A DNA stretch of 52,793 nucleotides. It comes from Streptomyces afghaniensis 772 (GTDB lineage: Bacteria > Actinomycetota > Actinomycetes > Streptomycetales > Streptomycetaceae). A model generated the notes under the pieces. The model was not told the DNA's origin, made no database searches, and saw only the letters and a program-made list of their open reading frames with translations. Below are positions 1-52,793 of this stretch, one piece after another; the first letter of the stretch is position 1, and each line of letters begins with the position of its first letter. Made by a program: the position numbers and the translations under genes. The stretch spans positions 1 through 52,793 of the forward strand of contig KE354187.1 in the NCBI GenBank assembly GCA_000415505.1, in the 5' to 3' direction.

Positions 1-193
1 GGCGGGCGGGGACCGTTCTTCACATCCGCCTCGACCTCCGTGGCGCGCAGTTCCCTCGCTCCTTCGCGCAATCCGTAACCGCGGCCTGGACGTCGCCGGC
101 GAGGTCTCGCCAGGCCCGCCAAGCGGTCTCCCACAGTGCTGCTGCTCGTCCGTCCAGGCGGGTCTGGGTAGGTGGACGGTACTGAATGATCAT
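1..193 (-). pseudogene. Edge fragment of an unrecognised gene, possibly frameshifted
   Basis: Reading the minus strand from an ATG at 193 gives a coding-like stretch (start MIIQYRPP, then WETAWRAWRDLAGDVQAAVTD) that stops at 20-22. Near 70-78 another frame takes over with equally coding-like residues (RELRATEVEADVKNG) and runs off the window at base 1. This pattern suggests one gene with a single indel, cut by the window edge. No family was recognised. The IS element lies 44 bp upstream of its start. The call rests on amino-acid composition only and is weak. Confidence 0.3.
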
Positions 194-239
194 TCTTCGC
201 TGGGCAGCGTAGGGACGGGCATCCGTCGGATTCGTCTAA

Positions 240-256
240 GAAGTCATTTCAGTTGG
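240..256. repeat. Left terminal inverted repeat of the IS5 element
   Basis: Reads GAAGTCATTTCAGTTGG. It pairs with the reverse complement of 1078-1094 (GAGGCCATTTCATTTGG) at 14 of 17 positions. Confidence 0.75.
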
Positions 257-281
257 CGTGATCTTGCGGCAGTCTGGGGTG

Positions 282-1085
282 ATGACTGCTGCGCTTGTCG
301 AGCGGATGGCGCCGGAGGACCTGTGGACGTTGTTCCAGCGGGTGGTGCCGCCGGCGCCGGTTCGCCCGCAGGGTGGAGGGCACCGTCGGCGAGGGGACCG
401 CGAGGTGCTGGCCGCCATCATCTTCGTGGCCACCTCGGGTTGCACCTGGAACCAACTGCCGCCGGGATTCGGTCTTTCGGGTGTCACCGCCTTCCGGCGG
501 TTCACCGAGTGGACCGAGGCCCGGGTGTGGGCTGCACCGCCTGGTCTTGGACGAGCTCGGTGCCCGGGGTGAGCTGGACTGGTCGCGGTGCGCGATCGAC
601 TCCGTCAGCGTCCGGGCCCTCAAAGGGGGCAGCTGACGGGACCGAATCCGACCGACCGCGGCAAGAAGGGATCGAAAATCCACCTCATCGTCGACCGCCA
701 GGGGCTGCCCCTGTCGGTCGGTATCTCCGCCGCCAACCTCCACGACAGCCAGGCCCTCATCCCGCTGGTCCGTGGCATCCCGCCCATCCGCTCACGTCGC
801 GGCCCGCGACGCCGACGGCCCGGCAAGCTGCACGGCGACAAGGGCTACGACTACCGCCACCTGCGGCGATGGCTCGCTTCTCGCGGCATCCGGCACCGCG
901 TTGCCCGCAAGGGCATCGAGTCATCCCGCCGCCTGGGCCAGCACCGCTGGATCGTGGAGCGGACCGTGTCCTGGCTGTCCGGCTGCCGCCGCCTCCACCG
1001 CCGCTACGAGCGCAAGCCGGAACACTTCCTCGCCTTCACCGCCATCGCCGCGACCCTCATATGCCACCGCAGACTGACCAAATGA
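282..1085 (+). pseudogene. IS5-family transposase, frameshifted
   Basis: This is the DDE transposase that would move the element. The N-terminal domain (VERMAPEDLWTLFQRVVPP, then WNQLPPGFG) reads in one frame from ATG 282 to about 535. The middle (LHRLVLDELGARGELDWSRCAIDSVSV, holding the first catalytic Asp) reads in a second frame until a stop at 636. The C-terminal half (LTGPNPTDRGKKGSKIHLIVDR, HGDKGYD with the second Asp, and RWIVERT with the catalytic Glu) returns to the first frame and ends at 1085. Some IS5 members use one programmed frameshift. Two shifts in opposite directions look more like decay, so I expect no functional enzyme. An alternative GTG start lies at 258. Confidence 0.85.
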
Positions 1086-1094
1086 AATGGCCTC
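1078..1094. repeat. Right terminal inverted repeat of the IS5 element
   Basis: Imperfect inverted copy of 240-256, overlapping the stop codon of the transposase (1083-1085) and followed directly by TAA, the likely target duplication. Confidence 0.75.
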
Positions 1095-1235
1095 TAACTC
1101 TCCCTGGGAGCTAAATCGGTCGACAGGTACGTCTGCGGTCGCGAGAATCCGTGCCGTGATCTCTGCCCATCTGGTCGACTGTCCCCGCAGTCGGGGCGCG
1201 TCACCCGGAGGGGCGTGTCACCCGGATCTGGAGGC

Positions 1236-2435
1236 ATGTCGGTGAGGGGTGCTTTGCTTCCCGTGCTGTGGTTGTGCGGCCCGCCAGGAGTGGGTAAGAC
1301 CACGGTCGCTTGGGCGATGTACTCCCAGCTCACGCGGGCCGGGATAGAGGCCGGCTTCGTCGACATCGACCAGCTGGGCATCTGCTACCCCGAGCCCGCG
1401 ACGGATCCGGGCCGGCATCGAATGAAGGCGCGCAACCTTGATGCGGTGACCGCAGGGTTCAGGGCGGCCGGCGCGCGGTGTCTCATCGTTTCCGGCGTCG
1501 TCGATCCCGTCCGTGGAGTGCATGTCGACCAGATTCCGCAGGCCGCGGTGACGGTGTGTCGTCTGCGCGCGGACCGGGACGAGCTTCGGCAGCGGTTCAC
1601 GGGCCGCGGTGGGCCTGCCGAGCTGATGGACGGAGTGTTGCGGGAAGCCGATGCCCTGGACGCGAGCAGCTTCGCGGACACGTGCGTTGACACCAGCGGC
1701 CTGCCGGTGCACGAAGTGACGCAGCTGGTCAGGGAGCGCACCGGTGGATGGCCGGCCCTCACTCCGGTCCAGCCGGGCGGCGCGGTCAAGCCGCCTACGG
1801 TCGCGGCGGTGACCGCCCCGGACAGGAGCCCGGTCTCGGCGCAGGCGGCGTCTTTGGTTCATGATCCGGTTCTGTGGCTGTGCGGTGCGACCGGCGTCGG
1901 CAAGTCGACGGTCGGCTTCGAGGTCTACCAAAGGGTGCTGCGGGCCGGGGTCATGGCCGCTTATCTCGATCTCGACCAACTCGGCTTCTGCCACCCGGTT
2001 CCGAACGATGATCCCGGCAATCACCGGGTCAAGGCCCGGAACATGGCTGCTGTGTGGCGGACCTACCGGGCAGCTGGAGCTCAATGCTTGATCATGACCG
2101 GACCGGTTGAGGACGAGTCCGTGGCCAAGGCCTACGCCGATGCGCTGTCCGCGACGGACCTCACGGTATGCCGACTGCACGCCGGGCGGGATCAGCTGAC
2201 CAGGCGGATCATGCTTCGCGGGCAAGGCGGTAGTTGGCTGCAGCCGGGCGACCCCTTGCTCGGGCAGTCCGGCACACGCCTGGTCCAGGCCGCCGACCAA
2301 GCGGTGGCATCCGCCACCGCTTTGGAAGCCGCCGCGATCGGCGATTTGCGTATCGACACCGACGCGCACACCATCGAACAGATAGCGGACGCGGTCCTCG
2401 CCCAGGTCGTCTTGCCGGGCCTCCGTACCCCGTGA
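1236..2435 (+). CDS. Tandem P-loop nucleotide-binding protein (two kinase-like domains)
   Basis: Two homologous P-loop domains in one chain of about 400 residues. Domain 1 (about residues 8-180) has Walker A GPPGVGKTT; domain 2 (about 208-395) has GATGVGKST. Each is followed by the same landmarks: a VDIDQLG/LDLDQLG strand end, a proline-rich turn, HRMKARN/HRVKARN, AAGARCLI/AAGAQCLI, and VCRLRADRDELRQR/VCRLHAGRDQLTRR. The gene is therefore an internal duplication and fusion. The fold resembles small-molecule kinases of the AAA_33 / adenylylsulfate-kinase type, but the substrate cannot be told. The start is uncertain: GTG 1215 is the longest option, while ATG 1236 directly follows a GGAGG. It lies just downstream of the IS element and has no obvious operon partner. 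Confidence 0.8.
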   Translation: MSVRGALLPVLWLCGPPGVGKTTVAWAMYSQLTRAGIEAGFVDIDQLGICYPEPATDPGRHRMKARNLDAVTAGFRAAGARCLIVSGVVDPVRGVHVDQIPQAAVTVCRLRADRDELRQRFTGRGGPAELMDGVLREADALDASSFADTCVDTSGLPVHEVTQLVRERTGGWPALTPVQPGGAVKPPTVAAVTAPDRSPVSAQAASLVHDPVLWLCGATGVGKSTVGFEVYQRVLRAGVMAAYLDLDQLGFCHPVPNDDPGNHRVKARNMAAVWRTYRAAGAQCLIMTGPVEDESVAKAYADALSATDLTVCRLHAGRDQLTRRIMLRGQGGSWLQPGDPLLGQSGTRLVQAADQAVASATALEAAAIGDLRIDTDAHTIEQIADAVLAQVVLPGLRTP

Positions 2436-3107
2436 TGTCTCACGCTGCCATCGAGCCGCCGACGCAAGCGTGGACGGCGCGGGCGCAGTCACCGATGGTG
2501 ACCTGGATACGGCAGCGCGAGGCGCTGATCAACGCCGGCGAGGTGAACATCGCCCGGATACCGCGGCGCCGCCCTGCGAGCCCGCCGGCGCGGGAGAGGC
2601 GCCGGTGCCGTCGGCCTGCGGCGGCGACCGACTGACGTCCCCGATACCGCCGGGCCGGCAATGGCCGGGGACGGCCGAGGCCTCCCGCCGGCCCGGTGCC
2701 TGCGCTACCGCGGCACCGACGACTTTCGCGCGCGTGCAGCACGGCCGTACAACACAGCCTCGCTGCACCCGTCCTGCTGCAGCGAGCCGTTACCGCTGCT
2801 GAGAGTCGGCTGCTGCATGCTGCACGTCGGCTGCCAGAGCCGCCGCTGCACGATTCCCCGGCCGATCCTCACGTCAAGCGGTTGCCCGCCTCCTCGGCCC
2901 AGGCCGCGCGGACCAGCCGGCCAACCGTGATCGCGCTCCGGTCGGAGGCCATCCCCGATTGCGGCGTGCACGGGCTCCGGCTTTCCCTTCGGAGTTCCCG
3001 ACGGGCCGCCGGCGCGACGCGTGCCCCAGGCTCTCGGGCTCGATCCGAACGGGCAATGCGGCCAAGGAGGCGAATGGGAAGAACTTTGCGCTTGAAGGGA
3101 TAGAACA
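2436..3107. other. Gene-poor stretch, no supported gene
   Basis: A 672-bp interval between the P-loop gene and the end of the LysR gene. Open frames are numerous, as expected at this GC content, but none shows a recognisable family. The most coding-like piece is a short plus-strand frame at about 2437-2570 (residues TWIRQREALINAGEVNIARI), which begins right after the P-loop gene stop and then degenerates into Arg/Pro-rich sequence. It could be the tail of a lost gene. Confidence 0.5.
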
Positions 3108-4025
3108 TCACTCTGGCTTGTCGTCCTCCGACAACGCTGCCACCGGGCGCGCGAAGACCTCGCGGGCCACCTCGATGAACGCCTGCGCGGCAGGCGAGAG
3201 CGGCCCACGCCGCCACATCAGCCAGACCGGCCGGGCAAGGCGCGGACGGAGCGCCAGCGCCACCGCGCCGCGCCGCGCCGCCTCCTCGGCGAGAGAGCGC
3301 GGCAGTAGCGTCGCCCCCGCTCCGGCCAGCACCAGGGGGACGACCGCGGCCTGATGAACCGTCTCCACCGCGATGCGTGGACTGCGCCCCTCTCCGCCCA
3401 GCGCCTGATCCATCAGAGCCCGGGTCGCGGTGCCGCGCGCGGTCGCCACCAGGTCCATCCGGGCCACCTCACCGAGCTCCACCGGTCCGGCCTGGGGAAA
3501 GCGGTCGGACCGTGGCACCACCGCCAGCACCTCCTGCCGGCACAGCTCCAAGGTCTCGACGGCCGTGCCGTGCGTCCTCACATCGGCCAGCCCCAACTCA
3601 CACTCGCCGGTACGCACCACGTCCGCGACCGCCGCTGCGTGCGGCGGCTCGACGATGACGATGTCAATCGCGGGATGGCGCCGGCGGAAGGCCCCGGCGA
3701 GGTCCGCCAGCGGATCGACCGCCAGCGTCGTCGGCGCGACGATGTCCAGCGTGCCGCCCGCCAGTCCGGCGATGGTGCGCACCACCGACCGAGCAGTCTC
3801 CAGATCGCGCATGATCTGCCGGGCCGGCTCCACGAACGCCACGCCCGCCGAAGTCAGCATGACTCCGCGACCGAGCCGGTGGAAGAGAGGGGTGCCCAGT
3901 TCCCGCTCGAGCAGGCGGATCGCGTGCGACAGCGACGGCTGCGCCACACGCAGGGTGTGGGCGGCGCTGGTGAAGCTCCGGTGCGCGGCTACGGCGAGAA
4001 AGTACTCGACTTGGCGACGTTCCAT
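3108..4025 (-). CDS. LysR-family transcriptional regulator
   Basis: A typical 305-residue LysR regulator. The N-terminal winged helix-turn-helix spans about residues 1-60 (start MERRQVEYFLAVAAHRSFTSAAH; recognition region QPSLSHAIRLLERELGTPLFHR). The effector-binding domain follows from about residue 90. It is divergent from the arylsulfatase operon, the classic arrangement for a regulator acting on its neighbour. A 15-bp palindrome overlaps its own start codon and a second of the same sequence class lies 158 bp upstream, so autoregulation is likely. No Shine-Dalgarno sequence precedes the ATG, although the N-terminus matches the family start exactly, so the message may be leaderless. The inducer is unknown; a sulfate ester or a sulfur-starvation signal would fit the context. 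Confidence 0.92.
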   Translation of the reverse strand: MERRQVEYFLAVAAHRSFTSAAHTLRVAQPSLSHAIRLLERELGTPLFHRLGRGVMLTSAGVAFVEPARQIMRDLETARSVVRTIAGLAGGTLDIVAPTTLAVDPLADLAGAFRRRHPAIDIVIVEPPHAAAVADVVRTGECELGLADVRTHGTAVETLELCRQEVLAVVPRSDRFPQAGPVELGEVARMDLVATARGTATRALMDQALGGEGRSPRIAVETVHQAAVVPLVLAGAGATLLPRSLAEEAARRGAVALALRPRLARPVWLMWRRGPLSPAAQAFIEVAREVFARPVAALSEDDKPE

Positions 4026-4038
4026 AGAATCGTTCTAT
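4024..4038. promoter_or_regulatory. Candidate LysR operator 1
   Basis: Perfect inverted repeat ATAGAA-TCG-TTCTAT overlapping the LysR start codon. It has the T-N-A / dyad form expected of LysR-type sites and shares both arms exactly with the second site at 4182-4196. Likely the autoregulatory site. Confidence 0.7.
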
Positions 4039-4173
4039 CGCTCGGCAGAACATGCCGCCATCAATCGTGCCGCTGGTTCTGCGCACGCCTGACCGGTCCG
4101 GCGGTCGAGCCCGCTGTCGCCGGTCGTCCAGGCGTTTGTGGATCTGGCGTCCTCACCGCCCCGGTCTGGGGCC

Positions 4174-4205
4174 ATGGAGGTATAGAAGCTTTCTATTGCC
4201 TCCAT
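4174..4205. promoter_or_regulatory. Candidate LysR operator 2, nested in a larger dyad
   Basis: The core 4182-4196 is ATAGAA-GCT-TTCTAT, with the same arms as operator 1. It is framed by outer arms ATGGAGG (4174-4180) and CCTCCAT (4199-4205), making a dyad of about 32 bp that is perfect except for one extra base on the right. It lies about 180 bp upstream of the sulfatase start and could be an activation site or, in RNA, a hairpin. Confidence 0.65.
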
Positions 4206-4386
4206 TGAAAACCGGTTCACCATCATTCAGGGCGCCTTGTTGACCGCCGTCGGAGGCCACTGACACTTTGACTGCGTCGCACGTAGAGGCATTCCAGGCC
4301 GCTGAAGCACAGCTGCATTGCGCCCGTAATTCAGCCGTGCCAATAGGGTGTGACATTTTCCGGCCGGGCATGAATCGGAGAAATAC

Positions 4387-6747
4387 ATGACTGAGTTCGA
4401 CGCCGGTCGGCACATACTTCCGCGGCCGGATACCCGTCCGCCCCTGACGACCGCCATGGACGTCCACGATCAGGAGACGCCCTTCACCCCGGTCGGCCCG
4501 GTCCCTCCGCCCGATGGTGCCCCGAATGTGGTGATCGTGCTCGTCGACGACCTCGGGTTCGGCACCTCCAGCGCGTTCGGCGGCCCGTGCGAGATGCCCG
4601 CCGCGGACCGACTCGCGGACAACGGGCTGCGCTACACCCGCTTCCATGTGACGGCGCTGTGCTCGCCGACCCGGCAAGCCCTGCTGACCGGCCGCAACCA
4701 TCACTCGGTGGGCATGGGCGGCACCACCGAGATGACCACCGCGGCCCCCGGGTACAACGGGTTCAGGCCGCGCAGTGCGGCGACCATGGCCCAGATCCTG
4801 CAGGGCAACGGCTACAGTACGGCCGCCTTCGGCAAGTGGCATCAGACCCCGCCGCGGGAGATCAGCGCGGTCGGGCCGTTCGACCGCTGGCCGACCGGGG
4901 AGGGTTTCGACACCTTCTACGGGTTCATGGGCGCCGAGATGAACCACTGGTACCCGCTGCTGTACCGAGGCACCACTCCGGTCGAGCCGGACCGCCGGCC
5001 GGAGGACGGTTACCACCTGTCCGAGGACCTTGTCGACCACGCCATCGACTGGGTGCGCACTCAGCGCACGTTGACTCCCGGCCGGCCGTTCTTCACCTAC
5101 CTCGCGCTCGGCGCCGCGCACGCACCGCTGCACGTAGGCCCCGAATGGCAGGAGAAGTACCGCGGAAGGTTCGACCACGGCTGGGACCGGCAGCGCGAGG
5201 TGACCCTGCAGCGGCAGAGGGAACTCGGCGTCGTGCCCCCGGAGACGGAGCTCGCCCCGTGGGCGGAGGGCGTTCCCCACTGGGACGAACTCACCGACAA
5301 CCAGCGCCGGCTGGCGGCCAGATTCATGGAGACGTTCGCCGGCTTCACCGAACACGCCGACGTGCAGGTCGGCAGGTTCCTCGAGGCACTGGAGGAACTC
5401 GGCGAGCTGGATAACACAATCGTCCTCTACATCCTGGGCGACAACGGCGCCTCGGGCGAGGGGGGCCTCGAAGGGACGATCGTCGAGCACCGGCTGGGCC
5501 ACGGCGTGGTGGACGACCCGGACGAGATGATCGACCACATCGACGAGATCGGCGGCCCGCTCAGCTACCCGATCGCCCCGGCGGGATGGGCACTGGCGCT
5601 GAACACTCCCTACCAGTGGACCAAGCAGGTGGCCTCGCATTTCGGCGGCACCCGGGACGGCATGATCCTGCACTGGCCGCGGGGAGTCTCCGAGCGCGGA
5701 GGGCTGCGGCACCAGTTCTCACATGTGATCGACGTCCTGCCGACGATCCTGGACTGCGTGGGGATTCCAGCACCGTTCAGCGTGGACGGGGTCGCACAGC
5801 AGCCCATCGAGGGCACGAGCATGCGGCAGACGCTCGCCGATCCCGACGCGCCCGAGCATCGCCGTACCCAGTACTTCGAGATGTGCGGCAACCGAGGCAT
5901 CTACCACGACGGCTGGATGGCGGTCACCCGGCACGGCATCCCCTGGGAGATGGTGCCGGACAACGACCGGAAGTTCGCCGACGACGTGTGGGAGCTCTAC
6001 GACCTGAGCAAGGACTGGAGTCAGGCGCACGACCTTGCCGCCGAACAGCCCGAGAGGCTGCGCCGGTTGCAGGACCTGTTCCTGATCGAGGCGGCGAAGC
6101 ATCAGGTTTTCCCCCTGGACGACCGCGTCACCGAGCGGGAGAACCCGGCCATGGCCGGCCGTATCGATCTGCTCGGCGACCGCTCCTGCGTCACCTACCG
6201 CGCGGGAATGCGGCGGTTCACCGAGGAGACCACACTCAACGTCAAGAACCGCTCGCACAGCATCACGGCCGACATCGAGCTGTCTCGGACGGCGGCCGAG
6301 GGCGTGATCATCGCGCAGGGCGGCCGGTTCGGCGGCTGGACCCTGTACTTCACCGAGGGCAGGCCGGCCTACGCGTACAACTACTTCGGCATGAACCTGT
6401 ACACCGTGCGCGGGGGCGAGCCCTTGGCACCGGGACGGCACGAGATCCGGCTCGAGTTCGACTACGACGGCGGAGGGCTCGGCAAGGGCGGGAACGCCAC
6501 GCTCCTGGTGGACGGTGAGAAGCACGCGAACGGACGGGTCGAGCAGACCATCCCGTACTACTTCTCGTTCGACGAGACGCTGGACGTCGGCGTGGACCTC
6601 GGCACACCGGTGACCGACGACTATCCCGTACTCGACAACGAGTTCACCGGGACCATCCACACGGTGCGCATCGACCTCGACGCCCAGAGCGCCGAGTCGT
6701 CCGAGTTCGACGGCGGACTGCACCGACGCGTCATGGGGGCACAGTGA
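4387..6747 (+). CDS. Arylsulfatase, type I (formylglycine-dependent), long actinobacterial form
   Basis: Hydrolyses sulfate esters. The signature C92-S-P-T-R96, followed by QALLTGR, is the type I sulfatase site in which the Cys is oxidised to formylglycine. Metal-binding residues are visible near the N-terminus (VLVDDLGFG, D54/D55) and in YILGDNGA, and GKWH supplies the conserved Lys/His pair. At 786 residues it matches the long mycobacterial AtsA/AtsD type rather than the shorter choline sulfatase BetC. No signal peptide is visible, so a cytoplasmic enzyme is likely. The start is set by GGAG at 4377-4380, 6 bp before the ATG. Its stop overlaps the next gene, which encodes the activating enzyme. 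Substrate is unknown. Confidence 0.93.
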   Translation: MTEFDAGRHILPRPDTRPPLTTAMDVHDQETPFTPVGPVPPPDGAPNVVIVLVDDLGFGTSSAFGGPCEMPAADRLADNGLRYTRFHVTALCSPTRQALLTGRNHHSVGMGGTTEMTTAAPGYNGFRPRSAATMAQILQGNGYSTAAFGKWHQTPPREISAVGPFDRWPTGEGFDTFYGFMGAEMNHWYPLLYRGTTPVEPDRRPEDGYHLSEDLVDHAIDWVRTQRTLTPGRPFFTYLALGAAHAPLHVGPEWQEKYRGRFDHGWDRQREVTLQRQRELGVVPPETELAPWAEGVPHWDELTDNQRRLAARFMETFAGFTEHADVQVGRFLEALEELGELDNTIVLYILGDNGASGEGGLEGTIVEHRLGHGVVDDPDEMIDHIDEIGGPLSYPIAPAGWALALNTPYQWTKQVASHFGGTRDGMILHWPRGVSERGGLRHQFSHVIDVLPTILDCVGIPAPFSVDGVAQQPIEGTSMRQTLADPDAPEHRRTQYFEMCGNRGIYHDGWMAVTRHGIPWEMVPDNDRKFADDVWELYDLSKDWSQAHDLAAEQPERLRRLQDLFLIEAAKHQVFPLDDRVTERENPAMAGRIDLLGDRSCVTYRAGMRRFTEETTLNVKNRSHSITADIELSRTAAEGVIIAQGGRFGGWTLYFTEGRPAYAYNYFGMNLYTVRGGEPLAPGRHEIRLEFDYDGGGLGKGGNATLLVDGEKHANGRVEQTIPYYFSFDETLDVGVDLGTPVTDDYPVLDNEFTGTIHTVRIDLDAQSAESSEFDGGLHRRVMGAQ

Positions 6748-7637
6748 ACTGCTGTGCACCGTCCGGCGGTCCCGGTGCGGACCGGCCGTCGCCACTCCGG
6801 CAGTCCACGGTACGCCCGGCGGTCACCGAGGGTATGGTGGCCGTCCCCGCCGGCCGGTTCCTCATGGGCAGCCAGCACGCGCTCTCCTACCCGGCCGACG
6901 GGGAAGGCCCGGTGCGCACGGTGTATGTCGACGCCTTCCGGATCGACGCCTGCACGGTGTCCAACGCCCAGTTCGCGCGCTTCGCCACTGACACCGGCTA
7001 CCGCACCTCGGCCGAGCGCACCGGCTGGTCGTTCGTCTTCGCCGGGCTGCTCCCGGACGACTTCCCGCCCACCCGGGCAGTGGCGGCGGCGCCCTGGTGG
7101 CGGCAGGTCGAGGGCGCCGACTGGCGCCGTCCCGACGGACCGCACTCCACCTGGGCGGACCGGCCGGATCATCCCGTCGTCCACATCGACTGGGACGACG
7201 CCCGCGCCTATGCCGCCTGGGCCGGCAAACGCCTGCCCACCGAGGCGGAATGGGAACGCGCCGCCCGAGGAGGGCTGCACGCCAAGGTGTTTCCCTGGGG
7301 TGACGAGTTCGAGCCCGGCGGGCGTCCCCGCATGAACGTGTGGCAGGGCGACTTCCCCCACCGCCACCCCACTGCCGACGGCTGGTACGGCACCTGCCCC
7401 GTCGATGCGTACGAGCCCAACGGCTTCGGCCTGTACAACGCCACCGGCAATGTCTGGGAATGGTGCGAGGACCGCTTCTCTCCCTCTCCAACCGGACAGG
7501 AGCGCGTCGCCAAGGGCGGCTCCTACCTGTGCCACGCGTCCTACTGCCGCCGATACCGGGTCGCCGCGCGGCAGGGCCTCTTCCCGGACTCGGCAACCGG
7601 CAACGTCGGATTCCGGTGCGTCCTGGACATGCCGTGA
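6744..7637 (+). CDS. Formylglycine-generating enzyme (SUMF1/FGE family)
   Basis: Oxidises the sulfatase active-site Cys to formylglycine using O2 and copper. The 297-residue chain carries the FGE fold signatures: EGMVAVPAGRFLMGS at the start, PVVHIDWDDARAYAAWAGKRLPTEAEWERAARGG in the middle, GNVWEWCEDRF, and the C-terminal GGSYLCHASYCRRYR. The two Cys of that last motif (C263 and C268) correspond to the copper-binding catalytic pair, so the enzyme should be active. Its GTG start overlaps the sulfatase stop (GTGA), giving translational coupling. The pair is clearly one functional unit: sulfatase plus its own maturase. Confidence 0.93.
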   Translation: MNCCAPSGGPGADRPSPLRQSTVRPAVTEGMVAVPAGRFLMGSQHALSYPADGEGPVRTVYVDAFRIDACTVSNAQFARFATDTGYRTSAERTGWSFVFAGLLPDDFPPTRAVAAAPWWRQVEGADWRRPDGPHSTWADRPDHPVVHIDWDDARAYAAWAGKRLPTEAEWERAARGGLHAKVFPWGDEFEPGGRPRMNVWQGDFPHRHPTADGWYGTCPVDAYEPNGFGLYNATGNVWEWCEDRFSPSPTGQERVAKGGSYLCHASYCRRYRVAARQGLFPDSATGNVGFRCVLDMP

Positions 7638-7699
7638 CCTCTTTCGACCCCATTACCCCGGCAACGGCGCGAGGCGCCCGGCGCACAAGGAGCAGCACC

Positions 7700-8671
7700 A
7701 TGGCAATACGAACAGGAAACTGGCGTTCCGGCGCGACGGGGATGGCCGTACTCGGTCTCACCCTGACCGCCTGCAGTGGGGCGAAGATCGGCGACGACTC
7801 CGCCGCTGACGCCGGCAGTTCGGGCAAGTGCGGCACCTTCAACCTCGCGGTCAACCCGTGGGTGGGCTACGAGGCCAACGCGGCGGTCATCAAGTACGTC
7901 GCGGAGAAGGAACTCGGCTGCAAGGTCGTCACGAAGGATCTGAAGGCGGAGATCAGCTGGCAGGGCTTCGAGACGGGAGAGGTCGACGCCATCGTGGAGA
8001 ACTGGGGCCACGAGGACCTGAAGAAGAAGTACATCGACCAGCAGAAGATCGCCGTGAACCTCGGCTCGACCGGCAACAAGGGCATCATCGGCTGGTACAT
8101 CCCACCGTGGATCGCGAAGAAGTACCCGGACATCACCAGCTGGAAGAACCTCGGCAAGTACGCCGCCAACTTCAAGACCTCCGAGTCGGGCGGCAAGGGC
8201 CAGCTCCTCGACGGCGACCCGTCGTACCAGACCAATGACGAGGCCCTGGCGAAGAACCTCGAGCTGAACTTCAAGGTGGTGTACGCGGGCAGTGAGACCG
8301 CCCTGATCCAGGCCTTCCGGGACGCCGAGAAGAACAAGAAGTGGGTGATCGGCTACTTCTACGAGCCGCAGTGGTTCCTGTCCGAGGTACCGCTGGTCAA
8401 GGTCGACCTGCCCAAGCACACGGAAGGCTGCGACGCGGACAAGGCGAAGGTCGCCTGCGACTACCCCGTGTTCGACCTCGACAAGATCGTCAGCACGAAG
8501 TTCGCCAAGTCGGGCAGCCCTGGCTACAAGCTGGTGAAGAACTTCACGTGGACCAACGACGACCAGAACACCGTCGCCAAGTACATCGCGCTCGACAAGA
8601 TGACACCGGAGGCGGCGGCGAAGAAGTGGATCGAGGCGAACCCGGACAAGGTCAAGGCCTGGCTCGGCTAG
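7700..8671 (+). CDS. Glycine betaine/choline-type ABC substrate-binding lipoprotein (OpuAC/ProX family)
   Basis: Binds a quaternary-amine-like ligand outside the membrane. The start is ATG 7700, with AAGGAG at 7687-7692. The N-terminus is a lipoprotein signal ending at Cys25 (LTLTAC). The mature protein begins with FNLAVNPWVGYEANAAVIKYVAEKELGCKV, the typical OpuAC opening, and contains WQGFETGEVDAIVENWGHED. It has 323 residues, a normal family length. It lies 62 bp after FGE and is probably in the same transcript. No permease or ATPase lies nearby, so it must work with components encoded elsewhere or as an orphan. Next to a sulfatase it may capture a sulfated or zwitterionic amine; that is inference. 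Confidence 0.88.
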   Translation: MAIRTGNWRSGATGMAVLGLTLTACSGAKIGDDSAADAGSSGKCGTFNLAVNPWVGYEANAAVIKYVAEKELGCKVVTKDLKAEISWQGFETGEVDAIVENWGHEDLKKKYIDQQKIAVNLGSTGNKGIIGWYIPPWIAKKYPDITSWKNLGKYAANFKTSESGGKGQLLDGDPSYQTNDEALAKNLELNFKVVYAGSETALIQAFRDAEKNKKWVIGYFYEPQWFLSEVPLVKVDLPKHTEGCDADKAKVACDYPVFDLDKIVSTKFAKSGSPGYKLVKNFTWTNDDQNTVAKYIALDKMTPEAAAKKWIEANPDKVKAWLG

Positions 8672-8865
8672 ACCAGTAGTTCCACATTCCGGGCTTCACG
8701 AAGGCAGGCGAGTGGCCAACATCGGTTTTTGACGACCGAGTTGGGCACCCGCTTGACCGCACAGTTACGGCAGCACGCGCCGCAAAGTGATCGCCGGCCG
8801 GTCCCCTGGTCCCGGTGGGTTCGGTGCTGTGGACCATGATGACGAGAGCAAGGCCCGTATTCGTC

Positions 8866-9105
8866 ACGGCGAGCACTGCGCTCTACCGGAAGATCAGTCA
8901 GCAACCCCGGGTATCTCGCGCGTGCGGAAGCTCGAGAGGACAGAGCACCCAAATTACGTGATCTGGTGGGTCTCCGACGGCGTGAGGACGGGGTTTCCAG
9001 GCTGGAACACCTCCACGACCACGGCTCCGCACCGCACGTCTTCACCTTCCACCACTCGTTCGCCCCGGAGGGAACTCCGACCAGGGTCAATGGCATCGGG
9101 CCGAG
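8866..9105 (+). pseudogene. DUF3291-family remnant
   Basis: Three short pieces in shifting frames line up with one DUF3291 protein: CALYRKISQQP and GYLARAE near 8878-8935, LERTEHPNYVIWWVSDG at about 8930-8982, and RLEHLHDHGSAPHVFTFHHSFAPEG at 8999-9073. At least two frameshifts and missing N-terminal and central segments make it non-functional. The family function is not well known. Confidence 0.6.
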
Positions 9106-9487
9106 GAGCGACCAGGCTCGCTGACGAGGAAGCCTGAACGACTGGATTCGCTGTCAGACGCCTCGAGTTGAATGACGGCGAACAGATGCGTCTACGCTGC
9201 GGCGGATCCGCCAGTATCTGGGCTTCGCCCTCTACCTGGCCCCGGCATCTGCCCCCGCAACACACACAACACAGGCTCCACAGGCAGCCCCGAAGGATTG
9301 TCGGAGCCGACCACTAAGGACGAGAAGTGCGACGCCGGCCGGCCGGGGACAGAGTTCGGCGTCATCAACGCCTTCTGGCGCAGCGGCGGGCGCCGGCTGC
9401 TGAAAACCTGGACCCTGCCTGACCGGCTGACAATCGCCCTGGTAGGGCTGGGGGTCGTCGGGATCCCCGCACTGACCAAGATGGGCG
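9106..9487. other. Intergenic stretch with gene debris
   Basis: No intact gene seen. A plus-strand frame near 9350-9480 encodes one hydrophobic segment (LTIALVGLGVVGIPAL) preceded by basic residues, which could be a stray transmembrane piece of a lost membrane protein. It was not recognised. Confidence 0.35.
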
Positions 9488-10120
9488 GCCGTGCTGGTGA
9501 TCGCCGTACTCGGTCTCGGCGCCGTCGCCCTACCGGCACTGAGCCTGGAACTCGGGCTGCCCGGAGACGAGTCCAGTCGGTGGAGACCACCCCAGCGCCG
9601 TGCCTACGACCTGCTGTCGGAAGGCTTCGGCCCCGGCTTCAACGGCCAGTTGACCGTGGTCGCGGACACGTCGGAGTCCGAGGACACCCGGGCCACCACG
9701 GACCTGGTCGCCAAGACCGTACGGGGAGTGGACGGCGTCGCGTCCGTCGGTGAGCCGGTTCTCAGCCGGACCAAGGACACGGCCGTCCTCACCGCCGTTC
9801 CGCGGACCGCGCCGAACAGCGGCGAGACCAAGGACCTGGTGCACGCGATCCGGGGCTCGGTCTCCGGCGCCGAGGCGGGGACGGGCGCCGCCGTCCTGGT
9901 GACCGGCACGATGATCGCGTGTTCGCCGGGTTCATCGGGATGCACAGTCCGACCATCCAGACGATGGGCGCCGGTCTGGCCGTCGCCGTCGCCTTCGACG
10001 CCTTCGTGGGCGGATGGCGATCGCACCCGCGGTCCTGGCGCTGCTCGGCCACCGGGCCCGGTGGCTGCCTCGTATCCTGACCGTGTGCTGCCGAATATCG
10101 ACATCGAGGGTGAGGCACGG
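9488..10120 (+). pseudogene. MMPL/RND-type transporter remnant
   Basis: Fragments of a large MMPL membrane transporter in at least three frames. Piece 1 (9491 to about 9915) covers a transmembrane helix and the periplasmic domain (AYDLLSEGFGPGFNGQLTVVAD to VLVTGTM). Piece 2 (about 9918-10010) reads VFAGFIGMHSPTIQTMGAGLAVAVAFDAFV. Piece 3 (10014-10073) reads MAIAPAVLALLGHRARWLP. Piece 4 (about 10080-10115) reads DRVLPNIDIEGEA. Between pieces 1 and 2 roughly 120 residues with most C-terminal membrane helices are missing. It sits directly upstream of an intact two-component pair, a common location for such transporters in Streptomyces, so it was probably the regulated target. Confidence 0.8.
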
Positions 10121-10199
10121 AGCAGGCGAGTCCCGGCTTCGGCAACCGGACCGGACGCAGCGGAGCGGCGGCTCCCGGTCGGCGGGGGCTGAGCCGGCC

Positions 10200-11528
10200 A
10201 TGACGAACACGGGGAGCGGTGGCCCGCGACCACGCGGCGCGTGGTGGCGGGAGGCGGCGCTCACGGCGACGGCGTTCGCGTTCTGTCTGCTCGGCGGGGT
10301 GATGCAGGTCGACGACACGCTGTCAGCGCCGCCTGCCGCCGCCTACATCTTCGCCGTGGTGTCCTGTGCGGTGCTGCCTGTGCGGCACAGGACACCCCTG
10401 GCCGCCTTGGCGGCCACGACCGCGGTCGGCGTGCTGGTCACGCCCCTGGGCCTCCTCCTCACCCCGCTCATCGTGGCCCCCGCTGTGATCACCGCCTACT
10501 CCTACTCACTCGCCGCGCGCACCGAACGGCGCGCGGCGAGCGCGGTGTTGCTCGCTTCCGTGGCTCTGGTCGCCTCCATCTCCTTGTCCGGGGATCTCTC
10601 GTGGAAGGACGTGAGCAGGATGGGAGTGGTGGCGGTGTTCCCGCTGGTGGCCGGCGTACTCGGTCACTCGGTGCGCAACCGGCGGGCCTACCTGGGGGCC
10701 GTGGAGGAGCGGGCCCGGCGGGCCGAGGAGAGCCGGGACAGCGAGGCGCGCCGGAGAGTGGCCGAGGAACGGGTGCGCATCGCCCGGGAACTGCACGACC
10801 TGGTGGCCCATCAGATCACCCTCGCCAACGCGCAGGCCACGGTCGCCGCCCACCTCTTCGACACCCGCCCGGAGCAGACCCGCAAGAGCCTCAAGGAACT
10901 CGTCGAAACCACCGCCGACGCGCTCGACGACCTGCGGGCCACGGTCGGTCTGCTGCGTCAGTCCGGGGACGCGGCCACGCCCGCCGAACCGGCGCCCGGG
11001 CTGTCCCGGCTTCCCACGCTCCTCGAGTCCTTCCGCCGCGCAGGTCTGGAGGTGTCGGTACACCAGGAGGGCACGGCCAGGCCGCTGCCGCCGGGAGTGG
11101 ACCTCACCGCCTACCGCATCATCCAGGAGGCCCTGACCAACGTGACCAAGCACGCCGGCACCGGCAGCGCCCGGGTCCGCCTCGTCTGGAACCGCGATCG
11201 CGTGACCATCACCGTCGCCGACGACGGCCGGGACGCCCGTACGGCGCCGACCGCGGCCACGGGACCGAGTGCGTCCACGCTGCCGGACCGTCCGCCCGGT
11301 CACGGTCTGATCGGGATGCGTGAACGTGCCGCCGCGGTCGGGGGGCACCTCTCCGCGGGCAGGCGTCCGGAGGGCGGTTTCCTCGTCTCCGCCCTGCTGC
11401 GCCTCCCGCCCGTCAAGGACACGACACGGAGCACCGGCGAAGCCACAACCAACGGGGAGGGACGGATGGCTGACGGAACGACAGGCGACGGACGGACGAG
11501 CGACGGAGAGGCCAGGGACACGCCGTGA
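10200..11528 (+). CDS. Sensor histidine kinase, NarL/DesK-type (HisKA_3)
   Basis: Membrane sensor of a two-component system, 442 residues. The N-terminal third holds about five hydrophobic segments (residues 15-155), followed by a short coiled region. The dimerisation/phosphoacceptor domain has ERVRIARELHDLVAHQ, with His199 as the likely phosphorylation site. The HATPase domain follows (AYRIIQEALTNVTKHA as the N box, VADDGRD as G1, GHGLIGMRERA as G2). The ATG at 10200 excludes upstream in-frame sequence belonging to the MMPL remnant. Its stop overlaps the response regulator start (GTGA), so the two are co-translated. Signal unknown. The adjacent broken MMPL gene suggests it has lost its original target. 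Confidence 0.92.
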   Translation: MTNTGSGGPRPRGAWWREAALTATAFAFCLLGGVMQVDDTLSAPPAAAYIFAVVSCAVLPVRHRTPLAALAATTAVGVLVTPLGLLLTPLIVAPAVITAYSYSLAARTERRAASAVLLASVALVASISLSGDLSWKDVSRMGVVAVFPLVAGVLGHSVRNRRAYLGAVEERARRAEESRDSEARRRVAEERVRIARELHDLVAHQITLANAQATVAAHLFDTRPEQTRKSLKELVETTADALDDLRATVGLLRQSGDAATPAEPAPGLSRLPTLLESFRRAGLEVSVHQEGTARPLPPGVDLTAYRIIQEALTNVTKHAGTGSARVRLVWNRDRVTITVADDGRDARTAPTAATGPSASTLPDRPPGHGLIGMRERAAAVGGHLSAGRRPEGGFLVSALLRLPPVKDTTRSTGEATTNGEGRMADGTTGDGRTSDGEARDTP

Positions 11529-12217
11529 CGCTCAGGGTGCTCCTCGCCGACGATCAGGCCCTGCTGCGCGGGGCCTTCCGCATGCTTCTCGACAGCGCCG
11601 GCGACATCACCGTGGTCGGCGAGGCCGGCGACGGCCGGGAGGCGGTGAGACTCACCCGGGAGCTGCGCCCGGACGTGGTGGTCATGGACATCCGTATGCC
11701 CGAGGTGGACGGTCTCACCGCCACGTCGGAGATCTGCGCGGACCCGGAACTGCGCACCAGCCGCATCCTGATCCTCACCACGTACGAGACCGACGAGTAC
11801 GTCGCTCAGGCCCTGCGCGCGGGGGCCGGTGGCTTCATCGGCAAGGGCATCGGCGCGGAGGACCTGGCGGACGCCGTGCGTACGATCGCCGCCGGCGACA
11901 CTCTTCTGTCCCCGGCGGCGACCCGCTCCTTGGTCGCCCGTTTCCTGGCCACGCCGGACAACGCCACGCCGCACCACGCCGAACAGCTCGCCGTGCTCAC
12001 CCCGCGCGAACGCGAGATGGTGGCCCTGGTCGCGACCGGCCTGTCCAACCAGGAGATCGCCGAGCGGATGTTCCTCAGCCCTTTCACCGTCCGCGCCCAC
12101 GTCCAGCGCGCCATGACGAAACTGGAGGCCCGCGACCGGGCTCAACTCGTCGTCATCGCCTACCGGACGGGCCTGGCCCACGCCGCCCCCGACGGTGGTA
12201 CGGATCGCCTGTCGTAA
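11525..12217 (+). CDS. Response regulator, NarL/FixJ family (LuxR-type HTH)
   Basis: Partner of the preceding kinase. The receiver domain spans about residues 1-120, with acidic pair DD near the start, phosphoacceptor Asp55 in DVVVMDIRMPEVDGL, and the conserved Thr/Lys in LILTTYE and GKGI. The C-terminal LuxR HTH (about 155-215) has LTPREREMVALVATGLSNQEIAERMFLSPFTVRAHVQRAMTKL. At 230 residues it is normal for the family. The GTG start overlaps the kinase stop. All key residues are present, so the system should be functional even though the neighbouring transporter is not. Confidence 0.93.
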   Translation: MTLRVLLADDQALLRGAFRMLLDSAGDITVVGEAGDGREAVRLTRELRPDVVVMDIRMPEVDGLTATSEICADPELRTSRILILTTYETDEYVAQALRAGAGGFIGKGIGAEDLADAVRTIAAGDTLLSPAATRSLVARFLATPDNATPHHAEQLAVLTPREREMVALVATGLSNQEIAERMFLSPFTVRAHVQRAMTKLEARDRAQLVVIAYRTGLAHAAPDGGTDRLS

Positions 12218-12311
12218 TCCGGTGATCGAGTCAGTCGGTCCCCGATGGCGCCCCCAGGCTCTCGGCGTCACCGGCCGCAGAGTTGGACGGCGCCGCTCCA
12301 GTCGGCGAGAG

Positions 12312-13535
12312 TCACGGCATCGGGGCGAATTCGGGCAGCGTAAGGGCTGAGTGGGCCGGTCGTGCTGTCGCCGAGGGCATGGTGACGAGGGCGCGCAGCA
12401 TGGTGTTGCGTTGCTCCAGGGCTCGCGCTGTGGTGGGGAAGAGCGTGGCCGCACCGTTGTCGACCAGGGCCTGATTCATGGCTACGAACTCGCGCATGTC
12501 GCGTTCGTACGCGGCGAAGGCCACAGTGTGGTCCCGGTTCGCGGCCAGGGCGTTGGCGAGCATGTAGGCACCGGCCAGTGCAAGGCTTGTGCCTTGTCCG
12601 GTAAGGAACGAGGGTGCGTATGCGGCGTCGCCGACGAGCGCGACGCGGCCGCTGGACCAGTGGGGCATGCGGATCTGACCGGCCGTGTCGAAGAAGAGGT
12701 CATCCGCGTCGCGCATGGCGTTGACCATGTCAGGGACCGCCCATCCCGCGCCTGCGAAGGTCGTGGCGACCAGGTCCCGCTGGGCGTCAGGGTGCCGGAG
12801 GGTATGCAACGGCGGTTCTGGTTGGTGGAAGTTCAGGAAGGCGTGCAGCTCGTCGTTGTCCCCGACGGCGTAGAGGGCCGCGGCTTTCCCCGGGGTGTTC
12901 CACACCATGACCTCGCGGGAGAGCCCGAAGGTGTTCGGCATGGTGAATATGGCGAAGCAGTAGCCGAGGTAGCGGTGGAATTGGTCTTCTGGGCCGAACA
13001 GGGACTCCCGGGTATGTGAGTGCATACCGTCGGCGCCGACCACCAGGTCGAACGTGCGCCGTTGCCCACTGCGGAGAGTGACGTCGACCCCTTGTCCGGA
13101 CTGGTCGAGGGTGTCGATGGAGTCGTTGAAGAGGAATTCCACGTCGTCGCGCACCATCGTGTAGAGGATCGCGGTCAGTTCCCCACGATGTACCTCGAGG
13201 TCCTGTCCTTCGACCCCGCCTGCAACGGCACGCGGGGTGAGCGAGGCCACCTCACTGCCATCGGCGTTGAGGAAAGTGCAGCGCCGCGAGTCGATGTGCG
13301 CGTCCTGCAATTGCGGCAGTATCCCCATCCGCCGGACCACCTCCAGCGCGGTACCGCGGACGTCGATCGGGTAACCACCGTCGCGCAGTGCGCCTGCCTT
13401 CTCCACCACGGTGACCGCGAATCCGGACCGGTGCAGCCAGTACGCCAGCGCGGGTCCGGCGATACTTGCCCCGGAGATCAGAACATTGCGCTTCGCGGTA
13501 GTACCCACACCCATCGACAGGCCGGCCGGTGTCAT
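12312..13535 (-). CDS. FAD-dependent monooxygenase (PHBH/TetX-like, group A)
   Basis: Hydroxylates an aromatic or polyketide-like substrate using NAD(P)H and O2. The Rossmann FAD motif is near the N-terminus (LISGASIAGPALAYWLHRSGFAVTVVEK). The family DG motif is VVGADGMHSHTR, and the second FAD motif is VALVGDAAYAPSFLTGQGTSLALAGAYMLA. At 407 residues it is full length. AAGGAG precedes ATG 13535, which overlaps the stop of the upstream MFS gene (ATGA). Pairing a flavin monooxygenase with an exporter resembles drug inactivation plus efflux, as in tetracycline resistance, or a tailoring pair. The substrate cannot be read from sequence. Confidence 0.88.
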   Translation of the reverse strand: MTPAGLSMGVGTTAKRNVLISGASIAGPALAYWLHRSGFAVTVVEKAGALRDGGYPIDVRGTALEVVRRMGILPQLQDAHIDSRRCTFLNADGSEVASLTPRAVAGGVEGQDLEVHRGELTAILYTMVRDDVEFLFNDSIDTLDQSGQGVDVTLRSGQRRTFDLVVGADGMHSHTRESLFGPEDQFHRYLGYCFAIFTMPNTFGLSREVMVWNTPGKAAALYAVGDNDELHAFLNFHQPEPPLHTLRHPDAQRDLVATTFAGAGWAVPDMVNAMRDADDLFFDTAGQIRMPHWSSGRVALVGDAAYAPSFLTGQGTSLALAGAYMLANALAANRDHTVAFAAYERDMREFVAMNQALVDNGAATLFPTTARALEQRNTMLRALVTMPSATARPAHSALTLPEFAPMP

Positions 13536-14944
13536 GCCTGGACTCCTTTTTTCGTCATACGGACAACGAGAAGTGACAACGCGGCGACGAGGCCCGCCAC
13601 GGCGAACCCTGTGGCGAAGGCCGAATCAGTCGGCCGGCCCGTCGTCGGCTCGGCCCCGGCGTCGAGGATCGCGCCGCCGACCTGGGCGCCCAGGGCGACG
13701 CCGATCACGCGAGTGACCACGAGCAAGCTGGTGGCGATGCCGATGTCCTTGGTCTCGATGGCGGTGGCGGTGCCGGCAAGCAACGCCGTGGTACCGACGC
13801 CCGCGGCGAACGCGGTCAGCACCTTCGCGAGGACGAGTTGCCATTCCGCAGTGTGCAGCAACGCCAGGGCGATCATCGTGGTCGCCGTGACGACGGTGCC
13901 CACGATGACCACCGCGCGCGGACCGAAACGCCGCGCCGCGATCCCGCCGACCGAATCGCTCACCGCCCCGGCGATGGCGCCGGGCAGCAGGAACAGTCCG
14001 ATATCGGTGGTGCCGGCTCCGAAGCCGTAGCCGTCGGCCGATACCGCGAACAGCTGTGGGAGGAGAAAGAGCACCATCCCGGAGCTGGCGGTGATGACGA
14101 AGGTGAGCACGCATGCGTTCCACATCGCGGGCTTTGCCAGCATGCGCAGATCGACCATCGGCGAGGCTGCCCGGCGCTCGACGACGACCCATCCGGTCGC
14201 GAGGGCGGCCACGGCCACCGCCATGGCACCGACCGCGAGTGGCGGCACGCCGCCGTCCCTCGTCACCGTCACGAGCCCGAGCATGAACGCGAGCAACGTG
14301 CCACTCAGCAGAACCGTGCCAGGCCAGTCGATCCCGTCGCCTGATTGGATCGGCGGATCATGCGGCAGCAGCCGAGTCACGACCAACGTCGTGGCGATGA
14401 TCGCGATCGTCGGCAGCGCGAACATCCACTGCCAGGACAGGCCTTCCGCGATCGGCCCGGCAAACAGCATTCCCACCATGCTGCCGCCCGTGAACAGCGC
14501 GACGACCAGCCCGATCGCCGCTTGCGACTGTCCTGCCGTGAGGTGTTTGCGCACCAGGATGAAGGAGAGGGGCAGCGCACCCACCATGACGCCCTGCAAT
14601 ACCTGACCGAGCAACAAGACCGGCAGGTTCGGCGCCAGGCCGGCCATCAGACCACCGGCGGAGACCACGGCCATCAGCCGGACCAGCACCCGTTTTCCGC
14701 CGTAGCGGTCGCCGAGTTTGCCCGCGACGGGGGTGATGACCGCGCCGGTGATGAGTAATGCGTTGCCGATCAAAGCTCCTTCGGCAGGACTGATCCCGAG
14801 CTCATGTTGCAGCAGCGGGAGCGCAGGCTCCACCACTGACTGCAGGGTGCCGAGAGCGAGCGCCAGGATGCCGAGGGCGCTGATCGACAGCCAACCGATG
14901 CGGACCGGAGAGACCACGGCTTCGGGTACGGACGTCGTTTTCAC
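13532..14944 (-). CDS. MFS transporter, DHA2-like drug:H+ antiporter
   Basis: Proton-driven efflux pump of the inner membrane. The 470-residue chain has the spacing of a 12-14 helix DHA transporter. The conserved loop motif is GKLGDRYGGKRVLV between helices 2 and 3, and motif C-like glycine/proline helices follow. The GTG start at 14944 (MKTTSVPEAVV-like N-terminus) is chosen because upstream in-frame sequence is antisense to a remnant and not membrane-like. The GTG overlaps the stop of the truncated MMPL reading frame (GTGA), and no strong ribosome-binding site is visible, so translation may depend on that small frame. It forms an operon with the downstream monooxygenase. Confidence 0.88.
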   Translation of the reverse strand: MKTTSVPEAVVSPVRIGWLSISALGILALALGTLQSVVEPALPLLQHELGISPAEGALIGNALLITGAVITPVAGKLGDRYGGKRVLVRLMAVVSAGGLMAGLAPNLPVLLLGQVLQGVMVGALPLSFILVRKHLTAGQSQAAIGLVVALFTGGSMVGMLFAGPIAEGLSWQWMFALPTIAIIATTLVVTRLLPHDPPIQSGDGIDWPGTVLLSGTLLAFMLGLVTVTRDGGVPPLAVGAMAVAVAALATGWVVVERRAASPMVDLRMLAKPAMWNACVLTFVITASSGMVLFLLPQLFAVSADGYGFGAGTTDIGLFLLPGAIAGAVSDSVGGIAARRFGPRAVVIVGTVVTATTMIALALLHTAEWQLVLAKVLTAFAAGVGTTALLAGTATAIETKDIGIATSLLVVTRVIGVALGAQVGGAILDAGAEPTTGRPTDSAFATGFAVAGLVAALSLLVVRMTKKGVQA

Positions 14945-15132
14945 CGGCGCTCGTCCAGCAGGTCGTACGCCTTCTGCGACTCGGTGGCGGGCGTGGAGAG
15001 GTCCTCTTCCTCCCCGGCCCGCGCCATGGCGGCGGCTGCGACGGCCAGCACCAGGGCACCCAGCCACAGGCCGCCCACGAGCCTGCGCCGCCGGAAAGCC
15101 CACTGTCCGATCCGGTCAAGGCAAGTTGCCAT
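14941..15132 (-). pseudogene. N-terminal fragment of an MMPL transporter, fused in operon to the MFS gene
   Basis: Encodes 63 residues: MATCLDRIGQWAFRRRRLVGGLWLGALVLAVAAAA is the first membrane helix of an MMPL protein, and TPATESQKAYDLLDERR is the family sequence that follows. It then stops at a TGA that overlaps the GTG of the MFS gene. It has its own GGAG 8 bp before the ATG. The remaining roughly 650 residues of the transporter are gone. It may still act as a leader whose translation feeds the MFS start. Confidence 0.75.
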
Positions 15133-15454
15133 CGCTGATCACTCCAGACACCGCTAGGCAAGGGGAATGCGCGAGATTTCACGCGCCTCCAACCCTCCGC
15201 TCCAGCGCCGTGGCGGGCATCACCCCCCGTCACCGTCTTTCCCTGGTGCACCCGGACCAGCCAGTCACGTGTCCTGGTGCGTACGCACTACAGGCCGACT
15301 TGGGCCGGAGCGGGGCCTGAATTGGATCCACACCGGCCGTCCGAAGCACGGAGCGTCGAGCAGCAGCTGGACTCGGCGGCCGTGGCCGATCCGAGACGGC
15401 GACGGCCCGCAGGCACTCGCAGAATGCGCCAACGTCTGGGGCTTTCAGGCCGCT
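15133..15454. other. Intergenic region upstream of the MMPL-fragment/MFS/monooxygenase operon
   Basis: A 322-bp gap holding the promoter of the leftward MFS operon and the downstream end of the epoxide hydrolase gene. The only clear element is a perfect 12-bp palindrome GTGCGTACGCAC at 15277-15288, about 145 bp upstream of the small MMPL frame. It could be a regulator site, but no regulator gene is adjacent. No gene seen. Confidence 0.45.
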
Positions 15455-16627
15455 TTACCGATTGGCGGCCAGCACTGCCGCGAGGCCTTCTTGCAGATCT
15501 TTGACGAAATACTCGGGGACCTCCAGCGACGGGAAGTGTCCCCCACTCTCGGGCGTCCTCCATCGGACGATCTGTCGGTACCGCTCCTGTGCCCAGGGGC
15601 GCGGACACTTCTCGACGTCGCGGGGATACATGGTGAGTGCTGACGGGACGTCGACCCGCAGTTCGGGGTCCAGAGAGTTGTGGCTTTCGTAGTAGATGCG
15701 GGCCGCCGAAGCGCCGGTCCGGGTCAGCCAATACAGGGTGACGTCGTCAAGAACCCTGTCTTTGGAAATCGTCTCGAACGGGCTGTCTTCGGTGTCTGAC
15801 CACTCGGCGAACTTGTCGAGGATCCAGGCGAGAAGCCCGACCGGTGAGTCGACGAGCGAGTAGCCGATGGTCTGCGGTCGGGTCGCCTGCTGCTTCGCGT
15901 ACGCCGCGCGGTGGCGCCAGAAGTCGCGGGTTTCCTCGGTCCACTTGCGCTCGACCGACGTCAACCCGTCCGTTGTCAACCCGGGCGGTCCCTCCGCGAA
16001 CGTGGTGTGGATACCGAGAACGTGCGCCGGGAACCTGCCGCCGAGGACCGTGGTGATATTTCCTCCCCAGTCGCCGCCGTGGGCTACGAACGTGCTGTAG
16101 CCGAGCCTTCCCATCAGTTCCACCCATGCGGCCGCGATCCTTTCGGTTCCCCACCCGGTGGTGGCCGGCTTGTCGCTGTAACCAAAGCCTGGTAGCGACG
16201 GGACCACGACGTGGAACGCCGGAGCGTCTGCATCTTTCGGATCTGCCAGCTCGTCCACTACATCGACGAACCGAGCAATGCTGTCTGGCCAGCCGTGCGT
16301 CATGATCAGAGGAGTGGCATCGGCGCGCGCGGATCGGCGGTGCAGGAAGTGGATTCCCAGATCGTCAATGGTCGTGCGGAACTGGCCCATGCGGTTGAGG
16401 CGCTCTTCGAACGACCGCCAGTTGTACTCGGTGCGCCAGTAGTTCACGACATCGACGAGGTCGGCGAGAGGAACGCCCTGTTCCCATCGGCGAGGGCCGG
16501 GCGCGGCGCGACAGACCGTCTCGGCCTCCGGTAGTCGGGCCGCGGCCAGTCGAGCGCGCAGATCGTCGAGGTCAGCGTCAGTTGCATGGGCTTCAAATGC
16601 TTGCACGTCGCTGGTTCGACGGGGCAT
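15455..16627 (-). CDS. Epoxide hydrolase (alpha/beta hydrolase with EHN domain)
   Basis: Opens epoxides to diols in the cytoplasm. The N-terminal EHN lid (about residues 8-110) has DLDDLRARLAAARLPE and DLVDVVNYWRTEYNWRSFEERLNRMGQF. The alpha/beta hydrolase core follows, with oxyanion motif HGWP (111-114), nucleophile Asp186 in HGGDWGG, and catalytic His364 in GGHFPSLEVPE. At 390 residues it is full length. AGGAGG stands 5-6 bp before ATG 16627. It is divergent from a CGNR zinc-finger protein, and two dyad repeats lie between them, so that protein is the likely regulator. Substrate unknown. Confidence 0.93.
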   Translation of the reverse strand: MPRRTSDVQAFEAHATDADLDDLRARLAAARLPEAETVCRAAPGPRRWEQGVPLADLVDVVNYWRTEYNWRSFEERLNRMGQFRTTIDDLGIHFLHRRSARADATPLIMTHGWPDSIARFVDVVDELADPKDADAPAFHVVVPSLPGFGYSDKPATTGWGTERIAAAWVELMGRLGYSTFVAHGGDWGGNITTVLGGRFPAHVLGIHTTFAEGPPGLTTDGLTSVERKWTEETRDFWRHRAAYAKQQATRPQTIGYSLVDSPVGLLAWILDKFAEWSDTEDSPFETISKDRVLDDVTLYWLTRTGASAARIYYESHNSLDPELRVDVPSALTMYPRDVEKCPRPWAQERYRQIVRWRTPESGGHFPSLEVPEYFVKDLQEGLAAVLAANR

Positions 16628-16668
16628 GAGACCTCCTGGCCATCGTGGAAGCGGCTGCGAACTATCGC

Positions 16669-16687
16669 GAACCGGCTAAGACGGTTC
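16669..16687. promoter_or_regulatory. Candidate CGNR-protein operator, copy 1
   Basis: GAACCGGCTAAGACGGTTC: inverted arms GAACCG and CGGTTC around a GCTAAGA core. A second copy with the same core stands 42 bp to the right. Confidence 0.6.
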
Positions 16688-16710
16688 TAGCAGGCCCCCA
16701 TGTCGGCCTG

Positions 16711-16729
16711 CAACCAGCTAAGGTGGTTC
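16711..16729. promoter_or_regulatory. Candidate CGNR-protein operator, copy 2
   Basis: CAACCAGCTAAGGTGGTTC: same layout and core as 16669-16687 (15 of 19 positions identical), ending two bases before the regulator ATG. A centre-to-centre spacing of 42 bp equals four helical turns, placing both on one DNA face. Confidence 0.6.
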
Positions 16730-16730
16730 C

Positions 16731-17306
16731 ATGCGTTCTGGGTTTCCTGACTTCCGCCTCGGCAGCGTGCTGGCGACCAGCTTCACGGGGACTCTGTCGG
16801 AGCGTCACGGCGACGCCGTGGAGCGCATTCCCGTGCCGCAGCGACTCATCGACTGGCTGGCGGTGAACGGCCTCACCGTGGACTCCTGCACCCCTGCCCA
16901 GCTCGACCTCGCTCGGGAACTGAGGGAGTCGATTCACGCCGCCGCGACAGCGGCCGCGCTCCAGGACGCTCTCCCTGCGTCAGCTGTCCAGGTCATCAAC
17001 GACTGCAGCGCCCAGGGCCGGGCCGCGGCCATCCTGACACCCGAGGGTGAGCGGCGATGGCGGCTCAGCTCGGCTTCCTGCGTGGAAGATGCCCTCGGCG
17101 TGATCGCCGCCGACGCGATCAGCATCATCGCTGGCGATCGAGACGGAAAACTGGCCTTGTGCGCATCGCCGACCTGCCGAGCCGCCTTCTTCGACACCAG
17201 CCAGAGTCGCACGCGCAAGTGGTGTGACATGAACACGTGCGGGAATCGCCAGAAGAAAGCGCGCTTCAACGCCAACCAGCGCAAAACCCCCAGATCAGCG
17301 GATTGA
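16731..17306 (+). CDS. CGNR zinc-finger (ABATE-domain) protein, putative regulator
   Basis: A 191-residue protein of the CGNR family, regarded as stress- or ligand-responsive DNA-binding regulators. The N-terminal ABATE region (about 10-135) shows LAVNGLTVDSCTPAQLDLARELRESIHAA. The C-terminal zinc finger is LCASPTCRAAFFDTSQSRTRKWCDMNTCGNRQKKARF, with C144, C149, C165 and C170 as ligands. ATG 16731 directly abuts a dyad element and lacks a clear ribosome-binding site, so the message may be leaderless and self-repressed. It probably controls the divergent epoxide hydrolase; that is inferred from layout. Confidence 0.87.
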   Translation: MRSGFPDFRLGSVLATSFTGTLSERHGDAVERIPVPQRLIDWLAVNGLTVDSCTPAQLDLARELRESIHAAATAAALQDALPASAVQVINDCSAQGRAAAILTPEGERRWRLSSASCVEDALGVIAADAISIIAGDRDGKLALCASPTCRAAFFDTSQSRTRKWCDMNTCGNRQKKARFNANQRKTPRSAD

Positions 17307-17365
17307 TCGTTGCCGAGCGGCCCGCTTTCGATCTCGATCATTCTGGGTGTCGCCTGCCGATGGGC

Positions 17366-18532
17366 TCAGAAGGCCGGTGCTGCCTGCTCGGCGGCCTGAC
17401 TCTGGCGCCGCGCACCGAGCACGGCTTCCCTCAACCGTTCCTGAGCCATCGTCAGGCACGCGTAGACCGCTCCTTGTGCCGTCGACAGGCCGATCCGATG
17501 CGGACCCGTCCTGATCTCCGGCACCGCCGGAAGGCTCTGGCCGAGCCGCTCACGCACCTGAGGAAGGACGACGTCGACGAGCGGGCGCAGCCGGCCCACG
17601 AAGTAGACCGACTCCGGGTCGAGCGTCACCGCGACGACACTGACAGCGGTCACGATCGCCGTGGTGAACGCCTGCAGCACCTCGGCGTGCGGCGCTTCGG
17701 TGTGCGGTTGCAGCCAGAGATCCTCGACGCGCTCCAGGTCGAGCCCCCGCTTGCGAGCGAACCGGAGCAGACCCCTGGTGCTCAGCAGCTCGTCGAGGTT
17801 CTCGTCGCCGACTCCGGAGGAGAGCACACCGATGTCGCCGAACGCGGGTGTACTTCCCCGGGCGAGCTCGTGATCCGTGCAGCTGGCGAAGTTCAGTATG
17901 GTGCTGACGCTGAAGAGCGCGGCGTTCCTGATGGTCGCGTCGTCGGTGAGGATTCCGAGCAGGGACGCGTTGGCATCGCTGTCGAGGAGCACGGGGGCCT
18001 CGACAAGGTTCTCGACGGCCTGATGGAGGCCTGATCCCGCGAAGATTTTCATCGACTCCGCGGGGCCGAAGATCTCCGTGCCACCCCGGACCCGGCCGGG
18101 CACCGCGGCGACGATCTGACGCAGAGGACCCTGCGCAGACCGGGCGGCCTGCGCGATCAGGTCGACCAGCCATCGCGCGGCCTCCTCGACCTCCTGGTGA
18201 TCGGCGGTGGGCACCGTCACGTGCTGGATCTCACGCCCCCTCAGGTCGGTCACCAGCACACCGGTGGTCTGGGCGCCGAAGCTGACACCGGCGACGTGAC
18301 CGGTCGTGCGGGGCAGGTCCAGATAGGTGGAACGGCGGCCGCGGCCGGTGATCTCGTCGACCCCGCCGTCGACGACGAAGCCGTCGGCACGGAGCTCCTC
18401 CACAGCTCTGGACACGGTGGCCTTGCTCAGGCCCGTCAGCTCGATGAGCTTGTTCCGCGTCAAGGGCGCGTGGGAGAGGAGCACGTCGAGGACTGATGCC
18501 TTGTTGTAGTCGCGTGAGGTCGGGTTGGTCAC
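17366..18532 (-). CDS. ROK-family transcriptional regulator
   Basis: A DNA-binding regulator with a sugar-kinase-like C-terminal domain. From GTG 18532 the 388-residue chain starts VTNPTSRDYNKASVLDVLLSHAPLTRNKLIELTGLSKATVSRAVEELRADGFVV, a winged HTH at about 5-65. The ROK domain follows, with GVSFGAQTTGVLVTDL and an effector region. The longest frame continues 59 residues upstream but that part is disordered and GC-biased, so GTG 18532 is preferred; no ribosome-binding site is visible there. The catalytic DxGxT of true ROK kinases is not apparent and the zinc CGxxGC motif is missing, consistent with a regulator. It is divergent from the FAD oxidoreductase and is the leading candidate to bind the dyads at 18884 and 21005. 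Confidence 0.88.
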   Translation of the reverse strand: MTNPTSRDYNKASVLDVLLSHAPLTRNKLIELTGLSKATVSRAVEELRADGFVVDGGVDEITGRGRRSTYLDLPRTTGHVAGVSFGAQTTGVLVTDLRGREIQHVTVPTADHQEVEEAARWLVDLIAQAARSAQGPLRQIVAAVPGRVRGGTEIFGPAESMKIFAGSGLHQAVENLVEAPVLLDSDANASLLGILTDDATIRNAALFSVSTILNFASCTDHELARGSTPAFGDIGVLSSGVGDENLDELLSTRGLLRFARKRGLDLERVEDLWLQPHTEAPHAEVLQAFTTAIVTAVSVVAVTLDPESVYFVGRLRPLVDVVLPQVRERLGQSLPAVPEIRTGPHRIGLSTAQGAVYACLTMAQERLREAVLGARRQSQAAEQAAPAF

Positions 18533-18883
18533 GTGATGACCATAGCGAGCCCGGTGCGCCGATCGGGCAGGGACCGCTTTGGGCGGTACGCCCAAGGGTT
18601 TCGGCGCGGTGAGAGGTGGCCGTTTCGACGGATCTGTCGTTCCCGCCTGGGCGCGCTCGAAGGGGTCCGTGTCGGCGTCTTCCGCCTCGCCGGACGGTTC
18701 TCGACTCATCTGTCATGCACTCCGCAGGGTTTCCGAAGCACTCCAGGAGCGCAGCACCACGTCGCGGCGAAGCCTGGAAGCCGGGGCCGACGACCAACTG
18801 ACTGCCGGAACGACCTCGACGTCGCCGGGCCGCTGCCCCTCCTTCGGGACGGCTTGACCGCATACCGCGAGCATACCAGTATT

Positions 18884-18920
18884 AGTTTCAGGCTGGAACT
18901 GCAACAAATACTGTTAAGGT
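18884..18920 (+). promoter_or_regulatory. Promoter and dyad operator for the FAD oxidoreductase
   Basis: The dyad AGTTTCAGGCTGGAACT (18884-18900; 14 of 17 bases symmetric) overlaps a -35-like CTGGAA (18893-18898). A 16-bp spacer leads to an extended -10, TG-T-TAAGGT (18912-18920). The same arrangement recurs at 21005-21041. An A/T-rich AACAAATA lies between the boxes. It is about 87 bp upstream of the gene start. Confidence 0.7.
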
Positions 18921-19006
18921 CCCAGCCCAGCAGCGAGCACCTTCCGACGTGCCTGACTCACGTACACCCAGAGCGGCTGACAGCAATGGCAGGAGAGAGC
19001 AGCGAC

Positions 19007-20284
19007 ATGAAGTTCACCCCCTACTGGCTCGACACCGCTCCCCAGGGTCCGGACCGATCCCGGACCGACATCGGTGGACACGTCGACGTGGCGGTCATCG
19101 GGGCCGGCCTGACCGGCCTTTCGGCGGCACTGCACCTGGCGCGGAAGGGCGCGAACGTGCACGTCTTCGAGAAGGACACGGTCGGATTCGGCGCGTCGGG
19201 CCGCAACGGCGGCATGGCCACCACGGGCATGTCGATCGGCTTCCGCTCCGCGGTCTCCCGTTACGGCTTCGATACCGCGAAGGCGTACCTGCTGGCCTAT
19301 CACGACGCGGTCGACACCATCGAAACCCTCGTCAAGGAAGAGAACATCGACTGCGACTTCGCCCGCACGGGCAAGCTGAACCTGGCGTCCAAGCCGGCTC
19401 ACTTCGAGGGTCTGCGCAAGACCCACGAGATCATGTCCGGCCGGCTAGGGCTCGAGACCCACCTGGTACCCAGGAGCGAGCTCCACTCGGAGATCGGTTC
19501 CGACTGCTACCACGGTGCGCTGGTCGAGGCCAGGAGCGCGGGGCTGCACGTCGGTAAGTTCACCAAGGGGCTCGCAGAGGCGGCCGCGCGGATCGGCGTG
19601 ACGATTCACGAGAAGGCTCCGGTCGAGCAGGTCCGGCGGCTGGGCGGCACCAAGCACGAGGTGGTCACGGCGCGCGGTACCGTCCGGGCCGATCAGGCGC
19701 TCGTCGCGACCAGCGGCTACACCGGCCGGCCGTTCCGCTGGCTCCAGGTCAGGATCGCGCCCGTCGGCAGCTTCATCATCGTGACCGAACCGCTGGGCAA
19801 GGACGTCTGCGACCAGATCATGCCGACCCGGCGGATGGCGTCGACGTCCATGAACCTGCTGAACTACTTCCGGATCACCCCGGATCACCGGTTGCTGTTC
19901 GGTGGCCGCGCCCGGTTCGCGATGTCCGGCCCGCAGTCGGACGCGAAGAGCGGCCGCATCCTGCACAAGGCGATGACCGAGGTCTTCCCGCAGCTCACGA
20001 ACGCGCGCGTCGACCACTGCTGGGGCGGCCTGGTCGACATGAGCATGGACCGGATGGTGCACGCCGGCGAGCACGACGGGCTGTTCTACTCGCTCGGCTA
20101 CTCCGGCCACGGCGTCCAGATGGCGACGCACATGGGCAAGCAGATGGCCTCGTACATGAACGGGACTCCGGCTGCCAATCCCTGGAGCGACCTGCCCTTG
20201 AAGCGGATTCCGGGCCACTTCGGCCCGCCGTGGTTCCTGCCCTTCGCAGGCGCCTTCTACAAGTTCCTGGACATCATCAAGTAG
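19007..20284 (+). CDS. FAD-dependent oxidoreductase (DadA/PuuB-type amine oxidase)
   Basis: Oxidises a C-N bond of an amine or amino acid with FAD. The Rossmann motif is at about residues 24-55 (VDVAVIGAGLTGLSAALHLARKGANVHVFEK), then GFGASGRNGGM, the typical DAO-family FAD contact. The C-terminal FAD motif is GLFYSLGYSGHGVQMATHMGKQMA. The chain is 425 residues. The closest recognisable type is gamma-glutamylputrescine oxidase. ATG 19007 (start MKFTPYWLDTAPQ) has AGGAG at 18991-18995; ATG 18986 is an alternative adding 7 residues. It shares its promoter/operator sequence with the aminotransferase-like operon 2 kb downstream, so the two are probably one regulon. Expected products would be an aldehyde and ammonia or a smaller amine. 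Confidence 0.9.
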   Translation: MKFTPYWLDTAPQGPDRSRTDIGGHVDVAVIGAGLTGLSAALHLARKGANVHVFEKDTVGFGASGRNGGMATTGMSIGFRSAVSRYGFDTAKAYLLAYHDAVDTIETLVKEENIDCDFARTGKLNLASKPAHFEGLRKTHEIMSGRLGLETHLVPRSELHSEIGSDCYHGALVEARSAGLHVGKFTKGLAEAAARIGVTIHEKAPVEQVRRLGGTKHEVVTARGTVRADQALVATSGYTGRPFRWLQVRIAPVGSFIIVTEPLGKDVCDQIMPTRRMASTSMNLLNYFRITPDHRLLFGGRARFAMSGPQSDAKSGRILHKAMTEVFPQLTNARVDHCWGGLVDMSMDRMVHAGEHDGLFYSLGYSGHGVQMATHMGKQMASYMNGTPAANPWSDLPLKRIPGHFGPPWFLPFAGAFYKFLDIIK

Positions 20285-20673
20285 GCATGGGGTGGAGACG
20301 CTGAGCACCCGCGGGGACCACTGTGGAGCTCCCCCGTGCTGGTCTCATCGGGGGCCCGGTCGGCAACCGCCTCCGGGCCCTGGCGCAGCCGCACGCCTCC
20401 TGCTTCGATGCTTTCCGCCGGCTTCCTGGTGCGGACGCCAGTGATGCCCTCGCGTTCCTTGGACGCATCACATGATGCGGGCGGTGGGCGAAGCCGCCCG
20501 GATCGACCACCTCCCCCGTGACCGAAGCATCCGCGCCCGCCCAGCACCTCACGGAACCCCTCGCCCCGCCGCCGATCAACCAGGACACACCCGGGCCAGC
20601 CGGTCGGGGTGAAGGCTGGCGCGTCCTGGAGGCCGTGGCCGAGTACCAGCTGGTCACCGTCCTGGAGACGCCA

Positions 20674-20840
20674 ACGATCTTCGGTACCTTCAACGACGAG
20701 GACAAGGTCCTGCGCCACGCCAGCGACACGCCCTTGGGTCTCATCAGTTACGTGCGTCTTCGCCCTGGGGCTGGACTGCGGCCTGCGCGTCAGCGAGCAT
20801 CTGCAGACAGCCTGAACACCGGCCTCGCTCCAGCCCCTCA
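20674..20840 (+). pseudogene. Aldehyde dehydrogenase remnant 1 (internal C-terminal segment)
   Basis: Short pieces of an aldehyde dehydrogenase: TIFGTFNDEDKVLRHASDTPLGLISYV at about 20674-20754, then in another frame FALGLDCGLRVSEHLQTA to 20812, then LNTGLA in a third. These match the family stretch around the EIFGP motif through ASDTPYGL to GLNTG. At least two frameshifts; both ends missing. The rest of 20285-21004 shows no gene. Confidence 0.65.
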
Positions 20841-21004
20841 GCCCCGCTCGGCGGGTCAAGCAGTTCGGGCCGGCCCCACTCCCCTCCCCCTCGCGTCCCC
20901 TCTCGCGCATGGATGGACCCGCCCCAGACACCCAGGCACCCGTGCCCTCCCGCGCACGCGGAGCGGCCCGCAGGTGCCCCCGCAAGCCCCTCAGAAAAGT
21001 TTCT

Positions 21005-21041
21005 AGTTTCAGGTTGGAACTGGAATAAATGATGGTATGGT
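21005..21041 (+). promoter_or_regulatory. Promoter and dyad operator for the phospho-lyase/kinase/HAD operon
   Basis: AGTTTCAGGTTGGAACT (21005-21021) differs from the dyad at 18884 by one base. It overlaps a -35-like TTGGAA (21014-21019); after a 16-bp spacer an extended -10, TG-G-TATGGT, lies at 21033-21041. Spacing and order are identical to the first copy, which argues for one shared regulator. Confidence 0.72.
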
Positions 21042-21091
21042 TTCGGCCAACACAGCGAGCAACCCGGAACAGACTGAAGGTGTGCCTGCCG

Positions 21092-22441
21092 ATGACTTCG
21101 ACGCTGAGTCGGGCAATCGCCCACTACCCCAACCGGTTCGACCCCGGGGTACTGAGCGAGCTCCCCGAACACCTCCGAGAGACCATCCAGCGCCGGAACG
21201 AGGTGCTGGGCCCTGGCTACACACTGATCTACAGGGAGCCGGTCGAGTTCGTCTCCGGTCACGGCGCCCACCTGATCGACCGTGACGGCAACGACTACCT
21301 CGACGCCTACAACAACGTCCCCTGCGTCGGTCACGCCCACCCCCACGTGGCCGAGGCCGTCGCCCGCCAGATGGCGGCGGTCAACACCAACACGCGCTAC
21401 GTCCAGGAAGCACTCGTCGACTACGCGGAGCGGCTTCTCTCGACGTTCCCCGAGGAGCTGTCCAGGCTGAGCATCGCGTGCAGTGGCTCCGAGGCGAACG
21501 ACCTGGCCGTGCGGGTGGCGCGGTTCCACACCGGCGGCGAGGGCATCATCGTCACCCGCTGGGCCTACCACGGCGTCACCCGGGAGGTGGCGAGCTTCTC
21601 ACCGACCCTCGGCGCGGGATCACCACTGGGCCCGAATGTCCGGCTCATCGATCCGCCGGACCCGCGCCTTGCCGCGCCCGGTTCCACGCTCGACGAGCAC
21701 ATGCGGCAGCAGGTGCGCGGCGCGATCGACGACCTCGAGCGCCACGGCTACCGCCTGGCGGCGCTGATCACCGACTGCGCCTACAGCAGCGACGGCATCT
21801 TCACCGACCCGCCCGGCTACATGCAGGCCGTGGTGGAGGAGGTGCACGCGGCCGGCGGTGTCTACATCGCGGACGAGGTCCAGTCCGGATTCGCCCGGCT
21901 CGGGGACTCGATGTGGGGCTTCAGCCGCCACGGCGTGCTGCCGGACATCGTCACCATGGGCAAGCCGATGGGCAACGGCCTGCCGATCTCGGGTGTGGTC
22001 TTCCGCCCCGAGGTCTGCGAGGAGTTCGGACGCAACGTCCGCTACTTCAACACCTTCGGCGGCAGCTCCATCCCCGTGGCCGCCGGCGCCGCGGTGCTGG
22101 ACGTCTTCGAGAAGGAGAACGTGCAGCAACGCGTCCTGGAGAACGGCAACGCTCTGCGCGCGGGACTGCGGGAGATCACCAAGGACTCCCCCTACGTCGC
22201 CGAAGTCCGCGGCGCCGGTCTCTTCGTCGGCGTGGAGATCGTCAAGGACCGGGAGACCCTCGAACCCGACCGCGCACTTGCCGAAGACGTCATCAACGAC
22301 ATGCGCGATCGCCGCATCCTGATCAGCGGCACGGGCACGTCGGCGAACACGCTGAAGATCCGCCCTCCGCTGGCCTTCGACTCCGCCGATGTGACCCGAT
22401 TCCTGGAGACCTTCGCCGAGGTCGCGAAAAACCGTCTGTGA
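21092..22441 (+). CDS. Class III PLP enzyme, AGXT2L/PHYKPL-type phospho-lyase
   Basis: A PLP enzyme of aminotransferase fold type I, 449 residues. K291 in VTMGKPMGNGLPI should bind PLP, with DEVQSGFAR upstream. Several landmarks match the human phosphohydroxylysine and phosphoethanolamine phospho-lyases better than ordinary class III aminotransferases: NVPCVGHAHPHV, NTNTRYVQEALVDYAERL, SGSEANDLAVRVAR, and VRYFNTFGGSSIPVAAGAAVLDVFEKENVQ followed by RGAGLFVGVEIVKD. Such enzymes eliminate phosphate and ammonia from O-phosphorylated amino alcohols to give an aldehyde. The kinase that could make such a substrate is the next gene, which strengthens the assignment. GAAGG lies about 11 bp before ATG 21092. 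An aminotransferase role remains possible. Confidence 0.85.
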   Translation: MTSTLSRAIAHYPNRFDPGVLSELPEHLRETIQRRNEVLGPGYTLIYREPVEFVSGHGAHLIDRDGNDYLDAYNNVPCVGHAHPHVAEAVARQMAAVNTNTRYVQEALVDYAERLLSTFPEELSRLSIACSGSEANDLAVRVARFHTGGEGIIVTRWAYHGVTREVASFSPTLGAGSPLGPNVRLIDPPDPRLAAPGSTLDEHMRQQVRGAIDDLERHGYRLAALITDCAYSSDGIFTDPPGYMQAVVEEVHAAGGVYIADEVQSGFARLGDSMWGFSRHGVLPDIVTMGKPMGNGLPISGVVFRPEVCEEFGRNVRYFNTFGGSSIPVAAGAAVLDVFEKENVQQRVLENGNALRAGLREITKDSPYVAEVRGAGLFVGVEIVKDRETLEPDRALAEDVINDMRDRRILISGTGTSANTLKIRPPLAFDSADVTRFLETFAEVAKNRL

Positions 22442-22464
22442 CAGGCCGGCCGAAGGGACTGACC

Positions 22465-23547
22465 GTGACCACCTCACCAGCTGCGAACCATGCTCAGCGG
22501 CTCCTCGAGGAGAGCGGCCTGACGTCGTCCCACGAGCCCATCGACGTGATGCTGGTGAGCTTCTTCCTTGAGGAGCACTACCGCCTCACCGGGCGCTTGG
22601 GGCGACTGGCGACCGAGAAGGACGACACGTTCCGACTCGGCACCGACTCGAGCACCTACCTCGTGAAGGTCTCACCACCTGACGAGACGGAGGCCGTTGT
22701 CGCCCTCCAGACCGCCGCGATGCGCTACCTCGAAACCACCGCTTCGCACCTGCCCGTCCAGCGGGTGAAGCTGACCGCCGGCGGAGACGACCATGTCACG
22801 ATCAGGCTGAACGACGGCAGGACCCGTGTCCTGCGGGTGTTCGACTTCGTCGAAGGCCAGGTCCTGGCAGATGCGAACCCGGACGCGGAGCGGCTCGCCA
22901 AGGCGGGCGAGATGCTGGGGCTGATCGACGTGGCGCTCAGACCGTTCACGCACCCGGCGGACCGACGAGGTCTGGCATGGGACATCCGGCATTTCCACCA
23001 GATGACCGAACTGGTCGACCACACGCCGAACCCCGAGCACCGCCAGTTGGCCCAGTCGGTCTTCCGGCTCTTCGGCGAAAACATCGTCCCGAGGCTGGGC
23101 GATCTCGAAACGCAAGTGATCCACGGAGACTTCAGCCCCTACAACATCGTGGTGGACCCAGAGAAGAGCGATCACTTCGTCACCGGTGTCATCGACTTCG
23201 GCGACACCGTACGCAGCGCGGTGATCTTCGACCCCGCCGTCCCCATGGCGAACCTGCTCGGCAGGACACCAGATCATCCCTGGCGGGACGCCTGCGCCTT
23301 CGCTGCCGGCTACCAACGAAAGCGGCCGATCCAGGCCTCGGAACTTCCGCTGCTCCCGGTTGCCGCGTTGGCACGGCTCACACTGCGTGCGCTGATCACG
23401 AACTGGCGCGCGGAGCGCGCACCCGAACGGCGCGAGTACCTCCTCGGCCACGCCAAGGACGACTGGATCAATATTGAGCGTTCCTTGACCGTGAGCCTGG
23501 ACGACGTCGTCGCGCACCTCAGGGAAGCCCGTCACGGGCATTCCTGA
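22465..23547 (+). CDS. APH-fold phosphotransferase, hydroxylysine-kinase-like
   Basis: Small-molecule kinase with the aminoglycoside phosphotransferase fold, 360 residues. The catalytic loop is VIHGDFSPYNIVVD with Asp222. The metal-binding motif is GVIDFGDTVRSAVIFDPAV with Asp244; this DFGD and following segment resemble human hydroxylysine kinase (HYKK). GTG 22465 has AAGGGA 6 bp upstream; a GTG at 22438 overlapping the previous stop is an alternative. Together with the preceding phospho-lyase it reproduces the two-step hydroxylysine/ethanolamine route: phosphorylate the hydroxyl, then eliminate phosphate and ammonia. The actual substrate is unknown. A resistance kinase is less likely in this context. 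Confidence 0.83.
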   Translation: MTTSPAANHAQRLLEESGLTSSHEPIDVMLVSFFLEEHYRLTGRLGRLATEKDDTFRLGTDSSTYLVKVSPPDETEAVVALQTAAMRYLETTASHLPVQRVKLTAGGDDHVTIRLNDGRTRVLRVFDFVEGQVLADANPDAERLAKAGEMLGLIDVALRPFTHPADRRGLAWDIRHFHQMTELVDHTPNPEHRQLAQSVFRLFGENIVPRLGDLETQVIHGDFSPYNIVVDPEKSDHFVTGVIDFGDTVRSAVIFDPAVPMANLLGRTPDHPWRDACAFAAGYQRKRPIQASELPLLPVAALARLTLRALITNWRAERAPERREYLLGHAKDDWINIERSLTVSLDDVVAHLREARHGHS

Positions 23548-23598
23548 AAGCCAGTCCCGAACATGTGCAGTTTCCCATGACATGACAGGAACATCCTC

Positions 23599-24279
23599 AT
23601 GCCCATTCCCTCGCTCCAGTTCCGCCCGAAGTACGTCTCGTTCGACTGCTACGGCACGTTGATCGAGTACCCGATCACGCCCATCACGCATGAACTCGTC
23701 GGCGACCAGATCCCCGCCGAGCACTGGGACCAGTTCGTCCGGGAGTTCCGCGGCTACCGCTACGACCAGGTCCGCGGCAAGTACTACCCCTACGAGCAGG
23801 TGCTGCAGGACTCCTTCGAGCGGGTCTGCCGCAAGTGGGGTGTGAAGGCGGCACCGGACGCGGGCAAGCGGTTCGCCGACGGCGTCCGCAGCTGGGGCCC
23901 CCACCCGGACGTCGTGGAGCCGCTGAAGAAGATGGGCGAGCACTACAAGCTGGTGATCCTGTCCAACGCCGACGACTCCTTCCTCGCGGAGAGCGTGCCC
24001 CGCCTGGGGGCGGACTTCCACGCGGTCTTCACCGCGGAGCAGGCCGGCTACTACAAGCCCCGCTACGCCGCGTTCGAGTACATGCTCGACCAGCTCGACG
24101 CCTCCCCCGAGGACTTCGTGCACGTCGCCTCGCACACCCGCTACGACCACATGTCGATGCACGACATGGGCTTCCGCAACCTCATCCTGCTGGACCGCGG
24201 CTACGACCCCGTGACCCACGGCTACGACTACGTGACGGTGAAGTCCCTGGACGAGCTCAACACCATGCTCGGCATCTGA
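23599..24279 (+). CDS. HAD-superfamily hydrolase (haloacid dehalogenase type II-like)
   Basis: A 226-residue HAD enzyme. Nucleophile Asp16 sits in VSFDCYGTLIEY. Motif II is VILSNADDSF, motif III Lys is in AGYYKPRYAAFEYML, and motif IV acidic residues lie in FVHVASHTRYDHMSMHDMG. The sequence type (SFDCYGTLI, YKPRYAAFE) is that of L-2-haloacid dehalogenase relatives, many of which are actually phosphatases. It follows the kinase by 51 bp in the same direction and is probably the last gene of the operon, being followed by a strong hairpin. A housekeeping phosphatase role on a phosphorylated intermediate is plausible; dehalogenation is not supported by anything else here. Confidence 0.88.
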   Translation: MPIPSLQFRPKYVSFDCYGTLIEYPITPITHELVGDQIPAEHWDQFVREFRGYRYDQVRGKYYPYEQVLQDSFERVCRKWGVKAAPDAGKRFADGVRSWGPHPDVVEPLKKMGEHYKLVILSNADDSFLAESVPRLGADFHAVFTAEQAGYYKPRYAAFEYMLDQLDASPEDFVHVASHTRYDHMSMHDMGFRNLILLDRGYDPVTHGYDYVTVKSLDELNTMLGI

Positions 24280-24294
24280 CCCGAGGCAACACCC

Positions 24295-24350
24295 GTCCCG
24301 CACGGCACACACCCCGGTTTCTCCCGCGGTTTGTGTTTGCCGTGCGGGAC
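24295..24350 (+). terminator. Stem-loop terminator after the HAD gene
   Basis: A perfect 13-bp stem (GTCCCGCACGGCA at 24295-24307 and its complement at 24338-24350), partly extended inward by CACACC/GGTTTGTG. It lies 16 bp after the HAD stop. No T-run follows, as is usual for Streptomyces intrinsic-type terminators. Confidence 0.7.
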
Positions 24351-24588
24351 AAGAATCCGGTGCCTTCCGCACCTGTGTGACAGAGTCACCGCGGGCTCCG
24401 GCGGCAAGCAAAGCGACAGGAAATACGCTGTCGCGTCATAGCCGCTGTTTGATAGCGCGCGAACACCGCTGCACATGGCAGCGTTCTCTCCTCTCTCCCC
24501 GGTCTCGCGCGGCACCTCATCAGCCCCGAGCTGTCCTGGCCACGCTGCCGACCTCGCCCCAGAACCTCAAGAACTGCCCGAAGGCCCC

Positions 24589-24765
24589 GGCTGCTTCTAC
24601 CCGCCCACCGTCCTCACCGGCATCACCCCCGACGCCGCCATCAACGACACCGAGGTCTTCGGCCCCGTCGCCCCCTTCGGCGGCGTCAAGCAGTCCGGCC
24701 TCGGCCGCGAAGGCGGACGCGTCGGCATCAACGAGTTCCTCGAGTACAAGTACATAGCCGTCCCC
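24589..24765 (+). pseudogene. Aldehyde dehydrogenase remnant 2 (C-terminal, internally deleted)
   Basis: Encodes [43 protein letters not shown], then [13 protein letters not shown]. This is the C-terminus of a succinate-semialdehyde-type aldehyde dehydrogenase, but the roughly 55 residues that normally separate EVFGPVAP from PFGGVKQSG are cleanly missing. The N-terminal half with the catalytic Cys is absent. The missing stretch is the part preserved in remnant 1 at 20674-20840. Its normal job would be to oxidise the aldehyde made by this cluster. Confidence 0.75.
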
Positions 24766-24796
24766 GTGGCAGACGGCAATCGGCCGGTGGGGGACG

Positions 24797-26146
24797 TCAG
24801 GCCGGGCGGACCGCGCCCTTGATCGCCGACTGGCCGGCGAAGAACACCGACTCCTCACGGATGAGCGCTCCGGGGCCCGGGGCATGAATCATCATGCCGT
24901 CGCCGCTCCAGATGCCGACGTGGCCGAGGTCGTCGTGGAAGAAGACCAGGTCTCCGACCTGGACGTCAGCGAGCGAGACCTGCACCCCCGCTCCCCACTG
25001 GTCCTGGATGGTCCGGGGAAGCGTGACGCCGACAGCCTTCCACGCGGCCTGGGACAGACCGGGGGCGTCGTACGATCCCGGCCCGACCGCGCCCCATACG
25101 CAGGGCCGACCGATCTGCGCTCGGGCGAAGGCGACCACTCGCTCGGCCTGGGTGCTGTGGCCGGCGTCCTGCGGCAGCCATGATCCACCGTAGACACCGG
25201 GTGAGAAGGCGGTGGAGGGAGTTTCGCGTGCCGTGAAGGTAACCAGTTCCGCCGGGGCGGCAGCCGCGGTCGGCGCAGCGGGGGCGGGTGCGGTGGCCGG
25301 CTCGGCGGGCACCGCCGGACGAGGGGCCGCCAGGGCAGGAGCAGAGATGCTCGGCAGACCAGCACCATAGGTCGCGGTGGTGCCGTCGGCCGGTGGGCCG
25401 GAGGTGGAGTGAGCGGTGAGATCGGCTGAGAAAGCCGTGGCGTACGGTGCGGTCGCGCCGCTCGCCGGATCGGCACCGTACGTCTCCATCCCGCCTGTTG
25501 GAGGATCCGCATGGTGAGTACCCACGCTGGGGTGCGGGACGGTGGGCAGCGCCGCGGCGGACTGCGGGCCGGGCAGTGGGCCGGACTCCGGGGCGGGCGC
25601 TGGTGCGGGCTCGTACAGCGGCCGCGCCGGCTGGTCGCCGAGGGCCGGCTGCGCGTCGGCCTGCCAGGCGCTCTCGTCCCGACGGGACTCGCCTGCCGCA
25701 GCCGGTGCGACACGCTGGTCGGGGAGCTCCGGGAGAAGTCCAGTGGCCGGGGCCTGAGCTGATCCGCCGGTCAGCCCCCACGCAACACCGGTGGGCGCCG
25801 GGGGCGCTTCGAGAGCGCGGGGTTCCGCGGGACGTTCCGCCGGGCGCATGGGTCGTACCGCCTGGGGCGCGCGGTCGGGACGGGCCGGCAACCTCCTGTC
25901 CGGCTGCGACGCCGGCACGGTCGGGCCCAGTTTGGCACGGGCAGCCTCGAACCACTGTCGGGCAAAGGTTCCGACCGCGGGCTCCCTGTCCCCCTGGGAC
26001 CGGCTGCGGGCGGCCGCGCCCCGCTGGCGCGGGATCGCAGCGGCGCGGGTCGCGTTGAAGGTACCCGTGTCGCTCTCTGCCCGGTCGTAGAGGCTGTCGA
26101 TCAACCGCCGAACCTCGTCAGGGCTCGGCTCCTCGCTCTCACTCAC
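24797..26146 (-). CDS. NlpC/P60-like protein with a degenerate active site
   Basis: About 449 residues. Positions 1-60 are helical ([24 protein letters not shown]). Positions 60-325 are a low-complexity Pro/Ala-rich region with repeated [17 protein letters not shown]-like units. The last 120 residues form an NlpC/P60 fold: [33 protein letters not shown], then [32 protein letters not shown]. In active peptidoglycan endopeptidases the motif is D-C-S-G-L; here Ala361 replaces the Cys. The His is kept, and a Cys occurs seven residues before the motif's Tyr (RPCVWG). No signal peptide is obvious. It is either a binding pseudoenzyme or uses a relocated Cys. The start is uncertain: GTG 26146 is preferred over TTG 26206. 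Confidence 0.8.
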
Positions 26147-26546
26147 CAACGCGGGATCCAGCAGTCTGCGAGAGCCGGGCCTGGACGGTGAAAGCCGCCG
26201 GGGCAAGGGAGTTGGTCCTGTCCGCGAAGTCGGTCGCTTCGGGGCGCGAGGTTCGTTCCGACGCCATGGATAAGGGCGCTCCTTCCGTCCGAGTGCACGA
26301 AACCACCTGCCTGTCGGAAGAAGTCGTGCACGCAGTGGTCAACTTAGCCAACTTGTGAGCCTTCCGTGAAGATCGAAGACCGAAACGTCCGATATGCTTC
26401 TGTGATCTTCACCTCGCATTCGCACCCCGCAGACAATCCACCTCACAGGTGCAGAACTTGGACCGCATTGGGACATCGCGGGTGACTGAGTGAGCGTCAA
26501 GAAAGGTGGTGGCCGCGGCGGGCGGAACGAGGCGTGGTCTGAGCGG
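26147..26546. other. Intergenic region between NlpC-like and methyltransferase genes
   Basis: No gene supported. An inverted repeat GTGAAGATC (26366-26374) / GATCTTCAC (26404-26412) with a 29-base loop stands about 220 bp upstream of the leftward NlpC-like gene. The region around 26330-26460 is more A/T-rich than its surroundings and probably holds that gene's promoter. Confidence 0.45.
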
Positions 26547-26999
26547 CTACCGGCGTCGACAGCAGAACTCTGCATGAGTGGGACGGGGAAAGGCGCGGGA
26601 GACGACGTCGAACCCGGCTCGCTGCAGCATGCCCTCGACGATCCAGGTGTAGGTGGAGAACTCCTCCCGGACATGGGCTTCGAAGTCGGCCCTGGTGAAA
26701 CCCTCGTTGGCCGGGCGGCCCGCTGTATCGATCCACTGCTGCAGATGTGCCTCTGCGCTGGAGGGCTCGAAACTGAAGATCACGTCCCACAGGTAGAAGG
26801 ACCCGCCGGGACGGAGCATCCCTGCTGCGTTGAGCAGTGCCTGCTGGTTCCAGAAGTCCGGGAGCTGGTGCAGGGCCGACTTCGTGGTGACCACGTCGGC
26901 GAGAGGGCCCTGGTGGGCGTAGTCGACCTGGATTCTCGCCAGCCGGACATCGGCGGCTGCGGCCTGAATCACCCGGTGGTCGAACACATCACGAGTCAT
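26547..26999 (-). CDS. Class I SAM-dependent methyltransferase, N-terminally truncated
   Basis: From ATG 26999 (start MTRDVFDHRV) 150 residues are encoded. They match the C-terminal two thirds of a class I methyltransferase: ADVVTTKSALHQLPDFWNQQALLNAAGMLRPGGSFYLWDVIFSF is the motif IV to post-motif region, and the end (EGMLQRAGFDVVSRAFPRPTHAEF) is the usual C-terminus. The SAM-binding glycine motif that should precede it is absent, and the sequence upstream in the same frame is unrelated. It is probably a decayed gene even though its frame is open. It has no operon partner. Confidence 0.6.
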   Translation of the reverse strand: MTRDVFDHRVIQAAAADVRLARIQVDYAHQGPLADVVTTKSALHQLPDFWNQQALLNAAGMLRPGGSFYLWDVIFSFEPSSAEAHLQQWIDTAGRPANEGFTRADFEAHVREEFSTYTWIVEGMLQRAGFDVVSRAFPRPTHAEFCCRRR

Positions 27000-27280
27000 C
27001 GGGACAACATAAGGCGACGGTCCGACACCGGGATGGCGCCGGGACAGTGCCCCGGTCGCATCTGCTGCTGACGACCAGCACCGTGGGTACAACTTGAGAT
27101 CGACCAGCAGCAAAGCTGATGGCCACGGCAGCGACCCTGACCATCGCGGCCCTGAGGCCTGAGCGGGGCAAAAGAACATTACTGACTGGGAACAACCGGC
27201 TCCTCTTGTCCGTACCATCTCTCACCAAGGCATCTTGCGGCGCATGCGGCGTCCCCACATGCCAGGAAAGGTTCAACACC

Positions 27281-27916
27281 ATGCCCGAGACAACGGCTCC
27301 CGCCACTGAACTCGCATCGCAGTACATCGCCCAGGTGACAGGCGACCTTGAGGCAAACCTCAAGGAGCAGGAACGCATCGGTGCGGAAATCGCCTCCCTT
27401 CAGGAGCAGCTTGCCGCTCTGCAACATGACCACGGCGTGCTGGTGAGCATGCAGCAGGCACTCGGCATCACACAGGCGCCGACCGGGTCTGCAGCCGAGC
27501 CCAAGAGTGCGTCGGTGCCCTCCCCACGACGGAACAAGGTCGGCACTGCGGCCGGCGGGAAGCAGAAGGCGCACAAGTCACCTGCCGCGCCGGCGAAGAA
27601 AACAGCCCGGAAGCCGAAGGCCAAGACGGCGGACACCACAAAGACCGCCGAGCCCACCCTGGTCGAGCTCATTCGGCGCCACCTCGCCGAGCAGACGGAA
27701 CCGCGTTCCGCTGCGGAAATCTCCACAGCGCTCGGCCAGGCTCACCCCGATCGCGACATCGCGACGAAGGTCGTGCGCGTCACCCTCGAGGGGCTGGTGG
27801 CCAAGAGCAAGGCCGAGCGCACCAAGCAGGGAAGGTCCGTCTTCTACAGCGCGCATGGGCCGAAGCCGACGGCTGCGCCAGAAGCTGAGACACAGCCCGA
27901 ACCCACCGAGAGCTGA
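27281..27916 (+). CDS. Coiled-coil, lysine/alanine-rich linker, winged-helix protein
   Basis: A 211-residue protein with three parts. Residues 8-70 form a strong coiled coil (LKEQERIGAEIASLQEQLAALQHDHGVLVSMQQAL). Residues 95-125 are a histone H1-like basic linker (HKSPAAPAKKTARKPKAKT). Residues 130-190 are a probable winged helix (TLVELIRRHLAEQTEPRSAAEISTALGQAHPDRDIATKVVRVTLEGLVAKSKAERTKQGRSVFYSA). The end is acidic. Layout suggests an oligomeric DNA-binding or nucleoid-associated protein; no named family was recognised. AGGAAAGG precedes ATG 27281. It stands alone. Confidence 0.78.
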   Translation: MPETTAPATELASQYIAQVTGDLEANLKEQERIGAEIASLQEQLAALQHDHGVLVSMQQALGITQAPTGSAAEPKSASVPSPRRNKVGTAAGGKQKAHKSPAAPAKKTARKPKAKTADTTKTAEPTLVELIRRHLAEQTEPRSAAEISTALGQAHPDRDIATKVVRVTLEGLVAKSKAERTKQGRSVFYSAHGPKPTAAPEAETQPEPTES

Positions 27917-27976
27917 CGGCAGGAGGCACAAGGTATTGCCCTTCCCGACCCGCCGTGCTTAAGGTCACCCCGTTTG

Positions 27977-28006
27977 TCGAATCGATTCGATTGGTTCGAC
28001 CGAACC
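27977..28006. promoter_or_regulatory. Tandem LacI-type operators upstream of the sugar operon regulator
   Basis: A perfect 14-bp palindrome TCGAATCGATTCGA (27977-27990) followed after 2 bp by GGTTCG-AC-CGAACC (27993-28006). Both contain the TTCG/CGAA half-site and central CG step usual for LacI-family operators. They lie 37-66 bp upstream of the regulator ATG, so autorepression is likely. Confidence 0.7.
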
Positions 28007-28042
28007 CAACGGGGCCCAAGACGGGCCCGGGTGGAGGTGGGG

Positions 28043-29105
28043 ATGACCACGATCAAGGACGTCGCCGAGCGCGCAGGCGTCGCGCCGAGCACCGTGTCGT
28101 ACGTTCTGAGCGGGTCGCGCAAGATCTCCGAGGACACCCGGCGCGCGGTGCAGGCCGCGATCGACGAGCTCGGATACCACCCGCGCGCGAGTGCCCGTAC
28201 GCTGCGCAGCGCGCGGACCCGGGTGCTCGCGCTGGCCGCGCCGCGCGTGCCCGGGGCGTACCGGGCGATCGACGGGCGATTCGCGATCGACGTCACCGAC
28301 GCCGCCCGTGTGCACGGGTACGACGTGCTGCTGATGACGGACGGCGACGGCGTCGGTGGGCTGCGCCGGGTGGCCCGCAGCAGGCTCGCGGACGCCGCGG
28401 TGCTGATGGCGGTCGAGGACCGCGACCCCCGTGTCGAGGTCCTGCGCGAACTGGGCTTCCCCGGGGCGCTGCTCGGTCATGACGATCACGCGGCGCTGCC
28501 CTGGACCGACCTCGACTGGGAGGCCGCCGTCGCCCTCGCCGTGCGCGAGACCGCCGCGGCCGGCCACCGGCGGATCCTCTTCCTCTCGTCGGCCGAGCAC
28601 GAGGTCGCCGCACGCCGCGGCTATGCCCTGCACGGCCTCGACGGCGCCCGGCGAGCGACCGTCGAGACCGGGGCCGACGTCCGCGTGACTCCCCTCCCAC
28701 CGCGACCCGGACGTCCTCACAGGGCGGCTGAGTGAGGCGCTGACCGCGCGGCCCGTCCCGACCGCGCTGGTCGTCCAGCACCTGATTCTCCTCCCCCGCC
28801 TGCTGGATGCGGTGGCGGCGGCCGGGTTGCGGGTCCCCCACGATCTGACCGTCGTGCTCGTCGGCAGCCTCCCGGACGAGATGGGCATCCGGCATCTGCC
28901 GCGGATCGATCTGCCCGTCGCGGAGATGTCCACGGCCGTGGCCCGGCTCGCCATCGACGCGATCGGCTCCGGCCGCGACGACCGGTCATCGACTTCGCGG
29001 GAGCCCTTCGCGGCACCTGCCTCGAGCATGCCCTCCGGCGCTCCGCACCACCTGATCCAGCCGCGGATGGCCGGGCCCGTCATCGCCCCGCCGTCGCCCG
29101 GCTGA
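28043..29105 (+). pseudogene. LacI-family regulator with an internal frameshift
   Basis: The N-terminus from ATG 28043 is a normal LacI HTH (MTTIKDVAERAGVAPSTVSYVLSGSRKISEDTRRAVQAAIDELGYHP), followed by the first half of the ligand-binding domain. The frame ends at 28735. A different frame carries the expected continuation from about 28692 (HRDPDVLTGRLSEAL, then RVPHDLTVVLVGSLPDEMGIRHLPRIDLPVAEMSTAVARLAIDAI) to a stop at 29105. The break lies in a C-rich run at 28691-28700, so either a real indel or a sequencing error. As written, a 231-residue truncated product retaining DNA binding would result. It probably controlled the downstream transporter and glycosidases. Confidence 0.8.
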
Positions 29106-29194
29106 GCACTCGGACCGCCCGTACGGCACGGCCGGCGACGCCCCATCGCCGGACACCGCATGTCCAGAGCCGCACATGTTACGGAGGACCAGCC

Positions 29195-30448
29195 TTGCCG
29201 TTCTCAGCAGGACGCATCGGAACAAGACGCGGACGCGTTCCCGCGCTGGCCGTCACCCTTGCCTGTGTCATCGTCGCGCCGGGGCTGACCGGCTGTGCTG
29301 CGCAGCCCGACCCCGGCACCGTCACCGTGCTCAACTCGGCGACCGACACCGCCGAACACACCGCCAACCAGCGGTTCTTCGACCGCTGCGGCAAGCCGCT
29401 CGGCCTGAAGGTCGAGCAGGTCAGTGTGCCCGCCGACCAGATCGCCTCCAAGGCGCTGCGGATGGCGTCGTCCGACTCGCTCACCGACATCCTGGAGCTC
29501 GACGGCTCGGAGCTGCCCCAGTTCGCGCAGACCGAGGGCCTGCGGCCGCTCGACGAGGTCGGGGTCGACACCTCCGGCCTCTCCGCGAGCGCGAAGTCCC
29601 TGGGCTCATACGACGGCACTCAGTACGGCATCGCCCGTTCCGTCAACTCCCTCGCGCTGATCTACAACACCAAGCTCCTCGAGGACGCGGGTATCGCCGT
29701 GCCCACCACCTGGAAGGAGCTGCGGGCCGCCGCGAAGAAGCTGACCGCGGGCGACACGTACGGCATGGCCTTCAGCGCGAGCCCGAACGCGGACGGCGTC
29801 TACCAGTTCCTTCCCTTCTTCTGGTCCGCGGGCGGTGACGAGGCCGAGATCGACAACGGCAAGGGCGAGGCCGCCCTCCAGCTCTGGAAGGACCTGGTCG
29901 CGGACGGCTCCGCCTCCAGGTCCGTCGTCAACTGGAACCAGCAGGACGTCAACGACCAGTTCGTCGCCGGCCGCGCCGCCATGATGATCAACGGGCCGTG
30001 GCAGGTGCCGGTCCTCAGTGCCCAGAAGAAGGTGGACTGGGCGGTCGCGAGCATTCCGGTGCCCGAGGCGGGCAAGCCGGCGGTGCCGCCCATCGGCGGC
30101 ACCGTCATGGCCGTACCGAAGAACGACGAGGACCCGGCCCGCGAGAACAACGCCGGCAAGGTCCTGAACTGCCTCAACTCCGAGAAGAACCAGCTGCAAT
30201 GGGGCGTGTCGGTCAACAACGTGCCCACCCGCGCCACGGCCGCGCAGGCGTACGCGAAGCAGAACCCGAAGCTCGCCGCCTTCGCCGAGCTCGTCACCAC
30301 CGCCCGCTCCCGTACGGCGAAGGTCGGCACCGGCTGGCCGGTCGTCGGCGACGCGCTCGCGGGCGCCTTCCAGTCCGTGCTGACGGGCCGGACCAGTCCG
30401 GAACAGGCCCTGCGCCGGGCCCAGCAGCAGGCTTCGGCGGGGAAGTGA
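29195..30448 (+). CDS. Sugar ABC transporter substrate-binding lipoprotein
   Basis: Extracytoplasmic solute-binding protein family 1, 417 residues, tethered by lipid. It begins at TTG 29195 with GGAGG at 29183-29187. The signal peptide has twin arginines and a lipobox ending at Cys34 (GLTGC). The mature protein shows the family pattern (TVLNSATDTAEHTANQRFFDRC, NSLALIYNTKLLEDAGI, FVAGRAAMMINGPWQV). It precedes two permeases in one operon with two glycoside hydrolases. From those enzymes the ligand is likely an oligosaccharide carrying alpha-xylosyl and beta-glucosyl units; this is inference. Confidence 0.9.
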   Translation: MPFSAGRIGTRRGRVPALAVTLACVIVAPGLTGCAAQPDPGTVTVLNSATDTAEHTANQRFFDRCGKPLGLKVEQVSVPADQIASKALRMASSDSLTDILELDGSELPQFAQTEGLRPLDEVGVDTSGLSASAKSLGSYDGTQYGIARSVNSLALIYNTKLLEDAGIAVPTTWKELRAAAKKLTAGDTYGMAFSASPNADGVYQFLPFFWSAGGDEAEIDNGKGEAALQLWKDLVADGSASRSVVNWNQQDVNDQFVAGRAAMMINGPWQVPVLSAQKKVDWAVASIPVPEAGKPAVPPIGGTVMAVPKNDEDPARENNAGKVLNCLNSEKNQLQWGVSVNNVPTRATAAQAYAKQNPKLAAFAELVTTARSRTAKVGTGWPVVGDALAGAFQSVLTGRTSPEQALRRAQQQASAGK

Positions 30449-30458
30449 GGAACCGGCC

Positions 30459-31418
30459 ATGACCACCATCACCTCCCCGGCGCCCGCCGCCGGCGCCGCC
30501 CCTGTGAAGTCCGCAACCGGCCGCGCTCCGCTGCGCCGCGGGCTGCTGCGCTGGCTCTTCGTCGCTCCCGCGCTCGCCTACATGGCGCTCTTCTTCGGCT
30601 ACCCGCTCGTCCGCAACATCGTGATGAGCTTCCAGCACTACACGCCGAAGACGTACTTCACCGGCGAGGCACCGTTCAACGGCCTCGACAACTGGCGGGC
30701 CGTCTTCGCCGACGAGCTGTTCACCGACGCCCTGTGGCACACGGCCCTGTTCACCGTCGGCTCGCTGCTCGGCCAGTTCACCCTCGGCCTGGCCCTCGCC
30801 GTCTTCTTCTCCCGACGCTTCCGGCTCTCCGGCTTCGTGCGCGCCGTCCTGCTGCTGCCGTGGCTCGTGCCCATGGTCGTCTCCGCCGTCGTCTGGCGGC
30901 GCATCCTCGACCAGGACCACGGCATGCTGAACACCGCCCTCCACGCGGTCGGCCTGGCCCCGCAGGACGGCGTGCCGTGGCTGAGCAGCCCCGGCGTGGC
31001 CCTGCTGTCGGCGGTCCTGGTCAACATCTGGATCGGCATCCCGTTCAACATGGTCATCCTTTACGGCGGTCTCCAGGAGATCCCGCGCGACCTGTACGAG
31101 GCCGCGTCGCTCGACGGCTCCGGCCCATGGCGGACGTTCCGCAGCATCACGCTGCCGATGCTGCGCCCGGTGATCACCGTCGTGCTCGTGCTGGGCTTCA
31201 TGTCGACGGTGAAGATCCTCGACCTGATCCTGGCGCTGACCTCGGGCGGCCCCGCGGACTCCACACAGACCCTGGGCACGGTCACGTACCAGCTCTCCTT
31301 CCTTCAGCTCGACTTCGGCCAGGGCGCCGTGGTGGGCAACGTCCTGATCCTCATCAGCGCGGTCTTCGCCGTGCTGTACCTGCGGGCTAACCGCGCCGAC
31401 TTCGGCAAGGGGAAGTGA
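30459..31418 (+). CDS. Sugar ABC transporter permease (MalF type)
   Basis: Inner-membrane permease of the CUT1 group, 319 residues, about six helices after a short cytoplasmic N-terminus. The EAA loop that contacts the ATPase is DLYEAASLDGSGPWRTFRSITLPML. It starts 10 bp after the binding protein and is followed after 6 bp by its partner permease. No ATPase is encoded in the operon; in Streptomyces CUT1 systems commonly share one ATPase (MsiK) encoded elsewhere. Confidence 0.92.
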   Translation: MTTITSPAPAAGAAPVKSATGRAPLRRGLLRWLFVAPALAYMALFFGYPLVRNIVMSFQHYTPKTYFTGEAPFNGLDNWRAVFADELFTDALWHTALFTVGSLLGQFTLGLALAVFFSRRFRLSGFVRAVLLLPWLVPMVVSAVVWRRILDQDHGMLNTALHAVGLAPQDGVPWLSSPGVALLSAVLVNIWIGIPFNMVILYGGLQEIPRDLYEAASLDGSGPWRTFRSITLPMLRPVITVVLVLGFMSTVKILDLILALTSGGPADSTQTLGTVTYQLSFLQLDFGQGAVVGNVLILISAVFAVLYLRANRADFGKGK

Positions 31419-31424
31419 CCGGTG

Positions 31425-32264
31425 ATGAACCGACCGATGAAACGACCTGCGAGCCTGCTGCGCGTTCGTTCGGTGTGGAACACCGCCGCCGCGCTGCTGA
31501 TCCTCGCCGTGCTGCTCTTCCCCGTGTACTGGATGCTCAACACCGCCCTCCAGCCCGAGTCGAGCATCGCCGCCACCGAGTGGTTCCCCGTATCACCGTC
31601 CCTCAAGAACTTCGACACGGCGATCAGCACCCAGGGCGGCTCGCTGCTCACCAGCTTCGTCGTCGCGCTCGGCGCCGTCGTCGTCTGTCTCGCGCTCGCC
31701 GCGCCCGCCGCGTACGGTCTCGCCCAGTTCGGACTCCGCGGCGGGCAGGGCATCGTCTTCGCGACGCTCATCACGCAGATGGTTCCGGGCATCGTCATCG
31801 CCAACGCCCTCTACAGCGCCTACGCCCAGCTCGACCTCGTCAACTCCTACCTGGGGCTGATCCTGGCGGACGCCTCGCTCGGTCTGCCGTTCGCGGTCGT
31901 GCTGCTGCGGGCGTTCATGGTGTCGATTCCCAGCGAGGTCGTCGAGGCCGCGATGGTGGACGGTGCGAACCGCTTCACCGCGTTCGTGCGGATCGTGCTG
32001 CCCATGAGCCGCAACGCCCTGATCACGGCGGGACTCTTCACCTTCCTCTTCGCCTGGTCCGACTTCATGTTCGCGCTCACCCTCAACACCACGGACGACG
32101 TCAAGCCCATCACGCTCGGCATCTACCAGTTCGTCGGCGCACATGTCAGCGACTGGGGCGCGGTCATGGCGACCGCGGTGCTCTCCGCCGTACCGGCCGC
32201 GATCCTGCTCGTCGTCGCCCAGAAGTACATCGCTGCCGGGATCACCGGTGGGTCGGTCAAGTAG
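31425..32264 (+). CDS. Sugar ABC transporter permease (MalG type)
   Basis: Second permease of the heterodimer, 279 residues, six predicted helices. The EAA loop is EVVEAAMVDGANRFTAFVRIVLPM. ATG 31425 (GTG 31422 is also possible) has GGGGAA about 10 bp upstream. It is tightly packed in the operon, with the GH1 gene starting 13 bp later. Confidence 0.92.
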   Translation: MNRPMKRPASLLRVRSVWNTAAALLILAVLLFPVYWMLNTALQPESSIAATEWFPVSPSLKNFDTAISTQGGSLLTSFVVALGAVVVCLALAAPAAYGLAQFGLRGGQGIVFATLITQMVPGIVIANALYSAYAQLDLVNSYLGLILADASLGLPFAVVLLRAFMVSIPSEVVEAAMVDGANRFTAFVRIVLPMSRNALITAGLFTFLFAWSDFMFALTLNTTDDVKPITLGIYQFVGAHVSDWGAVMATAVLSAVPAAILLVVAQKYIAAGITGGSVK

Positions 32265-32277
32265 GCAGGTGCCTTCA

Positions 32278-33702
32278 GTGAGTGTCTCCGAGTCCGTCGA
32301 GTTCCCCGAGTTCCCCGCCGGCTTCTTCTTCGGTGCCGCCACGGCCAGTTACCAGATCGAGGGCGCGTACGACCAGGACGGCCGGGGACCGTCCATCTGG
32401 GACACCTTCTGCCGTGAGCCCGGGCGCGTCGCGGACGGCGCCACCGGTGACGTCGCCTGCGACCACTACCACCGCTACCGCGAGGACATCGCGCTGCTGC
32501 GCGAGCTGGGCGTGGACAGCTACCGCTTCTCCATCGCCTGGCCGCGTATCCAGCCGGCCGGCTCCGGCCCCGCCAACTCGGCGGGGCTCGACTTCTACGA
32601 CCGGCTCGTCGACGAGTTGCTGGCCTCCGGCATCTCCCCCGCCGCCACCCTCTACCACTGGGACCTGCCCCAGGCCCTGGAGGACCGGGGCGGCTGGCGG
32701 GTACGCGAGACGGCGGAGCGGTTCGCCGAGTACGCCGGGGTGGTCGCCGCCCGGCTCGGTGACCGGGTGGACCGCTGGATCACGCTCAACGAGCCCTTCT
32801 GCAGCGCCTTCGTCGGCTACGCGGCGGGCGCCCACGCCCCGGGCGCCCGCGAGGGACGCGGAGCGCTGGCCGCAGCACACCATCTGCTCGTCGGCCACGG
32901 GCTGGCCGTGCGCGCGCTGCGCGCGGCGGGGACACGGGAGGTCGGGATCACGCTCAACCCCGACCGGCTGCTGCCGGCCACGGACTCCCCCGCCGACACG
33001 GCCGCCGTACGCCGCGTCGGGACGCTCCACAACGACGTGTGGTTCGAGCCGCTGTTCGCCGGGCGCTACCCGGAGCACGAAGCCGAGACCTGGGGTGAGT
33101 TGCTGCCCTCCGGCGACGGCTCGTACCGCCTCGACGGCGACCTCGGTCTCATCGGAGTACCGCTCGACTTCGTCGGCATCAACTACTACCGGCCGATCAC
33201 CGTCTCCGACGCCCCGTACCGCGACGCGGACCCGGCCACCCGCACCGCGGTCGACGTCCGGGCCGAGGAGACCTGGCGCGACGATGTCCGCCACACCACC
33301 ATGGGCTGGCCCGTCGTCCCGCACACCTTCACGGACCTGCTGGTGGATTTGGCCGAGCGCTATCCCGCGCTGCCGCCGCTCCTGATCACCGAGAACGGCT
33401 CGGCGGAGGCGGACACCCGCGACGCCGACGGCCGGGTCCGCGACGTGGAGCGGGTCGACTACCTCCGCAGCCATCTGGAGGCGCTCGCCACCGCCCTGCG
33501 CGCGGGCGTCGATGTGCGCGGCTATTACGTGTGGTCGCTGCTGGACAACTTCGAGTGGGCCCGCGGCTACGGCCAGCGCTTCGGCATCGTCCGGGTCGAC
33601 TACGACACGCAAGTACGCACACCCAAGGACAGCTACCGCTGGTACCAGCGGCTGATCGCCGCCCACCGCGCCCGTACCACCCCTGGTGAGGACCCTCGAT
33701 GA
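32278..33702 (+). CDS. GH1 beta-glucosidase
   Basis: Retaining beta-glucosidase of glycoside hydrolase family 1, 474 residues, no signal peptide, so it acts on imported sugars. The N-terminal GH1 signature is FFFGAATASYQIEGA. The acid/base Glu172 is in ITLNEPF and the nucleophile Glu372 in LLITENGSA; YYVWSLLDNFEWARGY is the sugar-binding loop. GTG 32278 is chosen; GTG 32269 is possible. Its stop overlaps the GH31 start (ATGA). It would trim beta-linked glucose from oligosaccharides after or before alpha-xylosidase action. Confidence 0.93.
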   Translation: MSVSESVEFPEFPAGFFFGAATASYQIEGAYDQDGRGPSIWDTFCREPGRVADGATGDVACDHYHRYREDIALLRELGVDSYRFSIAWPRIQPAGSGPANSAGLDFYDRLVDELLASGISPAATLYHWDLPQALEDRGGWRVRETAERFAEYAGVVAARLGDRVDRWITLNEPFCSAFVGYAAGAHAPGAREGRGALAAAHHLLVGHGLAVRALRAAGTREVGITLNPDRLLPATDSPADTAAVRRVGTLHNDVWFEPLFAGRYPEHEAETWGELLPSGDGSYRLDGDLGLIGVPLDFVGINYYRPITVSDAPYRDADPATRTAVDVRAEETWRDDVRHTTMGWPVVPHTFTDLLVDLAERYPALPPLLITENGSAEADTRDADGRVRDVERVDYLRSHLEALATALRAGVDVRGYYVWSLLDNFEWARGYGQRFGIVRVDYDTQVRTPKDSYRWYQRLIAAHRARTTPGEDPR

Positions 33703-36044
33703 AGTTCACCGACGGCTACTGGATGATGCGCGAAGGCGTCCGGGCGTCGTACGCCGCGGAGGTCGCCGACGTCCGCGTCGACGAGGACCGGTTCACGCTC
33801 TACGCGCCTGTGCGCCACGTCACGCGCCGCGGCCAGACCCTCAACAGCCCGCTGCTGACCGTCGAGTGCTGGTCCCCTGCCGAGGGCGTGATCGGCATCC
33901 GTTCGACCCACCACGCGGGCGCTGCCGAGCGCGGCCCGGAGTTCGCCCTGCACACCGAACCCGGCCACACGGCAAGGGTCACCCGGGAGGGCTCGCTGCT
34001 GGAACTCACGGCCGGGGAGCTGTCCCTGCGCGTGGACACCGCGGCCCCGTGGCGGCTGGACTTCACCGCGAACGGGCGCGTCCTCACCTCGGCGAAGGCA
34101 CGCGGCACCGGCTTCGCGGTCCTGGGCGACGGCAGCCACTACTCGCTGGCGCAACTGACGCTCAATGTCGGCGAGTTGGTGTACGGGCTCGGTGAACGGT
34201 TCACGCCGTTCGTGAAGAACGGCCAGAGCGTGGACATCTGGCAGGCCGACGGCGGCACCGCGAGCGAGCAGGCGTACAAGAACGTCCCCTTCCACCTCAC
34301 CGACCGCGGCTACGGCGTCTTCGTCAACCATCCCGGCAAGGTGAGCTACGAGGTCGACTCGGAGGCCGTCGGGCAGGTGCAGTTCAGCGTCGAGGACCAG
34401 TCGCTGGAGTACTTCGTGCTGTACGGTCCGACGCCCAAGGACGTCCTGGACCGCTACACGGCGCTGACCGGCCGCCCGGCGCTGCCGCCTGCCTGGTCGT
34501 TCGGGCTGTGGCTGTCGACGTCGTTCACGACCTCGTACGACGAGGAGACGGTGAACCGGTTCGTGCGCGGGATGGCCGAGCGCGACATCCCGCTGGGCGT
34601 CTTCCACTTCGACTGCTTCTGGATGCGCGAGTACCAGTGGTGCGACTTCACCTGGGATCCGGAGGTCTTCCCGGACCCGGAGGGCATGCTGCGCCGGCTG
34701 AAGGAGGAGCACGGCCTGCGCGTGTCGGTGTGGATCAACCCGTACATCGCACAGAAGTCCGCGCTGTTCGCGGAGGCCAAGCGGCACGGCTATCTGGTCC
34801 GCAAGGCCGACGGCGACGTGTGGCAGTGGGACCTGTGGCAGGCCGGTATGGCCCTGGTCGACTTCACCGATCCGGACGCGCGGGAGTGGTACGCGAGCAA
34901 GCTGCGCACGCTCACCGCGCAGGGCGTCGACTGCTTCAAGACCGACTTCGGCGAGCGGATCCCGACCGATGTGGTCTGGCACGACGGCTCCGGCCCGGAG
35001 CGCATGCACAACTACTACACACAGCTCTACAACGAGACGGTCTTCGAGGTGCTGAGCGAGGCCCGGGGCGCCGGTGAGGCCGTGCTCTTCGCCCGGTCGG
35101 CGACGGCGGGCGGACAGCAGTTCCCGGTGCACTGGGGCGGCGACTGCGAGTCGCACTTCGGCGCGATGGCCGAGTCGCTGCGCGGCGGGTTGTCGCTCGG
35201 CCTGTCCGGGTTCGGCTTCTGGAGCCATGACATCGGCGGCTTCGAGGGGACGCCGACGCCCGAGGTGTTCAAACGGTGGGTGCAGTTCGGGCTGTTGTCG
35301 TCGCACAGCCGGCTGCACGGCAGCAAGTCGTACCGGGTGCCGTGGGACTACGACGAGGAGGCGGTCGCGGTCACCCGCGACTTCACGCGCCTCAAGCACC
35401 GGCTCATGCCCTATCTGTTCCGTGCGGCACAGCAGGCCGCCGAGCGCGGCACGCCGATGATGCGGGCGATGGTCCTGGAGTTCCCCGACGACCCGGCCTG
35501 CCACACCCTCGACCGGCAGTACATGCTCGGCGAGGACCTGCTCGTCGCCCCCGTGTTCTCGGCCGACGGCTTCGTCGACTACTACGTCCCCGACGGCACC
35601 TGGACGCATCTGCTGTCGGGCGAACAGGTCCAGGGGTCGGGCTGGCGGCGCGAGCGGTACGGCTACGACAGCCTGCCCCTGCTCGCCCGGCCCGGCTCGG
35701 TCATCCCCTACGGCTCGAGCGACGACGCGGCGGAGTACGACTGGGCGCACGGGGTGACACTGCGGGTCCACGCGCCCGTCGACGGTGCGACGGTCGTGAC
35801 ACGGATCCCGGCCCCGGGCGTCCGGGACGACTCGGCGGCCGTCTTCCGGACGACTCGCCACGGCGACACGGTCACGGTTGACGCGGAGGGGGCACCCGGA
35901 CCGTGGCAGGTGCTGCTGGTCGGAGCGCGGGCGCAACCCGGCGACACCGGATCGTCGGCGTGGGCCGAGCGGACGGCGCTCGGCACTCTTCTCGCCGTAT
36001 CCGCGGGCACGGCCCACCTCACGGCACGACTCGCCGGCGGCTGA
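33699..36044 (+). CDS. GH31 alpha-xylosidase (YicI-like)
   Basis: Removes alpha-xylosyl residues, as from isoprimeverose and xyloglucan oligosaccharides. The 781-residue chain has the YicI-type order: N-terminal beta domain, the (beta/alpha)8 barrel, and C-terminal beta domains. Nucleophile Asp416 lies in CFKTDFGERIPTDV and the acid/base Asp482 in HWGGDCESHFGAM; these numbers coincide with those known for E. coli YicI. FHFDCFWMREYQWCDFTWDPEVFPDPEGM is the substrate-loop region that favours xylose over glucose. Cytoplasmic. It is co-translated with GH1 (ATGA) and ends the operon, facing a convergent regulator 48 bp away. Confidence 0.92.
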   Translation: MKFTDGYWMMREGVRASYAAEVADVRVDEDRFTLYAPVRHVTRRGQTLNSPLLTVECWSPAEGVIGIRSTHHAGAAERGPEFALHTEPGHTARVTREGSLLELTAGELSLRVDTAAPWRLDFTANGRVLTSAKARGTGFAVLGDGSHYSLAQLTLNVGELVYGLGERFTPFVKNGQSVDIWQADGGTASEQAYKNVPFHLTDRGYGVFVNHPGKVSYEVDSEAVGQVQFSVEDQSLEYFVLYGPTPKDVLDRYTALTGRPALPPAWSFGLWLSTSFTTSYDEETVNRFVRGMAERDIPLGVFHFDCFWMREYQWCDFTWDPEVFPDPEGMLRRLKEEHGLRVSVWINPYIAQKSALFAEAKRHGYLVRKADGDVWQWDLWQAGMALVDFTDPDAREWYASKLRTLTAQGVDCFKTDFGERIPTDVVWHDGSGPERMHNYYTQLYNETVFEVLSEARGAGEAVLFARSATAGGQQFPVHWGGDCESHFGAMAESLRGGLSLGLSGFGFWSHDIGGFEGTPTPEVFKRWVQFGLLSSHSRLHGSKSYRVPWDYDEEAVAVTRDFTRLKHRLMPYLFRAAQQAAERGTPMMRAMVLEFPDDPACHTLDRQYMLGEDLLVAPVFSADGFVDYYVPDGTWTHLLSGEQVQGSGWRRERYGYDSLPLLARPGSVIPYGSSDDAAEYDWAHGVTLRVHAPVDGATVVTRIPAPGVRDDSAAVFRTTRHGDTVTVDAEGAPGPWQVLLVGARAQPGDTGSSAWAERTALGTLLAVSAGTAHLTARLAGG

Positions 36045-36092
36045 CGCCGCTCTCAGCGGGCGCCTGGTCGTCGACGGCGATGGCCGGCCGCT

Positions 36093-36953
36093 TCACCGTG
36101 TCGTCGGATCCGCTGCCTCCGCGGGGAAGTCCTCGACACCGATGACCCGCAGCAGCTCCAGCCGCTCGCGGGTCTCGGCGTCCGCCGGGGTGAGCACCAG
36201 CAGCTGCTGGCCCTGGTCGGGAGTGACCAGGGTCTCGCAGTCCAGCACCAGGCGGCCGACCCGCGGATGCAGCAGAGTCTTGCGGTCGGCACGCCGGACC
36301 GCCACCTCGTGCTCGGCCCAGATCCGGCGGAAGTCGGCGCTCGCGGCCTGCAACCGGTCGACGAGTCCGGCGACCATGGAGTCTCCGGTCCGGCGGCCGG
36401 CGGCCGCGCGCAGGTCGGCCACGAGCCGGCGGGCGTGGCGTTCCCGTTCCTCGGGCGGGGTGACGGCGCGGGCCGGGGGGTCGGTGAACCAGCGGTACAC
36501 GGCATAGCGGCGGTCGCCGGAGAAGCCCGTGTGGTTGCCCGTGAGCAGGAGGGCGGCCTGGTTCTGGGCGAGGACCTCGCCCAGGTCGGACAGGACCAGG
36601 GCCGGGGTGTCGCCGAGCAGGTCGAGCATGCGGATCAGGCCGGCGCGGGCCAGGCGGGCCACTCCGTCGGCGGGTGGGGGCTGGTGGCCGGCCAGGTGGA
36701 ACAGGTGGTCGCGCTCGTCGTCGGAGAGGCGCAGCGCCCGGGCCAGCGCGCCGAGCAGCTGGACCGAGGGCTGGCTGCTGCGGCCCTGCTCGAGGCGTAC
36801 GACGTAGTCCACTGACATGCCCGCGAGCGTGGCCACCTCTTCCCGGCGCAGGCCGCAGGTGCGGCGGCGGGGGCCCTCGGCGATGCCGACCTCGGCCGGA
36901 CGCATCGCCTCGCGGCGGCGGCGCAGGAAGTCGGCGAGCTGGTCACGTTGCAT
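36093..36953 (-). CDS. XRE/MmyB-type transcriptional regulator
   Basis: 286 residues. The N-terminal Cro/C1 HTH spans about 1-75 (LADFLRRRREAMRPAEVGIAEGPRRRTCGLRREEVATLAGMSVDYVVRLEQGRSSQPSVQLLGALARALRLSDDERDHLFHLAG). The MmyB ligand-binding domain follows (VLAQNQAALLLTGN, YRWFTDP, LHPRVGRLVLDCETLVTPDQGQQLLVLTP), a fold reported to bind fatty-acid-like ligands. It is divergent from an aldo/keto reductase, the commonest arrangement for this family in Streptomyces. A 21-bp dyad lies between them. Possible earlier starts at 36962 and 36971. Confidence 0.9.
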   Translation of the reverse strand: MQRDQLADFLRRRREAMRPAEVGIAEGPRRRTCGLRREEVATLAGMSVDYVVRLEQGRSSQPSVQLLGALARALRLSDDERDHLFHLAGHQPPPADGVARLARAGLIRMLDLLGDTPALVLSDLGEVLAQNQAALLLTGNHTGFSGDRRYAVYRWFTDPPARAVTPPEERERHARRLVADLRAAAGRRTGDSMVAGLVDRLQAASADFRRIWAEHEVAVRRADRKTLLHPRVGRLVLDCETLVTPDQGQQLLVLTPADAETRERLELLRVIGVEDFPAEAADPTTR

Positions 36954-36995
36954 GGTCCCCATGGCCCTCATGGTCCTCGCAGCGGCCGGGCCGAT

Positions 36996-37016
36996 CCAGG
37001 GAGCGCCTCTCCCAGG
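36996..37016. promoter_or_regulatory. Candidate MmyB-regulator operator (aldo/keto reductase side)
   Basis: A 21-bp dyad with outer half-sites CCAGGGAG (36996-37003) and CTCCCAGG (37009-37016); 16 of 21 positions are symmetric. It lies midway in the divergent promoter region. Evidence is symmetry and position only. Confidence 0.4.
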
Positions 37017-37089
37017 ATGAACGCTCCGCTCCCGTGCGTCGTGGGGCCGGCGCAGGGTGGGTGGCAGATCGACGATGAAGGAGAACGCG

Positions 37090-38085
37090 ATGCAGACACG
37101 AACCCTGGGCACCACCGGCCCGGCCGTTTCCGCGCTGGGACTGGGCGCGATGGGCATGTCGGGCGCCTACGGCGAGGCCGACCGCGCGGAGAGTATAGCC
37201 ACCGTCCACGCTGGGCTGGAGGCCGGGGTCACGCTGATCGACACCGGTGATTTCTACGCCATGGGCCACAACGAGCTGTTGATCGCGGAGTCGCTGCGTG
37301 GCCGGGACCGGGACAGTTACCAGTTGAGCGTCAAGTTCGGCATGCTGCGAGGGCCGGGCCCGGAGTTCGGCGGGATGGACGGCCGTCCCGAGGCGGTGAA
37401 GAGCTTCCTGGCCTACTCGCTCACTCGCCTGGGCACCGACCACATCGACATCTACCGCCCTGCCCGGCTGGACCCGGCCGTACCGATCGAGGAGACGGTG
37501 GGCGCGATCAAGGAGATGATCGACGCCGGGTACGTCCGGCACCTCGGCCTCTCGGAGGTCGACGCGGCGACGATCCGCCGGGCGCATGCCGTGCACCCCG
37601 TATCCGACCTGCAGATCGAGTACTCGCTGATCTCCCGCGCCGTGGAGGCGGACATTCTGCCTACGCTGAGGGAGCTCGGCATCGGCCTGACCGCGTACGG
37701 AGTGCTCAGCCGCGGCCTCATTTCCGGGCACTGGTCCGTCGGCCACACGGCCGGCCCCGGCGACAGCCGCGGCTTCAGCCCGCGCTTCTCGCGCGGGAAC
37801 GTGGAACACAACCTCGCCCTCGTGGAAGCGTTGCGCCGGGTCGCCGACGCGAAGGGGTGCACGGTCGCTCAACTGGCCATCGCCTGGGTGGCCGCACAGG
37901 GCGACGACATCGTGCCGCTGGTCGGCGCTCGCACCCGCGAGCGGCTGGCCGAGGCGCTGCCCGCGATGGAGCTGCTCCTCACCGCGGACGACCTCGCCGG
38001 GATCGAGAAGGCGGTGCCGCCGGGCGCGGCGCGCGGCGACCGTTACCCGTCCGCGTTCATGTCCAGCCTCGGCGTCGGCAACTGA
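37090..38085 (+). CDS. Aldo/keto reductase
   Basis: NADPH-dependent carbonyl reductase, 331 residues, (beta/alpha)8 barrel. Start MQTRTLGTTGPAVSALGLGAMGMSGAYG; catalytic Asp and Tyr are in LIDTGDFYAMGHNE and the Lys in LSVKFG. The usual catalytic His position reads IYRPARLDP, a variant typical of one AKR subgroup. The NADP region ends with VPLVGARTRERLAEALPAM. ATG 37090 has GAAGGAG 6 bp upstream; ATG 37075 is alternative. Its regulator is probably the divergent MmyB-type gene. Substrate unknown; detoxification of reactive carbonyls is a reasonable guess. Confidence 0.92.
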   Translation: MQTRTLGTTGPAVSALGLGAMGMSGAYGEADRAESIATVHAGLEAGVTLIDTGDFYAMGHNELLIAESLRGRDRDSYQLSVKFGMLRGPGPEFGGMDGRPEAVKSFLAYSLTRLGTDHIDIYRPARLDPAVPIEETVGAIKEMIDAGYVRHLGLSEVDAATIRRAHAVHPVSDLQIEYSLISRAVEADILPTLRELGIGLTAYGVLSRGLISGHWSVGHTAGPGDSRGFSPRFSRGNVEHNLALVEALRRVADAKGCTVAQLAIAWVAAQGDDIVPLVGARTRERLAEALPAMELLLTADDLAGIEKAVPPGAARGDRYPSAFMSSLGVGN

Positions 38086-38177
38086 GTCCCCGCCACGCTC
38101 TTCGGCAGGCCCTGCACGTGCCCGGAACTGTGGCTTCCACCACGGCGGATGTGGTCTACTCCTGGTGAGATCACCGG

Positions 38178-39161
38178 ATGCTCGGTTTCCTTCTCCGTCT
38201 CCTGCCGTTCTGGGTCCGCGAACCCCTGCTCATCGCGGTCGGGTCCGTTCTCGGCGTACGCATCATGTATCTCGCCGTCCACGACCACGATCGGGTCGCG
38301 GCCGGTCTCGGAGTGGTGTTCCTCGTGTTCACCGCAATACGCGTCTACGCGGTGATCCGGGCCCTGCGCGCACGCCGGAATCCGAGTGTGCAAGCCCAAG
38401 TGCAAACCGTGGCCCAGGCTCAGGCCGTGACTGAGCCGCGTCCCGGCCCGGACACTCCGGAGAAGGAGCCCAACGCATGGGGCCAGGCCATCGCGGCCGT
38501 AGCCGTGTTCGGAGCACTCGCGGCCGCGCTGTGGTTGGGCCCACGCGTGCTGCCGTCCGACGACAGCACCCCGCAGCCCGCCTCGTGTTCGGACGGGGAA
38601 CACGGGGAACTGCCGAAGGCCTACAAAGAGAAGCCCCAGCCTGTGACCGGTGAAGAGCTGTGCAAGGCGCTCAACCGGCCGGACCTGGCCAAGCTCCTCG
38701 GAACGCCTGCAGAGACCGCGACCACTGCTTCCGGCACCAGCAACACCGCTCCCCTGACGGACGGGAAGGTCGCCCAGCCGGAGGCCGAGGTCACGTTCGA
38801 CACGTACACCGTGAATGTCTCGGCCACTTACAACGAGCTGTCGACCGACCAGTACGTGAAGCTGATGAAGTTCGGGGATGCGGAGGACACGAAGACGCTC
38901 ACGGTTCTCGGACGGCCCGCGGTCTTCTCCTCGGATCACACCATGAAGATCGAGATCGACCTCGGAAGTGGCGGATCCGGCGGACCGGTCGAACAAGGCC
39001 CCCTGGCCAGGACGCTGTCCGTGGCCCTCGACCGTAGTGACCGGGGCGGCTACTACGAAATCACCGTGTGGAGCACGTCCGGAGCCCTCCCGAACGACAG
39101 CGTTCTCCTCGGCATCGCTGAGAAGGTTCTTCCGACCATCCCCGAAAGGCCTGTCCGATAG
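38178..39161 (+). CDS. Membrane protein of unknown function (DUF6215-like)
   Basis: 327 residues with three predicted helices: about 12-32, 38-60 and 98-115 (AIAAVAVFGALAAALWLG). The remaining 200 residues form an extracytoplasmic domain containing two Cys (ASCSDGEHG and GEELCKAL) that may form a disulfide, and a conserved-looking block LAKLLGTPAETATTASG to DTYTVNVSATYNELSTDQYVKLMKF. The overall pattern fits the Streptomyces DUF6215 family; the family label is from memory and moderate. No function can be assigned. It is monocistronic. Confidence 0.75.
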   Translation: MLGFLLRLLPFWVREPLLIAVGSVLGVRIMYLAVHDHDRVAAGLGVVFLVFTAIRVYAVIRALRARRNPSVQAQVQTVAQAQAVTEPRPGPDTPEKEPNAWGQAIAAVAVFGALAAALWLGPRVLPSDDSTPQPASCSDGEHGELPKAYKEKPQPVTGEELCKALNRPDLAKLLGTPAETATTASGTSNTAPLTDGKVAQPEAEVTFDTYTVNVSATYNELSTDQYVKLMKFGDAEDTKTLTVLGRPAVFSSDHTMKIEIDLGSGGSGGPVEQGPLARTLSVALDRSDRGGYYEITVWSTSGALPNDSVLLGIAEKVLPTIPERPVR

Positions 39162-39197
39162 GTCGTACTCCGCCTCGGCGTGCACACGCCGGGCGGG

Positions 39198-39671
39198 TCA
39201 CTCCGTGGCTGCGGCCGTACCCGCCCGGCGCGCCGCGGCGGCGGCCCGGATCCGGTCCAGCGGGATACCGGCCTGCTCGCACAGGGTGGCCAGGTCGAAG
39301 TAGATCGCCTCGCCCGCCATCAGCCCGTCCTGGAAGGGGACGACGTTGGCGAAGGGCACCTCGAAGGCGCCCCCTCCGGGCGGTACCCCGAGCCACTCCC
39401 CGCGGCTGGTGCCGCGCAGGGTCCCCCATACGGCGATGACGCCATCGCCGAAGGTGATGCCCTCGTCCTCGGGAGTGAGGTCCGGGAACGCGGTGAAGTA
39501 CTGCTGCTGGTACGCGGCGCGCACCGCGTCCCTTCCCCGGCTGCGCAGCCCGAGCGCCTTCGTCTCGAGGAAGCAGTCCTCGACGAACGTTCTGAGAATG
39601 CCGTCGATGTCCCGTGCCGTCTCCGCCTCGCGGTGGGCTTCGAAGAGGCGCCGCATCTCGGTGGTGTCCAT
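39198..39671 (-). CDS. SnoaL-like / nuclear transport factor 2-fold protein
   Basis: 157 residues of NTF2-like fold. MRRLFEAHREAETARDIDGILRTFVEDCFLE and VRAAYQQQYFTAFPDLTPEDEGITFGDGVIAVWGTLRGTSRGEWLGVPPGGGAFEVPFANVVPFQDGLMAGEAIYFDLATLCEQAGI are standard for SnoaL polyketide-cyclase-like proteins. ATG 39671 has GAGGGAG upstream. It is isolated from biosynthetic genes, so a generic isomerase or small-molecule-binding role is as likely as cyclisation. Confidence 0.85.
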   Translation of the reverse strand: MDTTEMRRLFEAHREAETARDIDGILRTFVEDCFLETKALGLRSRGRDAVRAAYQQQYFTAFPDLTPEDEGITFGDGVIAVWGTLRGTSRGEWLGVPPGGGAFEVPFANVVPFQDGLMAGEAIYFDLATLCEQAGIPLDRIRAAAAARRAGTAAATE

Positions 39672-39745
39672 GCCCCTGCTCCCTCTTCGGGTCCTCCTTC
39701 GATCGTAGGAAGCGGCCGCCGGACCGACCACCGGGAGCCTGGACC

Positions 39746-40456
39746 CTAGAGCAGAACAAGGGGGTCTCCGGCCTGCACCTGTCCTGGGGACACGACCGTG
39801 GCAAGCCCGTCCAACCGCATGTCGTGCGCTTTCGTGATGGCCCGCAATACCAGCGGGGAGTGGGGGAGGTCTTGCTGAGCCTCGTTGGTCATCACGCATC
39901 GCTCACTCGATCGCACGAACTCGATGCACACCGAGTCGCCGATCCGCGCCTTGCTCCCGAACCACTCGTCCTCCACGAACGGAGGGGTGCCTGGTGGTGT
40001 CCGTACCAGGAGGTTCGGCCGGAAGCGTCGTTCATCGACGGGAACCTCGGGCACCGCCGAACGCACCCAGTCAAGGGTGGCCGTGGTCAACACGCTGACA
40101 GGCAGCTGGTCGAAGTGAGAAATTGCCGCCTCGCGAGCCAACTCGACGTCCTCACGACCGAGGTAGCGACGAAGGTAGGCACTCGGATCCGGTACCACCG
40201 CGCCTCGCGTGTCCAGCAGTTCAGGCTCACCGACGTCGTCCACGTAGCGGGAACGCAACTGCAGCAGGCCCGGCATCCTGCGGAAGCGACGAGTGTTCTT
40301 CCCCGAACCGAACTTGCCCTGCGCGTCGCGCACCGCGAAGAGACGATCGCCGACGAATCCCCTCGCCTCGACCTCCGCCCGGTGGAGCAACTCGCCCCCT
40401 GTCGACTTGATCGGATACCGCCAGATCCGTTCGATCACGCCTGCCTCGATCATCAT
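39746..40456 (-). CDS. MOSC-domain protein
   Basis: Molybdenum-cofactor sulfurase C-terminal-like protein, 236 residues. The N-terminal beta-barrel part begins VIERIWRYPIKSTGGELLHRAEVEARGFVGDRLFAVRDAQGKF. The MOSC core has RFRPNLLV and the family Cys in FVRSSERCVMTNEAQQ. Proteins of this kind (YcbX/YiiM relatives) move sulfur or reduce N-hydroxylated compounds with a Mo cofactor. It is free-standing; no molybdoenzyme lies nearby. Confidence 0.88.
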   Translation of the reverse strand: MMIEAGVIERIWRYPIKSTGGELLHRAEVEARGFVGDRLFAVRDAQGKFGSGKNTRRFRRMPGLLQLRSRYVDDVGEPELLDTRGAVVPDPSAYLRRYLGREDVELAREAAISHFDQLPVSVLTTATLDWVRSAVPEVPVDERRFRPNLLVRTPPGTPPFVEDEWFGSKARIGDSVCIEFVRSSERCVMTNEAQQDLPHSPLVLRAITKAHDMRLDGLATVVSPGQVQAGDPLVLL

Positions 40457-40534
40457 CCGGATGAGGCTACAAGGGTGCAGCTGATGCCACGGGATACTTC
40501 AGGTCGCGATGCCGATCAACGAGAAGTCGAGGTC

Positions 40535-40849
40535 ATGACCAATCACTGCTGCGAAGCGATGACCAGCCGCGTGAACGTGGACTGCGACCAGCACGATGAC
40601 CCCTTCGCCTGCCCGGACGCGCTGGTTGACTTCAGCGCCAAGTTCCAGGAGTACGGGCTGATCATCCATGACGGCGGCACGTCGAGCGTCACGATCGACT
40701 TCTGCCCCTGGTGCGGACGGCGCTTCCCCGAGTCGCAGCGCGACCGATGGTTCGACGAGCTGGAGCGCCGCGGGATCGATCCTTGGGAGGACGAGGTGCC
40801 TGCCGAGTTCCAGGATGACCGCTGGCTCGCGTCTCTGCACCAGGAGTAA
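40535..40849 (+). CDS. Small cysteine-rich protein, DUF6980-like
   Basis: 104 residues starting MTNHCCEAMTSRVNVDCDQHDDPFACPDALVDF, with EYGLIIHDGGTSSVTIDFCPWCGRRFPESQRDRWFDELERRGID. The Cys pairs (HCC..., CPWCG) suggest a bound metal. The pattern matches the short DUF6980 family, whose role is unknown. GAGG lies 2 bp before ATG 40535, unusually close. Adjacent genes on both sides point the other way, so it is transcribed alone. Confidence 0.75.
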   Translation: MTNHCCEAMTSRVNVDCDQHDDPFACPDALVDFSAKFQEYGLIIHDGGTSSVTIDFCPWCGRRFPESQRDRWFDELERRGIDPWEDEVPAEFQDDRWLASLHQE

Positions 40850-40873
40850 ATCCGTCCGGGTTGCGAGGAACGC

Positions 40874-41572
40874 CTACTGCGGCTTGGTGGCGATCTGGAT
40901 CAGGTTGCCACAGCTGTCGTCGAAGACGGCGGTGGTGACGGGGCCCATCTCCAGGGGTTCCTGGGTGAAGCGGACTCCGAGGCCGCGCAGGCGCTGGTAC
41001 TCCGCCTTCACGTCGTCGACGGCGAACTGGGCGAGTGGGATGCCCTCCTCGACGAGTGCGTCGCGGAAGGTCTTGACGGCCGGGTGGCCGGCGGGCTCCA
41101 GGAGGAGTTCGGTGCCGTCGGGCTCGTCGGGTGAGACGACGGTCAGCCACCGGTCCTTCTCGCCCACCGGGACGTCGTGCTTCTTCACAAAGCCGAGGAT
41201 CTCGGTGTAGAAGTGCTCGGCCTTGGCCTGGTCGTCGACGAAAACGCTGGTCAGATGGATCTTCATGGGGGTGCTCTTCTCCGGTCCGGACGTATCGGCC
41301 ACCAGCCACCGCTCGGTGATCTGCCGCAGCGGGGCTGTGTTCAGCTCGTGGAACTTGTAGCGGCCCTCCCGCCGGGTCTCGACGAGCCCGGCAGCCTCCA
41401 GCACGGCGAGGTGCTGGGAGACCGCTTGGCGCGAGATGCCGAGCTGGTGCTTCATGCTCAGTCGGGAGCAGATCTCGAACAGCGTCTGTCCGGACTTCTC
41501 CGTGAGCTCGTCGAGGATGGTACGGCGGGTGGGGTCGGCCAAAGCTTTGAAAAGGTCATCGGCCACGACCAC
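40874..41572 (-). CDS. ArsR-type regulator fused to a VOC/glyoxalase domain
   Basis: 232 residues in two domains. Residues 1-95 are an ArsR winged helix (LFKALADPTRRTILDELTEKSGQTLFEICSRL, recognition helix ISRQAVSQHLAVLEAAGLVETRREGRYKFHELN). Residues 103-232 are a VOC domain (HLTSVFVDDQAKAEHFYTEILGFVKKHDVPVGEKDRWLTVVSPD to GPVTTAVFDDSCGNLIQIATKP). The fusion makes a one-protein sensor or binding regulator. A 16-bp dyad 8 bp upstream of the start (41580-41595) is the likely autoregulatory operator. Start GTG 41572, no ribosome-binding site visible. The VOC ligand is unknown. Confidence 0.9.
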   Translation of the reverse strand: MVVADDLFKALADPTRRTILDELTEKSGQTLFEICSRLSMKHQLGISRQAVSQHLAVLEAAGLVETRREGRYKFHELNTAPLRQITERWLVADTSGPEKSTPMKIHLTSVFVDDQAKAEHFYTEILGFVKKHDVPVGEKDRWLTVVSPDEPDGTELLLEPAGHPAVKTFRDALVEEGIPLAQFAVDDVKAEYQRLRGLGVRFTQEPLEMGPVTTAVFDDSCGNLIQIATKPQ

Positions 41573-41579
41573 ACAATAG

Positions 41580-41595
41580 GCAAGTGTTCACTTGC
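41580..41595. promoter_or_regulatory. Candidate operator of the ArsR-VOC fusion
   Basis: GCAAGTG-TT-CACTTGC: perfect 7-bp arms around a TT centre, just before the start codon. Binding here would block initiation directly, as ArsR repressors typically do. Confidence 0.7.
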
Positions 41596-41633
41596 ATATC
41601 AAGTCGCACGGATTGACGCCCACCTCGGCGGCT

Positions 41634-42250
41634 CCCATGCGGCTGCTGGAACTGCTCCTTCCGGCCGACCCCGGCGCGGACGTCCTCGATGCGGTCGGGG
41701 AAGCCGCGCCCTGGCCGCCATCGTCCTGGTCAGCGCCCTGCGCGGCGCCCGCCGCGCGGGAGCCGGCCTGGCCGAGCAAGCCCACCGGGCCGACCAGGCA
41801 TTGATCGACCACGGTCAAGGTCACGCCACCGGGCAGCTGCTGCGCGTCCACCTCCGTACCGGTCAGGCCCAGCTCGTCAATGCCGGCCATCCCTGGCCAT
41901 TGCGCTTGCGCGACGGGACTGCGGAGGTGATCACCTGCGAGGTGGACCACCCCTTCGGACTGGACCGTCTGCTCATGGTCACCGACGGCATGCTCGAGCG
42001 CCATGGGGAGAAGGTCGACCTGCCCGCCCTGCTCGAAGACACCCGGGACCTGCACCCGCGGGAGACCGCACTGGCACTGACATCCGCGGTCCGCGACGCC
42101 GCCGGCGGCCGGCTCGAGGACGATGCCACCGCCAGGTGCCTGGACTGGCACGGGGTCCACGAGACCCAGAGGCATGTCAGCTCCGGCGCGGACACCCGGC
42201 AAGCCTCAGCCGCCCGCACGAAACAGCAGCCTTCCGCAGGCAGTGCGTGA
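41634..42250 (+). pseudogene. SpoIIE-type PP2C phosphatase remnant
   Basis: The C-terminal half of a PPM phosphatase: ALAAIVLVSALRGARRAGAGLAEQAHRADQALIDHGQGHATGQLLRVHLRTGQAQLVNAGHPWPLRLRDG, then LLMVTDGMLERHGEKVDLPALLEDTRDLHPRETALALTSAVRDAAGGRLEDDATARCLDWHG. The N-terminal sensor and first metal-binding motif are missing. About a dozen residues normally between HPFGL and DRLLMVTDG are deleted. A frame change near 41700 separates an upstream scrap (LLELLLPADPGADVLDAVGEAA). No plausible start codon precedes the conserved part, so it is not expected to function in anti-sigma signalling. Confidence 0.7.
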
Positions 42251-42271
42251 CGTCCCTGAGCACGTCGAGAC

Positions 42272-43123
42272 TCAGTGGGTGGTGTCCATGCGCTGTGTGC
42301 CGATGACCGACAGCAGCCGTAGCGCCTCCTCGGACGGCGAGCCCGGGTCCGCGGTGTAGATCACGACCTGCTGGTCGCGGTCCGTGATGTCGAGGACGTC
42401 GCAGTTGACGGTGACCGGACCGACCACCGGGTGCTGGAAGGTCTTGCACAGGGTGGGCTCGGCGGACACGTCGTGGGACTCCCACAGGCGGGTGAACTCT
42501 TCGCTTCCGTCGAGGAGTTCGGCCACCAGCTCGGCCACCTCCGCATCGTCGGGGTAGCGGGCGGCGGCGGCGCGCAGCCGTTGCGTCGAGGTGCGGGCGA
42601 ACGCGTCCGCGTCCGACACTCCGTACAGCCGCTGCCCGTGCGTGTGCGGCCCGAGAAAGGCACGGCGGACGAGATTGCGGTCGCGTCGCGGCAGCGCGGA
42701 GAAGTCCTCCATCAGGGCTGCCGCCAGATCGTTCCAGGCGAGTACCTCGAAGGTCGCGGACGTTACGGTTGCCGCCGCCTGCGGCAGTCGGTGCAGCAGG
42801 TCGAGGATGCTCTGCCGTACCTCACGCGAAGGCCCGGCCGACGGGAGCGGCGGGGCACCGGCGAGGTGGTGGAGATGGTCACGTTCGGCGTCCGACATGC
42901 GTAGTGCCCGTGCCAGTTGGGCCAGCACCTCGTACGACGGGTGCGGTGCCCGTGCCTGCTCCAGCCGCGTGTAGTACTCGGTCGAGATGAACGCCAGTTG
43001 CGCCACCTCCTCGCGGCGCAGCCCCGGGGTGCGGCGGCGTGGGCCGGCGGGCAGACCGACCTCGGCAGGGGTGATCCGCTCCCGTCGGCTGCGCAGGAAG
43101 TTCGCCAGTTCTCGTCGATCCAC
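42272..43123 (-). CDS. XRE/MmyB-type transcriptional regulator
   Basis: 283 residues, second member of this family in the window. HTH at about 1-75 (MDRRELANFLRSRRERITPAEVGLPAGPRRRTPGLRREEVAQLAFISTEYYTRLEQARAPHPSYEVLAQLARALRMSDAERDHLHHLAG); MmyB domain from about 95 (FEVLAWNDLAAALMEDF, KTFQHPVVGPVTVNCDVLDITDRDQQVVIYTADPGSPSEEALRLL). GTG 43123 is preferred over the much longer frame because the family begins at this point. It is divergent from a short-chain dehydrogenase 87 bp away with a strong dyad between them. Confidence 0.9.
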   Translation of the reverse strand: MDRRELANFLRSRRERITPAEVGLPAGPRRRTPGLRREEVAQLAFISTEYYTRLEQARAPHPSYEVLAQLARALRMSDAERDHLHHLAGAPPLPSAGPSREVRQSILDLLHRLPQAAATVTSATFEVLAWNDLAAALMEDFSALPRRDRNLVRRAFLGPHTHGQRLYGVSDADAFARTSTQRLRAAAARYPDDAEVAELVAELLDGSEEFTRLWESHDVSAEPTLCKTFQHPVVGPVTVNCDVLDITDRDQQVVIYTADPGSPSEEALRLLSVIGTQRMDTTH

Positions 43124-43154
43124 CTGCCCAGTGTGTACGGACGCCGGCCGGCCC

Positions 43155-43179
43155 AGCCAGGTACCGTCGGTGCCTGGCT
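43155..43179. promoter_or_regulatory. Candidate MmyB-regulator operator (SDR side)
   Basis: A 25-bp dyad: arms AGCCAGGTACC (43155-43165) and GGTGCCTGGCT (43169-43179) with a GTC centre; 10 of 11 arm pairs match. It lies centrally in the 87-bp divergent promoter region, suitable for repressing both genes. Confidence 0.7.
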
Positions 43180-43210
43180 CGGCTTCGCGGACGGGCGCAG
43201 GCTCAGTGCC

Positions 43211-44023
43211 ATGGACAACACACCTGCCACCAGCCCATCCACCGCCCCTGCCACCCCTGCCGCCCTGGGCCTGCTGGCCGACAAGGTCGCCTTCATCACC
43301 GGTGCCGGACGCGGCATCGGAGCCGCGGCGGCCCGGCTCTTCGCCGACGAGGGCGCACGAGTGCTTCTGGCGGCCCGGACGGAGGCCCAGCTGAAGACGG
43401 TGACCGAGGAGATCCGGGCGGCCGGCGGCACCGCGGAGTACGTGGTGTGCGACCTGGCCGACGCGGCCGGCGTGCGCGCCGCCGTGGACCGCGCCGTGCG
43501 CCTGTACGGCCGGCTCGACATCGCCTTCAACAACGGCGCGACGATCCAGCAACCCGGCCCGATGGACCAGATGCCGGAGGCCGACTTCGACCGCATCTAC
43601 GACGTGAACCTCAAGGGCGTCTGGCTGGCCATGGTCGCCGAGATCGCCGCCATCCGGACCACAGCCGGGACGGGCGCGATCGTCAACAACTCATCCGTCG
43701 GCAGCCTGATGGGCAACCCGGAGCTGCCCGCCTACGGCGCGATGAAACGAGCGGTCAACAGCCTCACCGAGTCGGCCGCCATCACCTACGGCCCCGAAGG
43801 CATCCGCGTCAACGCCATCGCCCCCGGCCAGACACCGACCGAGATGATCCGCACTTGGGAGCAGGCCTCCCCCGGGCTCCGGGAGCGACTCACGGCGCAC
43901 ACCCCACTGCGCCGCGCGGCCGACCCGCAGGAGATCGCGCAAGCCGCCGCCTGGCTCCTCAGCGACCGTTCCTCCTACGTGACCGGCACGGTCCTACGGG
44001 TCGACGGCGGCGCGCGGGCCTGA
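43211..44023 (+). CDS. Short-chain dehydrogenase/reductase (SDR)
   Basis: NAD(P)-dependent oxidoreductase, 270 residues. Cofactor motif is TGAGRGIG (about 30-37), FNNGA is the NNAG-like motif, the active-site Ser lies in VNNSSVGSLMG, and Tyr/Lys in AYGAMKRAVNSL (YxxxK). The C-terminal VTGTVLRVDGGARA is the classical SDR end. Paired divergently with an MmyB-type regulator, a very common Streptomyces couple. Its last 30 bp overlap the end of the convergent NmrA-like gene. Substrate unknown. Confidence 0.93.
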   Translation: MDNTPATSPSTAPATPAALGLLADKVAFITGAGRGIGAAAARLFADEGARVLLAARTEAQLKTVTEEIRAAGGTAEYVVCDLADAAGVRAAVDRAVRLYGRLDIAFNNGATIQQPGPMDQMPEADFDRIYDVNLKGVWLAMVAEIAAIRTTAGTGAIVNNSSVGSLMGNPELPAYGAMKRAVNSLTESAAITYGPEGIRVNAIAPGQTPTEMIRTWEQASPGLRERLTAHTPLRRAADPQEIAQAAAWLLSDRSSYVTGTVLRVDGGARA

Positions 44024-44878
44024 GCCGGGAATGCCCGTCCTTCCCATCTCCCTTTCGAGGAAGGCACGGAACGTGCGCGGGGGCCGGCCGGTGAGGCGCT
44101 GGACGGTGTCGGTGACGCGGTCCTCCGCCCCTGCGGCGATGGCGCGGTCCATGGCGGCCAGCATTGCGGCGAACTCCACCGGGACCTCCGCCGTGAGCCG
44201 ATCGCGCATCTGCTCGTAGGACAGACGGCGGTGGACCACGGACCGATCGGTGACCTCGGTGATGATCGCGGCGATGTCGTCGTGGCTGAGTGCCTCGGGC
44301 CCGGTGATGACGAGATCGGTGTCGGGGGCCTGCTCGTCGGTCAGGGCGCGGACGGCGACGGCCGCGATGTCCTCGGCGTCGACGAAGCCGACCCGGCCGC
44401 CTTCGGTGGCGGTCCGGATGGTGCCGTCGTCGCGAATGCTGCGGGCGTGGGCGTGCGTGCCGGTGAAGTTCTGCATGAACCACGAGGGCCGCAGTACCGC
44501 CCACTGTTCGAACAGATCGGGCAGGGCCTGGTGCACCGTTCCCACCGCAGGGCCGCCCGCGGGGATGGCCGAGGAGCTCAGCAGCACCGCGCGGTACACG
44601 CCGGCGGTGCGGGCCTGATGGAGGAACGGCAGCATGATCGCCGCGGGGTCGGGGTCGCCCAAGGGTGGTATGAGGTAGACGCGGTCGACGCCGTCGAGGG
44701 CGGTGGCGTGGGTGGCGGGGTCGTACCAGTCGAAGCGGACCGGTCCGGCGCCGGCTACCGGGCCGGCCAGACGGCTGGCGGCTTTGACGCTGTGGCCGGC
44801 GGCCGTCAGTTGCGCGGCGACGCGGCTGCCGGTGGTGCCGGTGGCGCCGATGACCAAAGTGGTGCCGGCGGTGGTCAT
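43994..44878 (-). CDS. NmrA-like NAD(P)-binding protein (atypical SDR)
   Basis: 294 residues. The N-terminal Rossmann motif is TLVIGATGTTGSRVAAQLTAAGHSVKAASR; RVYLIPPLGDPDPAAIMLPFLHQARTAGVYRAVLLSSSA and LRPSWFMQNF are typical of NmrA/QOR2-type proteins. They act as redox sensors or quinone reductases; this one lacks the Tyr-Lys active site of classical SDRs, as usual. GGGAG stands 6 bp before ATG 44878, which overlaps the stop of the SnoaL gene (ATGA). Both are controlled from the promoter shared with the TetR gene. Confidence 0.9.
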   Translation of the reverse strand: MTTAGTTLVIGATGTTGSRVAAQLTAAGHSVKAASRLAGPVAGAGPVRFDWYDPATHATALDGVDRVYLIPPLGDPDPAAIMLPFLHQARTAGVYRAVLLSSSAIPAGGPAVGTVHQALPDLFEQWAVLRPSWFMQNFTGTHAHARSIRDDGTIRTATEGGRVGFVDAEDIAAVAVRALTDEQAPDTDLVITGPEALSHDDIAAIITEVTDRSVVHRRLSYEQMRDRLTAEVPVEFAAMLAAMDRAIAAGAEDRVTDTVQRLTGRPPRTFRAFLEREMGRTGIPGSGPRAAVDP

Positions 44879-45300
44879 CGGCGGCTCCCGGCGAAGTCGG
44901 TACCGGCTTCGAGGACGGCGAGGGGGTTCCAGTAGTCGCGGTAGGACGTGATGTGCCCGTTTCGAACGGTCACGACCGCGATGTAGGTCATGTCGAAGGG
45001 GGCGCCGGTCTCCACCAGGCGGCCGACGCCGCGCATCTCGACCACGATGGTCTGCGGATCGGTGGTCTGGTGGATCCCCAGGGCGGGGAAGTCGTGCAGG
45101 TCGATGTGGTCGGGGTAGTGGCGCATGTAGGCGGCGACGGCCTCCTTGCCCTCCAGGCGCCGGGGCCAGCCCTCGGGGGCGAAGGGGAACTCCATCACGC
45201 CGTCCTCGGCCCACAGGCCGACCCAGCCGGCGATGTCCTTGTCCAGTAGCAGCCGCAGGCTGTGGCGGTAGAGATCCGCCGGAGAAGTCGGCTCGGGCAT
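44875..45300 (-). CDS. SnoaL-like NTF2-fold protein
   Basis: 141 residues: LYRHSLRLLLDKDIAGWVGLWAEDGVMEFPFAPEGWPRRLEGKEAVAAYMRHYPDHIDLHDF, then GRLVETGAPFDMTYIAVVTVRNGHITSYRDYWNPLAVLEAG, the standard SnoaL/PhzA-like pattern. GGAGG precedes ATG 45300. It is the first gene of a two-gene operon with NmrA, divergent from TetR with two palindromes between. The pairing of SnoaL, NmrA and TetR is frequent in actinomycetes, but the reaction is not known. Confidence 0.88.
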   Translation of the reverse strand: MPEPTSPADLYRHSLRLLLDKDIAGWVGLWAEDGVMEFPFAPEGWPRRLEGKEAVAAYMRHYPDHIDLHDFPALGIHQTTDPQTIVVEMRGVGRLVETGAPFDMTYIAVVTVRNGHITSYRDYWNPLAVLEAGTDFAGSRR

Positions 45301-45324
45301 GGGTATCCTCCATCTCATAGAATC

Positions 45325-45365
45325 CGGACCTTGGGTCCGTTTTGAAGATACGGACCAGCGGTCCG
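45325..45365. promoter_or_regulatory. Twin TetR operators
   Basis: Two 15-bp perfect palindromes with identical arms: CGGACC-TTG-GGTCCG (45325-45339) and CGGACC-AGC-GGTCCG (45351-45365), 26 bp start to start. They lie between the divergent SnoaL and TetR genes and should bind the TetR protein, repressing both directions. Confidence 0.82.
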
Positions 45366-45386
45366 CTTTTCAAGTGGAGGAGCAGC

Positions 45387-46019
45387 ATGCCCGAGCGCAA
45401 GTCCCGCAAGGACGCCGTCCGCAACCGGGAGGCCGTGCTCGCGGCCGCCGACGCCCTCTTCGCCCGCTGCGGACGTCCCGAGGACGTCACCATGGCCGAC
45501 GTCGCGGCAGCGGCCGGGGTCGGCAAGGGCACGCTCTTCCGAGCGTTCGGCGATCGCGCCGGGCTGCTCCGCGCGCTGTACGAGGCGCGGCTCGAGCCGA
45601 TCCGGGAGGCCGCCGAAGCCGGCCCGCCGCCCCTGGGGCCCGGCACCCCACCGCAGCAGCGCGCGACCGCCCTGCTCGATGCGATCCTGTGCTTCAAGTT
45701 CGACAACCGGCGTCTGGCGCTGGCTCTGGAGGAAAGCGGGAGCGGCAGCCCGTACCAGGCGGAGCATTACGCGTGGTGGCACGGCTTGCTCCGAGCCGTA
45801 CTGGACCAGGTCCCCGGCCTCACCGACAGCGACTTCACCGCCCACGCCCTGCTCGCCGCCACCCGAGCCGACCTCGTCGAGCACCTGGCCGGACACGAGC
45901 GCGTGCCGCGGGAAACAGCGCGTGCCCAGTTGGCGAACTTCACCACCAGGGTCCTGGCCTCCGGGCCGGCACGGGGATCGAGCGCTGAGGACGGACCGGC
46001 GACCACGGACCGCAACTGA
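45387..46019 (+). CDS. TetR-family transcriptional regulator
   Basis: 210 residues. HTH at about 12-58 (RNREAVLAAADALFARCGRPEDVTMADVAAAAGVGKGTLFRAFGDRAGLLRAL); ligand-binding helices follow with FKFDNRRLALALEESGSGS and EHYAWWHGLLRAVLDQVPGL. ATG 45387 has GGAGG at 45376-45380; in-frame sequence before it overlaps the operators and is excluded. It likely represses itself and the SnoaL-NmrA operon. Inducer unknown. Confidence 0.93.
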   Translation: MPERKSRKDAVRNREAVLAAADALFARCGRPEDVTMADVAAAAGVGKGTLFRAFGDRAGLLRALYEARLEPIREAAEAGPPPLGPGTPPQQRATALLDAILCFKFDNRRLALALEESGSGSPYQAEHYAWWHGLLRAVLDQVPGLTDSDFTAHALLAATRADLVEHLAGHERVPRETARAQLANFTTRVLASGPARGSSAEDGPATTDRN

Positions 46020-46046
46020 GATCTCGGCCCGCCCCGAGACCGAGCG

Positions 46047-46580
46047 TTACTCCTGGTACTGCGTGAGGTCGATGCCGTACACCGCGAGGTCGTGGCCGTG
46101 GACCGGGTGCTGTGCGGTGCCTTCCGCCTGCATACCGAGTTTGCCGAGGACGTTCGCGGATGCCCTGTCGCCCGCCCGGCATACGGCGGCCACGCGGTCG
46201 AGGCCGCGGTCCTGGAGCGCGAACTCCAGGGTGGCGTGCGCCGCTTCGGAGGCGTACCCCTGCCCCCAGAACACCCGCCCGAGCCGCCAGCTGATCGTCA
46301 CCTGGCCGGCGACCTCGGCCGGAGTGCCGGCCACGGACAGTCCGACGGCGCCCGCCAACTCACCGGATCCCAGGAGCTCGACCGCGAACATCCCGAAGCC
46401 TTCCTCGTCCCACTCCTCTTCCCACGCCTCGATGTCCTCGGCCGTCTGTTCCAACGAGCGCGGCCTGCCGTCGCCGACGCCCCGCATCACCACCGGATCC
46501 GCCTGGATCTCGGACAGGGGGACGAGGTCGTCGTCAAGCCATCGGCGCAGGAGGAGACGGGGGGTGCGGATCTCGGTCAT
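46047..46580 (-). CDS. GNAT-family N-acetyltransferase (RimJ/RimL-like)
   Basis: 177 residues. It opens IRTPRLLLRRWLDDDLVPLSEIQADPVVM; the acetyl-CoA region is ISWRLGRVFWGQGYASEAAHATLEFALQDRGLDRVAAVCRAGDRASANVLGKLGMQAEG, the RimJ/RimL-type pattern. Start ATG 46580 follows AGGA. It acetylates an amino group, of a protein N-terminus or small molecule; which cannot be told. It faces the TetR gene convergently. Confidence 0.92.
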   Translation of the reverse strand: MTEIRTPRLLLRRWLDDDLVPLSEIQADPVVMRGVGDGRPRSLEQTAEDIEAWEEEWDEEGFGMFAVELLGSGELAGAVGLSVAGTPAEVAGQVTISWRLGRVFWGQGYASEAAHATLEFALQDRGLDRVAAVCRAGDRASANVLGKLGMQAEGTAQHPVHGHDLAVYGIDLTQYQE

Positions 46581-46752
46581 CGTCCCATCCTGCCGACACG
46601 GCGGTGGGAGCGCGAACCGGGGTCGCGGCACCACCCCGCCTTCGCGGTCTCGACGCCGATAATCCTCGACGCGCCCGCCCAAGCGGATGAACCCGATGCA
46701 CAGGGACATGTGGCGTCGCCCTGCGCGCTACCGTTCCCAGTCACTGTGACGG

Positions 46753-47478
46753 TTGTTGATGGCGCGTCGGGAGACGGTGCGGGAGGTGCCCGCCGAGCGG
46801 TGGGAGCAGGCCGAGCCGGCCGGTCTTCCCGCGCAGGTCGCGGCCCGGCAGCGCTACGGCTGCTTCCCGGACGACGACGTCTACGCCTACGAGCCGGCGT
46901 TCTTCGGCATCAACGCGCAGGAAGCGCCCTGGGTGGACCCGGAGCACCGGTTGCCGTCCGAGGTGGTCTGGGAGGCCATCGAGCACGCCGGTATTCCGGC
47001 CTGCGTGTGCAGCGGCCTCTGGAAGAGGTCAACGCCTACGCGATGTACACCGGTTTCGACAGCATCGGGCCGGGCCGCGTGGGGTTCATGCTCCAAAGCC
47101 TCGCGACCGGCGAGTCGGACCTCGCCGTGGCCGGGGCCGCCATGCTGTCTCGGGCCGGAGGGCGTCATCGCTCCGGCGCTGTGGGGGGGGTTCTCCCCCA
47201 CCGGTCGCTGCCACACCTTCGACGCCGCCGCCGACGGCTGCGTACGCGGGGAGGGCTGCGGCGTCGTGGTGCTCAAGCGCCTTTCGGACGCGGTACGGGA
47301 CGGGGACCGGGTACTGGCGGTGGTGCGCGGCACGGCGGTCGACCAGAACGGACGGGGCACGCGGCTGAGCGCGCCCTCGGAGCCCGCACAGATCGATCTC
47401 TACCGTCTGGCTCTGCAGCGCGCGGGCGTCGAGGCCGGTGACGTGGGCATGGTGGAGGCGCACGGCCCGGGCACATGA
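46753..47478 (+). pseudogene. Type I polyketide ketosynthase remnant
   Basis: Pieces of a beta-ketoacyl synthase domain in at least two frames. The first (46780-47010) is VREVPAERWEQAEPAG to [39 protein letters not shown]. The second (about 47028-47160) is [22 protein letters not shown] joined to [18 protein letters not shown]. The third (47160-47478) is [66 protein letters not shown] to VEAHGPGT. The segment with the active-site Cys (normally DTACSSSL) is deleted between FML and QSL. It stops just after the first catalytic His region. No other PKS domains are nearby. Confidence 0.75.
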
Positions 47479-47528
47479 GTCGCGCGGTGGCGCTGCGCGG
47501 GAACGTGGGGTCTGTGCGCCGCAGCGAC

Positions 47529-48845
47529 TCAGAGGTCGGCGGCGTCCACCACGTCGCCCAGGTCGACGAACTTGAAGCCGGTCGCGGTGCGCGTGCCGCC
47601 CTCGTCGTCGGGGATCTCGGGGGTCTCGTGACCGTCCTGGACGACCAGCAGGCCGTTCGGGTAGCGGCTGCCGAGCGGGGCGTTCAGGACGGCGGCACCG
47701 TCGCACTCCTGTGCCCCGTCGAGGGTCGCCGAGGCCGCGCCGACGCGGAAGCCGCCTTCGTACTCGTTGTCCTCACTCACCTCGCGGTCGTACAGGGCGA
47801 AGGTGTCGTCGCCCTGGCTGGAGGCGAGCAGGTAGCCGTCCCCGTCGGACTCCTGGAAGAGGGTCAGGCCCTCGACATCGGCCGACAGCCGCTCACCGCC
47901 GTAGCCGGGGTCGGCGCCCGCCGCGCACTCCTCGGTCTCCTCGTCGTAGACGCCGGGGACGCCGAACTCGCGGACCTTGTCCACCAGGACCGGCTTGCCG
48001 GTGAGGTCGGCGCGGATCCGCCAGATGCCGATGTCCTCCTGGCCGGCGTAGAGCGTGCCGGTGGCGGGGTCCACCACCATGCCCTCGACCTGCGGGAGCT
48101 CGCCGGGCTCCGCGCAGGGGGACCAGGTGGTGCCGTTCGGGAGGCGGAAGGATGCGGGCAGGTCGAGTGTGCGGACCTGCTGATAGGTGACGGTTCCGCT
48201 CGCGGTCGGCTTCAGCTCGAGCAGCGCCAGGCGGGTCCGCTCCCGCCGGCTGACCAGGGCGTAGGAGCGTCCGGTGGACTTGTCCTGCCAGGTGGCGAGG
48301 CCGTATGCGGTGCGCTGGTCGTTGATCTCGGCCTGGTCGGTGGAGAAGACCGGGGCGGTCGCCTGGGCGGTGATGTCGGTCAGCGGGCCGCCCGGCTTCG
48401 ACGGGTCGATGCGGTAGATCCGCAGCCGGTCGTTGCCGCGGTCGCTGACCACGGCGACGTCGGCCCGGCCGGTGGAGGTGCGCAGGCCCGTGACCAGGTC
48501 GACGTTGTTGTACCGGCCCGGGGCGTCGTCCTCGGCGGGCGGACGGGGCGCGGGCAGCGACTGCACCAAGCGGGCGTCCAGGTCGTACACCCGCAGGCCG
48601 CCCTCCTTGGCGGTCGCGATGACGAGGCTGCGGCCGGGGTCGGCCGCATTGCGCCAGATCGCCGGATCGTCCGCGTCGGAGTTGCCGCCCGCCTCGTCGT
48701 CGTGCAGGGCGGGGGTCTCGCTGACGGGCGTGACCGTCGGCAGTCCCTCGTCGTCGGCCCCGGCCCGGGCGGGGGTCAGGAGGGCGAGCAGGGCGGTGCC
48801 CAGGACGAGGGCGGCGGTTCTGCGCGGAGTGCGGTGCGTTCTCAC
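47529..48845 (-). CDS. Secreted beta-propeller phytase (3-phytase-like)
   Basis: 438 residues. GTG 48845 has AAGGAAG 5 bp upstream and gives a signal peptide (MRTHRTPRRTAALVLGTALLALLTPARAGAD). The mature protein shows BPP phytase landmarks in order: DADDPAIW, ATAKEGGLRVYDLD, PGRYNNVDLVTG, VVSDRGNDRLRIYRID, QVEGMVVDPATGTLYAGQEDIGIWRI, ADVEGLTLF, LLASSQGDDTFALYDRE, NGLLVVQDG and TGFKFVDLGDV. These supply the Ca-binding carboxylates and phosphate contacts of the six-bladed propeller. It would release phosphate from inositol phosphates outside the cell. It is divergent from the sirtuin gene. An upstream ATG at 48875 is a weaker start. Confidence 0.92.
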   Translation of the reverse strand: MRTHRTPRRTAALVLGTALLALLTPARAGADDEGLPTVTPVSETPALHDDEAGGNSDADDPAIWRNAADPGRSLVIATAKEGGLRVYDLDARLVQSLPAPRPPAEDDAPGRYNNVDLVTGLRTSTGRADVAVVSDRGNDRLRIYRIDPSKPGGPLTDITAQATAPVFSTDQAEINDQRTAYGLATWQDKSTGRSYALVSRRERTRLALLELKPTASGTVTYQQVRTLDLPASFRLPNGTTWSPCAEPGELPQVEGMVVDPATGTLYAGQEDIGIWRIRADLTGKPVLVDKVREFGVPGVYDEETEECAAGADPGYGGERLSADVEGLTLFQESDGDGYLLASSQGDDTFALYDREVSEDNEYEGGFRVGAASATLDGAQECDGAAVLNAPLGSRYPNGLLVVQDGHETPEIPDDEGGTRTATGFKFVDLGDVVDAADL

Positions 48846-48986
48846 AGCCACTTCCTTGGTCGATGTCGGGGACATGCCGATCGTGTGGGGGAAACCTTGC
48901 GCGCAGGAGACTGTGATCTGTACGCGTGATCGCAGGAAAGACGATTGCCCGCCAACTGCCGTTCAGCTCGCGCGTACCCTGACGGC

Positions 48987-49892
48987 ATGCGCATGCGCCC
49001 CACTCTGAGCTGGACGCCTACCGATGACCTGCCGCCGGGCACCACGGATCCGGCGCCGGTCGCCGATGCGCTGAGCACCGGCGGTGTGCTGGTGCTCAGC
49101 GGCGCGGGCATCTCCACGGAGTCGGGCATTCCCGACTACCGGGGCGAGGGCGGGAGCCTCAGCCGGCACACACCGATGACCTACCAGGACTTCACCGCCG
49201 GCGCCCAGGCCCGGCGCCGGTACTGGGCGCGCAGCCATCTCGGCTGGCGCACCTTCGGCCGCGCCCTGCCCAACGCCGGGCACCGGGCCGTGGCCGCATT
49301 CGGGCGGCACGGCCTGCTCTCGGGGGTCATCACCCAGAACGTCGACGGCCTGCACCAGGTCGCCGGCAGCGAGGACGTGGTGGAACTCCACGGAAGCCTG
49401 GCCCGGGTCGTCTGCCTTGCCTGCGGTGCCTTCAGCCCGCGCCGCGAACTCGCCGAGCGGCTGGAGGAGGCCAATCCGGGCTTCGCGCCCGTGGCCGCCG
49501 GAATCAACCCGGACGGTGACGCCGACCTCACGGACGCGCAGGTCGCGGACTTCCGCGTGGTGCCCTGCGCGAGCTGCGGCGGCATCCTCAAACCGGACGT
49601 GGTGTTCTTCGGTGAGAACGTTCCGCCCCGACGGGTCGAGCACTGCCGCGAACTGGTCCGTGAGTCGGCCTCGCTGCTGGTCCTCGGCTCCTCGCTGACG
49701 GTGATGTCCGGGCTCCGCTTCGTGCGCCAGGCGGCTCAGGACGGGAAGCCGGTGCTGATCGTCAACCGGGAGCCGACCAGGGGCGACCGGCACGCCTTCA
49801 CCCGGGTCTCGCTCTCGCTGGGAGCGGCGCTCACCACCGTGGCGGAGCGGCTGGGCATCACCGTCGGCTCACAGGCGGCGGTGCGAAGGTGA
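48987..49892 (+). CDS. Sir2-family NAD-dependent protein deacylase
   Basis: 301 residues. NAD-binding motifs are LVLSGAGISTESGIPDYRG and ITQNVDGLH, with the catalytic His in VELHGSLARVVCLACG. The structural zinc is held by CLACG and CASCGG. FFGENVP and GSSLTVMSGLRFV complete the family pattern. It removes acyl groups from lysines, using NAD. ATG 48987 has no ribosome-binding site; a TACCCT at 48975-48980 suggests a leaderless message. Its 3-prime end overlaps the convergent membrane gene by 35 bp. Confidence 0.93.
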   Translation: MRMRPTLSWTPTDDLPPGTTDPAPVADALSTGGVLVLSGAGISTESGIPDYRGEGGSLSRHTPMTYQDFTAGAQARRRYWARSHLGWRTFGRALPNAGHRAVAAFGRHGLLSGVITQNVDGLHQVAGSEDVVELHGSLARVVCLACGAFSPRRELAERLEEANPGFAPVAAGINPDGDADLTDAQVADFRVVPCASCGGILKPDVVFFGENVPPRRVEHCRELVRESASLLVLGSSLTVMSGLRFVRQAAQDGKPVLIVNREPTRGDRHAFTRVSLSLGAALTTVAERLGITVGSQAAVRR

Positions 49893-51903
49893 CAGCAGCC
49901 GTCTGATCCCGCCCCGCGAAGCGCATGGCGATGAACGCCCCGAGGTACAGGGCGGCGACGACCAGGAGCAGTGCCTGATAGCCCGTCACCAGGGCGAGGT
50001 ACTCGATCGCTCCCCCGGTCATCGCGCCGAGCAGGTTCGCGCCGAACGCGGAGGTCGGGTCCGGGGCGAGCGCGAGGCGGTCCGAGAAGATGAGGTTGGC
50101 GCAGAAGATCGGGGTGAAGGCCAGGGCGATGGCGGCGGCGAGCCGGGCGGCGAAGGGCAGGGACAGCACCGCGTCCACGGGGACGAGCCAGACCACCGCG
50201 AGGGAGCCGAAGAGCAGCAGTTGCAGCAGCCGTTGGTTGACCTTCCGCAGCCTGCGCCGGACCTCCACCGCCGCGAGGACGGCGACCAGGACGCCGAAGA
50301 AGACGAGGGCGTTGACCAGCCAGGTCGTGCCGAAGTAGAGGGCGAAGCCGATCACGTTCTTCGTTTCGAGCAGCAGGAAGGCCGCACCGAGCAGGAACAT
50401 GTCGGTGTAGCGGAGCGTGCTGCGGATGCGGACCCCGGTCAGGCGCACCGACAGGAGCGTCACCAGCAGGATCGCGCCCAGGGCGCCCAGGTAGAGCGTG
50501 GGGATGCTCCGGTGCAGCAGGTACGGGAAGGGGTGGTCGTCGCTCGCGGCCGCCGGGACCTCACCGCTGGGCTGCCAGCTCTTCGCGCAGGACTGGTCGG
50601 CGGGTGTCATCCCGGCCACCAGCACGGCGGCGTTCCGCTTGAACGTCGTCATGCAGGGGGCGTGACCGTAGACGTCGTCGAGGCTCCCTGCGAAGCGGTC
50701 GACCAGCCAGCTCTCGCGGTAGTAGTTGTACATGGCGAACGCGCCGTTCGGCGCCAGGTGTTCGCGTGCGGCCTCGAAGGCCTGCCGGGTGAACAGGTAG
50801 CTCTCCAGGCGCAGGTTGCTCGCACCGGCGACCAGCGTGAGCGAATCCGGCAGGGCCAGGACGATCAGGTCGTACTTCGTCTTCGTCCGCTCCAGGAAGG
50901 CGCGCCCGTCGTCGATGTGCACGTGCACCCTCGGGTCGTCGTAGGGCCTGGCGGGGTGCAGGTCCGAGCCGATCTCCTGGAGCCGGGGATCGATCTCGAC
51001 CGCGTCCACGCGCTGGGCTCCGTACGCGAGTGCGACCGCGACGTCGTTGCCGTTTCCGGCGCCGATGATCAGCACGCGCTTGTGCGGGTTGCGGGGTGTC
51101 TGGTCGTACGCCTGGCGGTAGGGCGAGTCCTTCCGCATCAGCACGTCCAGCGGGGCGGTGCTCTGGTGAGGTACGCCGTTGGCGGAGATGTACCAGGTGC
51201 GGGTGGTGGTCGGCGAGGGTTCGAGTTCGATCTTGTAGTAGGGCGACCAGGAGATGCCGCTCGTCGTCGTCTCCAGGAACAGGGCGGCGACCATCGCCGT
51301 GAGGGGAATGCCGTACAGCAGGGTGTTGCGCCGCCCTCCGAGGACGAGCAGGGCCGCGGCGGCGAGTACGCCCCACACGACCGACGGAGCGCGCAGCCAG
51401 GACAGCACGGCGAAGGACAGGGAGCCGGTGATGCTGCCGAGCAGGTCGTAGCGGTAGGCGTCGAGCGAGGGCAGCTGGCGGAAGAGATCCGCGGTGATCT
51501 TCCCGATCCCCGCCATGATCACCGCGGTCAGCAGGAAGATGGCCGGCAGCGTCACCCACTCGGGAAGGCCGGTGGTCTTCACGGCGGTGAAGTAGAGGAC
51601 CTCGCTGCTGTTCTGGCGCACCTGCACCGGGTATTCGCGCACCAGAATGACCAGCAGCGCGAGCGGAACGGGTGTCCAGCGCTTGAGCCACTGTCCGCGC
51701 TGGGCGGGGATCAGGAAGCCGATGCCGATACCGAGGAACGATCCCAGCAGGATGAAGTTCGAGAAGTAGCTCAGGTGGACGACGTTGGCACCCGCCCATC
51801 TGATCAGCGCCAGCTCGACGAAGAGCATGGTGGTGCTGGCCAGTACGAGCCTCCAGCGCACCGATCGCACTGTTTGCCCTGACTCGGTCCGCTTCATGGT
51901 CAT
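49858..51903 (-). CDS. Integral membrane protein with a spermidine-synthase-like domain
   Basis: 681 residues in three parts. Residues 15-215 hold about six to seven helices. Residues 215-440 form a methyltransferase-fold spermidine synthase-like domain: VLIIGAGNGNDVAVALAYGAQRVDAVEIDPRLQEIG (GAGNGND at 281-287, acidic EID at 303-305), then DDGRAFLERTKTKYDLIVLALPDS. Residues 480-670 hold about seven more helices. Such multi-pass relatives are common in bacteria but their reaction is unproven. Start ATG 51903 overlaps the stop of the FAD reductase gene (ATGA), so the two are coupled; ATG 51897 is an alternative. Confidence 0.88.
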   Translation of the reverse strand: MTMKRTESGQTVRSVRWRLVLASTTMLFVELALIRWAGANVVHLSYFSNFILLGSFLGIGIGFLIPAQRGQWLKRWTPVPLALLVILVREYPVQVRQNSSEVLYFTAVKTTGLPEWVTLPAIFLLTAVIMAGIGKITADLFRQLPSLDAYRYDLLGSITGSLSFAVLSWLRAPSVVWGVLAAAALLVLGGRRNTLLYGIPLTAMVAALFLETTTSGISWSPYYKIELEPSPTTTRTWYISANGVPHQSTAPLDVLMRKDSPYRQAYDQTPRNPHKRVLIIGAGNGNDVAVALAYGAQRVDAVEIDPRLQEIGSDLHPARPYDDPRVHVHIDDGRAFLERTKTKYDLIVLALPDSLTLVAGASNLRLESYLFTRQAFEAAREHLAPNGAFAMYNYYRESWLVDRFAGSLDDVYGHAPCMTTFKRNAAVLVAGMTPADQSCAKSWQPSGEVPAAASDDHPFPYLLHRSIPTLYLGALGAILLVTLLSVRLTGVRIRSTLRYTDMFLLGAAFLLLETKNVIGFALYFGTTWLVNALVFFGVLVAVLAAVEVRRRLRKVNQRLLQLLLFGSLAVVWLVPVDAVLSLPFAARLAAAIALAFTPIFCANLIFSDRLALAPDPTSAFGANLLGAMTGGAIEYLALVTGYQALLLVVAALYLGAFIAMRFAGRDQTAAVTFAPPPVSRR

Positions 51904-52793
51904 TTACGGTGCCATCCCTGGTGCGGTGAGTCGAGGTGCCGTGCCGCGCCGCTGTGTGTCACTCCGCGAGAGCCCACCGGGCCCGCCAGCAGGGCGACGG
52001 TCGCGGAGAACAGCCACGGCAGCCGTTGCGCGACCGGCACCAGCGCCGCGCGAAGCGGGGGCTTCCGCGTGGCGTTGAGGAGTGCGTGCGTCAGCCAGCG
52101 GTAGCGCCGGGTGAGCCGCCGCCACTCGCGCTCGTAGGCCGCCAGGTCACCGCTGGTGATGGCCCGCACCGCGGCGGGTGCCTGCGCGAGTGCCAGCGCG
52201 ATGCCCTCGCCGGTGAGCGCGTCGACGTACCCGGCGGCGTCGCCCACGAGCAGCACCCGGCCGGCGGTGCGCGCGCTCGCGACCTGCCGGAGCGGGCCTG
52301 CCCCCCGTACCGGTCCGGCGAGGTCGGCCCCGGCCAGCCGCTCCCGCAGCTCGGGGAAGGCGGCGAGATGGTCGTCGAACGGCCGGCGGGCGGTGGTGAG
52401 CACCGCCACGCCCACGAGGTCGTCGGCCACCGGGGTCACGTAGGCCTCCGCTTCGCGGGCCCAGTGCACCTCGACGTGGTCGCTCCAGGGAGCGAGCGCG
52501 TAGTGGCGCCGCAGCCCGTGCCGCGCAGGGGACCGACGCGGCCGGTTCAGCCCGAGGGCGCGGCGGATCGGCGAGTGCAGGCCGTCGGCCGCTACGAGAT
52601 GGCCGGCGCGGATGCCGTCGACCACCACCCCGTCCTGGTCCTGCTCGACGTGACGCGCGGTGCGCTGGTCGACGCTTACGCCCGCTGCCAGCACCGCCTC
52701 GCGCAGCAGCGCGTGCAGCGTCGTACGACGCACTCCGCGCCCCGGCCCACTCCGAAGTCGGCGTCGACGCGGCGGGTCCGGCGACGTAGCGGA
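51900..52793 (-). CDS. FAD-dependent reductase (geranylgeranyl-reductase-like), partial and apparently frameshifted
   Basis: The gene runs off the right edge, so its N-terminal FAD motif is not seen. The intact frame below GTG 52733 reads VRRTTLHALLREAVLAAGVSVDQRTARHVEQDQDG, VAADGLHSPIRRALGL, and the FAD motif GRVLLVGDAAGYVDALTGEGIALALAQA, which are geranylgeranyl reductase/PHBH-type landmarks. Just upstream the family sequence VDADFGVGRG lies in a different frame (about 52745-52770), so there is probably an indel near 52735-52750. Its stop overlaps the start of the membrane gene (ATGA). Substrate might be an isoprenoid or quinone; inference. Confidence 0.75.
   Translation of the reverse strand, partial: SATSPDPPRRRRLRSGPGRGVRRTTLHALLREAVLAAGVSVDQRTARHVEQDQDGVVVDGIRAGHLVAADGLHSPIRRALGLNRPRRSPARHGLRRHYALAPWSDHVEVHWAREAEAYVTPVADDLVGVAVLTTARRPFDDHLAAFPELRERLAGADLAGPVRGAGPLRQVASARTAGRVLLVGDAAGYVDALTGEGIALALAQAPAAVRAITSGDLAAYEREWRRLTRRYRWLTHALLNATRKPPLRAALVPVAQRLPWLFSATVALLAGPVGSRGVTHSGAARHLDSPHQGWHRK

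What the first reader, a model, noticed from the sequence alone, without database searches (positions are those of the whole stretch)
21092..24279. Hydroxylysine-kinase-like and phospho-lyase-like genes side by side: a possible amino-alcohol degradation pathway
The class III PLP enzyme carries landmarks of the AGXT2L/PHYKPL phospho-lyases (VGHAHPHV, NTNTRYVQEALVDYA, FNTFGGSS), and the next gene is an APH-fold kinase with the HYKK-like DFGD segment. In animals this pair degrades 5-hydroxylysine. Here it is joined to a HAD enzyme and co-regulated with a FAD amine oxidase. The combination suggests a bacterial route for a hydroxylated amine or diamine via O-phosphorylation and elimination of phosphate and ammonia.
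Basis: partly seen in the sequence, partly recalled or inferred. Interest (0 to 1): 0.82.

Follow-up and report, generated by a model that had tools for sequence, protein, structure and literature searches.

The report
Amino-alcohol kinase and phospho-lyase operon
A soil Streptomyces carries a small set of genes, switched together, that very probably breaks down an amino alcohol by attaching phosphate and then expelling phosphate and ammonia; the chemistry is known from animals and a few bacteria, but which compound is eaten here is not known.

Summary
Window 21092-22441 encodes a class III PLP enzyme, 22465-23547 an APH-fold kinase, 23599-24279 a HAD hydrolase, all on the + strand. The PLP enzyme belongs with the phospho-lyases: its best solved relatives by sequence and fold are A1RDF1 (5g4i) and human ETNPPL (6tor), and a tree separates it from five class III paralogues of the genome. 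The kinase's best profile hit among solved proteins is the aminopropanol kinase 6ef6. Kinase and lyase are neighbours in 68 of 75 relatives and fused in two. A 17-base operator lies upstream of the lyase in 42 of 49 close relatives, and before the FAD oxidase in the window and five relatives. The chemistry (amino alcohol to phosphate ester to aldehyde + Pi + NH3) has precedents in animals and a bacterial microcompartment: a new variant, not a new kind. The substrate is unknown; my low-confidence guess is a C4 amino acid such as 3-hydroxy-2,4-diaminobutyrate giving aspartate semialdehyde, and the boldest source is mugineic-acid phytosiderophores. Two aldehyde-dehydrogenase fragments flank the operon here.

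The parts
17366..18709 (-). ROK-family repressor gene, divergent from the FAD gene; probable regulator of the unit
   Evidence: PF00480 3.5e-9 and winged-helix hits; a ROK homologue (>= 60% identical) in 47 of 49 loci with PLP >= 80% identical
18885..18901 (+). Operator copy 1 (GTTTCAGGCTGGAACTG) between ROK and FAD genes
19007..20284 (+). FAD amine/amino-acid oxidase, DAO family (relative of L-pipecolate oxidase AmaA and Phn_aa_oxid, far below their cut-offs)
   Evidence: PF01266 9.4e-69; NF050086 186 of 600 bits
20686..20876 (+). Fragment of an aldehyde dehydrogenase of the kind found beside the kinase in some relatives
   Evidence: 70-75% DNA identity to ALDH genes of L011, L017, L020, L021, L024, L025, L042
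21006..21022 (+). Operator copy 2 (GTTTCAGGTTGGAACTG), 69 bases before the PLP gene
21092..22441 (+). Class III PLP enzyme, phospho-lyase type
22465..23547 (+). APH-fold small-molecule kinase (amino-alcohol kinase type)
23599..24279 (+). HAD type II hydrolase; best solved match 3smv, whose entries are named (S)-2-haloacid dehalogenase and L-azetidine-2-carboxylate hydrolase
   Evidence: TIGR01428 over cut-off
24571..24774 (+). Second aldehyde-dehydrogenase fragment, with an internal deletion
   Evidence: tblastn and blastn against ALDH of relatives

Best explanation
A ROK-controlled catabolic unit. The kinase (22465-23547) phosphorylates the hydroxyl of an amino alcohol of the type H2N-CH2-CH(OH)-R; the PLP enzyme (21092-22441) eliminates phosphate, and the enamine/imine left behind releases ammonia and gives the aldehyde OHC-CH2-R; a succinate-semialdehyde-type aldehyde dehydrogenase oxidises it (only fragments remain beside the operon here, but a full-length homologue lies elsewhere in the genome). 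The co-regulated FAD oxidase and the HAD hydrolase most likely act earlier, freeing the amino alcohol from a larger secondary-amine or ring compound. Shown: gene content, family membership, pairing, shared operator. Inferred: the reactions, their order, the ROK protein as binder of the operator, and the substrate. Substrate guess (about 0.25 on its own): a C4 amino acid with 4-amino and 3-hydroxy groups, such as 3-hydroxy-2,4-diaminobutyrate, giving aspartate semialdehyde.
For: PLP enzyme nearest to solved phospho-lyases: 356 and 304 bits, next hit 159; fold search ranks 5g4i and 6tor first; the tree separates the phospho-lyase side (50 of 55 rows) from five class III paralogues of the genome, 100/99; lyase motifs NNV, GKPM, YFNT and K-x-RPP are shared with the solved lyases (K-x-KPP in ETNPPL, FFNT in A1RDF1) and absent from those paralogues. 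Kinase: best profile hit 6ef6, 1.2e-9, titled aminopropanol kinase, with the highest query-normalised TM-score listed, 0.71. Pairing: kinase on the same strand within 3.5 kb in 68 of 75 loci and found in 34 of 37 loci of the P. poae genus, all 34 on the same strand; single open frame of both in L055 and L061, the two checked; both window proteins match opposite ends of one fused NCBIfam model, below its cut-off. Regulon: operator in 42 of 49, also before FAD in the window, L004, L065, L024, L025, L042, and between a HAD homologue (42-43% identical) and a transporter gene in L024, L025, L042; 55 hits in 924 kb of those loci, 0 in 523 kb of the 26 others. C4 hints: SSADH-like ALDH, aspartase, homoserine dehydrogenase, DoeB-like deacylase, amino-acid and polyamine type ABC transporters in some relatives.
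Against: No activity is shown. HAD (>= 80%) and FAD (>= 75%) lie within the fetched flanks of only 10 of 49 close loci each (13 of the 49 are shorter than 18 kb), and in none of the 7 loci with PLP 60-80% identical, so they are not obligatory partners; the HAD homologue under its own operator in Lentzea is only 42-43% identical. The C4 genes are each in a minority (aspartase 8, DoeB-like 4, homoserine dehydrogenase 3 of 49). The window's own ALDH is reduced to fragments. The kinase's identity to solved enzymes is low (12-21%). The transaminase glutamate position is not decisive: only one of the five paralogues has it.
Confidence: 0.75

Rival explanations
1. The pair degrades 5-hydroxylysine as in animals: 5-phosphohydroxylysine to 2-aminoadipate semialdehyde; the FAD enzyme could feed the same semialdehyde from (hydroxy)pipecolate.
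Against: The associated ALDH is of the succinate-semialdehyde type (569 of 646 bits); no neighbour that I named by profile passes the cut-off of a lysine-degradation model; the HAD enzyme has no role. HYKK and PHYKPL sequences were not at hand for a direct test.
Confidence: 0.17
2. Substrate is ethanolamine or 1-amino-2-propanol (giving acetaldehyde or propionaldehyde), as for ETNPPL and the Aut/Aaum microcompartment.
For: 6tor is titled O-phosphoethanolamine phospho-lyase and the kinase's best profile hit is an aminopropanol kinase; the genome has no ethanolamine ammonia-lyase match.
Against: No microcompartment shell gene match in the genome; in Lentzea the transporter beside the same operator is of the amino-acid family-3 type; SSADH-like ALDH; FAD and HAD enzymes are unexplained.
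Confidence: 0.13
3. The amino alcohol comes from 5-hydroxyectoine: ring opening and deacetylation give 3-hydroxy-2,4-diaminobutyrate, which the pair converts to aspartate semialdehyde without the proposed EutABC conversion to ectoine.
For: Pair beside eutBC-doeAB in Chelatococcus; a DoeB homologue (62% over 329 residues) after the kinase in Microvirga L064 and DoeA-like stretches (35-44%) in L043 and L044; the EutABC route had not been biochemically evaluated according to PMC5924519 (passages).
Against: This genome has no ectoine hydrolase above the cut-off; EutB and EutC matched only 1 of the 85 loci then held; FAD and HAD enzymes are not needed.
Confidence: 0.1
4. Ordinary case: a transaminase next to an unrelated antibiotic-resistance-like kinase.
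For: The kinase's fold search also lists amicoumacin and aminoglycoside kinases.
Against: Tree, motif and fold evidence for phospho-lyase; pairing and fusion across phyla.
Confidence: 0.05

Closest known systems
Animal hydroxylysine kinase (HYKK) + ammoniophospho-lyases PHYKPL/ETNPPL
   Same: APH-type kinase and class III PLP phospho-lyase; lyase 304 bits to ETNPPL
   Different: Bacterial operon with ROK repressor, FAD oxidase and HAD hydrolase; substrate unproven. The animal pathway is recalled; its paper PMC3293546 was not held, its title was seen in a reference list
Aut/Aaum/RMM microcompartment (aminopropanol kinase 6ef6 + class III enzyme)
   Same: Kinase plus class III PLP enzyme; 6ef6 is the best profile hit of the kinase. 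Mycolicibacterium locus L067, which I take for this system from recall, lies in the same tree
   Different: No shell gene match in this genome; different regulator and partners. PMC6620236 (passages) predicts a transaminase and a late role for the phosphotransferase, not kinase then lyase
A1RDF1 phospholyase of Arthrobacter aurescens TC1 (5g4i)
   Same: Closest solved relative by sequence and fold (43% in the structural alignment)
   Different: On a long branch of its own; NTFGGSS here, NTFAGNP there
Herbaspirillum rubrisubalbicans operon Hrubri_0242-0245
   Same: Genes annotated 4-aminobutyrate aminotransferase, hydroxylysine kinase and 2-haloacid dehalogenase in one operon (PMC13275390, passages)
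   Different: Lrp/AsnC instead of ROK; the operon's substrate is not given in the passages seen; sequences not compared

Membership tests
Class III PLP phospho-lyases | Class III aminotransferase fold with PLP lysine | tested here: met
   PF00202 1.1e-62; MGKPMGNG with K291 invariant in 19 aligned rows; that this is the PLP lysine is recalled
Class III PLP phospho-lyases | Groups with proven phospho-lyases rather than transaminases | tested here: met
   the tree used 55 rows and 5 of the genome's 15 other class III matches; A1RDF1, ETNPPL and the paralogues are long branches, and the program warns of false joins
Class III PLP phospho-lyases | Shared lyase motifs (NNV, GKPM, FNT, K-x-R/K-PP) | tested here: met
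   present here and in both solved lyases, absent from the five paralogues
Class III PLP phospho-lyases | Loss of the GabT-type glutamate (its role is recalled) | tested here: inconclusive
   SSDG here, STEG and SCGG in the solved lyases; but of five paralogues only L078 has the glutamate
Class III PLP phospho-lyases | Release of phosphate and ammonia, no transamination | not testable with these tools
   needs enzyme assay
Amino-alcohol / hydroxylysine kinases | APH fold with HGDxxxxN and DFGD motifs | tested here: met
   H220, D222, N227, D244-D247 invariant in 13 of 13 rows, with H-x-D rather than HGD in one; model pLDDT 91
Amino-alcohol / hydroxylysine kinases | Nearest characterised relative is an amino-alcohol kinase, not an antibiotic kinase | tested here: inconclusive
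   6ef6 aminopropanol kinase 1.2e-9, homoserine kinase 4.7e-8, amicoumacin kinase 2.9e-5; by Foldseek E-value homoserine kinase is first and amicoumacin kinase precedes 6ef6
Hydroxylysine kinase sensu stricto | Activity on 5-hydroxylysine | not testable with these tools
   no HYKK sequence or assay at hand
Aut/Aaum/RMM microcompartment | BMC shell proteins | tested here: not met
   PF00936: 0 matches in the genome; control rings in 2 of 14, E. coli and Synechococcus
Haloacid dehalogenase / azetidine-2-carboxylate hydrolase | HAD type II with catalytic Asp (FDxYGTL) and SN, K motifs | tested here: met
   TIGR01428 over cut-off; alignment with 3smv; activity not tested
5-hydroxyectoine catabolism | Ectoine hydrolase DoeA/EutD in the genome | tested here: not met
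   TIGR02993: best 78.6 of 613 bits; the family rings below cut-off in all 14 controls

The most novel reading that the evidence does not exclude
The unit is part of a bacterial pathway that consumes mugineic-acid-type phytosiderophores (or nicotianamine relatives): the FAD oxidase cleaves secondary amines, the HAD enzyme opens the azetidine-2-carboxylate ring, the remaining 3-hydroxy-2,4-diaminobutyrate is phosphorylated and split by the kinase and lyase to aspartate semialdehyde, and ALDH and aspartase lead it to the citric acid cycle. A paralogous module in the same islands of some relatives (FAD, HAD, ALDH, class III aminotransferase, aspartase) would handle the unhydroxylated compounds.
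Probability: 0.08. Interest if true: 0.85.

Novelty: new variant of a known kind. Interest (0 to 1): 0.52.

Why it matters
Kinase plus phospho-lyase looks like a widespread bacterial module: matches to the lyase (E <= 1e-60) sit on 384 of 72,556 plasmid records and to the kinase (E <= 1e-25) on 201, yet NCBIfam calls the fused form a hypothetical protein and several records call the lyase an aspartate aminotransferase family protein. The conserved operator gives a direct way to find the inducer and so the substrate. If the bold reading is right, it would name enzymes for phytosiderophore breakdown, which PMC7786132 infers for P. fluorescens SBW25 without naming enzymes in the passages seen.

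Tried and rejected
Ordinary transaminase: rejected. Antibiotic kinase: made unlikely by pairing and fusion, not excluded by fold alone. Microcompartment: rejected for this genome. Ectoine cluster: followed after Chelatococcus, but EutB/EutC matched only 1 of 85 loci and no DoeA passes the cut-off here; the EutB/EutC-like hits in four Pseudomonas loci, profiled in L183, score far below the EutB/EutC cut-offs and somewhat better to alanine dehydrogenase/cyclodeaminase and threonine or hydroxyaspartate dehydratase models. The glutamate test of the PLP enzyme turned out not to discriminate. Tandem repeats at 17000-26500: none. The PLP model (pLDDT 83) was used for a fold search only, not for pocket analysis. 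Literature: nine answered searches listed no paper whose title or abstract start describes this FAD-HAD-kinase-lyase unit; only CC0/CC BY/CC BY-SA papers are searched, so this is weak. Papers seen only as passages: PMC6620236, PMC8154272, PMC12138971 (one reference-list passage), PMC13275390, PMC7786132, PMC8016842, PMC5924519, PMC8007038, PMC10710832; all others as search listings. Mallette and Kimber 2018 (PMC6314145) and Veiga-da-Cunha 2012 (PMC3293546) were not held: titles only, content recalled.
Full report
Observation. The three genes lie as described: PLP enzyme 21092-22441, kinase 22465-23547, HAD hydrolase 23599-24279, all on the + strand. Upstream are a ROK repressor (17366-18709, -) and a DAO-family FAD oxidase (19007-20284, +). 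The window is one contig (C482) of a 9.85 Mb genome in 1,724 contigs; that it is a Streptomyces is inferred from the nearest named relatives, whose PLP enzymes are up to 96% identical.

PLP enzyme. The two best solved relatives are the phospholyase A1RDF1 and human ethanolamine-phosphate phospho-lyase, 356 and 304 bits; the next is 159. A predicted model (mean pLDDT 83) matches 5g4i and 6tor first. In a tree of 55 rows (of 97 collected) 50 rows, namely the window, 47 relatives and both solved lyases, are separated from five class III paralogues of this genome with support 100/99. Those five are the ones with fetched loci among 15 other class III matches in the genome. The program warns that the solved enzymes and the paralogues are long branches and that such joins may be false. 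Motifs agree: NNV, GKPM, FNT and K-x-R/K-PP are shared with both solved lyases and absent from the five paralogues. The position of the GabT glutamate does not decide: it is SSDG here, STEG in A1RDF1, SCGG in ETNPPL, but only one of the five paralogues (L078) has the glutamate.

Kinase. APH family, motif residues invariant in 13 of 13 aligned rows, model pLDDT 91. A profile of the family finds 6ef6 first (1.2e-9), then homoserine kinase 2ppq; Foldseek names 6ef6 a microcompartment-associated aminopropanol kinase and gives it the highest query-normalised TM-score of its listing (0.71), while by E-value homoserine kinase, N-acetylhexosamine kinase and amicoumacin kinase come earlier. A single-sequence search found nothing at 0.001.

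Pairing. Of 75 named loci fetched with the PLP protein 68 have a kinase of this family on the same strand within 3.5 kb; of the other seven, five have one elsewhere in the locus on the other strand, in L058 and L066 directly beside the PLP gene, and in two (L054, and L075 with a partial match) none was found. In L055 and L061, the two I checked, both lie in one open frame of 867 codons, and both window proteins match opposite ends of NF004799, a 1,015-position fused model, below its cut-off as halves must. In the genus of P. poae 35 of 249 genomes have the lyase at 1e-120; of 37 loci examined (36 fetched, plus L052) 34 have the kinase, all 34 on the same strand. In the class as a whole 3 of 229 genomes match at 1e-110. 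Of ten plasmid loci opened from the kinase search, nine have a gene annotated as class III or aspartate-aminotransferase family next to it and one (Thioclava) does not.

Regulon. A 17-base site, GTTTCAGNYTGGAACTG with at most one mismatch, lies within 150 bases upstream of the PLP gene in 42 of 49 loci whose PLP is at least 80% identical; the misses are L009, L011, L014, L018, L022, L071, L074. The same site precedes FAD genes in the window, L004, L065, L024, L025 and L042, and lies between a HAD homologue (42-43% identical to the window's) and a family-3 amino-acid binding protein in L024, L025, L042. There are 55 hits in 924 kb of these loci and none in 523 kb of the 26 others. In 23 genomes searched whole with one mismatch allowed, 21 have one to six sites; the reversed control gave one site in each of two genomes. 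In the window's genome only two exact sites exist. This ties the FAD gene, and the HAD gene as the operon's last member here, to kinase and lyase. The ROK protein as the binder is inferred from its presence in 47 of 49 of those loci.

Partners. Among the 49 close loci: ROK 47, any HAD 30, HAD >= 80% 10, FAD >= 75% 10, any FAD of this kind 17, ALDH >= 60% 9, SDR5 15, 3-hydroxyaspartate-aldolase-like DTA9 12, aspartase 8, DoeB-like 4, class III aminotransferase 3, homoserine dehydrogenase 3 (13 loci are shorter than 18 kb). The 7 loci with PLP 60-80% have neither HAD nor FAD; of 19 below 60%, 6 have HAD and 1 a FAD of this kind. In the Pseudomonas set 11 of 37 loci have HAD and 13 a DAO enzyme. 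The ALDH is closest to succinate-semialdehyde dehydrogenase but below its cut-off (569 of 646 bits). The window carries two fragments of this ALDH; a full-length homologue, 82% identical to that of L020, lies on contig C321 with a second FAD gene and a broken HAD copy, and contig C459 carries SDR5, DTA9, GntR7 and RidA-like homologues.

Mechanism and substrate. From established chemistry of these families (recalled), the pair turns H2N-CH2-CH(OH)-R into OHC-CH2-R. Because the ALDH is of the C4 semialdehyde type and nearby transporters are of amino-acid or polyamine type in some relatives, I favour R = CH(X)COOH; with X = NH2 the product is aspartate semialdehyde, which aspartase and homoserine dehydrogenase in some relatives would suit. 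This is inference. The HAD enzyme's best solved match is named (S)-2-haloacid dehalogenase and L-azetidine-2-carboxylate hydrolase; PMC8016842 (passages) reports such a hydrolase and an acetyltransferase in azetidine-2-carboxylate use in Aspergillus, and a GNAT gene sits in the P. poae unit (2 of 37 loci). PMC7786132 (passages) reports lower mugineic and deoxymugineic acid levels with P. fluorescens SBW25 and infers that the strain has the enzymes, while noting that P. [quoted passage not shown] A Pseudomonas binding protein beside the unit is NikA-like, with a weaker hit to a staphylopine-binding family, both far below cut-off. The structure of mugineic acid and the scheme drawn from it are recalled. 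Together these make a phytosiderophore source possible, not likely.

Known or new. The kinase-lyase chemistry is known from animals (recalled) and, for the kinase, from the aminoacetone microcompartment (title; citation in PMC8007038). The ROK-controlled FAD-HAD-kinase-lyase unit was not found among the listings of nine paper searches; an operon with lyase-like, kinase and HAD genes is mentioned in Herbaspirillum, where its last gene is reported as upregulated with sorghum. Hence: new variant of a known kind. It is accessory: 16 of 295 genomes of the genus have the lyase at 1e-120, the window's own included, and one of the 16 copies carries an internal stop.

Noticed in passing
L157 (own genome C321:5001-25000) and L158 (C459:9001-29000): Two satellite islands with paralogous FAD, HAD, ALDH, polyamine-type ABC, SDR, BhcC-like aldolase and RidA-like genes; the C321 HAD copy (93% identical) is broken in frame.
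   Followed up: partly
L043, L047, L064 (tree) and L084: Lyase-kinase pairs of Mesorhizobium and Microvirga nest inside an otherwise actinobacterial fork, and L084 is annotated with transposases nearby: probable horizontal transfer.
   Followed up: partly
L099 and other Klebsiella plasmid records (39 in all): A related kinase recurs on Klebsiella plasmids; in the one opened it stands with a lyase-like gene, a lysine/arginine/ornithine-type transporter and a GntR regulator.
   Followed up: no
L183, L192, L195, L201 (Pseudomonas): The pair stands with two or more HAD genes, DAO-type FAD enzymes, a dehydratase-like gene and, in some, an ALDH and a cyclodeaminase-like gene.
   Followed up: partly
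window 15455-16627 -: Epoxide-hydrolase-type alpha/beta hydrolase next to an MFS transporter (13532-15103 -), near the ROK gene; neither matched the loci then held.
   Followed up: no
window 27974-32281: LacI-type regulator followed by what look like genes of a carbohydrate ABC transporter (by eye); probably unrelated to the finding.
   Followed up: no
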